Origin: a virus
Direction: 5' to 3' (one strand)
Virus record (IMG/VR): IMGVR_UViG_3300032083_002722
Location: 1-40,459 of that record
DNA length: 40,459 nucleotides
Every line of letters begins with the position of its first letter. Position 1 is the stretch's first letter. This document shows positions 1-40,459 of this stretch, one piece after another. Both the position numbers and the translations under genes were made by a program. The notes beneath the pieces were generated by a model. It worked only from the letters and a program-made list of their open reading frames with translations. It was not told the origin of the DNA and made no database searches.

Positions 1-72
1 TGAGTCTGCAACGGATATATCATTAAATCCATTTTCAGAACGGACTGGTCCGTTAAATGTTGTATTAGCCAT
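1..72 (-). CDS. Partial phage structural-type protein (N-terminus only)
   Basis: The first 24 codons are present (MANTTFNGPVRSENGF...), preceded by a clear AAGGAG ribosome binding site; the rest lies beyond the left edge. Its position directly downstream of the major capsid gene and the opening motif NGPVRSENGF recall short virion or head-associated proteins of uncultured marine phages. That family memory is weak, so the function is inferred from context. The upstream minus-strand DNA holds two TTGACA boxes that could form a late promoter. Confidence 0.6.
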   Translation of the reverse strand, partial: MANTTFNGPVRSENGFNDISVADS

Positions 73-165
73 GTTATCTCCTTGTCGTGGCAAATGTCAA
101 CCGCAGAATGCGATTGTCAAGGTAACCTTAGATTACACTACCTTTTTATAAAAAGAAAGGTTATT

Positions 166-327
166 TTATTCGCTTGATTTCTCTTTAAGAACTAATCCAA
201 ATATAGCACAAACTATACCTGCCCAAGTTAGTATCGGGAGGGTAAGTAGAATGCCTAATCCAACCCCAACTACAGCCGCAGCACCATAGCTTGAAGGTTC
301 TTTTAATCTGCCTTTAATCCAATCCAT
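166..327 (-). CDS. Small single-pass membrane protein, 53 aa
   Basis: A 53-residue ORF with a good AGGAG site before ATG. It starts MDWIKGRLKEPSSYG, continues as one long hydrophobic segment (about residues 15-47, with GVGLGILLTLPILTW inside), and ends with a charged tail KEKSSE. The layout is that of a small inner-membrane protein with a short amphipathic N-terminus. It lies between the capsid terminator and the next virion gene. It could be a holin-like or superinfection-exclusion protein, but no specific family is recognised. Confidence 0.65.
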   Translation of the reverse strand: MDWIKGRLKEPSSYGAAAVVGVGLGILLTLPILTWAGIVCAIFGLVLKEKSSE

Positions 328-342
328 AATTTTCTCCTATTA

Positions 343-372
343 AATAAAAAAGGGCGACCTGAGCCGCCCTTA
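343..372 (-). terminator. Rho-independent terminator after the capsid gene
   Basis: A perfect 7-bp stem (AAGGGCG / CGCCCTT) with an 8-nt loop is followed, in the minus-strand direction, by a run of T. It sits about 20 nt past the capsid stop codon and is a textbook intrinsic terminator for the head operon. Confidence 0.85.
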
Positions 373-393
373 GTGGATTCACATAAACAAGAG

Positions 394-1302
394 TTAAGCT
401 CCTGGAGAACCAAATACACAACGTGGATCTGATACACCGAAGCTGTAACGCTCACGAGCTTTGTAACGAACATTGCCTGTTTCAAAATCACCTTCCATAG
501 ATGTTTTGATTGCACTACGCTCAAAGTGTTTAAACCCATTAGGTGCATCTGTCTTAATGAAAAATGCATCTGTATCGGTTAAGAAGTGATTAACTACATA
601 ACCATCAGGTAAAACGCCCATATTACGCATTGCGTTAATGTCGTTATCTGCTGTTCCAGTGCGTAAATTAGAAGCCATTAGCCTCTCCGCTACAAATTGT
701 AACGCAGGGGGAATGATCAACTTACGACCCTGTAGAGCAATTTTTAGACCACGCTCATCAATAAACGCTGCGATGTCAATCATCGATTGTTCTAAAGATG
801 TTTCGTTAAGGTCTGCCGCAGTAGATAACTCATTAGCAAGATTACCACCGCCAACAGTCGGGTGGTCAGTTGCACAAAGTTCTTTACCATCACCAATAGC
901 AAAGCTTGAATTAAATGCGTTATTTAAAATAGACGCTGCTTTTACTTGTTTGGTGTTCGCCATAGAACGAGCTAATGCACGAGTATAACGAGAACTTAGG
1001 CGGTCATAGAGATTATCCTCTACAGCTTCCTCAGTAATCGCAAATGCAAGTGCTATTGTCTCGTGTGTATAACGAGCGGTGAAGGCTTCATTGGAAGAAT
1101 CGTAAGAAACTGCCGCGCCTTCTGTTTTAACAGGGGCTTGTCCAAACCCTGCTAACATTACCTCTTCTTCAAACGCTCTGTCTGAAGATTCAGTTTCAAA
1201 GATCTCAGCATGCTCATTGTCATACCGATCATACTCCAAACCGAACAGGGCATTAAGTCCTGGTTCAAGTTCTTTAAGGAGCTGGGAACGTGTTATAGCC
1301 AT
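394..1302 (-). CDS. Major capsid protein
   Basis: The 302-residue protein has the length and features of an HK97/Mu-gpT-like phage major head protein. An N-terminal MAITRSQLLKELEPGLNALFG is followed by acidic segments, a central helix region rich in A/R (RYTRALARSMANTKQVKAAS, about 104-123), ATDHPTVGGGNL, and a C-terminal strand region ending DPRCVFGSPGA. The shape AITEEAVEDNLYDRL is typical of these capsids. A strong AAGGAG site precedes the ATG. It lies downstream of scaffold and decoration genes and is followed by an intrinsic terminator, as expected for the most highly expressed late gene. The family assignment is by recognition, not alignment. Confidence 0.82.
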   Translation of the reverse strand: MAITRSQLLKELEPGLNALFGLEYDRYDNEHAEIFETESSDRAFEEEVMLAGFGQAPVKTEGAAVSYDSSNEAFTARYTHETIALAFAITEEAVEDNLYDRLSSRYTRALARSMANTKQVKAASILNNAFNSSFAIGDGKELCATDHPTVGGGNLANELSTAADLNETSLEQSMIDIAAFIDERGLKIALQGRKLIIPPALQFVAERLMASNLRTGTADNDINAMRNMGVLPDGYVVNHFLTDTDAFFIKTDAPNGFKHFERSAIKTSMEGDFETGNVRYKARERYSFGVSDPRCVFGSPGA

Positions 1303-1316
1303 TATCTATCTCCTTC

Positions 1317-1934
1317 CTAGATACCTGCGCCAGTACCGTTAGCATTATAACGATAAAAGTGGTTGTTAAGTAAAACAATCGCCAACCTACCTGCCGCAGT
1401 TGCATCGTCATTTGAAGGTGAATCTTCAAAACCGACAATACGCATATTTAGGGTATTTGTGGTTGCTGCTGTTGATACGGCTAACTCAGCAGAAGATTTA
1501 CCTGTTGTGGTATCTCCGCTTGTACCAGAAGCAAAATTGGCGTTTGCGTGAACGACTGAATCAGCTGCTGCTGCATCACAATTGATCAAAAATAACTGAT
1601 CAGGATGATTTGCAATAAGTGCAGTAGCTTCAGTACCAGATTTTATAGAACTTGTTCCTGGATACTTATTCGTAAACGTCGGTGTTCCATCCAATGCGGT
1701 ATAGTTACAACCGATGAATGCACCCAGTAGAGGAACTGTACCACCAGCGGCAGCTCCTACAATATCAATCAAACCGTTTGCGAGAGGAATAACAGGCGTA
1801 CCTTCATAGATAACACTCGATGTTCCCGCTACGCTCGCTAGTTGGATTTTATATGTAGAAATGCCATTAGTATTAGCACCTGCACCGAGCATTTTGTATG
1901 GGCGTAGCCCAAAAGCGGCATCTAAATTTGCCAT
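1317..1934 (-). CDS. Head decoration / capsid-associated protein
   Basis: A 205-residue protein rich in G, A, T, S and N with few charges, typical of beta-rich capsid decoration or stabilisation proteins. It opens MANLDAAFGLRPYKMLGAG, a start seen in structural proteins of marine phages, and contains YEGTPVIPLANG and FINKYPG-like loops. It sits between the scaffold-side genes and the major capsid gene, 14 nt upstream of the latter. A role on the capsid surface is inferred from position and composition. Confidence 0.6.
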   Translation of the reverse strand: MANLDAAFGLRPYKMLGAGANTNGISTYKIQLASVAGTSSVIYEGTPVIPLANGLIDIVGAAAGGTVPLLGAFIGCNYTALDGTPTFTNKYPGTSSIKSGTEATALIANHPDQLFLINCDAAAADSVVHANANFASGTSGDTTTGKSSAELAVSTAATTNTLNMRIVGFEDSPSNDDATAAGRLAIVLLNNHFYRYNANGTGAGI

Positions 1935-1951
1935 AGCTCAATCCTTTATGG

Positions 1952-2410
1952 TTATTCGGAGGAATTACCCTTTCCGAAGGTTATACGAGATTGCCTTTCA
2001 GGTTTACTGATCGGCATAGACGGATGTTGCTCCCTCATGAGATCATTATCAACAGCGTTCATTTGGTCAGCAGTTTGCTGCTGGTAATGGGAGGTGCGTT
2101 GTTGACGAGTTTCTTCAGGGAATCTTGCGAGTACCAAACCACCAACACCAATAACACCTGCGTGTTTACCATCTTCGACGGTAGGTGCTTCAAAATCGGG
2201 GTACTCATCAGCGCGAACTAATTCAAAGCCTTCGCGGATTCTTGCAGATAAATTTTTAGTATCATCGTAACCCATAACTGAAGAACGGATCCATCGATGT
2301 ACAAAGCCATCTGGGGCAGGGGGTGCGTCGAGTGAAGACGGAGGTTTCCAAGCTTTCGCTCGGGTTGCTTTTTCCCTTGTTTGGGAAGTGCGTGGGTTTC
2401 TATCGGTCAT
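1952..2410 (-). CDS. Hypothetical phage protein, conserved-looking, in head operon
   Basis: The start chosen is the ATG of MTDRNPRTSQTREK because a strong GAGGAAGG lies 6 nt upstream; a GTG five codons earlier would overlap the scaffold stop. The 152-residue product is basic at the N-terminus and has a central segment HRWIRSSVMGYDDTKNLSAR, then VGGLVLARFPEETRQQR and a Q/N-rich C-terminus. It resembles small head-operon proteins in uncultured marine phages, but no biochemical role is known. Position between scaffold and decoration genes suggests a head assembly or completion role. Confidence 0.6.
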   Translation of the reverse strand: MTDRNPRTSQTREKATRAKAWKPPSSLDAPPAPDGFVHRWIRSSVMGYDDTKNLSARIREGFELVRADEYPDFEAPTVEDGKHAGVIGVGGLVLARFPEETRQQRTSHYQQQTADQMNAVDNDLMREQHPSMPISKPERQSRITFGKGNSSE

Positions 2411-2421
2411 TTTAACCTTCC

Positions 2422-3333
2422 TCACGGTTTTTGCATTGCGATAAGTTGCTTTGCGTATTGTTCATTAGTAATACCTAACTTTTGTGCGATTGCAACCTGC
2501 GATTTAGTAAGAGTCACTTTATTTTGACTTATTCTTCCAGATCCTCGGGTTGCACCCCCTACAGCAGGGGCTTTTCTCGTTGTTTTATTAGGCGGCGACT
2601 CTTTATTATACTTATCAGGGAAATTTTCTTTCATTTGGCGTTCTAGCTCAGCATAATATGGTTGAGGGTATACGTCAGGTTGAAATCCTTGATTATTAAC
2701 CAATTCATTATGAATGCTAAATGCGGTTAATGTCATAGGCTCGTCTGTTCCGAACCACTCATTTTTTGCTGCCCAAGCTTCTGCGTTTGCATCTCTAACT
2801 GGTGCAGGCGGTGCAGGGGCAACAGGTGCAGCAGGAGCTTTTGCTGCGTTTTCTCGGTTTACTTTGATATAATTCAGCCGTTCATTATCTTGAGCTATTT
2901 TAGCAAGGCGATTTTGAGCTTCTACTTGTGCCTCAACATCACCTCTATCTATTGCTGTAGATAAAGCAGCTTTAGTAAGCTGCTCTTCTGCGGTAACTCT
3001 ACTTTGAAACTCATTTACAAACGATTCATCAGAAGTCATTGTTCTTTTTGTTGATTCTTCTAACTGTTTGTTGACACCTTTAGCATAATCTAACGCTGCG
3101 GCTTCTCTTCTTTGAGCTTCTCTTAGTCGAGCGGTCATTTTATTAATGCGTTTTTGAACTTTTTCGCTAAATTGTCCTATTTCATCATCATCAGAAGAAG
3201 TTTCTGCTTGGTCTTCTTCTTGTTTTGGTTCAGGTTCTACTACTGCTTCAGGCTCTGACGAATCATCTGACTCATCTATCTCTATTTGTAACTCTTCTTC
3301 TGCTTCAACTTCTTTTTTTGCTTCTGAGGGCAT
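2422..3333 (-). CDS. Capsid scaffolding protein
   Basis: This 303-residue protein shows the classic composition of a scaffold. It has a very acidic N-terminus (EEELQIEIDESDDSSEPE, about 12-29), a charged helical coiled-coil section (about 55-165, rich in E, K, R, Q, A), an A/P linker (APAAPVAPAPPAPV, about 168-181), and a short basic C-terminus ending LGITNEQYAKQLIAMQKP that could bind the capsid. It lies between portal/packaging genes and the capsid gene. Scaffolds guide procapsid assembly and leave or are degraded before packaging. No protease domain is visible. Confidence 0.75.
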   Translation of the reverse strand: MPSEAKKEVEAEEELQIEIDESDDSSEPEAVVEPEPKQEEDQAETSSDDDEIGQFSEKVQKRINKMTARLREAQRREAAALDYAKGVNKQLEESTKRTMTSDESFVNEFQSRVTAEEQLTKAALSTAIDRGDVEAQVEAQNRLAKIAQDNERLNYIKVNRENAAKAPAAPVAPAPPAPVRDANAEAWAAKNEWFGTDEPMTLTAFSIHNELVNNQGFQPDVYPQPYYAELERQMKENFPDKYNKESPPNKTTRKAPAVGGATRGSGRISQNKVTLTKSQVAIAQKLGITNEQYAKQLIAMQKP

Positions 3334-3346
3334 GGTCTACTCCATG

Positions 3347-3826
3347 TTATAAGTGTAAAATATCTTCTGGATCAGTTATAGTGGCTAAAATCTCGTCATC
3401 ATTTAAAATTCTGACTTCACCACCTTCTATTTTAAAACGGCTACCTGCATAACGCCCAAAAATAACCCAATCACCTTCTTTGCACCAAGGTTTTTCGCCT
3501 GCCCCGAACTTGTTGTCGTCTTTGTAAGCAAGGTTCCCAACTCTAAGCACATATCCGCATACTGTTCCAACTGCTTCTCTGTCTCGAGTTTCGTCTGGTA
3601 CAAGGATACCGCCTGTGGTTTGTTTTCTTCCTTGAAAAGGCAACAACAAAATCCTCCAACCTGTTGGTTGGGGCATTCTATCTACTGCTTTTTCTGATAA
3701 TTTAGAAGGATCTAAAACACGATCTTGGGTTTTTATGTAGGCTTTTTCTAACTCACCTACTTTTTTGTTTTTTGTTTGTTCTAGTGCTTCAACTTGATAG
3801 TCTGGCACATAAAGTTTTTTAGCCAT
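3347..3826 (-). CDS. groES: GroES-like co-chaperonin (Cpn10 family)
   Basis: The 159-residue protein has a GroES fold signature from about residue 50: RMPQPTGWRILLLPF, then the mobile-loop region KQTTGGILVPDE, then GTVCGYVLRVG, GDWVIFGRYAGSRFKIEGG and a terminal DDEILATI strand. It is longer than the usual ~95 residues because of an extra ~45-residue charged N-terminal segment. The TTGGI(L)V mobile loop that contacts GroEL is preserved. Phages such as T4 (gp31) encode a GroES substitute so that host GroEL can fold a bulky capsid protein; the location beside scaffold and capsid genes supports the same role. Confidence 0.85.
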   Translation of the reverse strand: MAKKLYVPDYQVEALEQTKNKKVGELEKAYIKTQDRVLDPSKLSEKAVDRMPQPTGWRILLLPFQGRKQTTGGILVPDETRDREAVGTVCGYVLRVGNLAYKDDNKFGAGEKPWCKEGDWVIFGRYAGSRFKIEGGEVRILNDDEILATITDPEDILHL

Positions 3827-4010
3827 CTGATACCTTATCTAGCAGGCGTTTCAATTCCTGTTCTAATTGACCAAGCTCTTGAAGTTGCCCTCTCAGAACT
3901 TGATAAGCGGTGAAATCTGCTACAGCACCATAAAGTATTGCTTCTTCTAGTGCTTTAGTACGCTCACGAATTACTTTAAGCATATTTTCATAAATGTAAA
4001 GGTCGTTCAT
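3819..4010 (-). CDS. Small helical phage protein, 63 aa
   Basis: MNDLYIYENMLKVIRERTKA begins a 63-residue, almost entirely helical protein with a Leu/Gln-rich C-terminal coiled coil (QLQELGQLEQELKRLLDKV). Its 3' end overlaps the groES start by 8 nt, implying translational coupling. Similar small helical proteins occur in head gene clusters of marine phages, but a function is not known. Confidence 0.55.
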   Translation of the reverse strand: MNDLYIYENMLKVIRERTKALEEAILYGAVADFTAYQVLRGQLQELGQLEQELKRLLDKVSDG

Positions 4011-4064
4011 AACTTTTAGTTTTACTCGTTGTTGACAAAAATGCCTATCAGTATTTTATCAAAA

Positions 4065-4574
4065 CTAAAGGTCGTGCAAAGCTTGCTCTTTAGTTTCATC
4101 GTTTCTTCTTAACCAACCTTTACCAAAAGTATCAAAGGTACTTAAAGAACGATAGAATTTTTCACGGACATAATGCATTTGCTCGATTATTTCAGCTTCT
4201 TCCATTTCAGCCACAGCTTGTAAAGTCATTGGACCTATACCGCCATCTTGTTCTACACCCACAATACGTTGTAAAGCTTTAGCCGACCTACTTGTTCCAG
4301 AGTTTACACCCCAATCAAATACTGACCAATCTACACCAGAAGGTAACTCGTCCCCACGAACACGATCCCAATAATTTTCTTTATATATAGGGTACACATC
4401 ATCATGGGTGAGACCTTGCATTTCACCATCCATAACTTGCCTACCTGCATACTGCTCATAAACTGCACGAGTTACACCGAGATTAGTCTCGCCCCCAGGA
4501 TCGCTAGGATGATTAACGTAACCACCCTCATGTTCTAAAAGCCACCCCATGCATTGTTCAAAATTTTGTTTCAT
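4065..4574 (-). CDS. Endolysin, GH108-type N-acetylmuramidase
   Basis: The 169-residue protein carries the GH108 signature near its start: LLEHEGGYVNHPSDPGGETN with the predicted catalytic Glu at residue 16, then LGVTRAVYEQYAGR. The C-terminal half (SVFDWGVNSGTSRSAKALQR, VEQDGGIGPMTLQAV) matches the peptidoglycan-binding domain that accompanies this family. It cleaves peptidoglycan for lysis. There is no signal peptide, so it depends on the holin encoded immediately upstream, whose stop codon overlaps the start (ATGA). Confidence 0.9.
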   Translation of the reverse strand: MKQNFEQCMGWLLEHEGGYVNHPSDPGGETNLGVTRAVYEQYAGRQVMDGEMQGLTHDDVYPIYKENYWDRVRGDELPSGVDWSVFDWGVNSGTSRSAKALQRIVGVEQDGGIGPMTLQAVAEMEEAEIIEQMHYVREKFYRSLSTFDTFGKGWLRRNDETKEQALHDL

Positions 4575-5035
4575 TTTGCATTTTTCCTTAACTTAGCGAA
4601 TTGACGTGAACCAAACCAGAAACTGATAATAGAAGTAAATAGTAAGTTAGTATCATCGTTCCAAATTTCTTGTGCTGCATCATTAAACGTAACACCTGTA
4701 CTCATAGAATAAAATAAGCCACTAATTTTTACAGTCAGAAACAAACCCACAAATAAATATGTTACAACTGGTCGTACCGATCCTGATAAAGCTGCCGCAA
4801 ACCCAGATTTAGCATTTGCTGCTGCCATTGCTTTGTATATACCTTCTGACTCAGCTATATCTGCTTTAGCATCTAACTCATCCAATTTAAGCGACGATAA
4901 TTGTGCCGCGTATTTGCCTTTAGCTTCGAGCATTTTAAGCTCTTGCGCGTCTTTTTGTTTTTGTTGAAATAAATCAAGAATACTTGGGATAATAGAAGTA
5001 CCAAACCCAAGTGCTGCACCTAATAGTGATAACAT
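4571..5035 (-). CDS. Holin, 3TM gene-transfer-agent type
   Basis: The 154-residue protein has an N-terminal hydrophobic segment (LLGAALGFGTSIIPSILDLF), a charged helical middle (about 23-70), then SVRPVVTYLFVGLFLTVK and a final TM segment followed by FWFGSRQF. The RPV-TM pair and the W-FGSR ending are characteristic of the GTA_holin_3TM family. An AGGAGG ribosome site precedes the ATG. It forms membrane lesions that release the endolysin and is coupled to it by a 4-nt overlap. Confidence 0.8.
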   Translation of the reverse strand: MLSLLGAALGFGTSIIPSILDLFQQKQKDAQELKMLEAKGKYAAQLSSLKLDELDAKADIAESEGIYKAMAAANAKSGFAAALSGSVRPVVTYLFVGLFLTVKISGLFYSMSTGVTFNDAAQEIWNDDTNLLFTSIISFWFGSRQFAKLRKNAK

Positions 5036-5044
5036 ATTATCCTC

Positions 5045-5368
5045 CTACTTTAATTTAGTTTTAGATAGGGCTGTTGCCCCCATAAAACCAACGACTACAC
5101 CTAACTGTGCCACAATAAATGTATTTAAAAAACCTGACGCAGTGGCAACTCTGTCTATAGCTACAACTGGAGTTAACAAAACGATAACCGCCACAATCGT
5201 CACAACCATTGCAATCCACGCCATCATACGTTGCGTGTCAGCTAACTTGTCTTCATTTTCTAAACGAACCCACCTCTCATGTCTATCTAGTTCTTCATCT
5301 GTGATAACTCCGTCGCCATCGGCATCTGCCATTGCGTACTTACTATTTTCTTGTAGTTTTTTAGCCAT
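5045..5368 (-). CDS. EF-hand motif fused to two membrane segments
   Basis: Residues about 15-26 form a canonical EF-hand loop (DADGDGVITDEE: acidic at 1, 3, 5 and 12, Gly at 6, Ile at 8). They are followed by a charged helix and then two hydrophobic segments (IAMVVTIVAVIVLLTPVVAI and FIVAQLGVVVGFMGATAL). The protein therefore appears to be a small inner-membrane protein with a cytoplasmic calcium-binding domain. It sits next to holin and endolysin, so a lysis or membrane-sensing role is possible. That link is inference from location; the single EF-hand could be a structural rather than a regulatory site. Confidence 0.65.
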   Translation of the reverse strand: MAKKLQENSKYAMADADGDGVITDEELDRHERWVRLENEDKLADTQRMMAWIAMVVTIVAVIVLLTPVVAIDRVATASGFLNTFIVAQLGVVVGFMGATALSKTKLK

Positions 5369-5370
5369 AG

Positions 5371-5433
5371 TTAAATAACTCCTGCTGAATCTAATATTAT
5401 TAGTACAAAAAATATGTTCATAAATGTAATCAT
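5371..5433 (-). CDS. Tiny hydrophobic peptide, 20 aa, upstream of the EF-hand gene
   Basis: An ATG 5 nt after a good AGGAG site opens a 20-codon ORF encoding a hydrophobic peptide (MITFMNIFFVLIILDSAGVI). Its last codons carry the AGGAG that serves the next gene, so translation could be coupled to the EF-hand protein. It may be a genuine membrane micro-protein or a leader peptide. The evidence is the ribosome site and hydrophobicity only. Confidence 0.4.
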   Translation of the reverse strand: MITFMNIFFVLIILDSAGVI

Positions 5434-5457
5434 AGCTACTCCTATATATTAAAACGC

Positions 5458-6012
5458 TTAATTAGACAATGGATTGTCAAGAGCCTCCTGCAATCGCTCG
5501 TTTAATTTGTTTTCAAGTTTAGTCATATCTTCTTCTATTCTATTTTCTACTTCACGCATTGTATCACGAACATCTTTTTCTGTTTCTCTATTTAAAGTCT
5601 CAACTTCTCTTATCGCAGAGGTTACATCTTTTTGAACTTCGTTCATTTGGTTAAGGACATCTTCTAATACTAAATCGATAGAAGCTTGCGTGGTTTTTAT
5701 GCGGTCTGAAGATGTTTCAATTTTTTTCTCTAACTTATCAATGTAACCCTCTAATTTAAGCAAGTCATCTCTAAGATTGTTCTTAATGTCTCTAGTGTAA
5801 ACAATAGCATCTTCAAGTTTAGTAAGGACTAATTCATTTTCAGCTTTAATGGCATCAATATCTATTTCTTGAACAATTTCTTTCATATCCATATAATCTT
5901 TATAGATTTCAAATCCTGCCCAAGCTCCTCCACCTAGCGTTCCTAAAAGAGGAATTAACAGCATAAGCTTACCCCCTTTTATTGTCGCACCACCAATTTC
6001 TACCTCTGCCAT
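5458..6012 (-). CDS. N-anchored coiled-coil membrane protein, spanin-like architecture
   Basis: A short N-terminus is followed by one TM segment (LMLLIPLLGTLGGGAWAGF, about 16-34), an IYKDYMDMKE linker and a very long charged coiled coil (about 45-175, rich in E, D, K, R, L, I). This is the layout of an inner-membrane protein with an extended periplasmic coiled coil, such as an i-spanin, and it lies next to the holin/endolysin pair. The coiled coil is longer than most i-spanins, so a membrane-tethered virion or pilotin-like role cannot be excluded. No lipobox partner overlaps it. Confidence 0.5.
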   Translation of the reverse strand: MAEVEIGGATIKGGKLMLLIPLLGTLGGGAWAGFEIYKDYMDMKEIVQEIDIDAIKAENELVLTKLEDAIVYTRDIKNNLRDDLLKLEGYIDKLEKKIETSSDRIKTTQASIDLVLEDVLNQMNEVQKDVTSAIREVETLNRETEKDVRDTMREVENRIEEDMTKLENKLNERLQEALDNPLSN

Positions 6013-6021
6013 TTTTTATCC

Positions 6022-6414
6022 TTACTCGAATGCAAGTTCTTTTAACTTGTTTATTTCTTGTTGTAACTTCATTACTTCCAACTGTTTCTTTTGTAACTCT
6101 AACTCATAAAGTCTATTACAATCTATCCTAGATTTAGCTCTTTTGCCCAATGGTATTGTAATTTTACTGTAAATGCCAATGTCTCCAGTTTTTTTACTAT
6201 TCTCTGCTGTGCCGCCTTGAATAATCGATGTCAGGCCAAACTCAATATTAGTAGCAGACCCAATAGCATTGCTGCAATCTAAGTCACCCGAACGAAATTT
6301 ATCTGATTGATAGTTTGTACCAGAGTTAGGTAGCGATAAGCTTAATGAGTTTGAAGTCGAGTCAGCAAAAGCTGCTCTTGCAAATACCAGTAAAATTAAA
6401 ACCCATATTCTCAT
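6022..6414 (-). CDS. Exported protein with C-terminal coiled coil, 130 aa
   Basis: A signal peptide (MRIWVLILLVFARAAFA, cleavage likely after AFA) is followed by a Ser/Asn-rich mature region with two cysteines (GDLDCSNAIG and SRIDCNRLYE) and a C-terminal helical stretch (ELELQKKQLEVMKLQQEINK). The two cysteines may form a periplasmic disulfide. It directly follows the chaperone-like gene (TAA then ATG). It could be part of the secreted module or a spanin-type outer component; no family is firmly recognised. Confidence 0.5.
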   Translation of the reverse strand: MRIWVLILLVFARAAFADSTSNSLSLSLPNSGTNYQSDKFRSGDLDCSNAIGSATNIEFGLTSIIQGGTAENSKKTGDIGIYSKITIPLGKRAKSRIDCNRLYELELQKKQLEVMKLQQEINKLKELAFE

Positions 6415-6789
6415 TTATTTTACTTTAGAACAAATTCTTGACGCTATCTGACTAGTTTGCCCTGCTCCTTTAAGTATTTTTGAAATCGTGCAAATATAAA
6501 CAACTTTATTTAAATCACTATTACGCACATACACTTCAAAAGGGTGTCGTTTAGTATAACGAACTTTTATAACTCTTGATGTAGATGCAAACGGTATTTC
6601 GTCCCAATCTTCTGTAAACACACCAATCTCATAATATGAGATATCGTTTCGTCTGTTAAACAAAGACATTTTAGTAACTGACACACCTTCAATGTATGAT
6701 AGTTTAAACTTGGGGTATGCAGGTGTCATTTCATGTGCTTGAGCTTGAAACCCAAGCAACATAAAGATTAGTGCTACTTGGCGATACAT
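6415..6789 (-). CDS. Exported fimbrial-chaperone-like protein
   Basis: A signal peptide (MYRQVALIFMLLGFQAQA) is followed by a roughly 105-residue beta-rich domain: VTKMSLFNRRNDISYYEIGV, IKVRYTKRHPFEVYVRNSD, VVYICTISKIL and a second Cys near the end. The alternating-strand pattern is that of an immunoglobulin-like domain resembling the first domain of periplasmic pilus chaperones, but only about one domain long. The gene start overlaps the end of the pilin-like gene by 16 nt, which supports a functional pair. The chaperone label is a structural inference. Confidence 0.45.
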   Translation of the reverse strand: MYRQVALIFMLLGFQAQAHEMTPAYPKFKLSYIEGVSVTKMSLFNRRNDISYYEIGVFTEDWDEIPFASTSRVIKVRYTKRHPFEVYVRNSDLNKVVYICTISKILKGAGQTSQIASRICSKVK

Positions 6790-7277
6790 TCCGCTACAAT
6801 CATTGCTGTATAATTACCTGCTGGAAGTGCCGTATTATCCGCTGAACCATAAGAAGCAGTTGATGCTACTTTAAACCAAGTTGATCCAGCCAATGTCATA
6901 TTGTACGTTGTGGTGTTGTTTACAACGACTTTAGCTGCTTCATATGCTGACATCCCAGAAACAGAGTGCGAACTTACTGTTGTTGAGCCTGTCCAAGCCA
7001 CGCCATCGTTTAACGTCGGTGCTGAACTAAAGCTGTTGGGGTGGGTAAATTTTGTTTTGTAGTAATCTGCGGCAGCGATATCTACTCTTATAATTGCTTC
7101 TACACCACCATCAGCAGCGGTTGTAGAAAGTTTCCAAGGTGACGGGTTTCCGTATTGTCCTGGAGTTGTTGTGTAGATTGAACAGTTGGCCTGCACCAAA
7201 CCATTAATCGGTGAATTTACTGCCCAAGCACAAGTAGCTGACAGCAAAAATAGTATAGGTGTTATTTTTTTAATCAT
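6774..7277 (-). CDS. Exported pilin-like protein
   Basis: A signal peptide (MIKKITPILFLLSATCAWA) precedes a Thr/Ser/Ala-rich mature protein of about 148 residues. Features recall fimbrial or spore-coat-U-like subunits: an early cysteine (VQANCSIYTTTPG), a strand-rich body, and a C-terminal segment ALPAGNYTAMIVAECIAK with a matching second cysteine. GGAG lies upstream of the start. With the chaperone-like gene immediately downstream, this looks like a subunit-chaperone pair carried by a phage. It could instead be a receptor-blocking secreted protein. Confidence 0.45.
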   Translation of the reverse strand: MIKKITPILFLLSATCAWAVNSPINGLVQANCSIYTTTPGQYGNPSPWKLSTTAADGGVEAIIRVDIAAADYYKTKFTHPNSFSSAPTLNDGVAWTGSTTVSSHSVSGMSAYEAAKVVVNNTTTYNMTLAGSTWFKVASTASYGSADNTALPAGNYTAMIVAECIAK

Positions 7278-7291
7278 GATATCTCCATTGT

Positions 7292-8179
7292 TTAATCATC
7301 ATATTGTGATCTGACGATACTTCTGTGAACACTATCTTGGGTCAGGTTTCGTAACCCACTAAAGTTATCTTTTATCGTACCACCTTCTATAGTTAAATTA
7401 TCTTTGTATACACCACCATCTATAGCTATGTTATAATACAATTCAAGTTTCCCAATGGCAGCTATTTGTTTCATCATAGCTATCTGTTCTGATGGATCTG
7501 CAATTTTTTCTGCCGCACCTGCTACAGAAAGAATCTCTTCCACGCTTAACTCGTCACTTTCTTCTTCCTCTTTTGCTTCTAAAACTTCTTGTTTTTCTGT
7601 TTCTGCTTGTTCTTCTAATTGCATTTGCACCCATTGGTCGTAATAGGGGTCTTGTACATTTTGTGCATCGAGAAGATTATTGTCTAACAAGTATTGGTAT
7701 AAAGCAGTTTTAAAATCTGGACAACTAGGGTCAGTAAGTGGCGTATGACATGGGTCAAATTTATAATGGTACAGTATAGTAACATCCGATAATGATCCAT
7801 CTCCTATGACTTTTATTTCTCCATTGCCAAACAGATTGCCAAGAGTAGAAGGTATTGGATCATATGTGACTTTAGTACCTCCAGGTATCTTATTCCAATC
7901 ATCGGTGTACTCATATATATATCCATCACTACCTATTTTTTTATTCGTAATAGATACAGTAGAGTTTTTTGTGGGATCTTTTGTAAGGGTGTATCGGTGA
8001 AATATGCCCTCTACTGTAAGTCCTGTCTGACTTGGCAGTAGATTGTTCATTGCCCATGTGTGAGCTTTTGAAGCTGCGTTTTCTGTATTTCCGTATACGT
8101 TTTCAGAGTAGCAGTAATAAGGCCAAGAAAAGACCACCAATGCCAGCAGCACCTTTGGCAGTGTTTTTATCATCTTCAT
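7292..8179 (-). CDS. Large exported protein of unknown function
   Basis: The start chosen is the ATG of MKMIKTLPKVLL because AGGAGG lies 6 nt upstream; the longer frame begins eight codons earlier. The 295-residue product has a signal peptide ending near WPYYCYS, a beta-rich first half (YTDDWNKIPGGTKVTYDPIP, GEIKVIGDGS), a two-Cys loop (DPCHTPLTDPSCPDF), an acidic coiled region (QAETEKQEVLEAKEEEESDE) and a C-terminal beta repeat (AIDGGVYKDNLTIEGGTIKD). The N-terminal coding region overlaps the end of the next upstream gene by about 77 nt. No family is recognised. Confidence 0.55.
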   Translation of the reverse strand: MKMIKTLPKVLLALVVFSWPYYCYSENVYGNTENAASKAHTWAMNNLLPSQTGLTVEGIFHRYTLTKDPTKNSTVSITNKKIGSDGYIYEYTDDWNKIPGGTKVTYDPIPSTLGNLFGNGEIKVIGDGSLSDVTILYHYKFDPCHTPLTDPSCPDFKTALYQYLLDNNLLDAQNVQDPYYDQWVQMQLEEQAETEKQEVLEAKEEEESDELSVEEILSVAGAAEKIADPSEQIAMMKQIAAIGKLELYYNIAIDGGVYKDNLTIEGGTIKDNFSGLRNLTQDSVHRSIVRSQYDD

Positions 8180-8714
8180 TCCATTCCTCCTTTTTTCCTG
8201 CAACGTATCCAGGAACTAAATGGGGATTGTTTTCCCACTCAGTTATAGCTGCTTGTCCCACAAGACCGTTTATTGGGCAAGGAGTACCAGAATCTTTCAT
8301 AGCTGTCCAGATACGTTTATCTTCACACATTATTGCAACAGCGGCGACTTTCAACCCCATATCATACATTACTTTAGCGTTTTTCAATCGCTCACAATTT
8401 AAATCGCGTACTGTTTTACCTGCAGAAATCCCTAGTATTTGAGTTTGTACTGCACCTGCTACCGAGACATGACAAGTATCTGAGTTAGATGAATTAATAC
8501 TTGGAGCCATAGCAGAAGGTGGAGGAGACTTAACAGTGGTTGTACTGTCTATTTTAGAATTAGTGGTACTATTAGTATTAGAGTTAGTTTCAATACAATT
8601 ACTATTAGTTGTACTATCACAAGGCACGGTATCTGCATAAGCCATAGGAATTAAAACAATTAAAAACAAAAAAGTTAAAAAAGCCCAAGTTAAGTACAAC
8701 AGAGATTTTTTCAT
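8103..8714 (-). CDS. Exported, membrane-anchored protein with conserved Cys core
   Basis: The ATG of MKKSLLYLTWAFLTF is chosen because AAGGAATAG precedes it. The 203-residue product has a signal peptide ending at YADT, a low-complexity Thr/Asn/Ser stretch (about 30-75), then a cysteine-containing core (LNCERLKNAKVMYDMGLKVA, AIMCEDKRIWTAMKDSGTPC) and a C-terminal hydrophobic anchor (IGGLFLALLLLL). The core resembles a family common in marine phages: a short helical domain with three or more cysteines. Its role is unknown; surface display or a tail-associated function is possible. Its 3' end overlaps the next gene by 77 nt. Confidence 0.5.
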   Translation of the reverse strand: MKKSLLYLTWAFLTFLFLIVLIPMAYADTVPCDSTTNSNCIETNSNTNSTTNSKIDSTTTVKSPPPSAMAPSINSSNSDTCHVSVAGAVQTQILGISAGKTVRDLNCERLKNAKVMYDMGLKVAAVAIMCEDKRIWTAMKDSGTPCPINGLVGQAAITEWENNPHLVPGYVAGKKEEWNEDDKNTAKGAAGIGGLFLALLLLL

Positions 8715-8715
8715 T

Positions 8716-9018
8716 CTATTCCTTATTAGCAAACGCTGACCCTGTTAGGATAGCACCAAATGCCAGATGAAACAATCCACCCCCCAATAACGTAAAGGGC
8801 TCGTGTTGACCTGTCAGTTTTTTCATCAGTTCCATTTGAACCATAGGCTCTGTAGTAGAGTTTATAATTTCCATAAATTGGGAGATGTCTGGTCGATTCA
8901 GACCCCACCACACTGGGCAGAATAAGAAGTCATAAAAACAAATTAATAGGTAGAATATAAGTGCAGTCCAACGCCAAGTCAACGTGGACTTTTGTTGAGC
9001 TGTAAGTTGTTTGCTCAT
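8716..9018 (-). CDS. Small membrane protein, holin-like
   Basis: 100 residues with two hydrophobic segments. WRWTALIFYLLICFYDFLFC is followed by PVWWGLNRPD; the second, near the C-terminus, reads GGGLFHLAFGAILTGSAF. The W-R-W...DF..P.W...GLFHL-FGAI pattern is recognised from short phage holin-like membrane proteins. It is therefore a candidate second holin, but it lies about 4 kb from the endolysin. An alternative is a membrane partner of the exported proteins around it. Confidence 0.5.
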   Translation of the reverse strand: MSKQLTAQQKSTLTWRWTALIFYLLICFYDFLFCPVWWGLNRPDISQFMEIINSTTEPMVQMELMKKLTGQHEPFTLLGGGLFHLAFGAILTGSAFANKE

Positions 9019-9120
9019 TTAAATGCAGGGAGGAGTACACATCGCTCTATCTACACCGTAGAAAATTACAGCAATAAATATAGCTATTCCCAACCCTATC
9101 CATATCCATTTGTTTTTCAT
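9019..9120 (-). CDS. Tiny single-TM protein, 33 aa
   Basis: From the ATG of MKNKWIWIGLGIAIFIAVIF the product is 33 residues: a positive N-terminus, one TM segment and a tail with two cysteines (AMCTPPCI). It starts 1 nt after the upstream stop and its stop abuts the next ATG (TAAATG), the packing of a translated gene. A longer frame upstream would be a repeat-like basic stretch and is not preferred. Function unknown. Confidence 0.45.
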   Translation of the reverse strand: MKNKWIWIGLGIAIFIAVIFYGVDRAMCTPPCI

Positions 9121-9121
9121 A

Positions 9122-9343
9122 TTATTTTTTCTTTTTGTTAACTGCTCCACCGTAACGCATCTTTTTTCTTTTGTTAACTGCTCCACCAGAACGCAGTTTT
9201 TGTGTTTTTTGTTTAATTTTAGCAAAAGCATCTAAAGCAGGAGCTCCGTCAGATCCTTTTTTACGCATTTTTTCTCCAGAACCTGCTGCGATTCTGGCTT
9301 TCTTTGCCGCAATGTTAGCATATAATCCTTTAGGTTTACTCAT
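9122..9343 (-). CDS. Small very basic protein, 73 aa
   Basis: A lysine/arginine-rich protein. MSKPKGLYANIAAKKARIAA and SGEKMRKKGSDGAPALDAF form the conserved-looking part. The C-terminus holds two imperfect copies of (R/Y)GGAVNK(R/K)KK. Such KGLYANI...AGSGEKMR proteins are widespread in marine phages next to portal and terminase genes, and are probably DNA- or capsid-associated. Its start overlaps the previous stop (ATGA). Confidence 0.55.
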   Translation of the reverse strand: MSKPKGLYANIAAKKARIAAGSGEKMRKKGSDGAPALDAFAKIKQKTQKLRSGGAVNKRKKMRYGGAVNKKKK

Positions 9344-9675
9344 GATATTGTAAAACTCCCACCTTTAACCATTGCACCCATGCCACGACATGTCATTCTA
9401 CCCTTGCCTTTGCCTTTGCCCTGTTTAGCAGATTCAGTTGCAACATCACCACCATGCATCATTTTAACACGGTCGTCTTCAACATAACCTCCGCCCTTCA
9501 TGCCTTGTACACCACGGCCTTTAAGTATGTCTTTTCTAGTGACTTTACCATCGCCAGTTAAATCAGGGAACCCTGTTGTGACTTCACCACCACCGCGCAT
9601 TTTTAATTTAGCTTTTTTAGCTGCTGATTTCCCTTTTTTTGTATAGGGATATTCTTTTCCGTCAACCATTGGCAT
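9340..9675 (-). CDS. Basic Gly-rich protein with an EF-hand/dockerin-like loop
   Basis: The 111-residue protein is rich in G, K and M. A loop at about residues 38-49 (DLTGDGKVTRKD) matches the calcium-loop pattern D-x-T-x-DG-x-V-T-x-x-D of dockerin-like repeats. The remainder has repeated MRGGG/MKGGG/MHGG motifs. It sits in the small-protein cluster between portal and exported genes. It is probably a minor virion or DNA-binding protein; the calcium-loop interpretation rests on one motif. Confidence 0.5.
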   Translation of the reverse strand: MPMVDGKEYPYTKKGKSAAKKAKLKMRGGGEVTTGFPDLTGDGKVTRKDILKGRGVQGMKGGGYVEDDRVKMMHGGDVATESAKQGKGKGKGRMTCRGMGAMVKGGSFTIS

Positions 9676-9689
9676 TTGTTTTCTCCTTT

Positions 9690-10136
9690 TTATTTTTCAT
9701 ATTTGTATTGAAATCCTACTGAACCTTTTAAAGGGTTAAGCAGATTTAAATCCCCACCCCCTAAAGGAATATTAAAATTGCTCGTTATCCCTGAGAAAGG
9801 ACTTTTTTCCTGCATATTTAAATTTTGATTTTCTGGCATTATACTTATACTTTGATCTGGTGGTGTAATACCATATGTATTGTACACATCAGGGGGCATA
9901 ACATTATCAAAATAATTAGTGCGAGCTTTAGTTCCGCCAAACAAAACCCCTACAATTCCTAGGTTTTTATTATTTTGTTGGCCTGCGAGTTGATTATTTA
10001 TGCTCATCATTAGTGGGCTATTTATTGCAGGTTCATTACCTCCAGGAGCTTCACCACTAGGACTACCCATTGTATCTCCGCCCTGATAACCTTGCCCCAT
10101 AGCTTGAGCTTGTCCTGGACTCATTCCTAATGCCAT
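9690..10136 (-). CDS. Hypothetical Gln/Asn/Gly-rich protein next to portal
   Basis: 148 residues starting MALGMSPGQAQAMGQGYQGG with a low-complexity G/N/Q N-terminus, and ending in a patterned region (NFNIPLGGGDLNLLNPLKGS, then VGFQYKYEK). The GAGGAG ribosome site is close behind the portal stop codon. Short proteins of this composition lie next to the portal gene in related phages and may be head-tail joining components. Specific function unknown. Confidence 0.45.
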   Translation of the reverse strand: MALGMSPGQAQAMGQGYQGGDTMGSPSGEAPGGNEPAINSPLMMSINNQLAGQQNNKNLGIVGVLFGGTKARTNYFDNVMPPDVYNTYGITPPDQSISIMPENQNLNMQEKSPFSGITSNFNIPLGGGDLNLLNPLKGSVGFQYKYEK

Positions 10137-10147
10137 ACTAAACTCCT

Positions 10148-12526
10148 CTACCTTTGTCCGTTTTGTTTTTGCATTGCGATATTAGCCCTCATAATTGCTA
10201 TATCTTCTGTCGTATCATTTCTTTCCCTAGCTATCTCTGCATTCTCTTGTTGTTTTTGTGCATCTAATGATAACTTCTGTTGATCGTATTGTGTATCAGC
10301 TTGCACTTGTTGGCCTTTTAAAGCAACCTCTTGGCGTTTTATTTCAACTAAAGGATCAGTTTCTTCTGGAACAGGGTTTTGTTGTTGGTACTCTGCAATT
10401 ACTTGTGCCTGTATTTGTGCAATCATTTTATCATGCTCTTCAGGTAGTTGTTGTTGCGATTGTGGGTTTTGTGCCATTTGTTGATCGTGTATAACTTGTG
10501 CCTTCATACCTAAATGCTCGTAGATATGTTTTTCTAACGTCATTAAAACTGGGGGTTGCATTTGTGCAACTCTACTATTCATATACGCAGAATGCACTGC
10601 AATATGGCTATCGTGGTCTTGTTCAGGGTATGCTTGCAATTTAGTTTGACCCCCTGCCGCTGCACTTGACATTTGGTTCTCAGTCGCAGGGTCAGTGGGC
10701 TTTGGTAACTCTTCTGGTTTTAATAATTGTTCGATATTATGGACACCTAAAGCTTCGTACATTCTGCGGTAAGCTTCGTAAGTATTATGGAGCTCTGGTG
10801 CTGCTTGTGCTAATTTTAATTGCTCTTGTGCTAAAACAACCCTTTGCGACATACTAAAAATATTAGGATCACTAACAGGCAGTACATCTACACGGTTATC
10901 AAAGTCTTGAATTTTTATCTGGGCATCAGCACCAACTTCATATGGGTAAGGAACAGGATCTTCTGCAAATAGCCTAGCAAGCATTTTTAATTCTTGTTTC
11001 ATACTTGCGTGTAGACGTTTATGCACCGCACTAATTATTCTTGCCCCACGTTCTAATAACGCGATTGTTGTGCCAACTGGCATTTCTTGGTTGCCATCAG
11101 CCACACCTATATCAGTATTGCCAATAAACTTCTGGGCAGATTCTATAACAAAACCCATTAATTGAAATAACGTATTAGAAGGTTCTTTATACGGTAAAGG
11201 CATTAAAGATGCTTTTAGATCTCCTCCTGGAACATCTACATCTCTAAACTCTCCTGGTTGTATAGGATTTTGATCATCAGCAATACGCATACCTCTAGCT
11301 TTAAAACCTGCTGGCATATTGCTGAGAGTGCCTGAATCTATTAACTGGCGTAAGTTAGCTGTAGCTGTGCGAGATAAATTGCCCAATAAATGTATTAAAC
11401 CAAACCCATAAAACCCTAATCCTGGAGTAAATTTGTATTGTACAAAATGTGGGATCTTAGATTTTAATACATCATCAGGAGAATAATTTCTACGAACACT
11501 TAATACTTCACCGCTATCTACAGCAACAGTTACAATGTATGGCAGCTTAATACCTGTCTCATTATTTTCTGCATCTACATCAGTGTACTCAGGAATGTCC
11601 AAGTAACAATGGCACTCATATAAAGTTATCTCACTATCTTCAGAACTACCTGTAGGAGATCTTCCTTCTAATTTATTATAAGTTTCTTGAACTTCATCAG
11701 GACTATTTTCAGATTCTTCAGAAATTTCTATATCACGGTAAAAACCCATAACCTGTTGCTTGCGAAGTTCATTAGAAGACATACGCAATACATGGGTAAT
11801 ACGCTCTGCTGATTTTAAATCTGTAGCTGTGTAAGGAGCAATAACATCTTCAGCAGGAATAAATTTGCTAACAGGACGACCCAATGTATCATCGCGGTAA
11901 ACTTTTTTAAACGAACTACCTGCTAACCCTAAGTAGTATAACATCTGGTCGAACTCTGGCTCGTACTCCTCCATCTGGTACATTATTTGATAATTCATAT
12001 AATCTTGTACGCGTGAAGCTTGTTGCTCTATTTCTAAACTAGGTGTGCCTACTATAGTAGCCCTAACAGGACCACTAGAAGGTAACATCTCTTTATACGC
12101 CTGTGCTTGGAATTGTGTTACAGCTTCATTTAATATTGGGTGGATAACACCAGTTGCACCATTAAAAGGTTCTGTACGAGATTCATACTTCAAACCAAGT
12201 AAATCTAACCCTTTAATATAAGTATCTGCCCAATCTTCACGGCTAGATTTATCATCTTCAACACTACCTACAATGTAAGAAGAGATATCTTCTAAAGAAG
12301 ACTGCTCCATAAAATCTGCTAAATTGTCGAAAAAGTTCTCAGGCTCCTCACCCATAGGGGCATCTTCACCGAAAGTTACTTCAACACTTTCATCATCAGT
12401 TTCTTCTACTATAACATTTAAAAAATCATCTTCTTGTTGCAGTAAATTATCTTCTTCAAAACTTAATCCACTAGCAGGGTTTAATAAAGAACGATCAACA
12501 TTGCTCGGACGGTCATTTATAGCCAT
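10148..12526 (-). CDS. Portal protein
   Basis: The 792-residue protein has the portal hallmarks of podovirus-like marine phages. An acidic N-terminus leads to DWADTYIKGLDLLGLKYESR and EPFNGATGVIHPILNEAV. The central region contains GYGxxx-like FYGFGLIHLLGNLSRTA and MPVGTTIALLERGARII, and a long C-terminal Gln-rich coiled region (PEETDPLVEIKRQEVALKGQ) may extend into the head. It forms the 12-fold DNA entry ring. Its ATG overlaps the terminase stop (TAATG), so the two packaging genes are translationally coupled. Confidence 0.88.
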   Translation of the reverse strand: MAINDRPSNVDRSLLNPASGLSFEEDNLLQQEDDFLNVIVEETDDESVEVTFGEDAPMGEEPENFFDNLADFMEQSSLEDISSYIVGSVEDDKSSREDWADTYIKGLDLLGLKYESRTEPFNGATGVIHPILNEAVTQFQAQAYKEMLPSSGPVRATIVGTPSLEIEQQASRVQDYMNYQIMYQMEEYEPEFDQMLYYLGLAGSSFKKVYRDDTLGRPVSKFIPAEDVIAPYTATDLKSAERITHVLRMSSNELRKQQVMGFYRDIEISEESENSPDEVQETYNKLEGRSPTGSSEDSEITLYECHCYLDIPEYTDVDAENNETGIKLPYIVTVAVDSGEVLSVRRNYSPDDVLKSKIPHFVQYKFTPGLGFYGFGLIHLLGNLSRTATANLRQLIDSGTLSNMPAGFKARGMRIADDQNPIQPGEFRDVDVPGGDLKASLMPLPYKEPSNTLFQLMGFVIESAQKFIGNTDIGVADGNQEMPVGTTIALLERGARIISAVHKRLHASMKQELKMLARLFAEDPVPYPYEVGADAQIKIQDFDNRVDVLPVSDPNIFSMSQRVVLAQEQLKLAQAAPELHNTYEAYRRMYEALGVHNIEQLLKPEELPKPTDPATENQMSSAAAGGQTKLQAYPEQDHDSHIAVHSAYMNSRVAQMQPPVLMTLEKHIYEHLGMKAQVIHDQQMAQNPQSQQQLPEEHDKMIAQIQAQVIAEYQQQNPVPEETDPLVEIKRQEVALKGQQVQADTQYDQQKLSLDAQKQQENAEIARERNDTTEDIAIMRANIAMQKQNGQR

Positions 12527-14031
12527 TAGTAATATATCCTTTGTACAGGGGCAGATTCAACATCTTCATAATCTTCAGGGTGTTGAATGAATCCACCTTC
12601 TCTAAATCTCCTTAACGCTTGAGTCACCGTATCTACGTAATCGTCATGTTCCCCTGCTGGAAACGCGGCACACTCTTCAATAACTTCTTCAGCCCATCGG
12701 GTATCTGGTGACCACACCATACCACTTTCGAAGATAGGAGCAATCGAATTTACTCTTGTGAATTTATCGTTCCCCCTACTAGGGCTATAATTTACCACAG
12801 GAATGCCCATTGTCCTTAATTCTTGGGTTAAAGGCATACCAGAAGCTTTTGCTTCAATTATCACACATTCAGGATCCCAATACTTATATTCTTCTAATGC
12901 CCTGCGTCTAAGGTCGGGGAAGTCCCACCTACCGCGTTTTGCATCCATTAAAATAACATTAGCCGTTTTACCTTCATCAGGGTAAAAAACCCCCCATGTA
13001 GTTATAGCACTAAAATCAGCATTAGTCTGTTTGCTAAATGCCGTATCATAAGATTGCATAATATATTCTATAGGGGGTAAATCATCTTTTTCCCAAACCT
13101 GCCACCAATCGCGTTTTATAATAGCACTTTGCTCGCTCGTAGGGTTTTGTTGCCATTGGGCTTCCCATTTGCCCACAGATAAACTACCTTTAACAGCTAA
13201 TAAATCATCTTTAGACCAATACTCAGGCCATAAAGGATTATTTGTTTCTGGCATTAAAGCAGGGAATTCTACTACTTCCCACTTATCGGCAAGTATATCG
13301 CGCCCCTGTTGCCGCAAAAGTTTACCTGTTAAATCGTTCTCTGCCCAACGCGTCATAATAATAACGATACTACCTCCTGGTTGCAACCGCTGCCGTGGAC
13401 CAGAAGTATACCACTCATAAGCGTGTTCTAAAGCAGTAGGACTTAATGCATCTTGTTCACTATGCGGATCGTCAATTATTAATAAATCTGCACCACGACC
13501 CGTCACCGCTCCGCCAACACCTGCCGCAAAATACTCACCACCTTTATCCGTCTCCCAACGGCCTGCCGCTTGGCTGTCAGCACGTAATTGGACATCTTGG
13601 AAAACTTTTGTGTAATCTCGCGAATTCATCAAGTTTCTTACCTTACGTCCAAACCTAAAAGCTAACTCAGCAGTATGCGTAGTCTGCATTATCTTTAAAC
13701 GTGGGTTTCTGCCCATCAACCAACTAGGCAATAAATAACTGCCAAACTCACTCTTAGTATGTCTCGGGGGCATATTAACAATTAATCGCTTTAACTCGCC
13801 CTTCGCCAATCGGTTAAACTTCTCCGCCATAATTCCATGGTGGCGTCCATTAATAAACTCAGGCCAAACCGTCTTAGTATACGTCATGAAATCTTCTTTA
13901 GCCTTCGCACTCTGCACAAGCGTAGAAGCTCTATCTAATAAAGTAGCATACTTTTTTAATTGGTCTTCAGGTACTAACTCTACATCCATTAAAAGTAACC
14001 CACCATCAAAATCGATATATTCTCTATACAT
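12526..14031 (-). CDS. terL: Terminase large subunit
   Basis: 501 residues. The ATPase half carries a Walker A-like VNMPPRHTKSEFG (PPRHTKS at 88-94), a Walker B LLIIDDP at 184-190, and the coupling segment RPGGSIVIIMTRWAENDLTG-like GGSIVIIMTRWAENDL. The nuclease half begins QSYDTAFSKQTNADFSAITT with Asp positions typical of the RNase H-fold nuclease, followed by IEAKASG and a final DDYVDTVTQALRRFR. It cuts and translocates phage DNA into proheads with TerS. A weak ribosome site precedes the first ATG; a second ATG 14 codons in is possible. Confidence 0.93.
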   Translation of the reverse strand: MYREYIDFDGGLLLMDVELVPEDQLKKYATLLDRASTLVQSAKAKEDFMTYTKTVWPEFINGRHHGIMAEKFNRLAKGELKRLIVNMPPRHTKSEFGSYLLPSWLMGRNPRLKIMQTTHTAELAFRFGRKVRNLMNSRDYTKVFQDVQLRADSQAAGRWETDKGGEYFAAGVGGAVTGRGADLLIIDDPHSEQDALSPTALEHAYEWYTSGPRQRLQPGGSIVIIMTRWAENDLTGKLLRQQGRDILADKWEVVEFPALMPETNNPLWPEYWSKDDLLAVKGSLSVGKWEAQWQQNPTSEQSAIIKRDWWQVWEKDDLPPIEYIMQSYDTAFSKQTNADFSAITTWGVFYPDEGKTANVILMDAKRGRWDFPDLRRRALEEYKYWDPECVIIEAKASGMPLTQELRTMGIPVVNYSPSRGNDKFTRVNSIAPIFESGMVWSPDTRWAEEVIEECAAFPAGEHDDYVDTVTQALRRFREGGFIQHPEDYEDVESAPVQRIYY

Positions 14032-14089
14032 CGAAAAATTTCACAGGGCAATGAACCTATTATCAATACACACAATAAGGGGGTAAGTG

Positions 14090-14143
14090 TGTCAAAGTCG
14101 GTTTTTTGGTAATATTTATTTGGTACTCGATAAACTGTGTCAA
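14090..14143 (-). promoter_or_regulatory. Two TTTGACACA -35-like boxes upstream of terL
   Basis: On the minus strand the sequence TTTGACACA occurs twice, with perfect TTGACA hexamers at 14143-14138 and 14095-14090, 48 bp apart. AT-rich -10-like candidates follow each, but no good TATAAT lies at 17 bp. This is a plausible late promoter region for the packaging operon. Confidence 0.35.
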
Positions 14144-14183
14144 ACTTGGTTACGCCTGACGCCATAACCAGACTTCTTCGTCA

Positions 14184-14220
14184 GGGGGGGTTTGGGGGGC
14201 TGGGGGGGTTGTTTGGTGGG
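14184..14220 (+). other. G-run cluster, potential G-quadruplex
   Basis: The plus strand has G runs of 7, 6 and 7 separated by TTT and CT, then a GG and a GGG close by. This is the only such tract in the window, set in low-GC DNA. It lies in the 223-bp gap between the terminase large subunit gene and the 14255 gene. It could stall replication or transcription, or mark a packaging or recombination site; function is inferred only from base pattern. Confidence 0.55.
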
Positions 14221-14222
14221 TA

Positions 14223-14321
14223 GGTTGGCGGCTGTTAACCGCCAACCCTGTAGCCTATTTGGTAGGCTGTGGGCTAACCACTAGCTTGGCAAATGCTGTA
14301 CCCCAAGTGCTAGCACTTGGG
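14223..14321. repeat. Three inverted repeats clustered beside the G-run tract
   Basis: Perfect stems lie at 14223-14231/14239-14247 (GGTTGGCGG with CCGCCAACC) and 14252-14257/14263-14268 (AGCCTA with TAGGCT, spanning the stop codon of the 14255 gene). There is also an uninterrupted 20-bp palindrome at 14302-14321 (CCCAAGTGCT and its complement). The first could act as a terminator for the minus-strand gene, although no T-run follows it. The density of palindromes is unusual for this window. Confidence 0.6.
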
Positions 14322-14668
14322 CTGTAGCCGCCGTTTAAATATGCCATTAAGCACACTGGGTTTTTGCGGCTGTGGCCTAGCTTAGTACCTGCGCCTAATA
14401 CCGCGCCTACAGTGTGGCCGTTGGCATGGCCGTTATGCACCCAACCTTGTACTGTTTGGCGCACGCCGCCTGCTTTGCCGTTGTTGCCAAATGGTACACC
14501 CTTGGCGGCGTTGGGTAGTAAAACAATTTTTACATTGTTAGCTTGGCCTGCCGCGTGGGTATTTATAAATGCCCAAATTGCCGCGCCATTTACTTGGCCT
14601 GCTGGTGTTGCCATTGCTATGGTTTTAGGCGTTGCTGTTGCGTTTTTGTTTTTTAGTGCTTTTGCCAT
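14255..14668 (-). CDS. Unknown protein, paralog of the 15752 gene, unlike base composition
   Basis: 137 residues with no recognised domain. Over the last ~105 residues it aligns well to the 15752-16186 product: AFINTHAAGQANNVKIV against AFVNQHAGGNMGNVYIE; VPFGNNGKAGGVRQTVQGWV against VPFGYGGKGEGVRATIQNWA; KLGHSRKNPVC against KLGHSSTKPNC; GGYSPSASTW against GGYTPSSKTW; and a terminal FxKLVV. The N-terminus is lysine-rich then Ala/Thr-rich. Codons are visibly richer in G and C than those of its neighbours, suggesting separate acquisition. An AAAGGGG ribosome site precedes the ATG. Confidence 0.6.
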   Translation of the reverse strand: MAKALKNKNATATPKTIAMATPAGQVNGAAIWAFINTHAAGQANNVKIVLLPNAAKGVPFGNNGKAGGVRQTVQGWVHNGHANGHTVGAVLGAGTKLGHSRKNPVCLMAYLNGGYSPSASTWGTAFAKLVVSPQPTK

Positions 14669-14696
14669 TTTGTTACCCCTTTACTGGTTTTTGGCT

Positions 14697-14765
14697 ACCA
14701 ACCTTTGTGGTTGGTATAACACTGTTATATACTAGTATATATTTAACCACAACCCCTTTTGACAA
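14697..14765 (-). promoter_or_regulatory. Promoter TTGTCA-N18-TATATA with a leader hairpin
   Basis: On the minus strand TTGTCA (14765-14760) and TATATA (14741-14736) are 18 bp apart, upstream of the 14255 gene. The leader carries a perfect 7-bp hairpin (ACCAACC / GGTTGGT, 14697-14715) just before the ribosome site. The GGTTGG element also occurs in the inverted repeat on the other side of this gene. Confidence 0.4.
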
Positions 14766-14777
14766 TTATTTTTAATT

Positions 14778-14813
14778 ATTTTTGACGAGGGACGCTGACC
14801 CGATTTTTGACGA
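14778..14813 (+). repeat. Direct repeat of ATTTTTGACGA
   Basis: Two exact 11-bp copies lie at 14778-14788 and 14803-14813. The core TTGACGA also recurs three times at 16373-16418. The repeats sit in a 257-bp gene-poor stretch between 14669 and 14925 which otherwise holds the promoter above and no convincing ORF. Confidence 0.5.
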
Positions 14814-14886
14814 TATGCGATGATATATAGTATATAGATGCGCGTATAGATGTCTCATGATAGAGAAAAAAGGAGACAGACGTTGT

Positions 14887-14927
14887 AATCTCAGGCAGCT
14901 ATTGTAATCTAATAGCTGCCTGAGATT
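14887..14927. repeat. Perfect 17-bp inverted repeat, possible terminator
   Basis: Left arm 14887-14903 and right arm 14911-14927 are perfect complements (AATCTCAGGCAGCTATT) with a 7-nt loop, GTAATCT. It begins at the stop codon of the tiny 14926 gene, so it is well placed to end minus-strand transcription. No T-run follows at once; a T-rich stretch lies about 20 nt further. It could also be a cruciform or protein-binding site. Confidence 0.6.
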
Positions 14928-14994
14928 AGTATAATAAGTGAATAAGTGTGACCATAGCGACTATGACCACACATACTAGAATTAGTAGGAACAT
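14926..14994 (-). CDS. Tiny hydrophobic peptide, 22 aa
   Basis: The ATG overlaps the upstream stop (TAATG) and 22 codons follow, almost all hydrophobic (MFLLILVCVVIVAMVTLIHL). The stop falls on the edge of the 17-bp inverted repeat. The overlap and membrane-like composition favour a real coupled micro-protein, the last gene of the four-gene unit 15494-14926. Confidence 0.4.
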   Translation of the reverse strand: MFLLILVCVVIVAMVTLIHLLY

Positions 14995-15098
14995 TAACCA
15001 CCCCATAGCAGAGGGATAAATAAGACTGCTATACAGATTACGGCTATACTAATGACTGCGATAAGCTGTTGTGTCCAGAACCAAATTTTACCTAACAT
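14994..15098 (-). CDS. Small single-TM protein, 34 aa
   Basis: Starting from the ATG of MLGKIWFWTQQLIAVISIAV, with GAGAG just upstream, the product is one amphipathic N-terminus plus one TM segment ending LLWGG. A second ATG four codons upstream overlaps the previous stop region. It is coupled to the next tiny ORF by TAATG. Function unknown. Confidence 0.5.
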   Translation of the reverse strand: MLGKIWFWTQQLIAVISIAVICIAVLFIPLLWGG

Positions 15099-15099
15099 A

Positions 15100-15318
15100 T
15101 CAGCTCTCATACTTTGGGTGAGCTTCAATGCGCTGTAGCTCTGCACTATCTGGCAAAGCTTCAAGGTGTGCGTCAGTGCCATAATAGTCACGTTCTAACT
15201 CACGTTCACGCAGTGCGTCCCATACAGGCTCATAACTGTGTAAGTTTTGTTGCACCTCGGGAAGGTTATGATCCCAACCTTCTATGATGTTGTTGATCAG
15301 TTCGCTTATGCTTTTCAT
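15100..15318 (-). CDS. Hypothetical acidic protein, 72 aa
   Basis: MKSISELINNIIEGWDHNLP opens a 72-residue soluble, acidic, helical protein with several aromatic residues (YEPVWDALRERELERDYYG). AAGGGATG lies upstream and the ATG overlaps the previous stop (TAATG). It belongs to a tightly coupled unit of small genes. No family recognised. Confidence 0.55.
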   Translation of the reverse strand: MKSISELINNIIEGWDHNLPEVQQNLHSYEPVWDALRERELERDYYGTDAHLEALPDSAELQRIEAHPKYES

Positions 15319-15494
15319 TAGTTCATCCCTTCGTGGTAGTTAATTTTTATCGTAAAAGAAGAATGTGGGGAATCTTCGTTTAATGCCTCCATTTTTCTAA
15401 TTGTTTTTTCAGCGTCCCAATGCACTTGAAAAATTCTACCTGTTTCTACCTCTACTATGCAGAAGATATCAGGTTCGCTAGGGTTATCTTTCAT
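15318..15494 (-). CDS. Hypothetical small protein, 58 aa
   Basis: The 58-codon ORF begins MKDNPSEPDIFCIVEVETGR and ends KINYHEGMN. It has the alternating pattern of a small beta-rich domain: FCIVEVETGRIFQVHWDAEK, then a helix TIRKMEALNE, then a strand SFTIKINY. An AAGGA site precedes the ATG and its TAA overlaps the next ATG (TAATG). It heads the four-gene unit running to 14926. Function unknown. Confidence 0.55.
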   Translation of the reverse strand: MKDNPSEPDIFCIVEVETGRIFQVHWDAEKTIRKMEALNEDSPHSSFTIKINYHEGMN

Positions 15495-15597
15495 TATATA
15501 GTCCTTTACTACTAATTAATTTGTGCCACCACACTACTATATATGCCTTTGTACGGACAACACTCGTAGATAAAAAAAGAGAAAAAAAGAACCGACC

Positions 15598-15656
15598 GTC
15601 ATCAAATATCTTCTATATATGTCTATATATATAGACAGGTCGTGTCATCAAATATC
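15598..15656. promoter_or_regulatory. 18-bp palindrome flanked by 13-bp direct repeats
   Basis: A perfect palindrome TGTCTATATATATAGACA occupies 15620-15637. Exact 13-bp copies of GTCATCAAATATC flank it at 15598-15610 and 15644-15656. A 15-bp inverted copy of the adjacent TCAAATATCTTCTAT (15602-15616) occurs inside the nuclease gene at 16448-16462. The symmetry suggests an operator or replication-protein site. It lies in the 257-bp gap between two minus-strand units. Confidence 0.5.
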
Positions 15657-15666
15657 CTCAAGGGAG

Positions 15667-15680
15667 AGTCGTCGTAATCT
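15667..15680 (+). repeat. 14-bp repeat AGTCGTCGTAATCT, copy 1
   Basis: An exact second copy lies at 16427-16440, 760 bp away. The 7-mer GTAATCT also occurs at several other non-coding places (about 14885, 14904, 15694 and 18346). Copy 1 is followed by CCAGAT-N6-ATCTGG, a 6-bp hairpin. Confidence 0.5.
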
Positions 15681-15704
15681 GTCGCCAGATATCGTAATCT
15701 GGTA

Positions 15705-15734
15705 CAAAAAAAGGGACGCAGTAAATGCGTCCCT
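15705..15734 (-). terminator. Rho-independent terminator after the 15752 gene
   Basis: A 9-bp perfect stem AGGGACGCA / TGCGTCCCT with a 5-nt loop is followed on the minus strand by seven or more T. It is 17 nt past the stop codon of the 15752 gene. Confidence 0.88.
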
Positions 15735-15751
15735 CAAAGTTGTTCTGGATA

Positions 15752-16186
15752 TTAAGCTTTAACGACAAGCTTAATAAATGGTTTCATCCAGGTCTTGCTT
15801 GACGGTGTATACCCACCATGCATGAGGGCGTGAATACAATTAGGTTTAGTTGACGAATGACCTAGTTTTTTCGCTTTAGTAAGGACAGCTCGTAGTGAGC
15901 GGTCAACTTTGCCAGCACCGACGGGAACACCATGCAATGCCCAGTTTTGGATCGTGGCACGAACGCCCTCGCCTTTGCCACCATAACCAAAAGGAACTGG
16001 CTCAGGGTTTTTTAAGTCTACATTGTCTAACGCCTCAATATAAACATTGCCCATGTTACCTCCAGCGTGTTGATTAACAAACGCATGAATCTCAGAGTAT
16101 GAAAGTTCGCGGTCAGTAACGACTAACTCAACAGATTTAGCTTTAGCTTTGGATTTTGGGGCGGATTTTTTATTTGCTTTTAACAT
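15752..16186 (-). CDS. Unknown protein, paralog of the 14255 gene
   Basis: 144 residues: a lysine-rich N-terminus (MLKANKKSAPKSKAKAKSVE), then a domain shared with the 14255 product. Conserved positions include AFVNQHAGG, VPFGYGGKGEGVR, KAKKLGHSS, NCIHALMHGGYTPSSKTW and a terminal FIKLVVKA. The pattern of a conserved Cys, two His and several Gly and Trp could suggest a nucleic-acid or metal-binding domain, but none is recognised. GAAAGGAC precedes the ATG, the gene has its own leader, and it ends in a strong terminator, so it behaves as an independent cassette. Confidence 0.6.
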   Translation of the reverse strand: MLKANKKSAPKSKAKAKSVELVVTDRELSYSEIHAFVNQHAGGNMGNVYIEALDNVDLKNPEPVPFGYGGKGEGVRATIQNWALHGVPVGAGKVDRSLRAVLTKAKKLGHSSTKPNCIHALMHGGYTPSSKTWMKPFIKLVVKA

Positions 16187-16371
16187 TGTAAAGTCCTTTC
16201 TACGACTTAGTGCAGAGCCATTGTAGCTGTGCTATAACTCTTCTAACATAACTATAGTTTACTGACAAGTCTTTTATGCTCTTTTATTATCTTTTATTAT
16301 CCTTCGCCCGAGGCCTCTTTCATCATCAAAAATCATCACGAATCGTCTCATCAAGACCGAGGATAGAGGAT

Positions 16372-16428
16372 GATTGACGATGAACGACAGACTGATGACG
16401 ATTGACGAGGATTGACGATGAAGGACAG
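16372..16428 (+). repeat. Iteron-like repeats of GATTGACGA
   Basis: Three exact copies of GATTGACGA lie at 16372-16380, 16400-16408 and 16410-16418. The first and third extend to 19-bp units (GATTGACGATGAACGACAG and the same with one change). They lie in the 253-bp gap upstream of the 15752 gene, downstream of the nuclease gene. They could be iterons or repressor sites. Confidence 0.55.
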
Positions 16429-16439
16429 TCGTCGTAATC

Positions 16440-16853
16440 TCAAGATGATAGAAGATATTTGAGGAGAGCTTCGTAATCGCATTTTATCGGGGAACTCCAA
16501 TCAGGTATCAAATCTCCTTTCTCCTCGGTTTCCGCTCCTAGCTCAATCGCCCTAGAACCATGAAATAAATTGACAGTCCCTGACGAAGGCTGCTCAACCA
16601 AGTTCCAAACTCGCCCTAATTCGGTAGCATATCTTATTTGCCAAGCGATCTGGTGGGGTCGTAATTGTATTTTCTTTAACGACTTTAACCTGTGGACTTT
16701 CAATTCTATCCAAAAACTCTTGCCGTCTACAATGCCGTGTAAGTCAGGAACACCAGGACTTGCCCATGATTCTAATCGTGTCCAAAACACGCCCAAGTCT
16801 TTAGTTCCATCACGCAATTTATGCCACATTCGTGACTCAGGCTTAATGCTCAA
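16440..16853 (-). CDS. PD-(D/E)XK-type nuclease, VRR-NUC/resolvase-like
   Basis: Over 137 residues the core motif is RLESWASPGVPDLHGIVDGK followed by SFWIELKVHRLKSLKKIQLR. The Asp of PGVPD and the E-x-K of IELKV form the predicted metal site, and RPHQIAWQIRYATELG is the helix that usually follows. Such nucleases include Holliday junction resolvases and VRR-NUC proteins involved in phage DNA processing. The start is TTG, with the end of the previous gene overlapping by 11 nt; an ATG eight codons in is possible. Confidence 0.7.
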   Translation of the reverse strand: MSIKPESRMWHKLRDGTKDLGVFWTRLESWASPGVPDLHGIVDGKSFWIELKVHRLKSLKKIQLRPHQIAWQIRYATELGRVWNLVEQPSSGTVNLFHGSRAIELGAETEEKGDLIPDWSSPIKCDYEALLKYLLSS

Positions 16854-17019
16854 TGCTATACTTCATTACATACTTTGTGTACGACTTTAACACATGAGCA
16901 ATCACTTGATTGTTGTTGGGTTTAAATCCCCACTCTTTTTCTAAGTTCATAACCACTATATCCATAGCGTCTTTGGTATCAGGCGTTAGCCAAATACCAT
17001 GTTTCTTTCTATCTGCCAT
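16843..17019 (-). CDS. Small ribbon-helix-helix-like protein, 58 aa
   Basis: MADRKKHGIWLTPDTKDAMD begins a 58-residue protein with a short beta strand (HGIWLTP), a helix (TKDAMDIVVMNLEKEWG) and a second helix (NNNQVIAHVLKSYTKYV). That is the ribbon-helix-helix pattern of small DNA-binding regulators. GGAGG sits upstream, provided by the end of the preceding gene. It overlaps the nuclease gene start. It is a candidate regulator of the palindromes and repeats nearby; that link is inference. Confidence 0.5.
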   Translation of the reverse strand: MADRKKHGIWLTPDTKDAMDIVVMNLEKEWGFKPNNNQVIAHVLKSYTKYVMKYSIEH

Positions 17020-17020
17020 A

Positions 17021-17257
17021 TTAAAATCCAGCCTCCTTTATAAAGTTAATACGTTTATCATAATCTTGTTTAGCATTATCATAGCTATTGTATGCTTTGA
17101 TATTGCCCTGTGTCCTGTACTTTTTCGGTCCAAGTAACCCATCTTCGCGGTACACAATATATGCCTCGCCCATTGAGGAGATATCTGCAAAATGCAACAC
17201 TGTACGAGATTTACCTTTGTTGAAATAGCGCACGTTAGGGAGCGGTTTATCTACCAT
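17021..17257 (-). CDS. Hypothetical protein, 78 aa
   Basis: 78 residues with a mixed alpha/beta pattern (MVDKPLPNVRYFNKGKSRTV, EAYIVYREDGLLGPKKYRTQ). No domain is recognised. It has its own promoter cassette (17292-17321) and an AAAGGATT ribosome site; downstream its last codons supply the GGAGG for the small ribbon-helix-helix-like gene. Confidence 0.55.
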   Translation of the reverse strand: MVDKPLPNVRYFNKGKSRTVLHFADISSMGEAYIVYREDGLLGPKKYRTQGNIKAYNSYDNAKQDYDKRINFIKEAGF

Positions 17258-17291
17258 TATTAATCCTTTCTACGATTTAATACATACTTAC

Positions 17292-17321
17292 AGTATACCT
17301 TTAGATTATTTAATTGACCAA
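17292..17321 (-). promoter_or_regulatory. Promoter cassette TTGGTC-N18-TATACT
   Basis: The minus strand reads TTGGTC (17321-17316) and TATACT (17297-17292), 18 bp apart, starting directly after the stop codon of the 17325 gene. The whole block from CAAGACAA(G/A)TAAAGATTGG to the ATG of the next gene is almost identical to that at 17740-17769. It drives the 17021 gene. Confidence 0.7.
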
Positions 17322-17324
17322 TCT

Positions 17325-17705
17325 TTACTTGTCTTGCACACGGAATACACTACCGATTGGAACACCATACACTACAGGAGAAGATTCTAATGTTCCCTTC
17401 ATTTCTTTTATAGCAGAAACAATTTGTGCGAGAAGACGTTCGTCTTTAGATCTGCTGTGGGGAATGATTTCAAACCAACTAATAAAATCATTGTTGTTGT
17501 CTTCTAAGTTGTATAAAAATGCGTGTACATAACGATGAGGGGGGAAGTCCTTCATTTCTTTACTACGCACAGTTTTTTCAGTAATAACTAAACGTTGCGT
17601 GTCCTCCCATTTTTCTGTGTACGTCTTGATGTCATCACCAAAATAACTGATAAAGTTGTATGGGTCATTTAAGTGTGTGATTTGACTTACTAACTTATTA
17701 AACAT
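17325..17705 (-). CDS. Hypothetical protein, 126 aa
   Basis: MFNKLVSQITHLNDPYNFIS starts a 126-residue soluble protein with aromatic-rich segments (HAFLYNLEDNNNDFISWFEI) and a C-terminus PVVYGVPIGSVFRVQDK. No domain recognised. It is flanked on both sides by near-identical promoter cassettes, so it is an independent gene unit. Confidence 0.55.
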   Translation of the reverse strand: MFNKLVSQITHLNDPYNFISYFGDDIKTYTEKWEDTQRLVITEKTVRSKEMKDFPPHRYVHAFLYNLEDNNNDFISWFEIIPHSRSKDERLLAQIVSAIKEMKGTLESSPVVYGVPIGSVFRVQDK

Positions 17706-17739
17706 TACTAATCCTTTCTACGATTATGTATGTACTTAT

Positions 17740-17769
17740 AGTATAGTTTTAGATAATTAAATTGACCAA
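17740..17769 (-). promoter_or_regulatory. Promoter cassette TTGGTC-N18-TATACT, second copy
   Basis: TTGGTC (17769-17764) and TATACT (17745-17740) are 18 bp apart and begin immediately after the terS stop codon. It drives the 17325 gene. The terminal codons of both upstream genes (QDK, then stop) are part of the shared block. Confidence 0.7.
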
Positions 17770-17772
17770 TCT

Positions 17773-18324
17773 TTATTTGTCTTGTTTTGTCACATCTACT
17801 GCTGTGCTTTCTATTAAAACTGCATCTGTATTATTTACCTGCAAAGCAGGGAACTCTTTTTGCAGCCGTTCTATTTCTTTCATAACCTGCTCTTTATCCA
17901 TTTGATCTATATTACCATGCATAATTTCTTTACGATCTATATATAGTCCTGCGGCTTGGCCTCTAGATTTTTCAGCAGCAACGGCAGCAGCAAAGTTTCC
18001 TGCAGAAATTGATGCGTCTCGTATCTCACCTAGTTTTTTAACGTGGCTTTCAAAACTTACCTCAAACTTTTTAGAGAGCTCTTGCTTTAACTCACGGATT
18101 CTTTGTACGACGTGGGGGTATCGTTGCCCATTGAGTAATTGCGAAGCGATAGCGTGGGCGGATTTTACAGAATATCCTGCTCTTACTGCGGCTTCTGTCT
18201 GGCTAATGTCTTCACAAACATAAATTCTACAAAACTCCTCTTGTTTTGGTGTGATTCCTTTTTCTGAACGAGGATTTGCGACGACTTCAATTGTTGGTTT
18301 GTGAGTTGCTTTTGCGAGAGCCAT
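17773..18324 (-). CDS. terS: Terminase small subunit
   Basis: The 183-residue protein has the typical TerS signature: ITPKQEEFCRIYVCEDISQT, then EAAVRAGYSVKSAHAIASQL (a helix-turn-helix DNA-binding segment, about 41-60) and LNGQRYPHVVQRIRELKQEL. The C-terminal part is helical, for oligomerisation (RGQAAGLYIDRKEIMHGN, VMKEIERLQKEFPALQ). It recognises the packaging site and recruits TerL, which is encoded separately about 3.7 kb downstream. The gene lies downstream of the inverted-arm element at 18360-18574. Confidence 0.85.
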   Translation of the reverse strand: MALAKATHKPTIEVVANPRSEKGITPKQEEFCRIYVCEDISQTEAAVRAGYSVKSAHAIASQLLNGQRYPHVVQRIRELKQELSKKFEVSFESHVKKLGEIRDASISAGNFAAAVAAEKSRGQAAGLYIDRKEIMHGNIDQMDKEQVMKEIERLQKEFPALQVNNTDAVLIESTAVDVTKQDK

Positions 18325-18359
18325 TAAATATCTTTCTGCATTTATCGTAATCTGATGAT

Positions 18360-18574
18360 ACTTTGTATAATAGGGTAGAATTCGCTAAAGTGTAAATTCT
18401 TTTTTATCGTTTTAAATGTCGCGCGTACTGAGAAAGTGAGTCAGAGATAGTCCTTTTTGTATTAACTCTACCTCGTAACCTATTGTAGATAGGTGGATAC
18501 TGAGATATCTGATATTATGAAATCATAAAAACGAATTTCATTGATCCTGAACATCTACTCCTATTATACAAAGT
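18360..18574. promoter_or_regulatory. Inverted-arm element A upstream of terS
   Basis: Perfect 15-bp arms, ACTTTGTATAATAGG at 18360-18374 and its complement at 18560-18574, bound a 185-bp core. Each arm contains a TATAAT facing inwards. The core holds GAGATATCTGATAT (18502-18515) and TAAAAACGAATTTCA (18526-18540), both shared with element B at 35591-35742. On the minus strand the right-hand TATAAT would serve terS as a promoter with a ~220-nt leader. It lies in the 423-bp non-coding stretch 18325-18747, which also holds the terminator at 18661-18708. Confidence 0.6.
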
Positions 18575-18660
18575 GAAAGGTTTTAGAGCCTCTGATAAAG
18601 GTCAAAGTATAAATTGTGCTGTGTTATGTGGTATATATTGTGACCCCTCGGAGAGTGGTT

Positions 18661-18708
18661 AAAAAAACGCCCTGCTATAATCATTTGGGAATACAATTAT
18701 GGCAGGGC
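18661..18708 (-). terminator. Strong rho-independent terminator after the 18748 gene
   Basis: A 13-bp stem (GCCCTGCTATAAT, 18669-18681, with 18696-18708), one pair being a wobble, and a 14-nt loop are followed on the minus strand by seven T. It lies 39 nt past the stop codon of the 18748 gene and insulates the terS unit from upstream transcription. Confidence 0.9.
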
Positions 18709-18747
18709 AGTAATGAGTTAACCAAGGACAGGCGATTATTTTATATA

Positions 18748-18996
18748 TCACCTATTTAAATATAGCAGATTTTTGACGGATTGCCACAAGTTTCCTAAGA
18801 AATAATCTTTTTCTTTTATTGGAATCTTCTTTATTTGGGCTTCGGGTCGTGTAGACAAAATATACTCTATTTGTAATCTTGTCAGGCCATACTGCTTAAC
18901 CAACTCATTAAGGGCTTTTTTATGAGTATTGTTCTGCACTAAAGAATCATAATGAACAGCAAACTTTTTACAGAAATCACTTGTATAACGCATCAT
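18748..18996 (-). CDS. Hypothetical small basic protein, 82 aa
   Basis: 82 residues, helical and basic, with MMRYTSDFCKKFAVHYDSLV and LVKQYGLTRLQIEYILSTRP. The segment LNELVKQYGLTRLQIEYIL resembles a helix-turn-helix, so a DNA-binding role is possible. Its start overlaps the end of the next gene upstream. It is the last gene before the strong terminator. Confidence 0.5.
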   Translation of the reverse strand: MMRYTSDFCKKFAVHYDSLVQNNTHKKALNELVKQYGLTRLQIEYILSTRPEAQIKKIPIKEKDYFLGNLWQSVKNLLYLNR

Positions 18997-19249
18997 TTTC
19001 AGTATTCACTTTTTTAACTCTTTTGGCTAATTCATCATTAGCAGTTTGTTTCTGGGTCAACATCACAATCAGCTTATTATATGCTTCATCATTTCTAAAA
19101 CAAATAGTGCTACATAAAAAAGATAATGCCCCAATCTCATGATCGGGGCTCCAAAGGTCGCCTACACGACCAGTGATTGTACTTTCTTCTTCACACAGCT
19201 TTAAATATCTAGCCACGTTGTTTCTAACCATACTATATGTTCTAGGCAT
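18977..19249 (-). CDS. Hypothetical protein, 90 aa
   Basis: The start is placed at MPRTYSMVRNNVARYLKLCE because GGAAGG lies 6 nt upstream and the ATG overlaps the previous stop codon. The 90-residue product is mostly helical with a C-terminal coiled section (QKQTANDELAKRVKKVNTEN) and three cysteines. No family recognised. Confidence 0.5.
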   Translation of the reverse strand: MPRTYSMVRNNVARYLKLCEEESTITGRVGDLWSPDHEIGALSFLCSTICFRNDEAYNKLIVMLTQKQTANDELAKRVKKVNTENDALYK

Positions 19250-19781
19250 CAACACCTTCCTCACCAATTTTACGACTTAATGCAGAGCCATTGAGTCGTA
19301 AACGCACATCATACCCACAGTAATCTTCTTCACTAAGGCAAGCTATCGCAATACCATCTTTTACATATTGGCCTGGATAATCTTCACTAACAAACTCTTT
19401 GAACCTATCGGACGAAGGATCTCTCATCTCATATACTTTACCTTTATAAAAATCACGCAACCACTCTTCTTCAGTTTTGTTAGACCAATTAGTATGTAGA
19501 CCAATATGGCGGTAAACATCAATCAACCTTATATAACGAGGGTCACCTTGTTTTGTGTATAAAAAAGCTCCATATTGGTTTTCATAAAAAGCAATACGAT
19601 TGTGATACTGTTTATAATTTTTAGCAGTGATCTTGCCGAAGCCTACAGCATTTCCAGCGAAAATAAGGGTATTGGTCAATCCAGTAAGATACTTACCCAT
19701 CTTACCTTTTTTATTAGTGCGTTCTTCTACGCAATATATGTCGCAGTTATGGACTGCACTGTAATCATAACGTAATGGCAT
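19242..19781 (-). CDS. Hypothetical protein, 179 aa
   Basis: MPLRYDYSAVHNCDIYCVEE starts a 179-residue protein with strand-helix alternation, GKYLTGLTNTLIFAGNAVGF, a tyrosine-rich middle and a C-terminus GYDVRLRLNGSALSRKIGE. No domain recognised. It heads a three-gene overlapping unit (19781 to 18748) with its own promoter at 19814-19842. A 23-nt stretch encoding its end matches the leader of the 15752 gene with one mismatch. Confidence 0.5.
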   Translation of the reverse strand: MPLRYDYSAVHNCDIYCVEERTNKKGKMGKYLTGLTNTLIFAGNAVGFGKITAKNYKQYHNRIAFYENQYGAFLYTKQGDPRYIRLIDVYRHIGLHTNWSNKTEEEWLRDFYKGKVYEMRDPSSDRFKEFVSEDYPGQYVKDGIAIACLSEEDYCGYDVRLRLNGSALSRKIGEEGVDA

Positions 19782-19813
19782 TTTTATCCCTTTCTGTGGA
19801 TTTAATATACTTT

Positions 19814-19842
19814 ATTTTAACCTAAAATATTAGTATTGATAA
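19814..19842 (-). promoter_or_regulatory. Promoter TTATCA-N17-TAAAAT
   Basis: On the minus strand TTATCA (19842-19837) and TAAAAT (19819-19814) are 17 bp apart. It follows the stop of the 19864 gene within a TGAACAAATAAGA-type block that is also seen after the 30628 gene stop. It drives the 19242 gene, whose leader ends in ACAGAAAGGGAT. Confidence 0.6.
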
Positions 19843-19863
19843 GCCTTTTTTTATCTTATTTGT

Positions 19864-20085
19864 TCAGGGTAATTTTTCTAACTCTGATGTGAGAGCGACT
19901 AATACATCTTCTGATTTTTTAAGATCGTGCCACTGTTTATCTACTTTATACATTATCGGCATAAAAGTATGTGGGTCACTTACTACTTTTTCAAGCATTT
20001 TTTCAACTAATGCTTTAACTTCATCTAAACATTCATGATAACCTTGGTCTTTTAACTCTGAATGATACTCTTCGTCTATAGACAT
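19864..20085 (-). CDS. Hypothetical small acidic protein, 73 aa
   Basis: The start MSIDEEYHSELKDQGYHECL overlaps the upstream stop (TAATG), so it is preferred over a longer frame. 73 residues, helical and acidic, with a C-terminal coiled segment (KSEDVLVALTSELEKLP). No family recognised. Confidence 0.5.
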   Translation of the reverse strand: MSIDEEYHSELKDQGYHECLDEVKALVEKMLEKVVSDPHTFMPIMYKVDKQWHDLKKSEDVLVALTSELEKLP

Positions 20086-20348
20086 TACACATACTCCATA
20101 TCTGTACAAAATTCCATTAAACTGGCAGGTGCAATCCAACCTGTCTCGAGTAAAGATTTCAATTTAGCTACAATCAATCGTTCTTTGAGTTCTGCTTGTT
20201 TCAAAGAAATTTCCCCATCTTCATGAAGGTTTTCTGGTGATAAGGCGTTTTCAATAGTTTCAAAAAACCTATCAGCATCAGTTTGGTTTTTGGGGTTCAA
20301 CAACAAAAGATTTTGTTGTTTACCTGTTTTCTCACAAAAAGCATACAT
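20085..20348 (-). CDS. Hypothetical protein, 87 aa
   Basis: MYAFCEKTGKQQNLLLLNPK begins an 87-residue helical protein (LKQAELKERLIVAKLKSLLE) ending FCTDMEYV. Its stop overlaps the next ATG (TAATG). It belongs to the same small-gene string running from the 20547 gene. Function unknown. Confidence 0.5.
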   Translation of the reverse strand: MYAFCEKTGKQQNLLLLNPKNQTDADRFFETIENALSPENLHEDGEISLKQAELKERLIVAKLKSLLETGWIAPASLMEFCTDMEYV

Positions 20349-20350
20349 TA

Positions 20351-20545
20351 TTAAACTCCGTTCTTATTAGGAAACTCTGCACAAAAAGCATAAACCCCGA
20401 AAAACTCGGGGTTTTGCTCAACTTCTTTATAAATATTTTCTGCCACTACTTCGCACTCTTGTAATTGAGCAGATTCTGTAAGTATATGTACATCGTTCTG
20501 CCCAGAAAAAGTCAAAGTAACTAGAATCACTTTCCATACAATCAT
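20351..20545 (-). CDS. Small protein with hydrophobic N-terminus, 64 aa
   Basis: The ATG of MIVWKVILVTLTFSGQNDVH follows the overlapping stop of the DUF6876-like gene (TGATATG). The first 15 residues are hydrophobic and could be a signal peptide or a strand. Two cysteines are present (QECEVVAENIYKEV and YAFCAEFPN). A GTG start four codons upstream is an alternative. Function unknown. Confidence 0.45.
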   Translation of the reverse strand: MIVWKVILVTLTFSGQNDVHILTESAQLQECEVVAENIYKEVEQNPEFFGVYAFCAEFPNKNGV

Positions 20546-20546
20546 A

Positions 20547-20981
20547 TCAACGCTCACTAGGAAGCATTAATGTATGAGTGCCATTGTAATTAGATTCAAA
20601 GAAAAACTTCCAAGTACCCTCGTAAGCATCGGTATAAGATATTTCTGACTTCCATAATTCAGTACCATTACCATCTCCTGCGGTAATTACTGCGGTAGAG
20701 TCTGGGTTAACTACAAGTTTTATAGACATAAAAGGTTGCTCTGGTTGGAGTAAAAGTAACTCACTAAACACTTTATCAGTAAACCAATACGCTCCACGAC
20801 CACCCATATATTCTATGAAGTAATGGACTCCATCAGTGTACAGGGCGTAATTGCTGATTATTGGGTGAGGTTTATAAAAAGTAGATGTGCCACAAAAATG
20901 ACCTAACCCCTCTTTAAAACTTTCTGAACATTTCTTTTTTAAAGCCTGATTATTGTGGCTTTTTCCGTTACCTGTCATCAT
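20547..20981 (-). CDS. DUF6876-type protein
   Basis: The 144-residue protein fits the DUF6876 pattern: an early GLGHFCGTSTFYKPHPI, then YTDGVHYFIEYMGGRGAYWF (the -YTDGV...G-AYW- core), TDKVFSELLLLQPEQPFMSI, a DGNGTELWKSEISYTDAYEG stretch and an HTLMLPSER ending. This family is found in phages and plasmids and has no known biochemical function. Its promoter lies at 21123-21151 and its leader carries a long imperfect hairpin. Confidence 0.75.
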   Translation of the reverse strand: MMTGNGKSHNNQALKKKCSESFKEGLGHFCGTSTFYKPHPIISNYALYTDGVHYFIEYMGGRGAYWFTDKVFSELLLLQPEQPFMSIKLVVNPDSTAVITAGDGNGTELWKSEISYTDAYEGTWKFFFESNYNGTHTLMLPSER

Positions 20982-21018
20982 TGTAATACTCCTTTCTGCG
21001 AGTATAAAGTTATAAGGT

Positions 21019-21087
21019 GGGATACAGAAAGGTAAAGGACTCTAATAATAAAGGGGTACTTCTATTATTAAAGACAATCTGCATCCC
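21019..21087. repeat. Nested inverted repeats in the leader of the DUF6876 gene
   Basis: GGGATACAGA (21019-21028) pairs with TCTGCATCCC (21078-21087) with one mismatch. Inside, TAATAATA (21043-21050) pairs with TATTATTA (21063-21070). Together they would form a ~70-nt hairpin between the promoter at 21123-21151 and the gene start at 20981, possibly stabilising or regulating the leader. Confidence 0.45.
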
Positions 21088-21122
21088 GTGTAATTAGACG
21101 CTGTCAAACTAACTACTATTAA

Positions 21123-21151
21123 TTTATACCTTAAGATTTTATAATTGATAA
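21123..21151 (-). promoter_or_regulatory. Promoter TTATCA-N17-TATAAA
   Basis: TTATCA (21151-21146) and TATAAA (21128-21123) are 17 bp apart on the minus strand. It begins 8 nt after the stop of the zinc-ribbon gene, and the ACTTATCAAT core matches those at 19837 and 30601. Confidence 0.65.
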
Positions 21152-21158
21152 GTTTTAT

Positions 21159-21392
21159 TTAATCTTTTTTATTCCCCTCACTCCAGTGTCCTTGGATTCT
21201 ACTCCCACAATCAGAGCAACCGATTCCATGGCGTTCTTCAGAGAGTAGATGAAAATAAGCAGACCCACATAAGGAACAAAGCACAATATCAACTTCTTCC
21301 TCTATTATAGTAACTGGGACAACTGGGTCTGGTCTTTTGAACTGGATAATGTTGGTATTATCATAAATGGGGGAGTTTTTCTTTTTTTCCAT
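21159..21392 (-). CDS. Zinc-ribbon protein, 77 aa
   Basis: A four-cysteine zinc site, CSLCGSAYFHLL and CSDCGSRIQGHW, lies in a 77-residue protein with an acidic linker (VPVTIIEEEVDIVL). It probably binds one zinc and may bind nucleic acid or protein. Its 5' end overlaps the 3' end of the next gene by 88 nt, which is unusually long; one of the two starts or ends could be mis-set. Confidence 0.55.
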   Translation of the reverse strand: MEKKKNSPIYDNTNIIQFKRPDPVVPVTIIEEEVDIVLCSLCGSAYFHLLSEERHGIGCSDCGSRIQGHWSEGNKKD

Positions 21393-21817
21393 ACTGCTAA
21401 TCTTTTCTTTTCACCATTATAATATTGGTGATATGCTTTTATAACATCTGCATTTTTATATTCGTCGGGCATTGCCTGAGCAAATTTAGTTAATCCTGTA
21501 TTAGTTAATTCTACAGGGGGATCTTTTACAATGGCAAGTATTTTCTCACAAGCATGAACTCTATTATACCTGAAGGTATACTCTTTACATAAACTTATGC
21601 CTAACTTCCACAACCATCTGTAATTGTTTACAGTTTCGCCTGCCCATAGAGTACAAGGGTGTTTTTGATGCACAGGTTTATAAGGAGCTTCTTGGTTGTA
21701 TCGCCAATTAACAGTACATAACATCTGTGTTGTTTCTAAAGGCATTTTGACAACGTGTTTGTCGCAATGGTAACGAGCACAAGTTTCATGGTCGTAGTCT
21801 AATAAAAATATATTCAC
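21305..21817 (-). CDS. Phage protein with MNIFLLD/HCDKHVVKM signature
   Basis: GTG start (TAGTG overlap with the previous stop). 170 residues: MNIFLLDYDHETCARYHCDK, HVVKMPLETTQMLCTVNWRY, KPVHQKHPCTLWAGETVNNY and WLWKLGISLCKEYTFRYN. Proteins with this HCDKHVVKM...HPC..WA...NY.WL pattern occur in many marine phages; some are annotated as DNA-glycosylase-like, but I could not confirm a catalytic motif. The conserved His and Cys suggest metal binding. The C-terminus overlaps the zinc-ribbon gene. Confidence 0.5.
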   Translation of the reverse strand: MNIFLLDYDHETCARYHCDKHVVKMPLETTQMLCTVNWRYNQEAPYKPVHQKHPCTLWAGETVNNYRWLWKLGISLCKEYTFRYNRVHACEKILAIVKDPPVELTNTGLTKFAQAMPDEYKNADVIKAYHQYYNGEKKRLAVWKKRKTPPFMIIPTLSSSKDQTQLSQLL

Positions 21818-21818
21818 A

Positions 21819-22091
21819 CTACCCCCTTTTTACTCTATCAATACAAGCAAGAACTGCACTTCTGAGATGTGGTGTAGCTACTCCTCCTGCCTTATACAAA
21901 TAAATATCGTTAACAGCTATGTTTTCGAGAATATCTATTGCTGTTTTCCACTCTAATGTTTTGGAAGCTTCATGGGCTATATTAAAGTTAAGCCCATGAA
22001 CATCTGTTGTATCTAATGCTTTCATGTCATATATTTGAAGATCTGTAAAAACACGCTTTACTGCTTCTGTCGGGTTTATAATTTCTGGCAT
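21819..22091 (-). CDS. Hypothetical protein, 90 aa
   Basis: Start chosen at MPEIINPTEAVKRVFTDLQI because GGAG is 7 nt upstream; a start four codons earlier is possible. The 90-residue product is helical (NFNIAHEASKTLEWKTAIDI) and ends AVLACIDRVKRG. Its stop overlaps the GTG of the next gene. No family recognised. Confidence 0.5.
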   Translation of the reverse strand: MPEIINPTEAVKRVFTDLQIYDMKALDTTDVHGLNFNIAHEASKTLEWKTAIDILENIAVNDIYLYKAGGVATPHLRSAVLACIDRVKRG

Positions 22092-22156
22092 ATCTTTCTC
22101 CATATGTTGTTGATATTTATATTATAATATATAGTTAAAAGCAGGACTATTCTTAT

Positions 22157-22711
22157 TTACTCCGAAGGGTTCAAATCATTGTCTAACAGTTCAATAAGTA
22201 CGTTTTTAGCTATATCATAATGGGGTCGACCTCTATATTTATGGTCTAAATAATCTCTACCATTAACAATAATATCTCCTGCAAGATAATTTCCTCGCAA
22301 ATACATTCTTTGACAATGAAAAACTAATTCTAATTTATCTGCTATATCACAACAATCTTTTTCTTTATCGGTCACAGGGAAATTAACCCCTAATTCGCAG
22401 TTGTATTTAAATTCTATTTTAGCAACCTCAACTGCCAGACGATCGTAATCCCATTTAGTTGTCGCAGGTATATCTCCTGTTCTGCTTTCTGCAATATCAT
22501 GATACATTAAATGTAAAAGAGCATTTTTTGAAAGATCAGGCCATAAAGTCTGTAAAATAACCATTGCTCTCCAAGTATGTGCTGCGACATTTTGCCCATC
22601 ACCGCAATCTGGGCGTGTATGGTATCTTAATATATGACCGCCTTTTAATCTTTCTAATACATCTTCTAAGTTAGCATCTCGCTGTGGTTTCCCGTTAGTC
22701 CTCGTGTCCAT
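22157..22711 (-). CDS. HD-domain phosphohydrolase, DatZ/YfbR-like
   Basis: 184 residues from the ATG of MDTRTNGKPQRD, which has a CGGAG site. The HD signature is clear: GQNVAAHTWRAMVILQT (His 45), LMYHDIAESRTGDIPATTKW (His 71, Asp 72) and CDIADKLE (Asp 122/125). The family hydrolyses (d)NMPs or dNTPs; the TGDIP-TK-W stretch resembles phage dATPases of the DatZ type as well as YfbR nucleotidases. It overlaps the polymerase gene by 46 nt, tying it to DNA synthesis or nucleotide-pool control. Confidence 0.78.
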   Translation of the reverse strand: MDTRTNGKPQRDANLEDVLERLKGGHILRYHTRPDCGDGQNVAAHTWRAMVILQTLWPDLSKNALLHLMYHDIAESRTGDIPATTKWDYDRLAVEVAKIEFKYNCELGVNFPVTDKEKDCCDIADKLELVFHCQRMYLRGNYLAGDIIVNGRDYLDHKYRGRPHYDIAKNVLIELLDNDLNPSE

Positions 22712-24582
22712 GGTTTCTCCGTAAATGTTTGTTTTGCTTCCCCCCAATTTGGTCCAAATTCTGCATCAACTATTGAAGGGACTTCTAGTTTAACACAGTT
22801 CTCCATTATTTCTGTAACTATTTTTGCTTGTTTTTCATTTTCTACAGAAATATCTAATTCATCGTGAACTTGAATCATAGGTAATATGCCTTCTTCATTT
22901 AAAGCTACCATCGCGGCTTTAGTTTGGTCAGCAGCACTCCCCTGGATTAATTTATTAAGAGCTTTGTAAGTAAATGCTCGTTTTATCGCAGGTCCGTGTT
23001 CGTTAAAAGCTTCTTGATAATTTAAAGGTTTCCAAATGCCATATCTGTTTGGTTCCCATTTGTCGAATCTGCACCTGCGTCCTAAAACTGTGCGGATTAC
23101 TCCTTTTTGGCTGGCTCTGTTGCTAGAATATTCACTGAGTTCACGCACAAAAGGAACTTTTTCGTGGTATGTTGCAAATAATTCTTTTGCATCTTCAAAT
23201 TCTAAACCAAGACTTGCCGCTAATTTTTTAGACCCCATGCCATAAAATAAACCAAGGTTGATATCTTTAGCTTGCTTGCGTGGGACACCAACAATATCTG
23301 CCGCCATTTGATGGAAATCAGTGCGAGGGTCTTCATTATATTGTTCGGCAAACTCTATTGCCCCTCTGAAGTTCATCAACTTAGCATAATGTACAACAAT
23401 GCGTGGTTCTTGGCTAGAGTAGTCAAATGCACCCCACAATGTATCTTGTTCTGGTAAAAACAAACTGCGTATCATAGGTCCGATTTCACCATGCCTTGCA
23501 GGTATTTGTTGCAGATTCGGGTTACTGTAGCTAAATCTTCCTGTTACTGTGCCGCCTTGGTCGTTACGCAGTGGGTGAAGCTCTGCGTGAATACGGCCTT
23601 TAATTTGATGTTTTAAAATAGTATCAACAAAAGTGCTACGAGCTTTGTTAAACTCTCTTGCTTGCACAATTTTTTGAGCTACCTCGTGGGGGTGGTTACT
23701 TAAAAAACCTTTCGTAAAGCTAGGAGCTCCAGTTTTTTCTGTTTTTGCGTAATCTAAACCTAACTTATCAAAAACTTTTGCTACAGATTCAGCCGCCCAC
23801 ATTTCTACAGCGATTCCTGTTTGTTTAGCTACATCATCTAAAAGTTTTTTCTCTCGTTGCTTTAAATCTATTTTTATTAGCTCTGTTTTATCTACATCAA
23901 CTCTTACTCCACGTTCTCGCATAGGAATAATGGTTTTGAGAACTTTTAATTCTAAATCTAAAATATCGCTGATTTCTTCTTTAATTATTAATCCTTTAAA
24001 AAACTCCCATAAACGTAAAGTGAGTGCCGCATCTTGCTCTGCATAAGCTCCTACATACGCGGCAGGGAGTTTATACATTTCACTTTTAGCGTTTACTCCA
24101 AATGCTTCAGCTGCTTCTCGTAATTCTACTTCAGACTTACGTTCTTGTAAGTAATCTCTGCCAATAGCGTTGAGGGCGTAACTGAATCTATTTTCGTCGA
24201 GCAACGGTGCAACGACCATCGTATCCACGATTCGCCCTTTGATAAGCACATCTTCGGCGAGCAACCACCCAACATCATACTGAGCATTATGGAAAACGTA
24301 ATCACGATTAATTTTGCATACATCTCTTAACCAACTTAATGTGACTTTAGGATCAAAATTAGGACCATTTTCATGTCTAATAGGAAAGTACCATTGATTT
24401 CCTGTTACTGCAACTGCCACACCAATTATGTGTCCATCTTTCCTTGCCCAACCCGAACCCATTGTAGTTAAATTAGGGTCTTTAGTTTCTAAATCTATAG
24501 CTATTTCTTCGTAAGAGCTTAAATCTGGGTAGCCATCTGGCATAACCCATTCAGTAGGTGGCTTAAATAGAGGTAACTGCAT
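22666..24582 (-). CDS. polA: DNA polymerase family A with 3'-5' exonuclease
   Basis: 638 residues. Exonuclease motifs: EIAIDLETKD (Asp 30, Glu 32), FHNAQYDVGWLL (Asp 103) and YAEQDAALTLRLWE. Polymerase motifs: WGAFDYSSQEPRIVVHYA (motif A), RKQAKDINLGLFYGMG (motif B) and PMIQVHDELDIS (motif C). No 5'-3' exonuclease is present, typical of phage replicative enzymes. Residue 443, aligned to Phe762 of E. coli Pol I, is Leu (DINLGLFYG). It is the likely replicative polymerase, working with the primase and helicases upstream. Confidence 0.93.
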   Translation of the reverse strand: MQLPLFKPPTEWVMPDGYPDLSSYEEIAIDLETKDPNLTTMGSGWARKDGHIIGVAVAVTGNQWYFPIRHENGPNFDPKVTLSWLRDVCKINRDYVFHNAQYDVGWLLAEDVLIKGRIVDTMVVAPLLDENRFSYALNAIGRDYLQERKSEVELREAAEAFGVNAKSEMYKLPAAYVGAYAEQDAALTLRLWEFFKGLIIKEEISDILDLELKVLKTIIPMRERGVRVDVDKTELIKIDLKQREKKLLDDVAKQTGIAVEMWAAESVAKVFDKLGLDYAKTEKTGAPSFTKGFLSNHPHEVAQKIVQAREFNKARSTFVDTILKHQIKGRIHAELHPLRNDQGGTVTGRFSYSNPNLQQIPARHGEIGPMIRSLFLPEQDTLWGAFDYSSQEPRIVVHYAKLMNFRGAIEFAEQYNEDPRTDFHQMAADIVGVPRKQAKDINLGLFYGMGSKKLAASLGLEFEDAKELFATYHEKVPFVRELSEYSSNRASQKGVIRTVLGRRCRFDKWEPNRYGIWKPLNYQEAFNEHGPAIKRAFTYKALNKLIQGSAADQTKAAMVALNEEGILPMIQVHDELDISVENEKQAKIVTEIMENCVKLEVPSIVDAEFGPNWGEAKQTFTEKPWTRGLTGNHSEMLT

Positions 24583-24727
24583 TTGAAATCACTTTCATTG
24601 GTTCTTTACATTTTTTACAATGAGGCCATCTGTTTTTTAAATTTCTAAAAGTGACTTCACGCTCTTCTTTTCCGCACTCACAAACAACTTTAGTAGTTTT
24701 ATCTAAATCAGTTGGTTTGGGTTTCAC
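24563..24727 (-). CDS. Small zinc-ribbon protein, 54 aa
   Basis: GTG start chosen because GGAGG lies about 6 nt upstream (product begins MKPKPTDLDKTTKVV). Two CxxC-type pairs, VCECGKEEREVTF and HCKKCKEPMKV, form a zinc ribbon. It overlaps the polymerase start by 20 nt and the previous gene stop by 20 nt, so expression is coupled to Pol A. It may be a DNA-binding accessory factor. Confidence 0.55.
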   Translation of the reverse strand: MKPKPTDLDKTTKVVCECGKEEREVTFRNLKNRWPHCKKCKEPMKVISNAVTSI

Positions 24728-25154
24728 AAGAATCCTCCAAAAACTCAGCATAAGCAAGATAGTTTGCTTCCTCAGGAGTAGGTGGGTTTTTTATTGTGTT
24801 TTTTGAAAGTGCATCTAGCCTTATGACTTCAGCTTCCACTAATAATAAGTACCTTCTAAGGTCGCGTATATCATCAATCACACCTTCTGCCCTAGCGTCT
24901 TTTAAAACAGCTTTGAAAATATCGTACTCTGAATCAGAGGACTGTAACTCTAATCTGTCCCACTTTCGGGCAAGCATCATAAACGCACCTTGCCCACCAC
25001 GTTGTTTCCAGCTGTTTCCATAGTTCTTTTCTGATTCATGCAAACAAACGATGTCTGATTTAGCTATTTTATCTACAAGGTAGATAATTTCACTTTGTAT
25101 ATCTTTTGAATCTAAAGATTCATTTAAACGCTGTACTTCTAATGGCTTTTTCAT
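24708..25154 (-). CDS. Nmad1-like (DUF1599) nucleotide-modification-associated protein
   Basis: 148 residues with a core KNYGNSWKQRGGQGAFMMLA, RKWDRLELQ and VIDDIRDLRRYLLLVEAEV. The YG-SW--RGG--AFM-L-RKWDRL pattern is that seen in phage proteins related to nucleotide-modification-associated domain 1. This domain co-occurs with DNA base modification genes but its activity is not established. The location just downstream of the FkbM/TS/glycosyltransferase genes agrees with it. Moderate confidence in the family, low in function. Confidence 0.5.
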   Translation of the reverse strand: MKKPLEVQRLNESLDSKDIQSEIIYLVDKIAKSDIVCLHESEKNYGNSWKQRGGQGAFMMLARKWDRLELQSSDSEYDIFKAVLKDARAEGVIDDIRDLRRYLLLVEAEVIRLDALSKNTIKNPPTPEEANYLAYAEFLEDSCETQTN

Positions 25155-25453
25155 TTGTGTTCCTTTAAAGTGAAGAATTCAAAAAAACTTTCTAAAATAG
25201 TTTTTTTGCGTGGGAGTTTAGGGGCAGAACCTACAGCCTCTGCTTTAGCTTTTTTTATTACTTCAACAAGTTCCTCATTGTATTCACTAGAAGGAACCCT
25301 TGTGTAAAGAACATAACCTAATTCTGTCTCATTTAAACTACATTTTGCTTTTATTTCGTCGCGGCTACAGCCGAAATCGTACAAGTTGTGTGCCTTATTT
25401 ACTAAATCTTGGGGGTATCTTCTATAAGGTCTTTTCTTTGCTTTCTTTTTCAT
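25151..25453 (-). CDS. Small basic protein with helix-turn-helix-like segment
   Basis: 100 residues starting MKKKAKKRPYRRYPQDLVNK. The segment LYDFGCSRDEIKAKCSLNET followed by ELGYVLYTR has the spacing of a helix-turn-helix, and the N-terminus is very basic. It probably binds nucleic acid. Its 3' end overlaps the next gene (ATGA). Confidence 0.5.
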   Translation of the reverse strand: MKKKAKKRPYRRYPQDLVNKAHNLYDFGCSRDEIKAKCSLNETELGYVLYTRVPSSEYNEELVEVIKKAKAEAVGSAPKLPRKKTILESFFEFFTLKEHK

Positions 25454-25463
25454 TTGGTTCTCC

Positions 25464-26108
25464 TTATTTTTTCCAATAGACTCCGTCTTGTATCACCCAA
25501 TAACTATTGCAATCTTCTTGCTTAGTTAAAACATAACCTCTGTTTTTTAAAATATCGTACTTTTTATTTTTAGAAACTTCTTGTTCTTCCCAATACGATT
25601 GTGTGGTTTTACCTCTAACTGCCACATGGTCTTCTGTAATTATTTCAACAGGCATAACACTCCAATCATAACTTTCAAAAATAGTTGTATCATTCCCTTC
25701 TGTATCTACTTTTAATATATCAACATGGTTTATATTATTTTCTGTTAAAAGAGTATGTAGCGTTTTTGTGGGAACTTCTTGGTATTCATCTGTTAAATGT
25801 TGGGCAACAAACTCCTCACTATTAACTAAAGAGGAACGCATACACTTTTCTTTCTGAGCAGGCGACCTCCTATCAAAAAACCCATACTTCCCCATAAACA
25901 GTTTGCCTACACCATCTGTTGAACTAACTGCACAATGAACGTATTTAAAATCAGTGCCTTTTAAACTTTTAAATATATCCTCTTTCATATAAGCATTAGG
26001 CTCTACCATTAAACCAAACCATGTTTCTTTTTTACGATGCAAAAGTTTGTTAGCTAAAGATAAAGTACGAGCATTAAAACAACCGATATCAACTATTGTT
26101 TTTGTCAT
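25464..26108 (-). CDS. FkbM-type S-adenosylmethionine methyltransferase
   Basis: Start at MTKTIVDIGCFNARTLS (GAGGAGG upstream); its ATG overlaps the thymidylate-synthase-family stop. The FkbM core is visible: TIVDIGCFNA (SAM-binding motif), TLHTLLTENNINHVDILKVD and TEGNDTTIFESYDWSVMPVE, where the VDILKVDTEGND motif is diagnostic. FkbM enzymes usually O-methylate sugars or hydroxyls. Next to a glycosyltransferase in the same operon, methylation of a DNA-linked sugar is a reasonable inference. Confidence 0.8.
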   Translation of the reverse strand: MTKTIVDIGCFNARTLSLANKLLHRKKETWFGLMVEPNAYMKEDIFKSLKGTDFKYVHCAVSSTDGVGKLFMGKYGFFDRRSPAQKEKCMRSSLVNSEEFVAQHLTDEYQEVPTKTLHTLLTENNINHVDILKVDTEGNDTTIFESYDWSVMPVEIITEDHVAVRGKTTQSYWEEQEVSKNKKYDILKNRGYVLTKQEDCNSYWVIQDGVYWKK

Positions 26109-27085
26109 TTTAACCTCCTCTCTAACCATTCTACACAAGCCCTACGCCAAGCCCTATCTTCTATAGTGTAGCATTCATCTATAGCTTTTAAAGGCCACTT
26201 GTTTTTCCAAAAACTCCATGCCCTGCGTACAGGGTCACAGGTTGTTTCTAAATATTTGTTTTCATAGTGTTGATACAAAGTACCCTGTGTAAACCATTTT
26301 TTTAACTCTGTATCAAATGTATCAGGGTTATTTATTAAATAGGGTGAAGTATAAGAAAGCCCTTGGTCGGATAAAGTTAAGTAGGGTTCGTAATCTGGTT
26401 GCATATCATCTAATTTGTATAACACATCTGTGTATGCATGAAGATTATTACTAAACTGATAATAATCACCTACTTTTAATTTCAGTTTACCTGCCATGTA
26501 CTCAAGCAAAAAAGACATATGTACAGCATTTGCTCCATAAGCACCCCATATCATATCATTACTACGATTAACTACAGTCATGTGTAGTTTTTCATCTCTT
26601 TTCCAAAAAAAGATTTGTGTATTGCAAGGGTAATCTTTTCCGCCATTATCTGTCCGTAAATCTTCCCACGGATCCCACATACCCACTACAGTTCTTCTAT
26701 CGTTTTCGTATAAAGATAATCTTTCTAGGGCAGTTACTAACTGGTCGTCGCCAAACCATTCACGCCATCTAAAACCATACGCACCATGGAATACATCGCC
26801 ATCATCACTATATTCTTCAATGCGGTGGTTGAACTGGCTAATCCATTCTACATCATTACGTCCTGCTAACATCCAAAGGCTTTCCATTAAATGAAAAAAG
26901 GGGTTAGCATCTCTTTCAGGGTAGAACATCACACGTTGCCTACTGTTTCTGTACTTTGTAATAACAGGACCAGTAAACTCTAAAGCATCTCCGTTTCTGG
27001 TTTGAACTAACCGCCCTTCCTCTTTTATGGCTTGCTTAACTACCCATAAAGCTTCGCTGACGTTTTTTACGTTAAATGTTTGCAT
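26105..27085 (-). CDS. Thymidylate synthase / dUMP hydroxymethylase family enzyme
   Basis: 326 residues with the TS fold: NPFFHLMESLWMLAGRNDVE, HGAYGFRWREW, KDYPCNTQIFFWKRDEKLHM (the predicted catalytic Cys follows Pro), VNRSNDMIWGAYGANAVHMS and YYQFSNNLHAYTDVLY. The RS-D...N block that binds the pyrimidine is kept, and the Asn (GANAVH) favours a dUMP-type substrate over dCMP. The usual His after the catalytic Cys is replaced (PCN instead of PCH). In phages this family makes either dTMP or 5-hydroxymethyl-dUMP; the neighbours favour the second, as inference. The ATGA overlap couples it to FkbM. Confidence 0.75.
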   Translation of the reverse strand: MQTFNVKNVSEALWVVKQAIKEEGRLVQTRNGDALEFTGPVITKYRNSRQRVMFYPERDANPFFHLMESLWMLAGRNDVEWISQFNHRIEEYSDDGDVFHGAYGFRWREWFGDDQLVTALERLSLYENDRRTVVGMWDPWEDLRTDNGGKDYPCNTQIFFWKRDEKLHMTVVNRSNDMIWGAYGANAVHMSFLLEYMAGKLKLKVGDYYQFSNNLHAYTDVLYKLDDMQPDYEPYLTLSDQGLSYTSPYLINNPDTFDTELKKWFTQGTLYQHYENKYLETTCDPVRRAWSFWKNKWPLKAIDECYTIEDRAWRRACVEWLERRLK

Positions 27086-27117
27086 ATAAAGCCCCTCTGA
27101 CTGCTCATTTTAATATT

Positions 27118-27160
27118 TGGGTAGTAACACCCATTAATGTAACTCAGGGCAACACTGCCC
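27118..27160. repeat. Two small hairpins between the glycosyltransferase and TS genes
   Basis: TGGGTAGTAACACCCA (around 27117-27132) forms a 5-bp stem and GGGCAACACTGCCC (27147-27160) another. They lie in the 86-bp gap and may slow transcription or protect the downstream message; no clear T-run follows. Confidence 0.35.
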
Positions 27161-27171
27161 CTTAAACACTT

Positions 27172-28191
27172 TTAAACACGCTCAAATAAAAATTCAAAGT
27201 ATTTTTGGCCTATTATGTATTCGCTGTGTTGTTCTAAGCTTTTAAATCCATTGATACGCATGATTTCTATTATATCATAAGGCTGAACAGTTTTCAACAC
27301 TTCTGCTAAATTTTCAGGACTATTTACAGTAAGACAATTATATCCTGGAATCATATCATCAGGTTTATCCAATAGCCAACTCTCGTGTATGATAGGAATA
27401 CAACCTGCGTTCCATGCTTCTAACCAAGTGTACTGAGTACCACCACCATCACCAACTATATGGGTCATATCTACGTTAAATGTGTAACCCTTCATTAATT
27501 CTACTGCGTAATTTTTCTCTCTGGGGTAATGTGCTTTAGATTGCTCCCACTCAGGGTACTTTGGCACTATCTTAAACCTAGTATATATTCTGTTCTCAAA
27601 ACCACGAATGTTTATTTTGCTACCTTCGGGTAATAACCTGTTAGCATCTAATAAAATATCTGTGCGTTTATCAAAATCTATACGAGAAGTGCTTATCGCC
27701 TTGTTACCTGTGGTGTTTGTACGTTCCATGTTAAAACGAGACTCACCTGTGTGTTCCATAAAACTGTAGGGGTGTCTTATAAAAGTAGGCTCTTTACCTG
27801 TTGCTTTTTTAAGAACTTCTATGCCTATTTTTCTAATCACTACGCACCTGCTCGAATCTAACGGATTCGGAAGGTTTTTTAGCTCTGTCGGATCATGTAC
27901 AACTATACTAGCATCACCCTCTTTATACAGTTTGAGCGTTTGTTCTTTAAACTGTTTAGCACCTGCTACGATTAACTTTTCATACTTGCGTGATAAAGCA
28001 ACTTCCATAGATATGTTTCGGTACAGTTTATCATAACCAAACTTACGAGTGAACTTTTCAGTTTTGGGTCTTATCTTAAATAGGTTGCATTTAACACCTA
28101 CAGCTTCTAGTGCTTCTATTAAGTGACAAGTATAAGTAACCCAACCACCATACGGATTAGGACTTAAATAAAATAAATCTACTTGTTTCAT
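27172..28191 (-). CDS. GT-B glycosyltransferase, candidate DNA glucosyltransferase
   Basis: 339 residues. The N-terminus MKQVDLFYLSPNPYGGWVTY resembles the donor/acceptor start of GT4-like enzymes. The middle has ISTSRIDFDKRTDILLDANR, and the C-terminal Rossmann part has THIVGDGGGTQYTWLEAWNA followed by GCIPIIHESWL, the E-A-x-A-x-G-x-P-V/I hallmark of GT-B enzymes. It is coupled by ATGA to the preceding gene. Within this cassette it may add a sugar to a modified thymine in DNA; a capsular-type activity is an alternative. Confidence 0.75.
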   Translation of the reverse strand: MKQVDLFYLSPNPYGGWVTYTCHLIEALEAVGVKCNLFKIRPKTEKFTRKFGYDKLYRNISMEVALSRKYEKLIVAGAKQFKEQTLKLYKEGDASIVVHDPTELKNLPNPLDSSRCVVIRKIGIEVLKKATGKEPTFIRHPYSFMEHTGESRFNMERTNTTGNKAISTSRIDFDKRTDILLDANRLLPEGSKINIRGFENRIYTRFKIVPKYPEWEQSKAHYPREKNYAVELMKGYTFNVDMTHIVGDGGGTQYTWLEAWNAGCIPIIHESWLLDKPDDMIPGYNCLTVNSPENLAEVLKTVQPYDIIEIMRINGFKSLEQHSEYIIGQKYFEFLFERV

Positions 28192-29138
28192 GCGACACCC
28201 CCCTCAGGTAAATCTACTTGTAATAAAGTGTTTCCATCGTATTTGCTTCTAGGCTTACCCTGCCCATGCAATACTCTTTCGTATTTATCCCACTCACATA
28301 AGCTATGCTCAATAGTTCGCATATCAACTTCAGCTAAAGGAACATGGGGTAAAATAAACTCTTTAGCATCTTCTAAAAGAAGTTGCATTTCATGGTTAGC
28401 TTGTATTTGACTCATGCCTTTTTTTAATTCACGTTGGTGGATTCTGTTTAAACCCCTAATCGCTCCTGGACCTGCATTAGCCCATTCAAATCTATCTTCA
28501 GCATATCTTAATACAGGTGTGTAGTTCAAATCAGTAACCACTTCATAAGACATAAAGCCACCGCCACCCCAACCTCGGTACTGTTTAAAAAACTCATGGG
28601 TTTCTTGTAAAGATCTAGTACTCTTTGCAACTTCTGCTATTTTGTCTGAATCTTTATATATAGGTTTTAAGAAGTGGTCTATCACAACTTCAGCTTTGGG
28701 TAGTTTCAACCCTTGGTTTGTGATAATATAAGCTCCTGTAAAGGTTCTTTTCTTTTGAGAAATCATATCAGAAATTAATTGTTTGCTGTGCAAAGGATTC
28801 CAAGTAGAATCAAATTCTACCCAACCATGTTCCTCAGCAAACTCTACTGTGCCAATCATTCTAAACAAACAACAATTAAAAACAATTTCTGCCCATGATT
28901 TATTATCATTAGGTTTTGTCCAGTTGTTTCTCATCCAAACTGTTACACGATCATTTTCTCTAAATGGGTTTGTGAATTTAAAGTTTTGCAAAATGGGGTC
29001 AGTTGTCCAAGGTGCTTGTTCTTTTTTAATTCTGCGTTGATAAATGGCATGGCGTTCGTTTATCCAATAAAAATACCTACCTTTTTCTGTAGATAAATGT
29101 TTATTGCGTAGTAATCTTGTTATTACTGTGTCTTGCAT
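28188..29138 (-). CDS. 5-hmdU DNA kinase helical / aGPT-Pplase-like DNA modification protein
   Basis: Start chosen at MQDTVITRLLRNKHLS because AAGGGAG is 6 nt upstream (316 residues). The N-terminal third carries RYFYWINERHAIYQRR, PWTTDPIL and FKFTNPFRENDR, a signature recalled for the 5-hmdU kinase helical domain and the related aGPT-Pplase enzymes that act on hydroxymethyluracil in phage DNA. Further conserved-looking motifs are VIDHFLKPIY, FKQYRGWGGGGFMSYEVVTD and WANAGPGAIRGLNRI. No P-loop is visible, so it is not an entire kinase. Its stop overlaps the glycosyltransferase start. Confidence 0.65.
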   Translation of the reverse strand: MQDTVITRLLRNKHLSTEKGRYFYWINERHAIYQRRIKKEQAPWTTDPILQNFKFTNPFRENDRVTVWMRNNWTKPNDNKSWAEIVFNCCLFRMIGTVEFAEEHGWVEFDSTWNPLHSKQLISDMISQKKRTFTGAYIITNQGLKLPKAEVVIDHFLKPIYKDSDKIAEVAKSTRSLQETHEFFKQYRGWGGGGFMSYEVVTDLNYTPVLRYAEDRFEWANAGPGAIRGLNRIHQRELKKGMSQIQANHEMQLLLEDAKEFILPHVPLAEVDMRTIEHSLCEWDKYERVLHGQGKPRSKYDGNTLLQVDLPEGGVA

Positions 29139-29162
29139 TTTGCTCCCTTTCTGTGGAAAACT

Positions 29163-29194
29163 GCTAGTGTTCACAATAAGTTATGAACACTAGC
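29163..29194. repeat. Perfect 11-bp inverted repeat upstream of the modification cassette
   Basis: GCTAGTGTTCA (29163-29173) and its complement (29184-29194) with a 10-nt loop lie 25 nt upstream of the first gene of the cassette. It could be a transcript-stabilising hairpin, a weak terminator for the DUF932 gene, or an operator. Confidence 0.5.
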
Positions 29195-29217
29195 AAGACA
29201 ACTATTACTTTGTCAAG

Positions 29218-30246
29218 TTAAGAAACTGAAGCATATTCCAATACTTTTGTCAATGCTTTTCGTTTAGTGTTTGCACCGCTACCTAACCAAGCAGAGTGCA
29301 GAGCATTACCTTCAGCTAAAGATTTTTTCTTATGATCTATAACATAAGTAACACCATTCAAAGCCCCCCACCAAGTTCCCTTGGCAGAATCCATATTTGA
29401 TCCTGGTGAGTTTTCTACTGCTTCATGTACAAGTTCTGCAGTATGGCTGAACTCTTCATGCAAGTGTGGTAGAATGTCTGGGTTAGAAGCTTTTGCTCTT
29501 TCAATAAGCAGTTTAGGTTGAAACAACTCTGCAATAAAGTTATCTACATCGAACTTCTCAGCTTTCTTATTAGCTAAAAACTCAGACTGTTCTTGGAACT
29601 TTGTCATTTGCACAGTACTCAACCCTAAAGCTTCCTCTGCTGCTTTTTGGATTTCTTCATCAAACATTTGTAAGTGCAATACTCTAAAGCGGTCTTGATT
29701 ACGTTCTAAAGCTAACGTCAAAGTATTGTTACAAACAACTCTAATAGGCGTAAGCATAACAGTCATAGCTTTGCCTACCTGATGGCTATTGTTTAAAAGC
29801 AAATAGCCACCTACTTCATCGTTTCCAGGAAGGGAAAACTTACTGGTCAATTTGGCTAAACCCCAAATGTCCTTACCTTCCTTTAAACTGCCTGCTGTTT
29901 CCATTTCCATTTTACCTGCTTCAGTAAACCTTTTAAAAAAGTCCATAACTTCAGCATTTTGAAAAGGCACATAACTTTCACCACAAGGGGATAATACTTT
30001 GTTATCACTATCCCTAACTAAAAAGTGGTTATCAGGGCATCTTAAAAACCCTGCTTCACCTGTGGGGTCGATAATGTTCCAACAATCTGGTTTATCTGTA
30101 GTAAAAGCAGGTCGTTTGCTTACTGTCCAGTCTAACTGAGCAGCTTTTAACATTTGCTCAGGTGTCATACCATTGTCGACTTTTTTACCTAAACCATGCC
30201 AAGGAACCTCTCCTGCGTAGGCCATTGTTTCTACTTCATGTGACAT
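29218..30246 (-). CDS. DUF932 phage/plasmid-like protein
   Basis: 342 residues matching the DUF932 pattern: MSHEVETMAYAGEVPWHGLG, then VDNGMTPEQMLKAAQLDWTV, FQNAEVMDFFKRFTEAGKME, VGKAMTVMLTPIRVVCNNTL and a C-terminal GTWWGALNGVTYVIDH. The family is common in phages and plasmids; its role is unknown. The RBS box GAGAAAGGAG precedes the ATG. It is separated from the next gene by the 29163-29194 hairpin. Confidence 0.82.
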   Translation of the reverse strand: MSHEVETMAYAGEVPWHGLGKKVDNGMTPEQMLKAAQLDWTVSKRPAFTTDKPDCWNIIDPTGEAGFLRCPDNHFLVRDSDNKVLSPCGESYVPFQNAEVMDFFKRFTEAGKMEMETAGSLKEGKDIWGLAKLTSKFSLPGNDEVGGYLLLNNSHQVGKAMTVMLTPIRVVCNNTLTLALERNQDRFRVLHLQMFDEEIQKAAEEALGLSTVQMTKFQEQSEFLANKKAEKFDVDNFIAELFQPKLLIERAKASNPDILPHLHEEFSHTAELVHEAVENSPGSNMDSAKGTWWGALNGVTYVIDHKKKSLAEGNALHSAWLGSGANTKRKALTKVLEYASVS

Positions 30247-30266
30247 TTTAAAACTCCTTTCTCGAG

Positions 30267-30542
30267 TTAGTGTGCAGTTGTCGCTGCATTGGGTACTTCA
30301 ATTGAAGGTAAATTGTCGTACGTATCAAACGGTACGTCGATCCACCCTGTTTTGCCTTCAGCATTTAAACAAATTTGTAAACGCACTTCTTGGTCATTAT
30401 GTACCATATCAAATACAACAGGATATAACATTTCTTCAAACACAGCTACATCTTCTGTCCAAATAGAACGATTACGGTTTGTTTTTATTGCAACTTCATT
30501 AGCTGAAGTTAATGAATGTTTAGTAAAATATTTTACCTGCAT
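30267..30542 (-). CDS. Hypothetical protein, 91 aa
   Basis: MQVKYFTKHSLTSANEVAIK starts a 91-residue protein with NRSIWTEDVAVFEEMLYPVV and a beta-rich C-terminus (RLQICLNAEGKTGWIDVPFD). AAGGAG lies upstream; a GTG two codons earlier is possible. It has its own promoter at 30579-30606. No family recognised. Confidence 0.5.
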   Translation of the reverse strand: MQVKYFTKHSLTSANEVAIKTNRNRSIWTEDVAVFEEMLYPVVFDMVHNDQEVRLQICLNAEGKTGWIDVPFDTYDNLPSIEVPNAATTAH

Positions 30543-30578
30543 GGTCACTCCTTTCTGTGTGTTAACCTTGCCATACTA

Positions 30579-30606
30579 TATATACACAAGCCGTTTATAT
30601 TGATAA
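30579..30606 (-). promoter_or_regulatory. Promoter TTATCA-N16-TATATA
   Basis: TTATCA (30606-30601) and TATATA (30584-30579) lie on the minus strand 16 bp apart. It starts in a TGAACAAATAAGAACAAATA block right after the 30628 gene stop, the same arrangement as at 19814-19842. It drives the 30267 gene. Confidence 0.6.
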
Positions 30607-30627
30607 GCTTTATTTGTTCTTATTTGT

Positions 30628-32145
30628 TCAATAGGGCAAAGCATAACCCTGACTAAACATCGGGTGTATCAAATGTAGCTTTTGTTTTGCTCTTGTAAGG
30701 CCAACATAAAAAACCCTTGCTTCATCATCTTCATAACCCTTTATTTTTCTCCACATAGAATAAGGTCTACGCATTGTATCTGTTAAAAGCATTACATTGT
30801 TAGCTTGAGCTCCTTTTGCAGAATGTATGGTTGAAATCCTTAAACGTGGTACAGTTGTCAGGCTTTCGCCTTTACGCAAGCAAGCTCTAATATAAACCCT
30901 ATCTCTGCTACTTATTTTGCCTAATCCTTTATCCCAAGGCAGACTGTGTAATAAACCATGATTTTGCTGTAGCTCTTCTATAGAATAAAACACCCCTTCT
31001 TGACCATCAGGCATTGTTTTAAATCCGTAAGCTATTTGCGAGTTTAATAACATTTGTTTGTACACTAACCGCACTTGATCTACATTTAATTTATTGCCTT
31101 CGCGTAAAGATTCCCATAACCTAACTGATTCTATTACCTTACTATCTATACTGGTTGAGCCATTGTATATATACAGGTGTCCCCTACGCCTAACTTCTTC
31201 TTCTATTTGTTGAGCTCCACGAGTAGTTCGGCTAAGTAACAACCAATCTCCATCAGCAAGGTTTACCTCTTCAGAATGGCGATGCCAAAATATATCACCA
31301 TTTTCATCTCTTGGTTTAAAAGTTTTTTCTCTTCTGCCAACTATCTTTTGTATAACTTTACTGCTCAATGTATGGTGTGAAGTAGGAATACGATAACTTT
31401 GGTTTAATAAAGTTACTTCGCCTTCTAAACCAATAAAATGCTCTACATCTGCTCCTGCGTAACGAAAAATAGCTTGGTCATCATCACCTGCAACATAACA
31501 AACCTTACTGTTCTTTTCTAACATTCGCACCATTTCCCATTGTAAAGGGGATAGATCTTGGGCTTCATCAATAAAAACAATCTCTAATTTAGGGCAAAGC
31601 TCTTGCTCTACAAATAACTCCAACATACCTGCGTAATCTTGCAACCCATAAGATCTTTTCCAATGTGCTAACCCTCTGTCCACATAATCTACCCTCGCCC
31701 AATCTGTTTTTAGAGGAACAATACTTTCATTATAAATTTTCCTCAAAGGTTTTCTTAATATTCTTGCAATGTTTATGATTTCTAAAAATTTATCGCCATA
31801 ACCAAAATCTTTATATGGACCTTGCTCTACCTGTGAGCCGCTGTAAAACCTACCGATCTTTAACCAATCTGCCGCTTCTTGGTATTTTTCAGGTGTCATA
31901 ACCTGTGAGTGAGTCAGCCCTGCTCTTAAAAAAGCAAGACTGTGTAATGTTCTAAAGTATGGCAGTTCTTTTTTAGAAAGGTTAAATTGTGTGCAAGCTC
32001 TGTCTATTGCTTCCTCTGCGGCTCTTCTTGTAAAAGCAAAATAGCCTATTCTATCTGGTGGAACGCCTGATGTAAGGTACTGTTCAACAAGGTTTATTAA
32101 TCTTGTTGTTTTGCCTGTTCCAGGAGGACCGAGTACTACTTTCAT
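30628..32145 (-). CDS. UvrD/Rep-like superfamily 1 DNA helicase
   Basis: 505 residues with motif I GPPGTGKTTRLINL (about 6-19), Ia YFAFTRRAAEEA, motif II EIVFIDEAQDLSP, motif III YVAGDDDQAIFRYAGADVEH, motif IV LNQSYRIPTSHH, motif V ISTIHSAKGAQANNVMLL and motif VI ARVFYVGLTRAKQKLHLI. It is compact, like T4 Dda. It probably unwinds DNA at forks or during recombination. Its ATG overlaps the primase stop (TAATG). Confidence 0.9.
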   Translation of the reverse strand: MKVVLGPPGTGKTTRLINLVEQYLTSGVPPDRIGYFAFTRRAAEEAIDRACTQFNLSKKELPYFRTLHSLAFLRAGLTHSQVMTPEKYQEAADWLKIGRFYSGSQVEQGPYKDFGYGDKFLEIINIARILRKPLRKIYNESIVPLKTDWARVDYVDRGLAHWKRSYGLQDYAGMLELFVEQELCPKLEIVFIDEAQDLSPLQWEMVRMLEKNSKVCYVAGDDDQAIFRYAGADVEHFIGLEGEVTLLNQSYRIPTSHHTLSSKVIQKIVGRREKTFKPRDENGDIFWHRHSEEVNLADGDWLLLSRTTRGAQQIEEEVRRRGHLYIYNGSTSIDSKVIESVRLWESLREGNKLNVDQVRLVYKQMLLNSQIAYGFKTMPDGQEGVFYSIEELQQNHGLLHSLPWDKGLGKISSRDRVYIRACLRKGESLTTVPRLRISTIHSAKGAQANNVMLLTDTMRRPYSMWRKIKGYEDDEARVFYVGLTRAKQKLHLIHPMFSQGYALPY

Positions 32146-33668
32146 TAAATCACATCTTCTCCTGCAGGTAAAGAGGGCAGGGGCATTTGCGAATCATCTA
32201 TTTGGAAAAAGTCTTGTGGCAAAGACCATACATGAATACCTTTACCCCTTACTCGCCAAAACATTTTTTCAGCCTGTAGGTCTTGTAATCGTAATGTTAT
32301 TTTGTTTGAAGTGTAATGGTTAAAATCATTTACAGATAAATGTTTCTTAATATCTTTTACTTGGAAAAACACTTTATCTTCTACCCAAACGGCTACCCCT
32401 TGTAAAATGTCCTCACGCTCTTCTCCTTTAGCTCTTTCACAAGCAAAAGCATTTAACAAATCTTCAAACTCACCTTTGAAAGTTGCATCAGGTGGTACTT
32501 CAACAATAGCAACATTGTCTAACAAAGTTTGTATTCTAGTTTGCCAAGCCCTTTGATTTATAGCTACAGGAAATTTATTTATCTGTGCTACGCATTCTTT
32601 CTGAAACTGTATCTGGCTTGTTAATCCGCTAGTGGTTAACTCTAACCTAGCACCATCTACATTTAAAATCCATATAGGTGGGTCGCCATCTATTTTAGTT
32701 AAGCTGGACATATCACTGCCTACGCCACTTGGACCAACCCCGAACTTTCGTAATTTACAAACCTCTTTATCACAAAAAGGTTTTATAGGTTGGTCGTCGC
32801 ACTTGTAAAAGTAATCTTTCTTTTTAAGCTGTCTTATAACTGCACCAACTTCATTGTGACTTAACGGAGGGTGAAGGTAATCTATATTATATCTTTGTAC
32901 TAAGCTTTCCCAATTAGTTTCATCAAACAAACGTGCATATACTCCTAAATTAAATAGGGCGTTGTTTCTAGAACCTTCGCCAAATCCTTTACTACATAGG
33001 TGTTGTAAGCAAGGCGGACCTTCTTCTAAAACGCCTTCCTTAGTTCCAAAGTTAGTATTCAACTCATAAAACTTTTCTGGTTTCATTATAAACCGTTTAC
33101 AGTGTTGTATGAACTGCTCTGTATTTAAAGCTTCACCTTTAGTATCAAAAGCATATCGTGTAGAGCTGTCTGATCCGTGATAGGGCATATTTAAAAAGTT
33201 GCCTGTATCACCCCTGTCTAATAAAATAGTTGTTTGTTTAGGGAATATCTCACTACCTGCAAAACCCAGAGCCGCACTTAACTCTGTCATTTTCCTTTGC
33301 ATATCTTCTGCTTCAACTGTTTCGTTTACAAATAGCCAAACATGAGCTCCTCCACTTTTAGTTCTACCAACTACAGCAGGGATTTTGTTTTCTTTTAACT
33401 TGGCTACTAAATCTTTATGGCTAACCGCGTAATCGTCTATATCAATAGCACCCCATTGACATTTGTTATCACTGCGTATAGGAATTATACCTAAACCAAC
33501 TCCACCTTTTAAATGCTCTTGCCACATCTCTATAGTGGTTGGCTCTCTTAATATTTTGGCACTACCCTGTTTTTTGCCATCACTTGCTCGGTTATTTTTT
33601 ACTACAAATGTTCCATGAGCTATATCGCTACCTTTGAACAAATTGTAAAACTCTTCTGCTAATGACAC
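32145..33668 (-). CDS. AEP-type primase (archaeo-eukaryotic primase fold)
   Basis: 507 residues, GTG start with GAGAGG. The AEP catalytic motif WGAIDIDDY (Asp 76 and 78) is followed by VGRTKSGGAHVWLFVN (motif II, about 101-115). A cysteine/lysine-rich central zone (HCKRFIMKPEKFY; CDKEVCKLRKFG) may bind zinc, and GEGSRNNALFNLGVYARLFD with HNEVGAVIRQLKKKDY forms the PriCT-like region. It likely makes primers for Pol A, and some such enzymes are primase-polymerases. It is coupled to the helicase gene. Confidence 0.82.
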   Translation of the reverse strand: MSLAEEFYNLFKGSDIAHGTFVVKNNRASDGKKQGSAKILREPTTIEMWQEHLKGGVGLGIIPIRSDNKCQWGAIDIDDYAVSHKDLVAKLKENKIPAVVGRTKSGGAHVWLFVNETVEAEDMQRKMTELSAALGFAGSEIFPKQTTILLDRGDTGNFLNMPYHGSDSSTRYAFDTKGEALNTEQFIQHCKRFIMKPEKFYELNTNFGTKEGVLEEGPPCLQHLCSKGFGEGSRNNALFNLGVYARLFDETNWESLVQRYNIDYLHPPLSHNEVGAVIRQLKKKDYFYKCDDQPIKPFCDKEVCKLRKFGVGPSGVGSDMSSLTKIDGDPPIWILNVDGARLELTTSGLTSQIQFQKECVAQINKFPVAINQRAWQTRIQTLLDNVAIVEVPPDATFKGEFEDLLNAFACERAKGEEREDILQGVAVWVEDKVFFQVKDIKKHLSVNDFNHYTSNKITLRLQDLQAEKMFWRVRGKGIHVWSLPQDFFQIDDSQMPLPSLPAGEDVI

Positions 33669-33694
33669 TGTTACCTCTCTTTCTAATTAAAGTA

Positions 33695-33792
33695 GAGGTT
33701 GCCTAGTGATTAGATGAAACCCATAAACATGAATTAATGTGAATAACCTTTTCCTAGGCAACCTCCGCAGTATGGGGTCTCGACTCCCCATA
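33695..33792. repeat. Two inverted repeats in the primase leader
   Basis: GAGGTTGCCTAG (33695-33706) with its complement at 33754-33765 forms a 12-bp stem around a 48-nt loop. TATGGGG (33771-33777) pairs with CCCCATA (33786-33792). Both lie in the 143-bp gap between the SSB-like gene and the primase. They may terminate the first transcript or fold as a leader structure; no T-run is seen. Confidence 0.5.
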
Positions 33793-33811
33793 GCTGTCCT
33801 GTATTGCCTAC

Positions 33812-34621
33812 TTAAAATGGTATTTCATCATCCATAGGCCGTGTGGCATTAGCACTTTTTTCTTGTGCTGTTACTTCTCCTGCTTTTACAGAAAGGGCAA
33901 ACGATACAGCAGTTTCAAACAAGCTTGTATCTGCGGCATTATCTAAATCTAATTGTCGTTTTCTTTTAATAGAAAAACCAAACCAATCCCCCTTGGAATT
34001 TTTCTCTTGCACAGAAGTTAATGTCCATATTTGTGACATCAATGGCATTGTATAAATTGTGCCGTCTGCTTTTTTACCTGTAAAAGCTTGGGCATTTGAC
34101 AGCCAACTACGAGACTTTTTAAGCTGTGATGAAGCCATAGGTATAAGTACCCTTTGCGGACCAAGGTTTTCATGTATCATTAAACTGAAAAACTGTGCTG
34201 TGTTAGCCAAAATATTTCCATTAGGTAATAACTCTTGGAAAATGTTTGGGTCTGGGTGTGGCTTTACAGTGCTGACAATAGGGTCGTTTGGTAAATAAGA
34301 ACCTTTAAAACCGCCACCTTGGTCTCTGGGAACCCATTCATTGTACCGCCTATTATAATGGCAAGCAATTACATCAATGCCTTTAATACCATCGTACCCT
34401 TCCCCCAATACTGAGTTGAAAAACATTCCTGGTTTGAGCCCGTCAATATATTCAGGGCTTCGCTCCATTGCCTGTGGTGATTTAGTATCTAATATTCTTA
34501 AAAAAGGTATAGCAAGATCTTCTGCTTGTACTTCTGAAAATCCTGCATTGCCATACTCTTCAAATGATGCTGTGGCAACAGCAGTGTTTTTTGGTTTGGT
34601 TAACTCACTTTTATTAGCCAT
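33812..34621 (-). CDS. Putative single-stranded DNA-binding protein
   Basis: 269 residues. The C-terminus ends RPMDDEIPF, the acidic tip typical of SSB and phage SSB-like proteins that recruits polymerase and primase. The body is mixed beta/alpha (DLAIPFLRILDTKSPQAM, YDGIKGIDVIACHYNRRYNE, IWTLTSVQEKNSKGDWFGFS). It lies between the primase and small replication genes. The tip and context support an SSB-like role; no OB-fold can be shown by eye. A GAGGAGCG ribosome site precedes the ATG. Confidence 0.6.
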   Translation of the reverse strand: MANKSELTKPKNTAVATASFEEYGNAGFSEVQAEDLAIPFLRILDTKSPQAMERSPEYIDGLKPGMFFNSVLGEGYDGIKGIDVIACHYNRRYNEWVPRDQGGGFKGSYLPNDPIVSTVKPHPDPNIFQELLPNGNILANTAQFFSLMIHENLGPQRVLIPMASSQLKKSRSWLSNAQAFTGKKADGTIYTMPLMSQIWTLTSVQEKNSKGDWFGFSIKRKRQLDLDNAADTSLFETAVSFALSVKAGEVTAQEKSANATRPMDDEIPF

Positions 34622-34631
34622 GTTCGCTCCT

Positions 34632-35186
34632 CTAGCTTTTTGGTTTATCTATTTTGGTTTTTTCACCTATGTAGATGTTGAACAGATCAGCAGGTATTTC
34701 CACACCCTTTTCTGATTCTGTCTTAATCCACCCTTTCAACGTCATGGGTTCTACCCACTTTCTTGTATTAAAAGATTCGCCTTCTTCTTCTAATTTCTTT
34801 TGGAACTCGTCAGCTTTAGCTTCCTGTCCACGCACAAAATTCACAGCCACTACATTTTTAATTAAATCGCCATGATTATTGTTTATCAGCCAATCGAATG
34901 CTTCTTGCGTTTTTTCTTTTGAAACAGAACCATTGTAAAACTTTTTTATCTCAATCTTAGAACCATCGTTCATAGTAAAGTCTTTCATGTTGTTTTCGTG
35001 CATAGCGGCAGGTAAAAGATCTTCTTGTATTTTTCTAAGGTCTTTTTTAGTTTCTTTTACTTCTGCTTCTAAACTGGCTACTTTGTTTTCTAAAATAAGT
35101 TGTTGGTGGGCTAAAGAGCTTACTAAGCTCAAACCCTTTTGGTCTGTTTGCGTTAATTGACTTGCAATATTTTCAAAACTATTCAT
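34632..35186 (-). CDS. Conserved replication-module phage protein
   Basis: 184 residues beginning MNSFENIASQLTQTDQKGLS, with a coiled-coil (LENKVASLEAEVKETKKDLR), then LLPAAMHENNMKDFTMNDGS and FNTRKWVEPMTLKGWIKTES near the C-terminus. The pattern of IPAAM-x-F-TLKDG...NTxL is common in replication modules of podophages, with unknown function. Its stop lies near the SSB-like start, implying co-expression. Confidence 0.55.
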   Translation of the reverse strand: MNSFENIASQLTQTDQKGLSLVSSLAHQQLILENKVASLEAEVKETKKDLRKIQEDLLPAAMHENNMKDFTMNDGSKIEIKKFYNGSVSKEKTQEAFDWLINNNHGDLIKNVVAVNFVRGQEAKADEFQKKLEEEGESFNTRKWVEPMTLKGWIKTESEKGVEIPADLFNIYIGEKTKIDKPKS

Positions 35187-35508
35187 TACTATCTCCTGGT
35201 CGGTAATTTAGGTCAGCCTGCAAAGGAAAGTATTTGCCTTCTTGCCTATCCCATTTTAACATTTTAAATTTACCAGAATTATTACGCGCTGCGATAGCAG
35301 AAGCTAAAGCAATAGCTGTAGGGTCTCCTGCCAATAGCAAGTAATCTTCATCATTAAATTTGCTAAGTTTTCTGGTAATTCTTCTTATTGTAGGTTGTGT
35401 GGAAAGTGTTGCCTGTTCACCTACAGGTAATAGTATTTCTATATTCCCAAAGCTTGTAGCATCTGTAATGTCTCTGCCACGCATTTCTTGGGTTATGTAA
35501 ACGGTCAT
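35179..35508 (-). CDS. Hypothetical protein, first gene of the replication operon
   Basis: Start at MTVYITQEMRGRDITDATSF, with GGAGAGAG just upstream. 109 residues; FGNIEILLPVGEQATLST, RRITRKLSKFNDEDYLLLAG and GDPTAIALASAIAARN are typical of short phage proteins with an LKWDR-type C-terminus. Its 5' region carries element B. Function unknown. Confidence 0.55.
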   Translation of the reverse strand: MTVYITQEMRGRDITDATSFGNIEILLPVGEQATLSTQPTIRRITRKLSKFNDEDYLLLAGDPTAIALASAIAARNNSGKFKMLKWDRQEGKYFPLQADLNYRPGDSNE

Positions 35509-35590
35509 GTCTCTCTCCACATGGTGTTAAGTGTTTAGTTGTAGCATGGGAAACAAAAATTATAAAGCAAAAAATAATCAAAAAACTTCG

Positions 35591-35742
35591 ACTTTATATA
35601 ATAGGGCAAATATTGCGTGTAGTAAAAACTCTTTTTAACGTACAGATTTTTTCGCGTAGACCCGAGATATCTGATATCGTATATTCTAAGATCGTAAAAA
35701 CGAATTTCACTGTTCGTTAAAATTCCCCCTATATAGCAAAGT
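35591..35742. promoter_or_regulatory. Inverted-arm element B between the divergent operons
   Basis: Left arm ACTTTATATAATAGGG and right arm CCCCCTATATAGCAAAGT are imperfect inverted copies of the arms of element A. The core shares GAGATATCTGATAT (35664-35677) and TAAAAACGAATTTCA (35695-35709) with element A in the same orientation. A perfect TATAAT occurs in the left arm, reading towards the SNF2 gene; a TATATA-like box in the right arm reads towards the 35508 operon. It lies in the 339-bp gap 35509-35847. Confidence 0.6.
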
Positions 35743-35792
35743 TATCTTACAACAGGAATACATAACACAGCTATAGGTTAGACAACAAATAT

Positions 35793-35820
35793 ATTGTTTT
35801 TTATTTTCTTAGCTTATAAA
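35793..35820 (+). promoter_or_regulatory. Possible promoter of the plus-strand helicase gene
   Basis: ATTGTT (35793-35798) and TATAAA (35815-35820) are 16 bp apart, 28 bp upstream of the start. The nearby AACAA-ATATA-TTGTT (35783-35798) inverted repeat could be an operator. It is a weak match; element B may supply the main promoter. Confidence 0.3.
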
Positions 35821-35847
35821 CTGTAAATACCCATAGAAAGAGGGATT

Positions 35848-37287
35848 ATGCGATATAAATTTAAATACAAACCATATGAGCATCAGTTAGAAGCTCTGAA
35901 AAAATCTTGGGATAAACCCCATTATGCTTTATTTATGGATATGGGAACAGGTAAATCTAAAGTTCTTATAGATAATATAGCTATGCTGTATGACAAAGGT
36001 GAAATAGACTCAGCTTTAATTATTGCACCTAAAGGTGTGTATAGAAACTGGGAAAGAAAAGAGTTACCTGCACACTTACCTGAGCATATAACTGCGAACG
36101 TAGTTACTTGGTCTCCACAAAAAACTAAAAAGAAACAACAAGAGTTAGATACTTTAAATGTAGTTTCTGATGATCTGCAAATTTTTCTTATGAATGTTGA
36201 AGCCTTCTCTAGTAAACGTGGTGTAGAAGTAGCAGATAAGTTTTTAATGTGTCATAGGTGTATGTTTGCAGTAGATGAAAGCACTACTATAAAATCAAAA
36301 GGTGCTGCACGAACAAAGAATATGATAAAATTAGGTAAAACCGCACCTTATAAAAGGATACTAACAGGTTCGCCTGTAACTAAATCTCCATTAGATTTGT
36401 TCACACAATGCGAGTTTTTAGATGAGGGCATATTAGGACACAGCTCTTTTTGGACTTTTCAAAACCGCTATGCTAAAATGGTTCGCAAAACTATGGGAGC
36501 ACATTCTTTTAACCATATAGTAGGATACCAAAATTTGTCTGAATTAAACCATTTAATAGAAGAGTTCAGTTTTAGGGTTCGCAAAGAAGATTGTTTAGAC
36601 TTACCAGATAAAGTTTATACAAAAAGGTTAGTAGAATTAACTCCTGAACAGCATAGGCTGTATGAGCAAATGAAAAGAAACGCATTAGCTATTATAGAAG
36701 GCGAAGGTTTAGTTTCAGCACCTACTGTTTTAACGCAGTTACTAAGACTACAACAAGTTTGTTCTGGGTTTGCTAAACTAGAAGATGGCAGGGTAATAAA
36801 AGTACCAAGCAATAAATTAAATGAACTTATGTCTATGTTAGAAGAAATAGATGGCAAAGTTATTATTTGGGGAAACTTTACACACGATTTAGAATTGATT
36901 GGCGAAGCTCTTAGTAAAAAGTATGGAGAAGATTCAGTAGAGTTATTTTATGGTGGTACTGCTGCTGATGATCGGCAATTAATTGTAGAACGGTTTCAAG
37001 ACCCAGACAGCCCCCTAAAGTTTTTTGTAGGCCAACCACGCACAGGAGGCTATGGCCTGACCTTAACAGAGGCTAAAACTGTCGTGTACTACAGTAATGG
37101 TTATGATCTAGAAGTTAGGTTGCAAAGTGAAGACAGAGCTCACCGTATAGGCCAAAATAATAAAGTAACATATGTAGATATTATTGCAGAAGGCACAGTA
37201 GACGAAAAAGTATTACAAGCTCTACGCAGTAAAATAGACATCAGCTCTCGAGTTTTAGCTGAAGGCTATAAAGAATGGATTATTTAA
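35848..37287 (+). CDS. SNF2-family superfamily 2 helicase/translocase
   Basis: 479 residues, the only plus-strand gene. Motif I FMDMGTGKSKVLIDN, motif II VDEST (a DEAH variant), motif III LTGSPVTKSPLDLF, and a C-terminal domain with FVGQPRTGGYGLTLTEAKTV and LQSEDRAHRIGQNNKVTYVD. The AHRIGQ motif is typical of SNF2 enzymes. It is a dsDNA translocase/helicase probably used in phage replication or recombination. GAGGGATT precedes the ATG. Its stop overlaps the stop of the convergent 37284 gene. Confidence 0.9.
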   Translation: MRYKFKYKPYEHQLEALKKSWDKPHYALFMDMGTGKSKVLIDNIAMLYDKGEIDSALIIAPKGVYRNWERKELPAHLPEHITANVVTWSPQKTKKKQQELDTLNVVSDDLQIFLMNVEAFSSKRGVEVADKFLMCHRCMFAVDESTTIKSKGAARTKNMIKLGKTAPYKRILTGSPVTKSPLDLFTQCEFLDEGILGHSSFWTFQNRYAKMVRKTMGAHSFNHIVGYQNLSELNHLIEEFSFRVRKEDCLDLPDKVYTKRLVELTPEQHRLYEQMKRNALAIIEGEGLVSAPTVLTQLLRLQQVCSGFAKLEDGRVIKVPSNKLNELMSMLEEIDGKVIIWGNFTHDLELIGEALSKKYGEDSVELFYGGTAADDRQLIVERFQDPDSPLKFFVGQPRTGGYGLTLTEAKTVVYYSNGYDLEVRLQSEDRAHRIGQNNKVTYVDIIAEGTVDEKVLQALRSKIDISSRVLAEGYKEWII

Positions 37288-40200
37288 GTTAACTGGTTAG
37301 CCATTCTTCTTTTTTCTATAGCTTGCCCAGTTGAATCAAAGGGGAATAAATCTCCTACTCCTAAACTAGCTATTCCTGCGTTATTATCTACACTGGCTTG
37401 AGTTGGAGATATTACAGGGGCAGCAGGTAGAACAGGAGGAATATTTAATTCTTCTCCTCTTTCAGGGTTAAAGGATTGATTTGGTAAAGGCACTACAGTT
37501 TCGTTTTCAACAGGAGCTTCAAGGGCATCGATTTCTACTACAGGTTGATTTGAGCTAACACCGAACTCCGTAGTAGGGTCTTCACCTTGATAATCAACAC
37601 CTGTTCTAAACAAATAATTATTAATTAACCGATTATATTTAGGCAAAATGCCACCAACGCCTACTTCTGGAGGTTGATTAGTGGCTAATAGTTTAGCTAT
37701 CTCAGGATCAAACATCATAGCCCTAAACATTTCGTCTGCTCTAACAGAGCCTTGTTTTGCAAAAGATCTTACTAATAAGTTCAATGCTACAAATTGTCCG
37801 CTTATACGACTTTCTTTAGCTGCTCTAATTTGGCTTGAAGCAGAAGGGATAGAAACCCCTGTTAGTTGGTTGAATTTTTCTGCAAACCCTGCTGCTGTTC
37901 CACTTAATCGTTTTAACATTTCAGGGTTGATTCCTGTTCTATTAAACCTATCTGTAACATCAGCTATTATTTTTAGATTTCTAATATGTTCTGGTGTGAA
38001 CGCATTTTGTAAAGACCTAGCTATATCGCTCGTCTCAACATCAAGCAACTCTGAAAAATTTCTAGGGTTTTCTAAAGCAGAAGGGTTTTCTGAAAGAGCT
38101 TTTCTTGTTATAGCAGCAAGGAACGCTTTTTCAGCTTCTTTTGCCCCGAAATTCTTTACAAACTCACCTTTAGGGTCAAGGATTTTTGTTTTTAACTCTA
38201 ACATTAATTTAGGACTTCTTAAAGCATCACCTACAAATTGTTCTGGAGTTTCACTACCTGATGTATTTTTTAAAATAGCTTTATTTAATAAGTTGTTTGC
38301 TACAGCTTCTTTTCTACCTGTTAACTCTCTGTTTCTAAGAACCATGTCATCTAAAAGAGTTTTAGTATCTTTAAATTTTGCAGATAAACCTAACTCTGTT
38401 AGCATAGCATCATTATCATTTACCCAAGTATTGAATTTTTCTGGTTTAAACTGTGCTAAATTGTCAGAGTATGCTGCCCCTCTAAGCCTATCTAACAAAA
38501 TGCTTTCCATATTATCTACATATGCTTGGTCATCACCAAATAACTTCATAAACTGTTTTGCTGTATTTGTGTCTTTTAAAAAAGCTTCGGCTACATTTTC
38601 ATCAGGAATCCTATATATAGGATCTGCTGATATATTCCCAGGTCCTTTTGCAGCGATTTTTATTAATCCGCTACGTTCAAAAGGAACAATAATATTTTCT
38701 CCATACCATGTATTAAATTTCTGAAAGTTTTTACCAATAGCTGAGTTTGTTCTGCCAAACTGTTCTGCCATACCATCTAGTTCTTTAGCTAAAACTGTTA
38801 GTTCTCTCACTTGTGTGCCGTTCCTATTAGCCGCAGCTTGACCTATCGCACTGGTTACTTGGTTTCTGAACGACCGCCAATCTTGAAAATTAATTCTATT
38901 ATTTGTTCCAAACTTTTTATCAATAAAAGTTTTTACAAAAGGGTGAACTTTTTCTAAAGAAATATCTAAAGCATCTATGTTTAATTCTTGTCTAACATTG
39001 TTTTGAGCAGCAAGAGTTTGTTCTGCTGTCGCTAACATAGTTGAATCATTTATTTTTAATTTTTTAGCAAGGTTTTCTGCACTTTCTTTTGCTACTTCAT
39101 ACTTTTTTAAATAATCCGCACGAATATTTATACCAGCAGATTTAGCCTCTTTTGAATTAAATAGTGGGATAACACCATCAGCATCATGCATCATTTTATC
39201 CCAAGCAGTAGTTATATCAAACCCTTCTTGATCTAATAGTGCTATAGTTGAAGTGTACTGTTTTTTCAAAGGATCATAAATAAATAAAGGTGCATCACCT
39301 TCTGTAAAAGCAACATTCTTTTGGTTTTCAGGGTTTAAAATACTGCTAAGAAACTTTCTGTTAGCAAGTAAGGCGGCTTCTTTTCTATTCATATTAGCTT
39401 CAACAAAAGCAGGTCTTGCTGTGCCACCAGACCCTATCTCCATCTCAGCTGCTTTTTGTGTGTTTAGAAGTTTAGGATCTAAAGTTCTTTCTGCAGGAGT
39501 TATTATTACTTTTTCGTTTACTTCAGTAAACCTGTTTAATGTTTTTTCTATTTCAGTGGCTTCGGCTATATTTTTTTGTACCACAGCACTTCTTTGTGCA
39601 GACCTTAAATCTTCTCTAAGGATACCTTCTACTGCTTTGCCTCTTGCACCTTCTGTTAATTTAGATATAGGCACAGTATCCTCTGCAGTAACAATACTTT
39701 TGCCCATCCTATACTCAGGAAGTCCAATATTTTTTACCCATCGAAAAGCATTGCTCATAGGAGATAAATTTTTAACAACTGTAAAAGCACCTCCTAAAGT
39801 AAGAGGAGCCCCTATAGCACCAATACCTGTGTTAGTTTCAAAAACATCTTCTTCTACTTGTTGCCCAACACCTGAAAGACCAGACAGTGCTGTTTCAACA
39901 CCTACTGTTGTAGCAGGCGCACTTCTAAAAGGATTTAAAAAAGCATCTCGCACATTGTCCCAAGGTATTTTCTTCCCTACTTTTTCAACAACCGTAGGAA
40001 CTTTACTTATTCCTGCGGCTATTTTTTGTGCTATAGTAGAAGGCACTACAAAAGAACTAGCAAACCCAGAAGTATCAGCAAGTTGATTTAAATAAGAATC
40101 ATCTTTAGTTGCTCCAACATACTCTCCTGAACCAATGGATAAAAGGTACGGCACAATAGTTTTTGCCCTTTCATAATCTCCTGAAGCACCTATTCTTTGC

Positions 40201-40459
40201 AATAAATCTTTATCATAAACATCAGGAAAACCTGCTGCATCTAAAGCTACATTTAAAGTATTTAATACTGAATCAGGCACAGCATAAACCATTTTATTAA
40301 ACGAACGCATAAATTGTCCAGCACCTGTAGCACCTAATGTTGTGTCTAATCCTTTTAACAAAGCAGGGGCATTTTCTACTAGTGCTTTTTCAAACTCTAC
40401 ATTAGCTCCTTCTGTAACCATACCTGTTACCCTACTGGGTTTTTTGATAATTTCTGCTA
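37284..40459 (-). CDS. Large internal virion-type protein, 5' end beyond the window
   Basis: More than 1045 residues. The frame remains open from the first ATG (40421) to the right edge, encoding about 12 further sensible codons upstream (IIKKPSRVTG), so the true start is probably outside. The sequence is helical and Ala/Asn/Lys-rich with no catalytic motif: GATGAGQFMRSFNKMVYAVP, then VETALSGLSGVGQQVEEDVF and a Pro-rich C-terminus PPVLPAAPVISPTQ. Length, composition and expected place after tail genes suggest an internal core/DNA-ejection protein. A tail-associated role is an alternative. Confidence 0.6.
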   Translation of the reverse strand, partial: AEIIKKPSRVTGMVTEGANVEFEKALVENAPALLKGLDTTLGATGAGQFMRSFNKMVYAVPDSVLNTLNVALDAAGFPDVYDKDLLQRIGASGDYERAKTIVPYLLSIGSGEYVGATKDDSYLNQLADTSGFASSFVVPSTIAQKIAAGISKVPTVVEKVGKKIPWDNVRDAFLNPFRSAPATTVGVETALSGLSGVGQQVEEDVFETNTGIGAIGAPLTLGGAFTVVKNLSPMSNAFRWVKNIGLPEYRMGKSIVTAEDTVPISKLTEGARGKAVEGILREDLRSAQRSAVVQKNIAEATEIEKTLNRFTEVNEKVIITPAERTLDPKLLNTQKAAEMEIGSGGTARPAFVEANMNRKEAALLANRKFLSSILNPENQKNVAFTEGDAPLFIYDPLKKQYTSTIALLDQEGFDITTAWDKMMHDADGVIPLFNSKEAKSAGINIRADYLKKYEVAKESAENLAKKLKINDSTMLATAEQTLAAQNNVRQELNIDALDISLEKVHPFVKTFIDKKFGTNNRINFQDWRSFRNQVTSAIGQAAANRNGTQVRELTVLAKELDGMAEQFGRTNSAIGKNFQKFNTWYGENIIVPFERSGLIKIAAKGPGNISADPIYRIPDENVAEAFLKDTNTAKQFMKLFGDDQAYVDNMESILLDRLRGAAYSDNLAQFKPEKFNTWVNDNDAMLTELGLSAKFKDTKTLLDDMVLRNRELTGRKEAVANNLLNKAILKNTSGSETPEQFVGDALRSPKLMLELKTKILDPKGEFVKNFGAKEAEKAFLAAITRKALSENPSALENPRNFSELLDVETSDIARSLQNAFTPEHIRNLKIIADVTDRFNRTGINPEMLKRLSGTAAGFAEKFNQLTGVSIPSASSQIRAAKESRISGQFVALNLLVRSFAKQGSVRADEMFRAMMFDPEIAKLLATNQPPEVGVGGILPKYNRLINNYLFRTGVDYQGEDPTTEFGVSSNQPVVEIDALEAPVENETVVPLPNQSFNPERGEELNIPPVLPAAPVISPTQASVDNNAGIASLGVGDLFPFDSTGQAIEKRRMANQLT

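Follow-up and report, generated by a model that had tools for sequence, protein, structure and literature searches.

A four-gene cassette in the genome of a marine pelagiphage probably writes a sugar on the thymine positions of the phage DNA, and the decorating enzyme or enzymes are exchanged as a replaceable slot between otherwise near-identical phages. The cassette occupies positions 25464–29138 of the window, by which we mean the whole 40,459-nt stretch of viral DNA analyzed and to which all coordinates refer. We read it as thymidine hypermodification of a new type among phages, with a HMUDK_hel protein accompanied by a glycosyltransferase and not by a kinase. The lineage is that of the HTVC023P/027P-type pelagiphages, the terminase matching those of HTVC027P and 023Pt_psg01 at 61–64%; a host search in genome contigs gave six scattered MAG matches that did not point to a host.

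All four open reading frames were confirmed, and all lie on the minus strand. They encode a HMUDK_hel protein (28188–29138, 316 aa) whose ATG at 29138 is preceded by aaagggagc, a GT-B glycosyltransferase without a database family name (27172–28191, 339 aa) that fills the exchangeable slot, a thymidylate synthase (TS)-superfamily enzyme predicted to be a dUMP hydroxymethylase (26105–27085, 326 aa) and an FkbM-family methyltransferase, a predicted sugar O-methylase (25464–26108, 214 aa). The HMUDK_hel and glycosyltransferase genes overlap by ATGA (28191–28188), as do the TS and FkbM genes (26108–26105), and an 86-bp gap separates the glycosyltransferase and TS genes; the preliminary description had read the layout in the same way, with ATGA at two of three junctions. 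The arrangement is not due to chance, because the genes are conserved, with proteins 61–75% identical in related phages, and nonsynonymous changes are far fewer than synonymous ones (dN/dS 0.11–0.14, given only for pairs with unsaturated dS, most pairs being saturated).

The cassette sits beside further minus-strand genes. A 100-aa protein (25151–25453) next to the FkbM gene adjoins the cassette in the closest relatives only. It is followed by a conserved small protein (24708–25154) with the motif YGxSWKxRGGxGAFMMLARKWDR, a member of the constant frame whose homologue adjoins the TS gene in nearly all relatives. This gene had been described as Nmad1-like, an assignment that has to be withdrawn: PF07659 and all Nmad models were without a match. 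At a threshold of E ≤ 1, PF07659 was found neither in the window nor in six relatives, M6 and LuckyBarnes, and 25 aligned members of the protein family gave no Nmad1 match. The TS of LuckyBarnes also has a YGxSWxxRG...RKxDR motif, toward its C terminus. Beyond lies a family A DNA polymerase (PolA; 22666–24582; PF00476, E = 2.1e-64), predicted to incorporate hmdUTP, which is a constant neighbor of the cassette both in the relatives and in M6. An HD-domain phosphohydrolase (YfbR-like; 22157–22747; PF13023, PF12917) is equally constant; it weakly matches the dATP triphosphohydrolase phrog_7076 and is a homologue of M6 gp059.

The TS-like protein belongs to the thymidylate synthase family as claimed (Thymidylat_synt PF00303, E = 2.3e-19; phrog_5131, E = 1.1e-102), and its active-site residues place it with the dUMP hydroxymethylases; the preliminary description had named a place among ordinary dTMP synthases as refuting, and this check favors it. 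In the numbering of E. coli ThyA, which agrees with the published residues wherever a position was compared, L143 is replaced by D, W83 by Y and H147 by N, while N177 is kept. This is the pattern of SPO1 gp29 and M6, except that position 83 is F in SPO1 gp29. T4 gp42 was left out of the comparison because it was misaligned at columns 58 and 177. The catalytic C146 and the dUMP-type N177 are invariant in the window and 55 relatives, and the hydroxymethylase-type residues at 83, 143 and 147 are nearly or fully invariant in those 55. Loss of Trp83 and Leu143 with the presence of Asp143 leads to hydroxylation in place of hydride transfer (PMC6400193). From these residues we strongly infer that the enzyme converts dUMP to 5-hydroxymethyl-dUMP.

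The HMUDK_hel protein is a strong member of PF18723 (E = 5.7e-54), a helical domain that occurs in 5-hmdU DNA kinases, and its earlier placement within the modification families stands. Its predicted structure (pLDDT 88) matches proteins of PhiW-14, phiRSL1 and SP10, and its motifs are conserved with M6. A PDB search with HMUDK_hel was empty, and PDB sequence searches with it and with the FkbM protein gave nothing meaningful. We rejected a helix-hairpin-helix DNA glycosylase, for which there was a weak hint in a structural match to endonuclease III (E = 0.63); comparisons of the HMUDK_hel profile with E. coli Nth and with the amino acid:DNA transferase (ADDT) were not significant. The 5-hmdU DNA kinase PF18748 is present in M6 and Sonora and was not found in the window or 35 relatives, in records that are incomplete and in which a very divergent kinase could escape. 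Similarly, the ADDT PF18724 scored above cut-off in M6 and Sonora only, and is absent from the cassette. The absence of both argues against amine or amino-acid chemistry.

The glycosyltransferase had no match in Pfam, PHROG or NCBIfam, nor to HMMs of the known DNA glycosyltransferase families PF11440, PF09198 and PF20691, and a TET-associated glycosyltransferase (TAGT) is not found in the window. It is the predicted structure (pLDDT 76) that upholds its assignment as a GT-B enzyme: many GT-B structures were matched (best E = 1.7e-10), including HepE, PimB', MshA, PimA and T4 alpha-glucosyltransferase, so that the model resembles GT4-type enzymes together with a DNA-acting one. A scan for its origin found no relatives in cellular genomes. 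The FkbM assignment is likewise secure, with PF05050 (Methyltransf_21; E = 8.3e-11, 42.7 bits against a cut-off of 22.7) and TIGR01444 (43.4 against 37.7) both above cut-off.

How constant is the cassette in related phages? In 50 records from related viruses, HMUDK_hel and the hydroxymethylase stay constant; it is the intervening gene or genes that vary. The slot holds the window-type GT-B in 13, an unrelated GT-B-like family in 20, TAGT (already known as a family of phage enzymes for DNA sugars) in 14, another protein in one and nothing in two; the TAGT-type slots usually also come with a radical SAM enzyme. Each phage has one type of glycosyltransferase, and the families are unrelated to each other. 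Mapped on the polymerase tree, the slot content has changed at least nine times. In two pairs of near-identical phages (L042/L045 and L018/L096) there is a clean swap confined to the interval between HMUDK_hel and TS. L096 also carries a mannose-6-phosphate isomerase cupin gene. FkbM accompanies the window-type glycosyltransferase in 8 of 13 records and is found in 1 of the other 37. That sister viruses fill the same slot with different sugar-adding enzymes suggests that they are trading DNA disguises.

We propose the following pathway. The TS-like enzyme would make 5-hydroxymethyl-dUMP, which kinases would raise to hmdUTP for incorporation in place of T by the phage PolA; the HD phosphohydrolase may deplete the thymidylate or deoxynucleotides that compete with it. 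HMUDK_hel would then recognize hmdU in DNA, select the site and present the base, its partner being the glycosyltransferase and not a kinase. From the modeled fold, the GT-B enzyme is predicted to take its sugar from a nucleotide-sugar donor and attach it to the 5-hydroxymethyl oxygen; the product would be a base-J-like O-glycosyl-hmdU. Least certain is the last step, in which FkbM might O-methylate the hmdU-bound sugar, so that a methylated sugar would be placed on thymine. DNA modified in this way would be shielded from host nucleases. The explanation is supported by the hydroxymethylase signature common to the relatives, SPO1 gp29 and M6. The preliminary description had proposed a joint pathway of this kind; its hmdU-based cassette with glycosyltransferase and FkbM survives, without the Nmad1 part. 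In its fullest form, to which we give rather less than an even chance, thymine becomes O-glycosyl-hydroxymethyluracil with an O-methylated sugar, and HMUDK_hel is a general hmdU reader that is paired, cartridge-like, with a kinase or with unrelated glycosyltransferases.

The most serious rival explanation, though an unlikely one, accepts hmdU and its glycosylation and has FkbM methylate something other than the DNA-bound sugar, be it the sugar donor, the free hydroxymethyl group of hmdU or some unrelated substrate. Five of the 13 records with the window-type glycosyltransferase have no FkbM, which counts against methylation of the DNA sugar, as does its single occurrence with the unrelated GT-B-like family; moreover its gene lies on either side of TS, depending on the relative. 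Yet glycosyltransferase and FkbM were gained or lost jointly in the L018/L096 swap, and L104, L108 and L109 pair the same glycosyltransferase with FkbM genes that are not orthologous. Less probable again is that HMUDK_hel is itself the catalyst, perhaps by activation of the hydroxymethyl group, with the slot enzymes merely finishing or capping the product. It has many invariant polar residues and a distant structural resemblance to amino acid:DNA transferases, and together with TS it is retained in two phages with an empty slot, L060 and L070, which count against our preferred reading; a broken HMUDK_hel in these two was rejected, the reading frame being open. No nucleotide-binding motif was found in it, however, and it is equally conserved alongside the kinase (M6) or glycosyltransferases, which is better fitted by a shared role in recognition.

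We consider it improbable that glycosyltransferase and FkbM are auxiliary genes altering host surface glycans or virion proteins, in an hmdU neighborhood that is incidental. Polysaccharide biosynthesis commonly involves FkbM enzymes, and the GT-B/GT4 relatives in the PDB act mostly on lipids or small molecules, which also tells against a DNA sugar. But the slot is invariably flanked by HMUDK_hel and the hmdU synthase, and is taken by TAGT in sister phages; swaps are limited to it, the glycosyltransferase gene translationally overlaps that of HMUDK_hel, and no membrane-type hydrophobic segment was found. Very remote indeed is an ordinary thymidylate synthase supplying nucleotides. Pfam and NCBIfam give the protein that label and it retains Asn177, but the NCBIfam dTMP synthase models all score far under cut-off, and we rejected this identity on residues 83, 143 and 147.

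One of the nearest characterized systems is that of Pseudomonas phage M6 (Mesyanzhinovviridae, 5-NedU), which shares HMUDK_hel (35% identity), a hydroxymethylase-type TS (41%) and a comparable block with the HD protein and PolA. M6 has in addition kinase PF18748, the PF18724 transferase, a PLP enzyme, a radical SAM enzyme and Nmad5, whereas in the window glycosyltransferase and FkbM stand in for kinase and ADDT. More broadly, the cassette has the HMUDK_hel of the 5-hmdU DNA kinase pathway (M6, ViI, W-14, SP10) and lacks its P-loop kinase and amino acid:DNA transferase; in SP10 HMUDK_hel is fused to the kinase, and here it stands alone. SPO1, known for bare hmdU, shares the hydroxymethylase signature, and no glycosyltransferase or FkbM gene is listed in the 49-kb part examined. 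SPO1 and W-14, earlier suggested as models, thus serve with M6 for the hmdU precursor and not for its decoration, because the kinase and transferase of the M6-type pathway are absent. In that pathway hmdU is the common intermediate (PMC6449724). The T-even phages (alpha-GT, beta-GT, TAGT) share the GT-B fold, alpha-GT being among the structure matches and TAGT occupying the same slot in sister phages, but their target is hydroxymethylcytosine and their TS homologue the dCMP-type hydroxymethylase gp42. The predicted product resembles base J (beta-D-glucosyl-hydroxymethyluracil) of trypanosomatids, where in contrast T is oxidized in DNA by JBP1/2 before JGT acts; the cassette's hmdUMP would be made before replication. 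HTVC023P-type pelagiphages, of the same lineage by terminase, have already been reported to carry TS and aG/PT-PPlase1 close to PolA, in some cases together with a deoxynucleotidase and a TAGT-type gene (PMC9599517); the parts of that account consulted do not describe the exchangeable slot, absent kinase, window GT-B family or FkbM.

The idea of a sugar on hmdU is directly testable in Brevibacterium phage LuckyBarnes (Brevibacterium iodinum ATCC 15728), the nearest candidate found in culture, which encodes a hydroxymethylase-type TS together with two genes of TAGT type. To our knowledge, the characterized phage thymine hypermodifications depend on a kinase, followed by amino acid or amine chemistry. 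Glucosylated hmdU was stated in 2019 to be unreported in phages (PMC6449724). If our reading is correct, new hmdU-DNA glycosyltransferases would become available as tools, and the puzzling HMUDK_hel domain would be given a role. A HMUDK_hel cassette that has no kinase and can take different glycosyltransferases would extend what is known of DNA base chemistry, and would show phages trading genome disguises under the pressure of restriction and DNA-glycosylase defences.

The window is a virus record of 40,459 bases, and its cassette is on the minus strand. Read in the direction of transcription, it runs from a DUF932 protein (29218-30246) through HMUDK_hel (28188-29138), a glycosyltransferase (GT, 27172-28191), a thymidylate-synthase-like protein (TS, 26105-27085), an FkbM methyltransferase (25464-26108) and two small proteins to a family A DNA polymerase (PolA, 22666-24582), and it ends with an HD-domain phosphohydrolase (22157-22747). 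HMUDK_hel, TS and FkbM all score above their Pfam cut-offs, in agreement with the preliminary description, and ATGA overlaps are indeed present at two of the three junctions among these three genes and GT. The Nmad1 label given to one of the small proteins (24708-25154) is unsupported by the Pfam search. Downstream of the HD gene, a pyrimidine-dimer DNA glycosylase-like protein (PF03013, 21305-21817) is kept in most relatives. Elsewhere in the window three successive homologues of cyanophage Pam3 gp34, gp33 and gp32 (33812-35520) lie next to an AEP-type primase, and a 1045-aa protein lacking any Pfam or PHROG match (37284-40421) adjoins an SNF2-type helicase on the opposite strand.

Scans with HMUDK_hel and with the GT alignment gave 80 and 22 loci, respectively. 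The relatives share a constant frame, DUF932 - HMUDK_hel - slot - TS - small protein - PolA - HD, within which the content of the slot varies. Among 50 records it is occupied by the GT family of the window in 13, by a second GT-B-like family, which has weak Glycos_transf_1 matches, in 20, by a TET-associated glycosyltransferase (TAGT, PF20691) in 14 and by another protein in one; two have no occupant. TAGT never shares a record with another occupant. In T2/T6-type phages TAGT puts a second glucose on glucosyl-hmC (PMC13216743, PMC13390438), and its presence here thus links the slot to DNA sugars independently of the window GT. A polymerase tree built from 61 phages requires at least nine changes of slot content. 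In one pair of related records, L042 and L045, sequence identity is 96% as far as the end of HMUDK_hel and 90-95% beyond a point shortly ahead of TS, and the glycosyltransferases in between are unrelated; L018 and L096 differ likewise, the former having the second GT family and the latter the window GT family plus FkbM.

A radical SAM/SPASM enzyme, located for example at L028:11911-12963, accompanies TAGT in most loci, as often does an NrdR-like zinc-ribbon protein, in many loci between HMUDK_hel and TAGT (as at L008:10849-11205). The radical SAM/SPASM enzyme pairs with the window GT family in L105-L107 (at 7000-7998 in L107), and as a side reading could be a third chemistry joined to sugar transfer. 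A further occupant of 338 aa without any family match (L080:10916-11932, and in L081) is possibly another type of transferase.

What does the TS make? We aligned the window protein and 55 family sequences with those of Pseudomonas phage M6, the control record Sonora, SPO1 gp29 (annotated dUMP hydroxymethylase), T4 gp42 and E. coli ThyA. All 55 retain Cys146 and Asn177 (ThyA numbering), the latter being the dUMP type (PMC8670742). In all of them Leu143 is replaced by Asp, Trp83 by Tyr or Phe and His147 by Asn, and Trp80 has no aligned residue. In T4 dCMP hydroxymethylase the counterparts of Trp83 and Leu143 are Val85 and Asp145, which have been tied to hydroxylation rather than hydride transfer (PMC6400193). 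The active-site pattern of the window TS is common to SPO1 gp29 and M6, bearing out the proposed hmdU-type synthase, and argues strongly that the product would be hydroxymethyl-dUMP.

HMUDK_hel and its M6 counterpart are 35% identical and share the motifs WTxDPIL, TGAY, FMxYEVVTDL, WANAGPGAIRGLNR and IEHxLCExDKYERV. In M6 the gene order is ADDT (amino acid:DNA transferase, PF18724), PLP enzyme, radical SAM enzyme, kinase (PF18748), HMUDK_hel (PF18723), Nmad5, TS, HD protein and PolA. In contrast to M6, the window has neither kinase nor ADDT by model searches. PF18748 detects M6 and Sonora, yet matches neither the window nor any of 35 relatives, of which many are 50-69 kb long; PF18724 is above cut-off only in the two controls. 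In structure searches the predicted model of HMUDK_hel (pLDDT 88) resembles proteins from PhiW-14 and phiRSL1 as well as the fused SP10 kinase; it has weaker matches to amino acid:DNA transferases and to an endonuclease III, and none in the PDB. Since it is conserved with such different partners, HMUDK_hel would most simply be a module for recognising hmdU in DNA and presenting it. The resistant sites of M6-type DNA favour TG/TC contexts, a bias for which the 5hmdU kinase was suggested as the cause (PMC6449724); HMUDK_hel is a candidate for this selectivity. In L060 and L070 (about 9990-12030) TS directly follows an intact HMUDK_hel, and neither slot enzyme nor kinase was found; either bare hmdU suffices there or the decorating enzyme sits elsewhere.

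Searches of Pfam, PHROGs, NCBIfam and the INPHARED phages give no match to the GT, and a sequence search of the PDB gives nothing noteworthy. As proposed earlier, its predicted model (pLDDT 76, pTM 0.80) has a GT-B fold, matching the GT4-kind enzymes HepE, PimB' with GDP-mannose, MshA and PimA, and also DNA-bound T4 alpha-glucosyltransferase (E 1.2e-7). The family is found in viral contigs only, with no relative among 85,462 cellular species scanned. We consider it probable that hmdU in the DNA is glycosylated. In the GT plus FkbM cassette of L096, TS and the conserved small protein are separated by a cupin of the mannose-6-phosphate isomerase type (PF01050, E 8e-36, 2868-3254), a hint that this phage may use a mannose-type donor.

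A METHYLTRANSFERASE (FkbM, PF05050) match is present in nine of 50 records, beside the cassette or a few kilobases away: eight of the 13 with the window GT family against one of the 37 others (Fisher p 1.9e-5, uncorrected for kinship). In L104, L108/L109 and L067 the FkbM protein is missed by a search with that of the window and its gene is upstream of HMUDK_hel; repeated origin of the association is therefore probable. The FkbM-type enzymes that have been characterised O-methylate sugars and polyketides, which makes methylation of the sugar the natural reading, if a tentative one.

The terminase of the window shares 61-64% identity with its counterparts in HTVC027P, which infects Pelagibacter, and 023Pt_psg01. 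The first 20 kb of HTVC027P contain homologues of primase, helicase and PolA, and no HMUDK_hel, GT or TS. TS plus 'aG/PT-PPlase1' has been described before in uncultivated members of this pelagiphage lineage, accompanied in some of them by a deoxynucleotidase and a TAGT-type gene (PMC9599517). The present analysis adds the hydroxymethylase signature of TS, the absence of the kinase, the exchange of enzymes in the slot, the new family of GT-B enzymes and the link to FkbM. A 2019 paper (PMC6449724) states that glucosylated hmdU was at that time unreported in phages, and no such report turned up in the open-access literature searched.

Thymidine hypermodification of phages is already known, and none of the enzyme classes here is without precedent. 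Of interest are how the enzymes are combined, the evidence for their exchange and the testability of the system, including in a cultured phage. Brevibacterium phage LuckyBarnes (3448-6612) encodes a 517-aa TS with the hydroxymethylase signature and an extra C-terminal part, followed by two consecutive genes annotated as beta-glucosyl-HMC-alpha-glucosyltransferase (TAGT-type), and could be used directly to test for sugar on hmdU.
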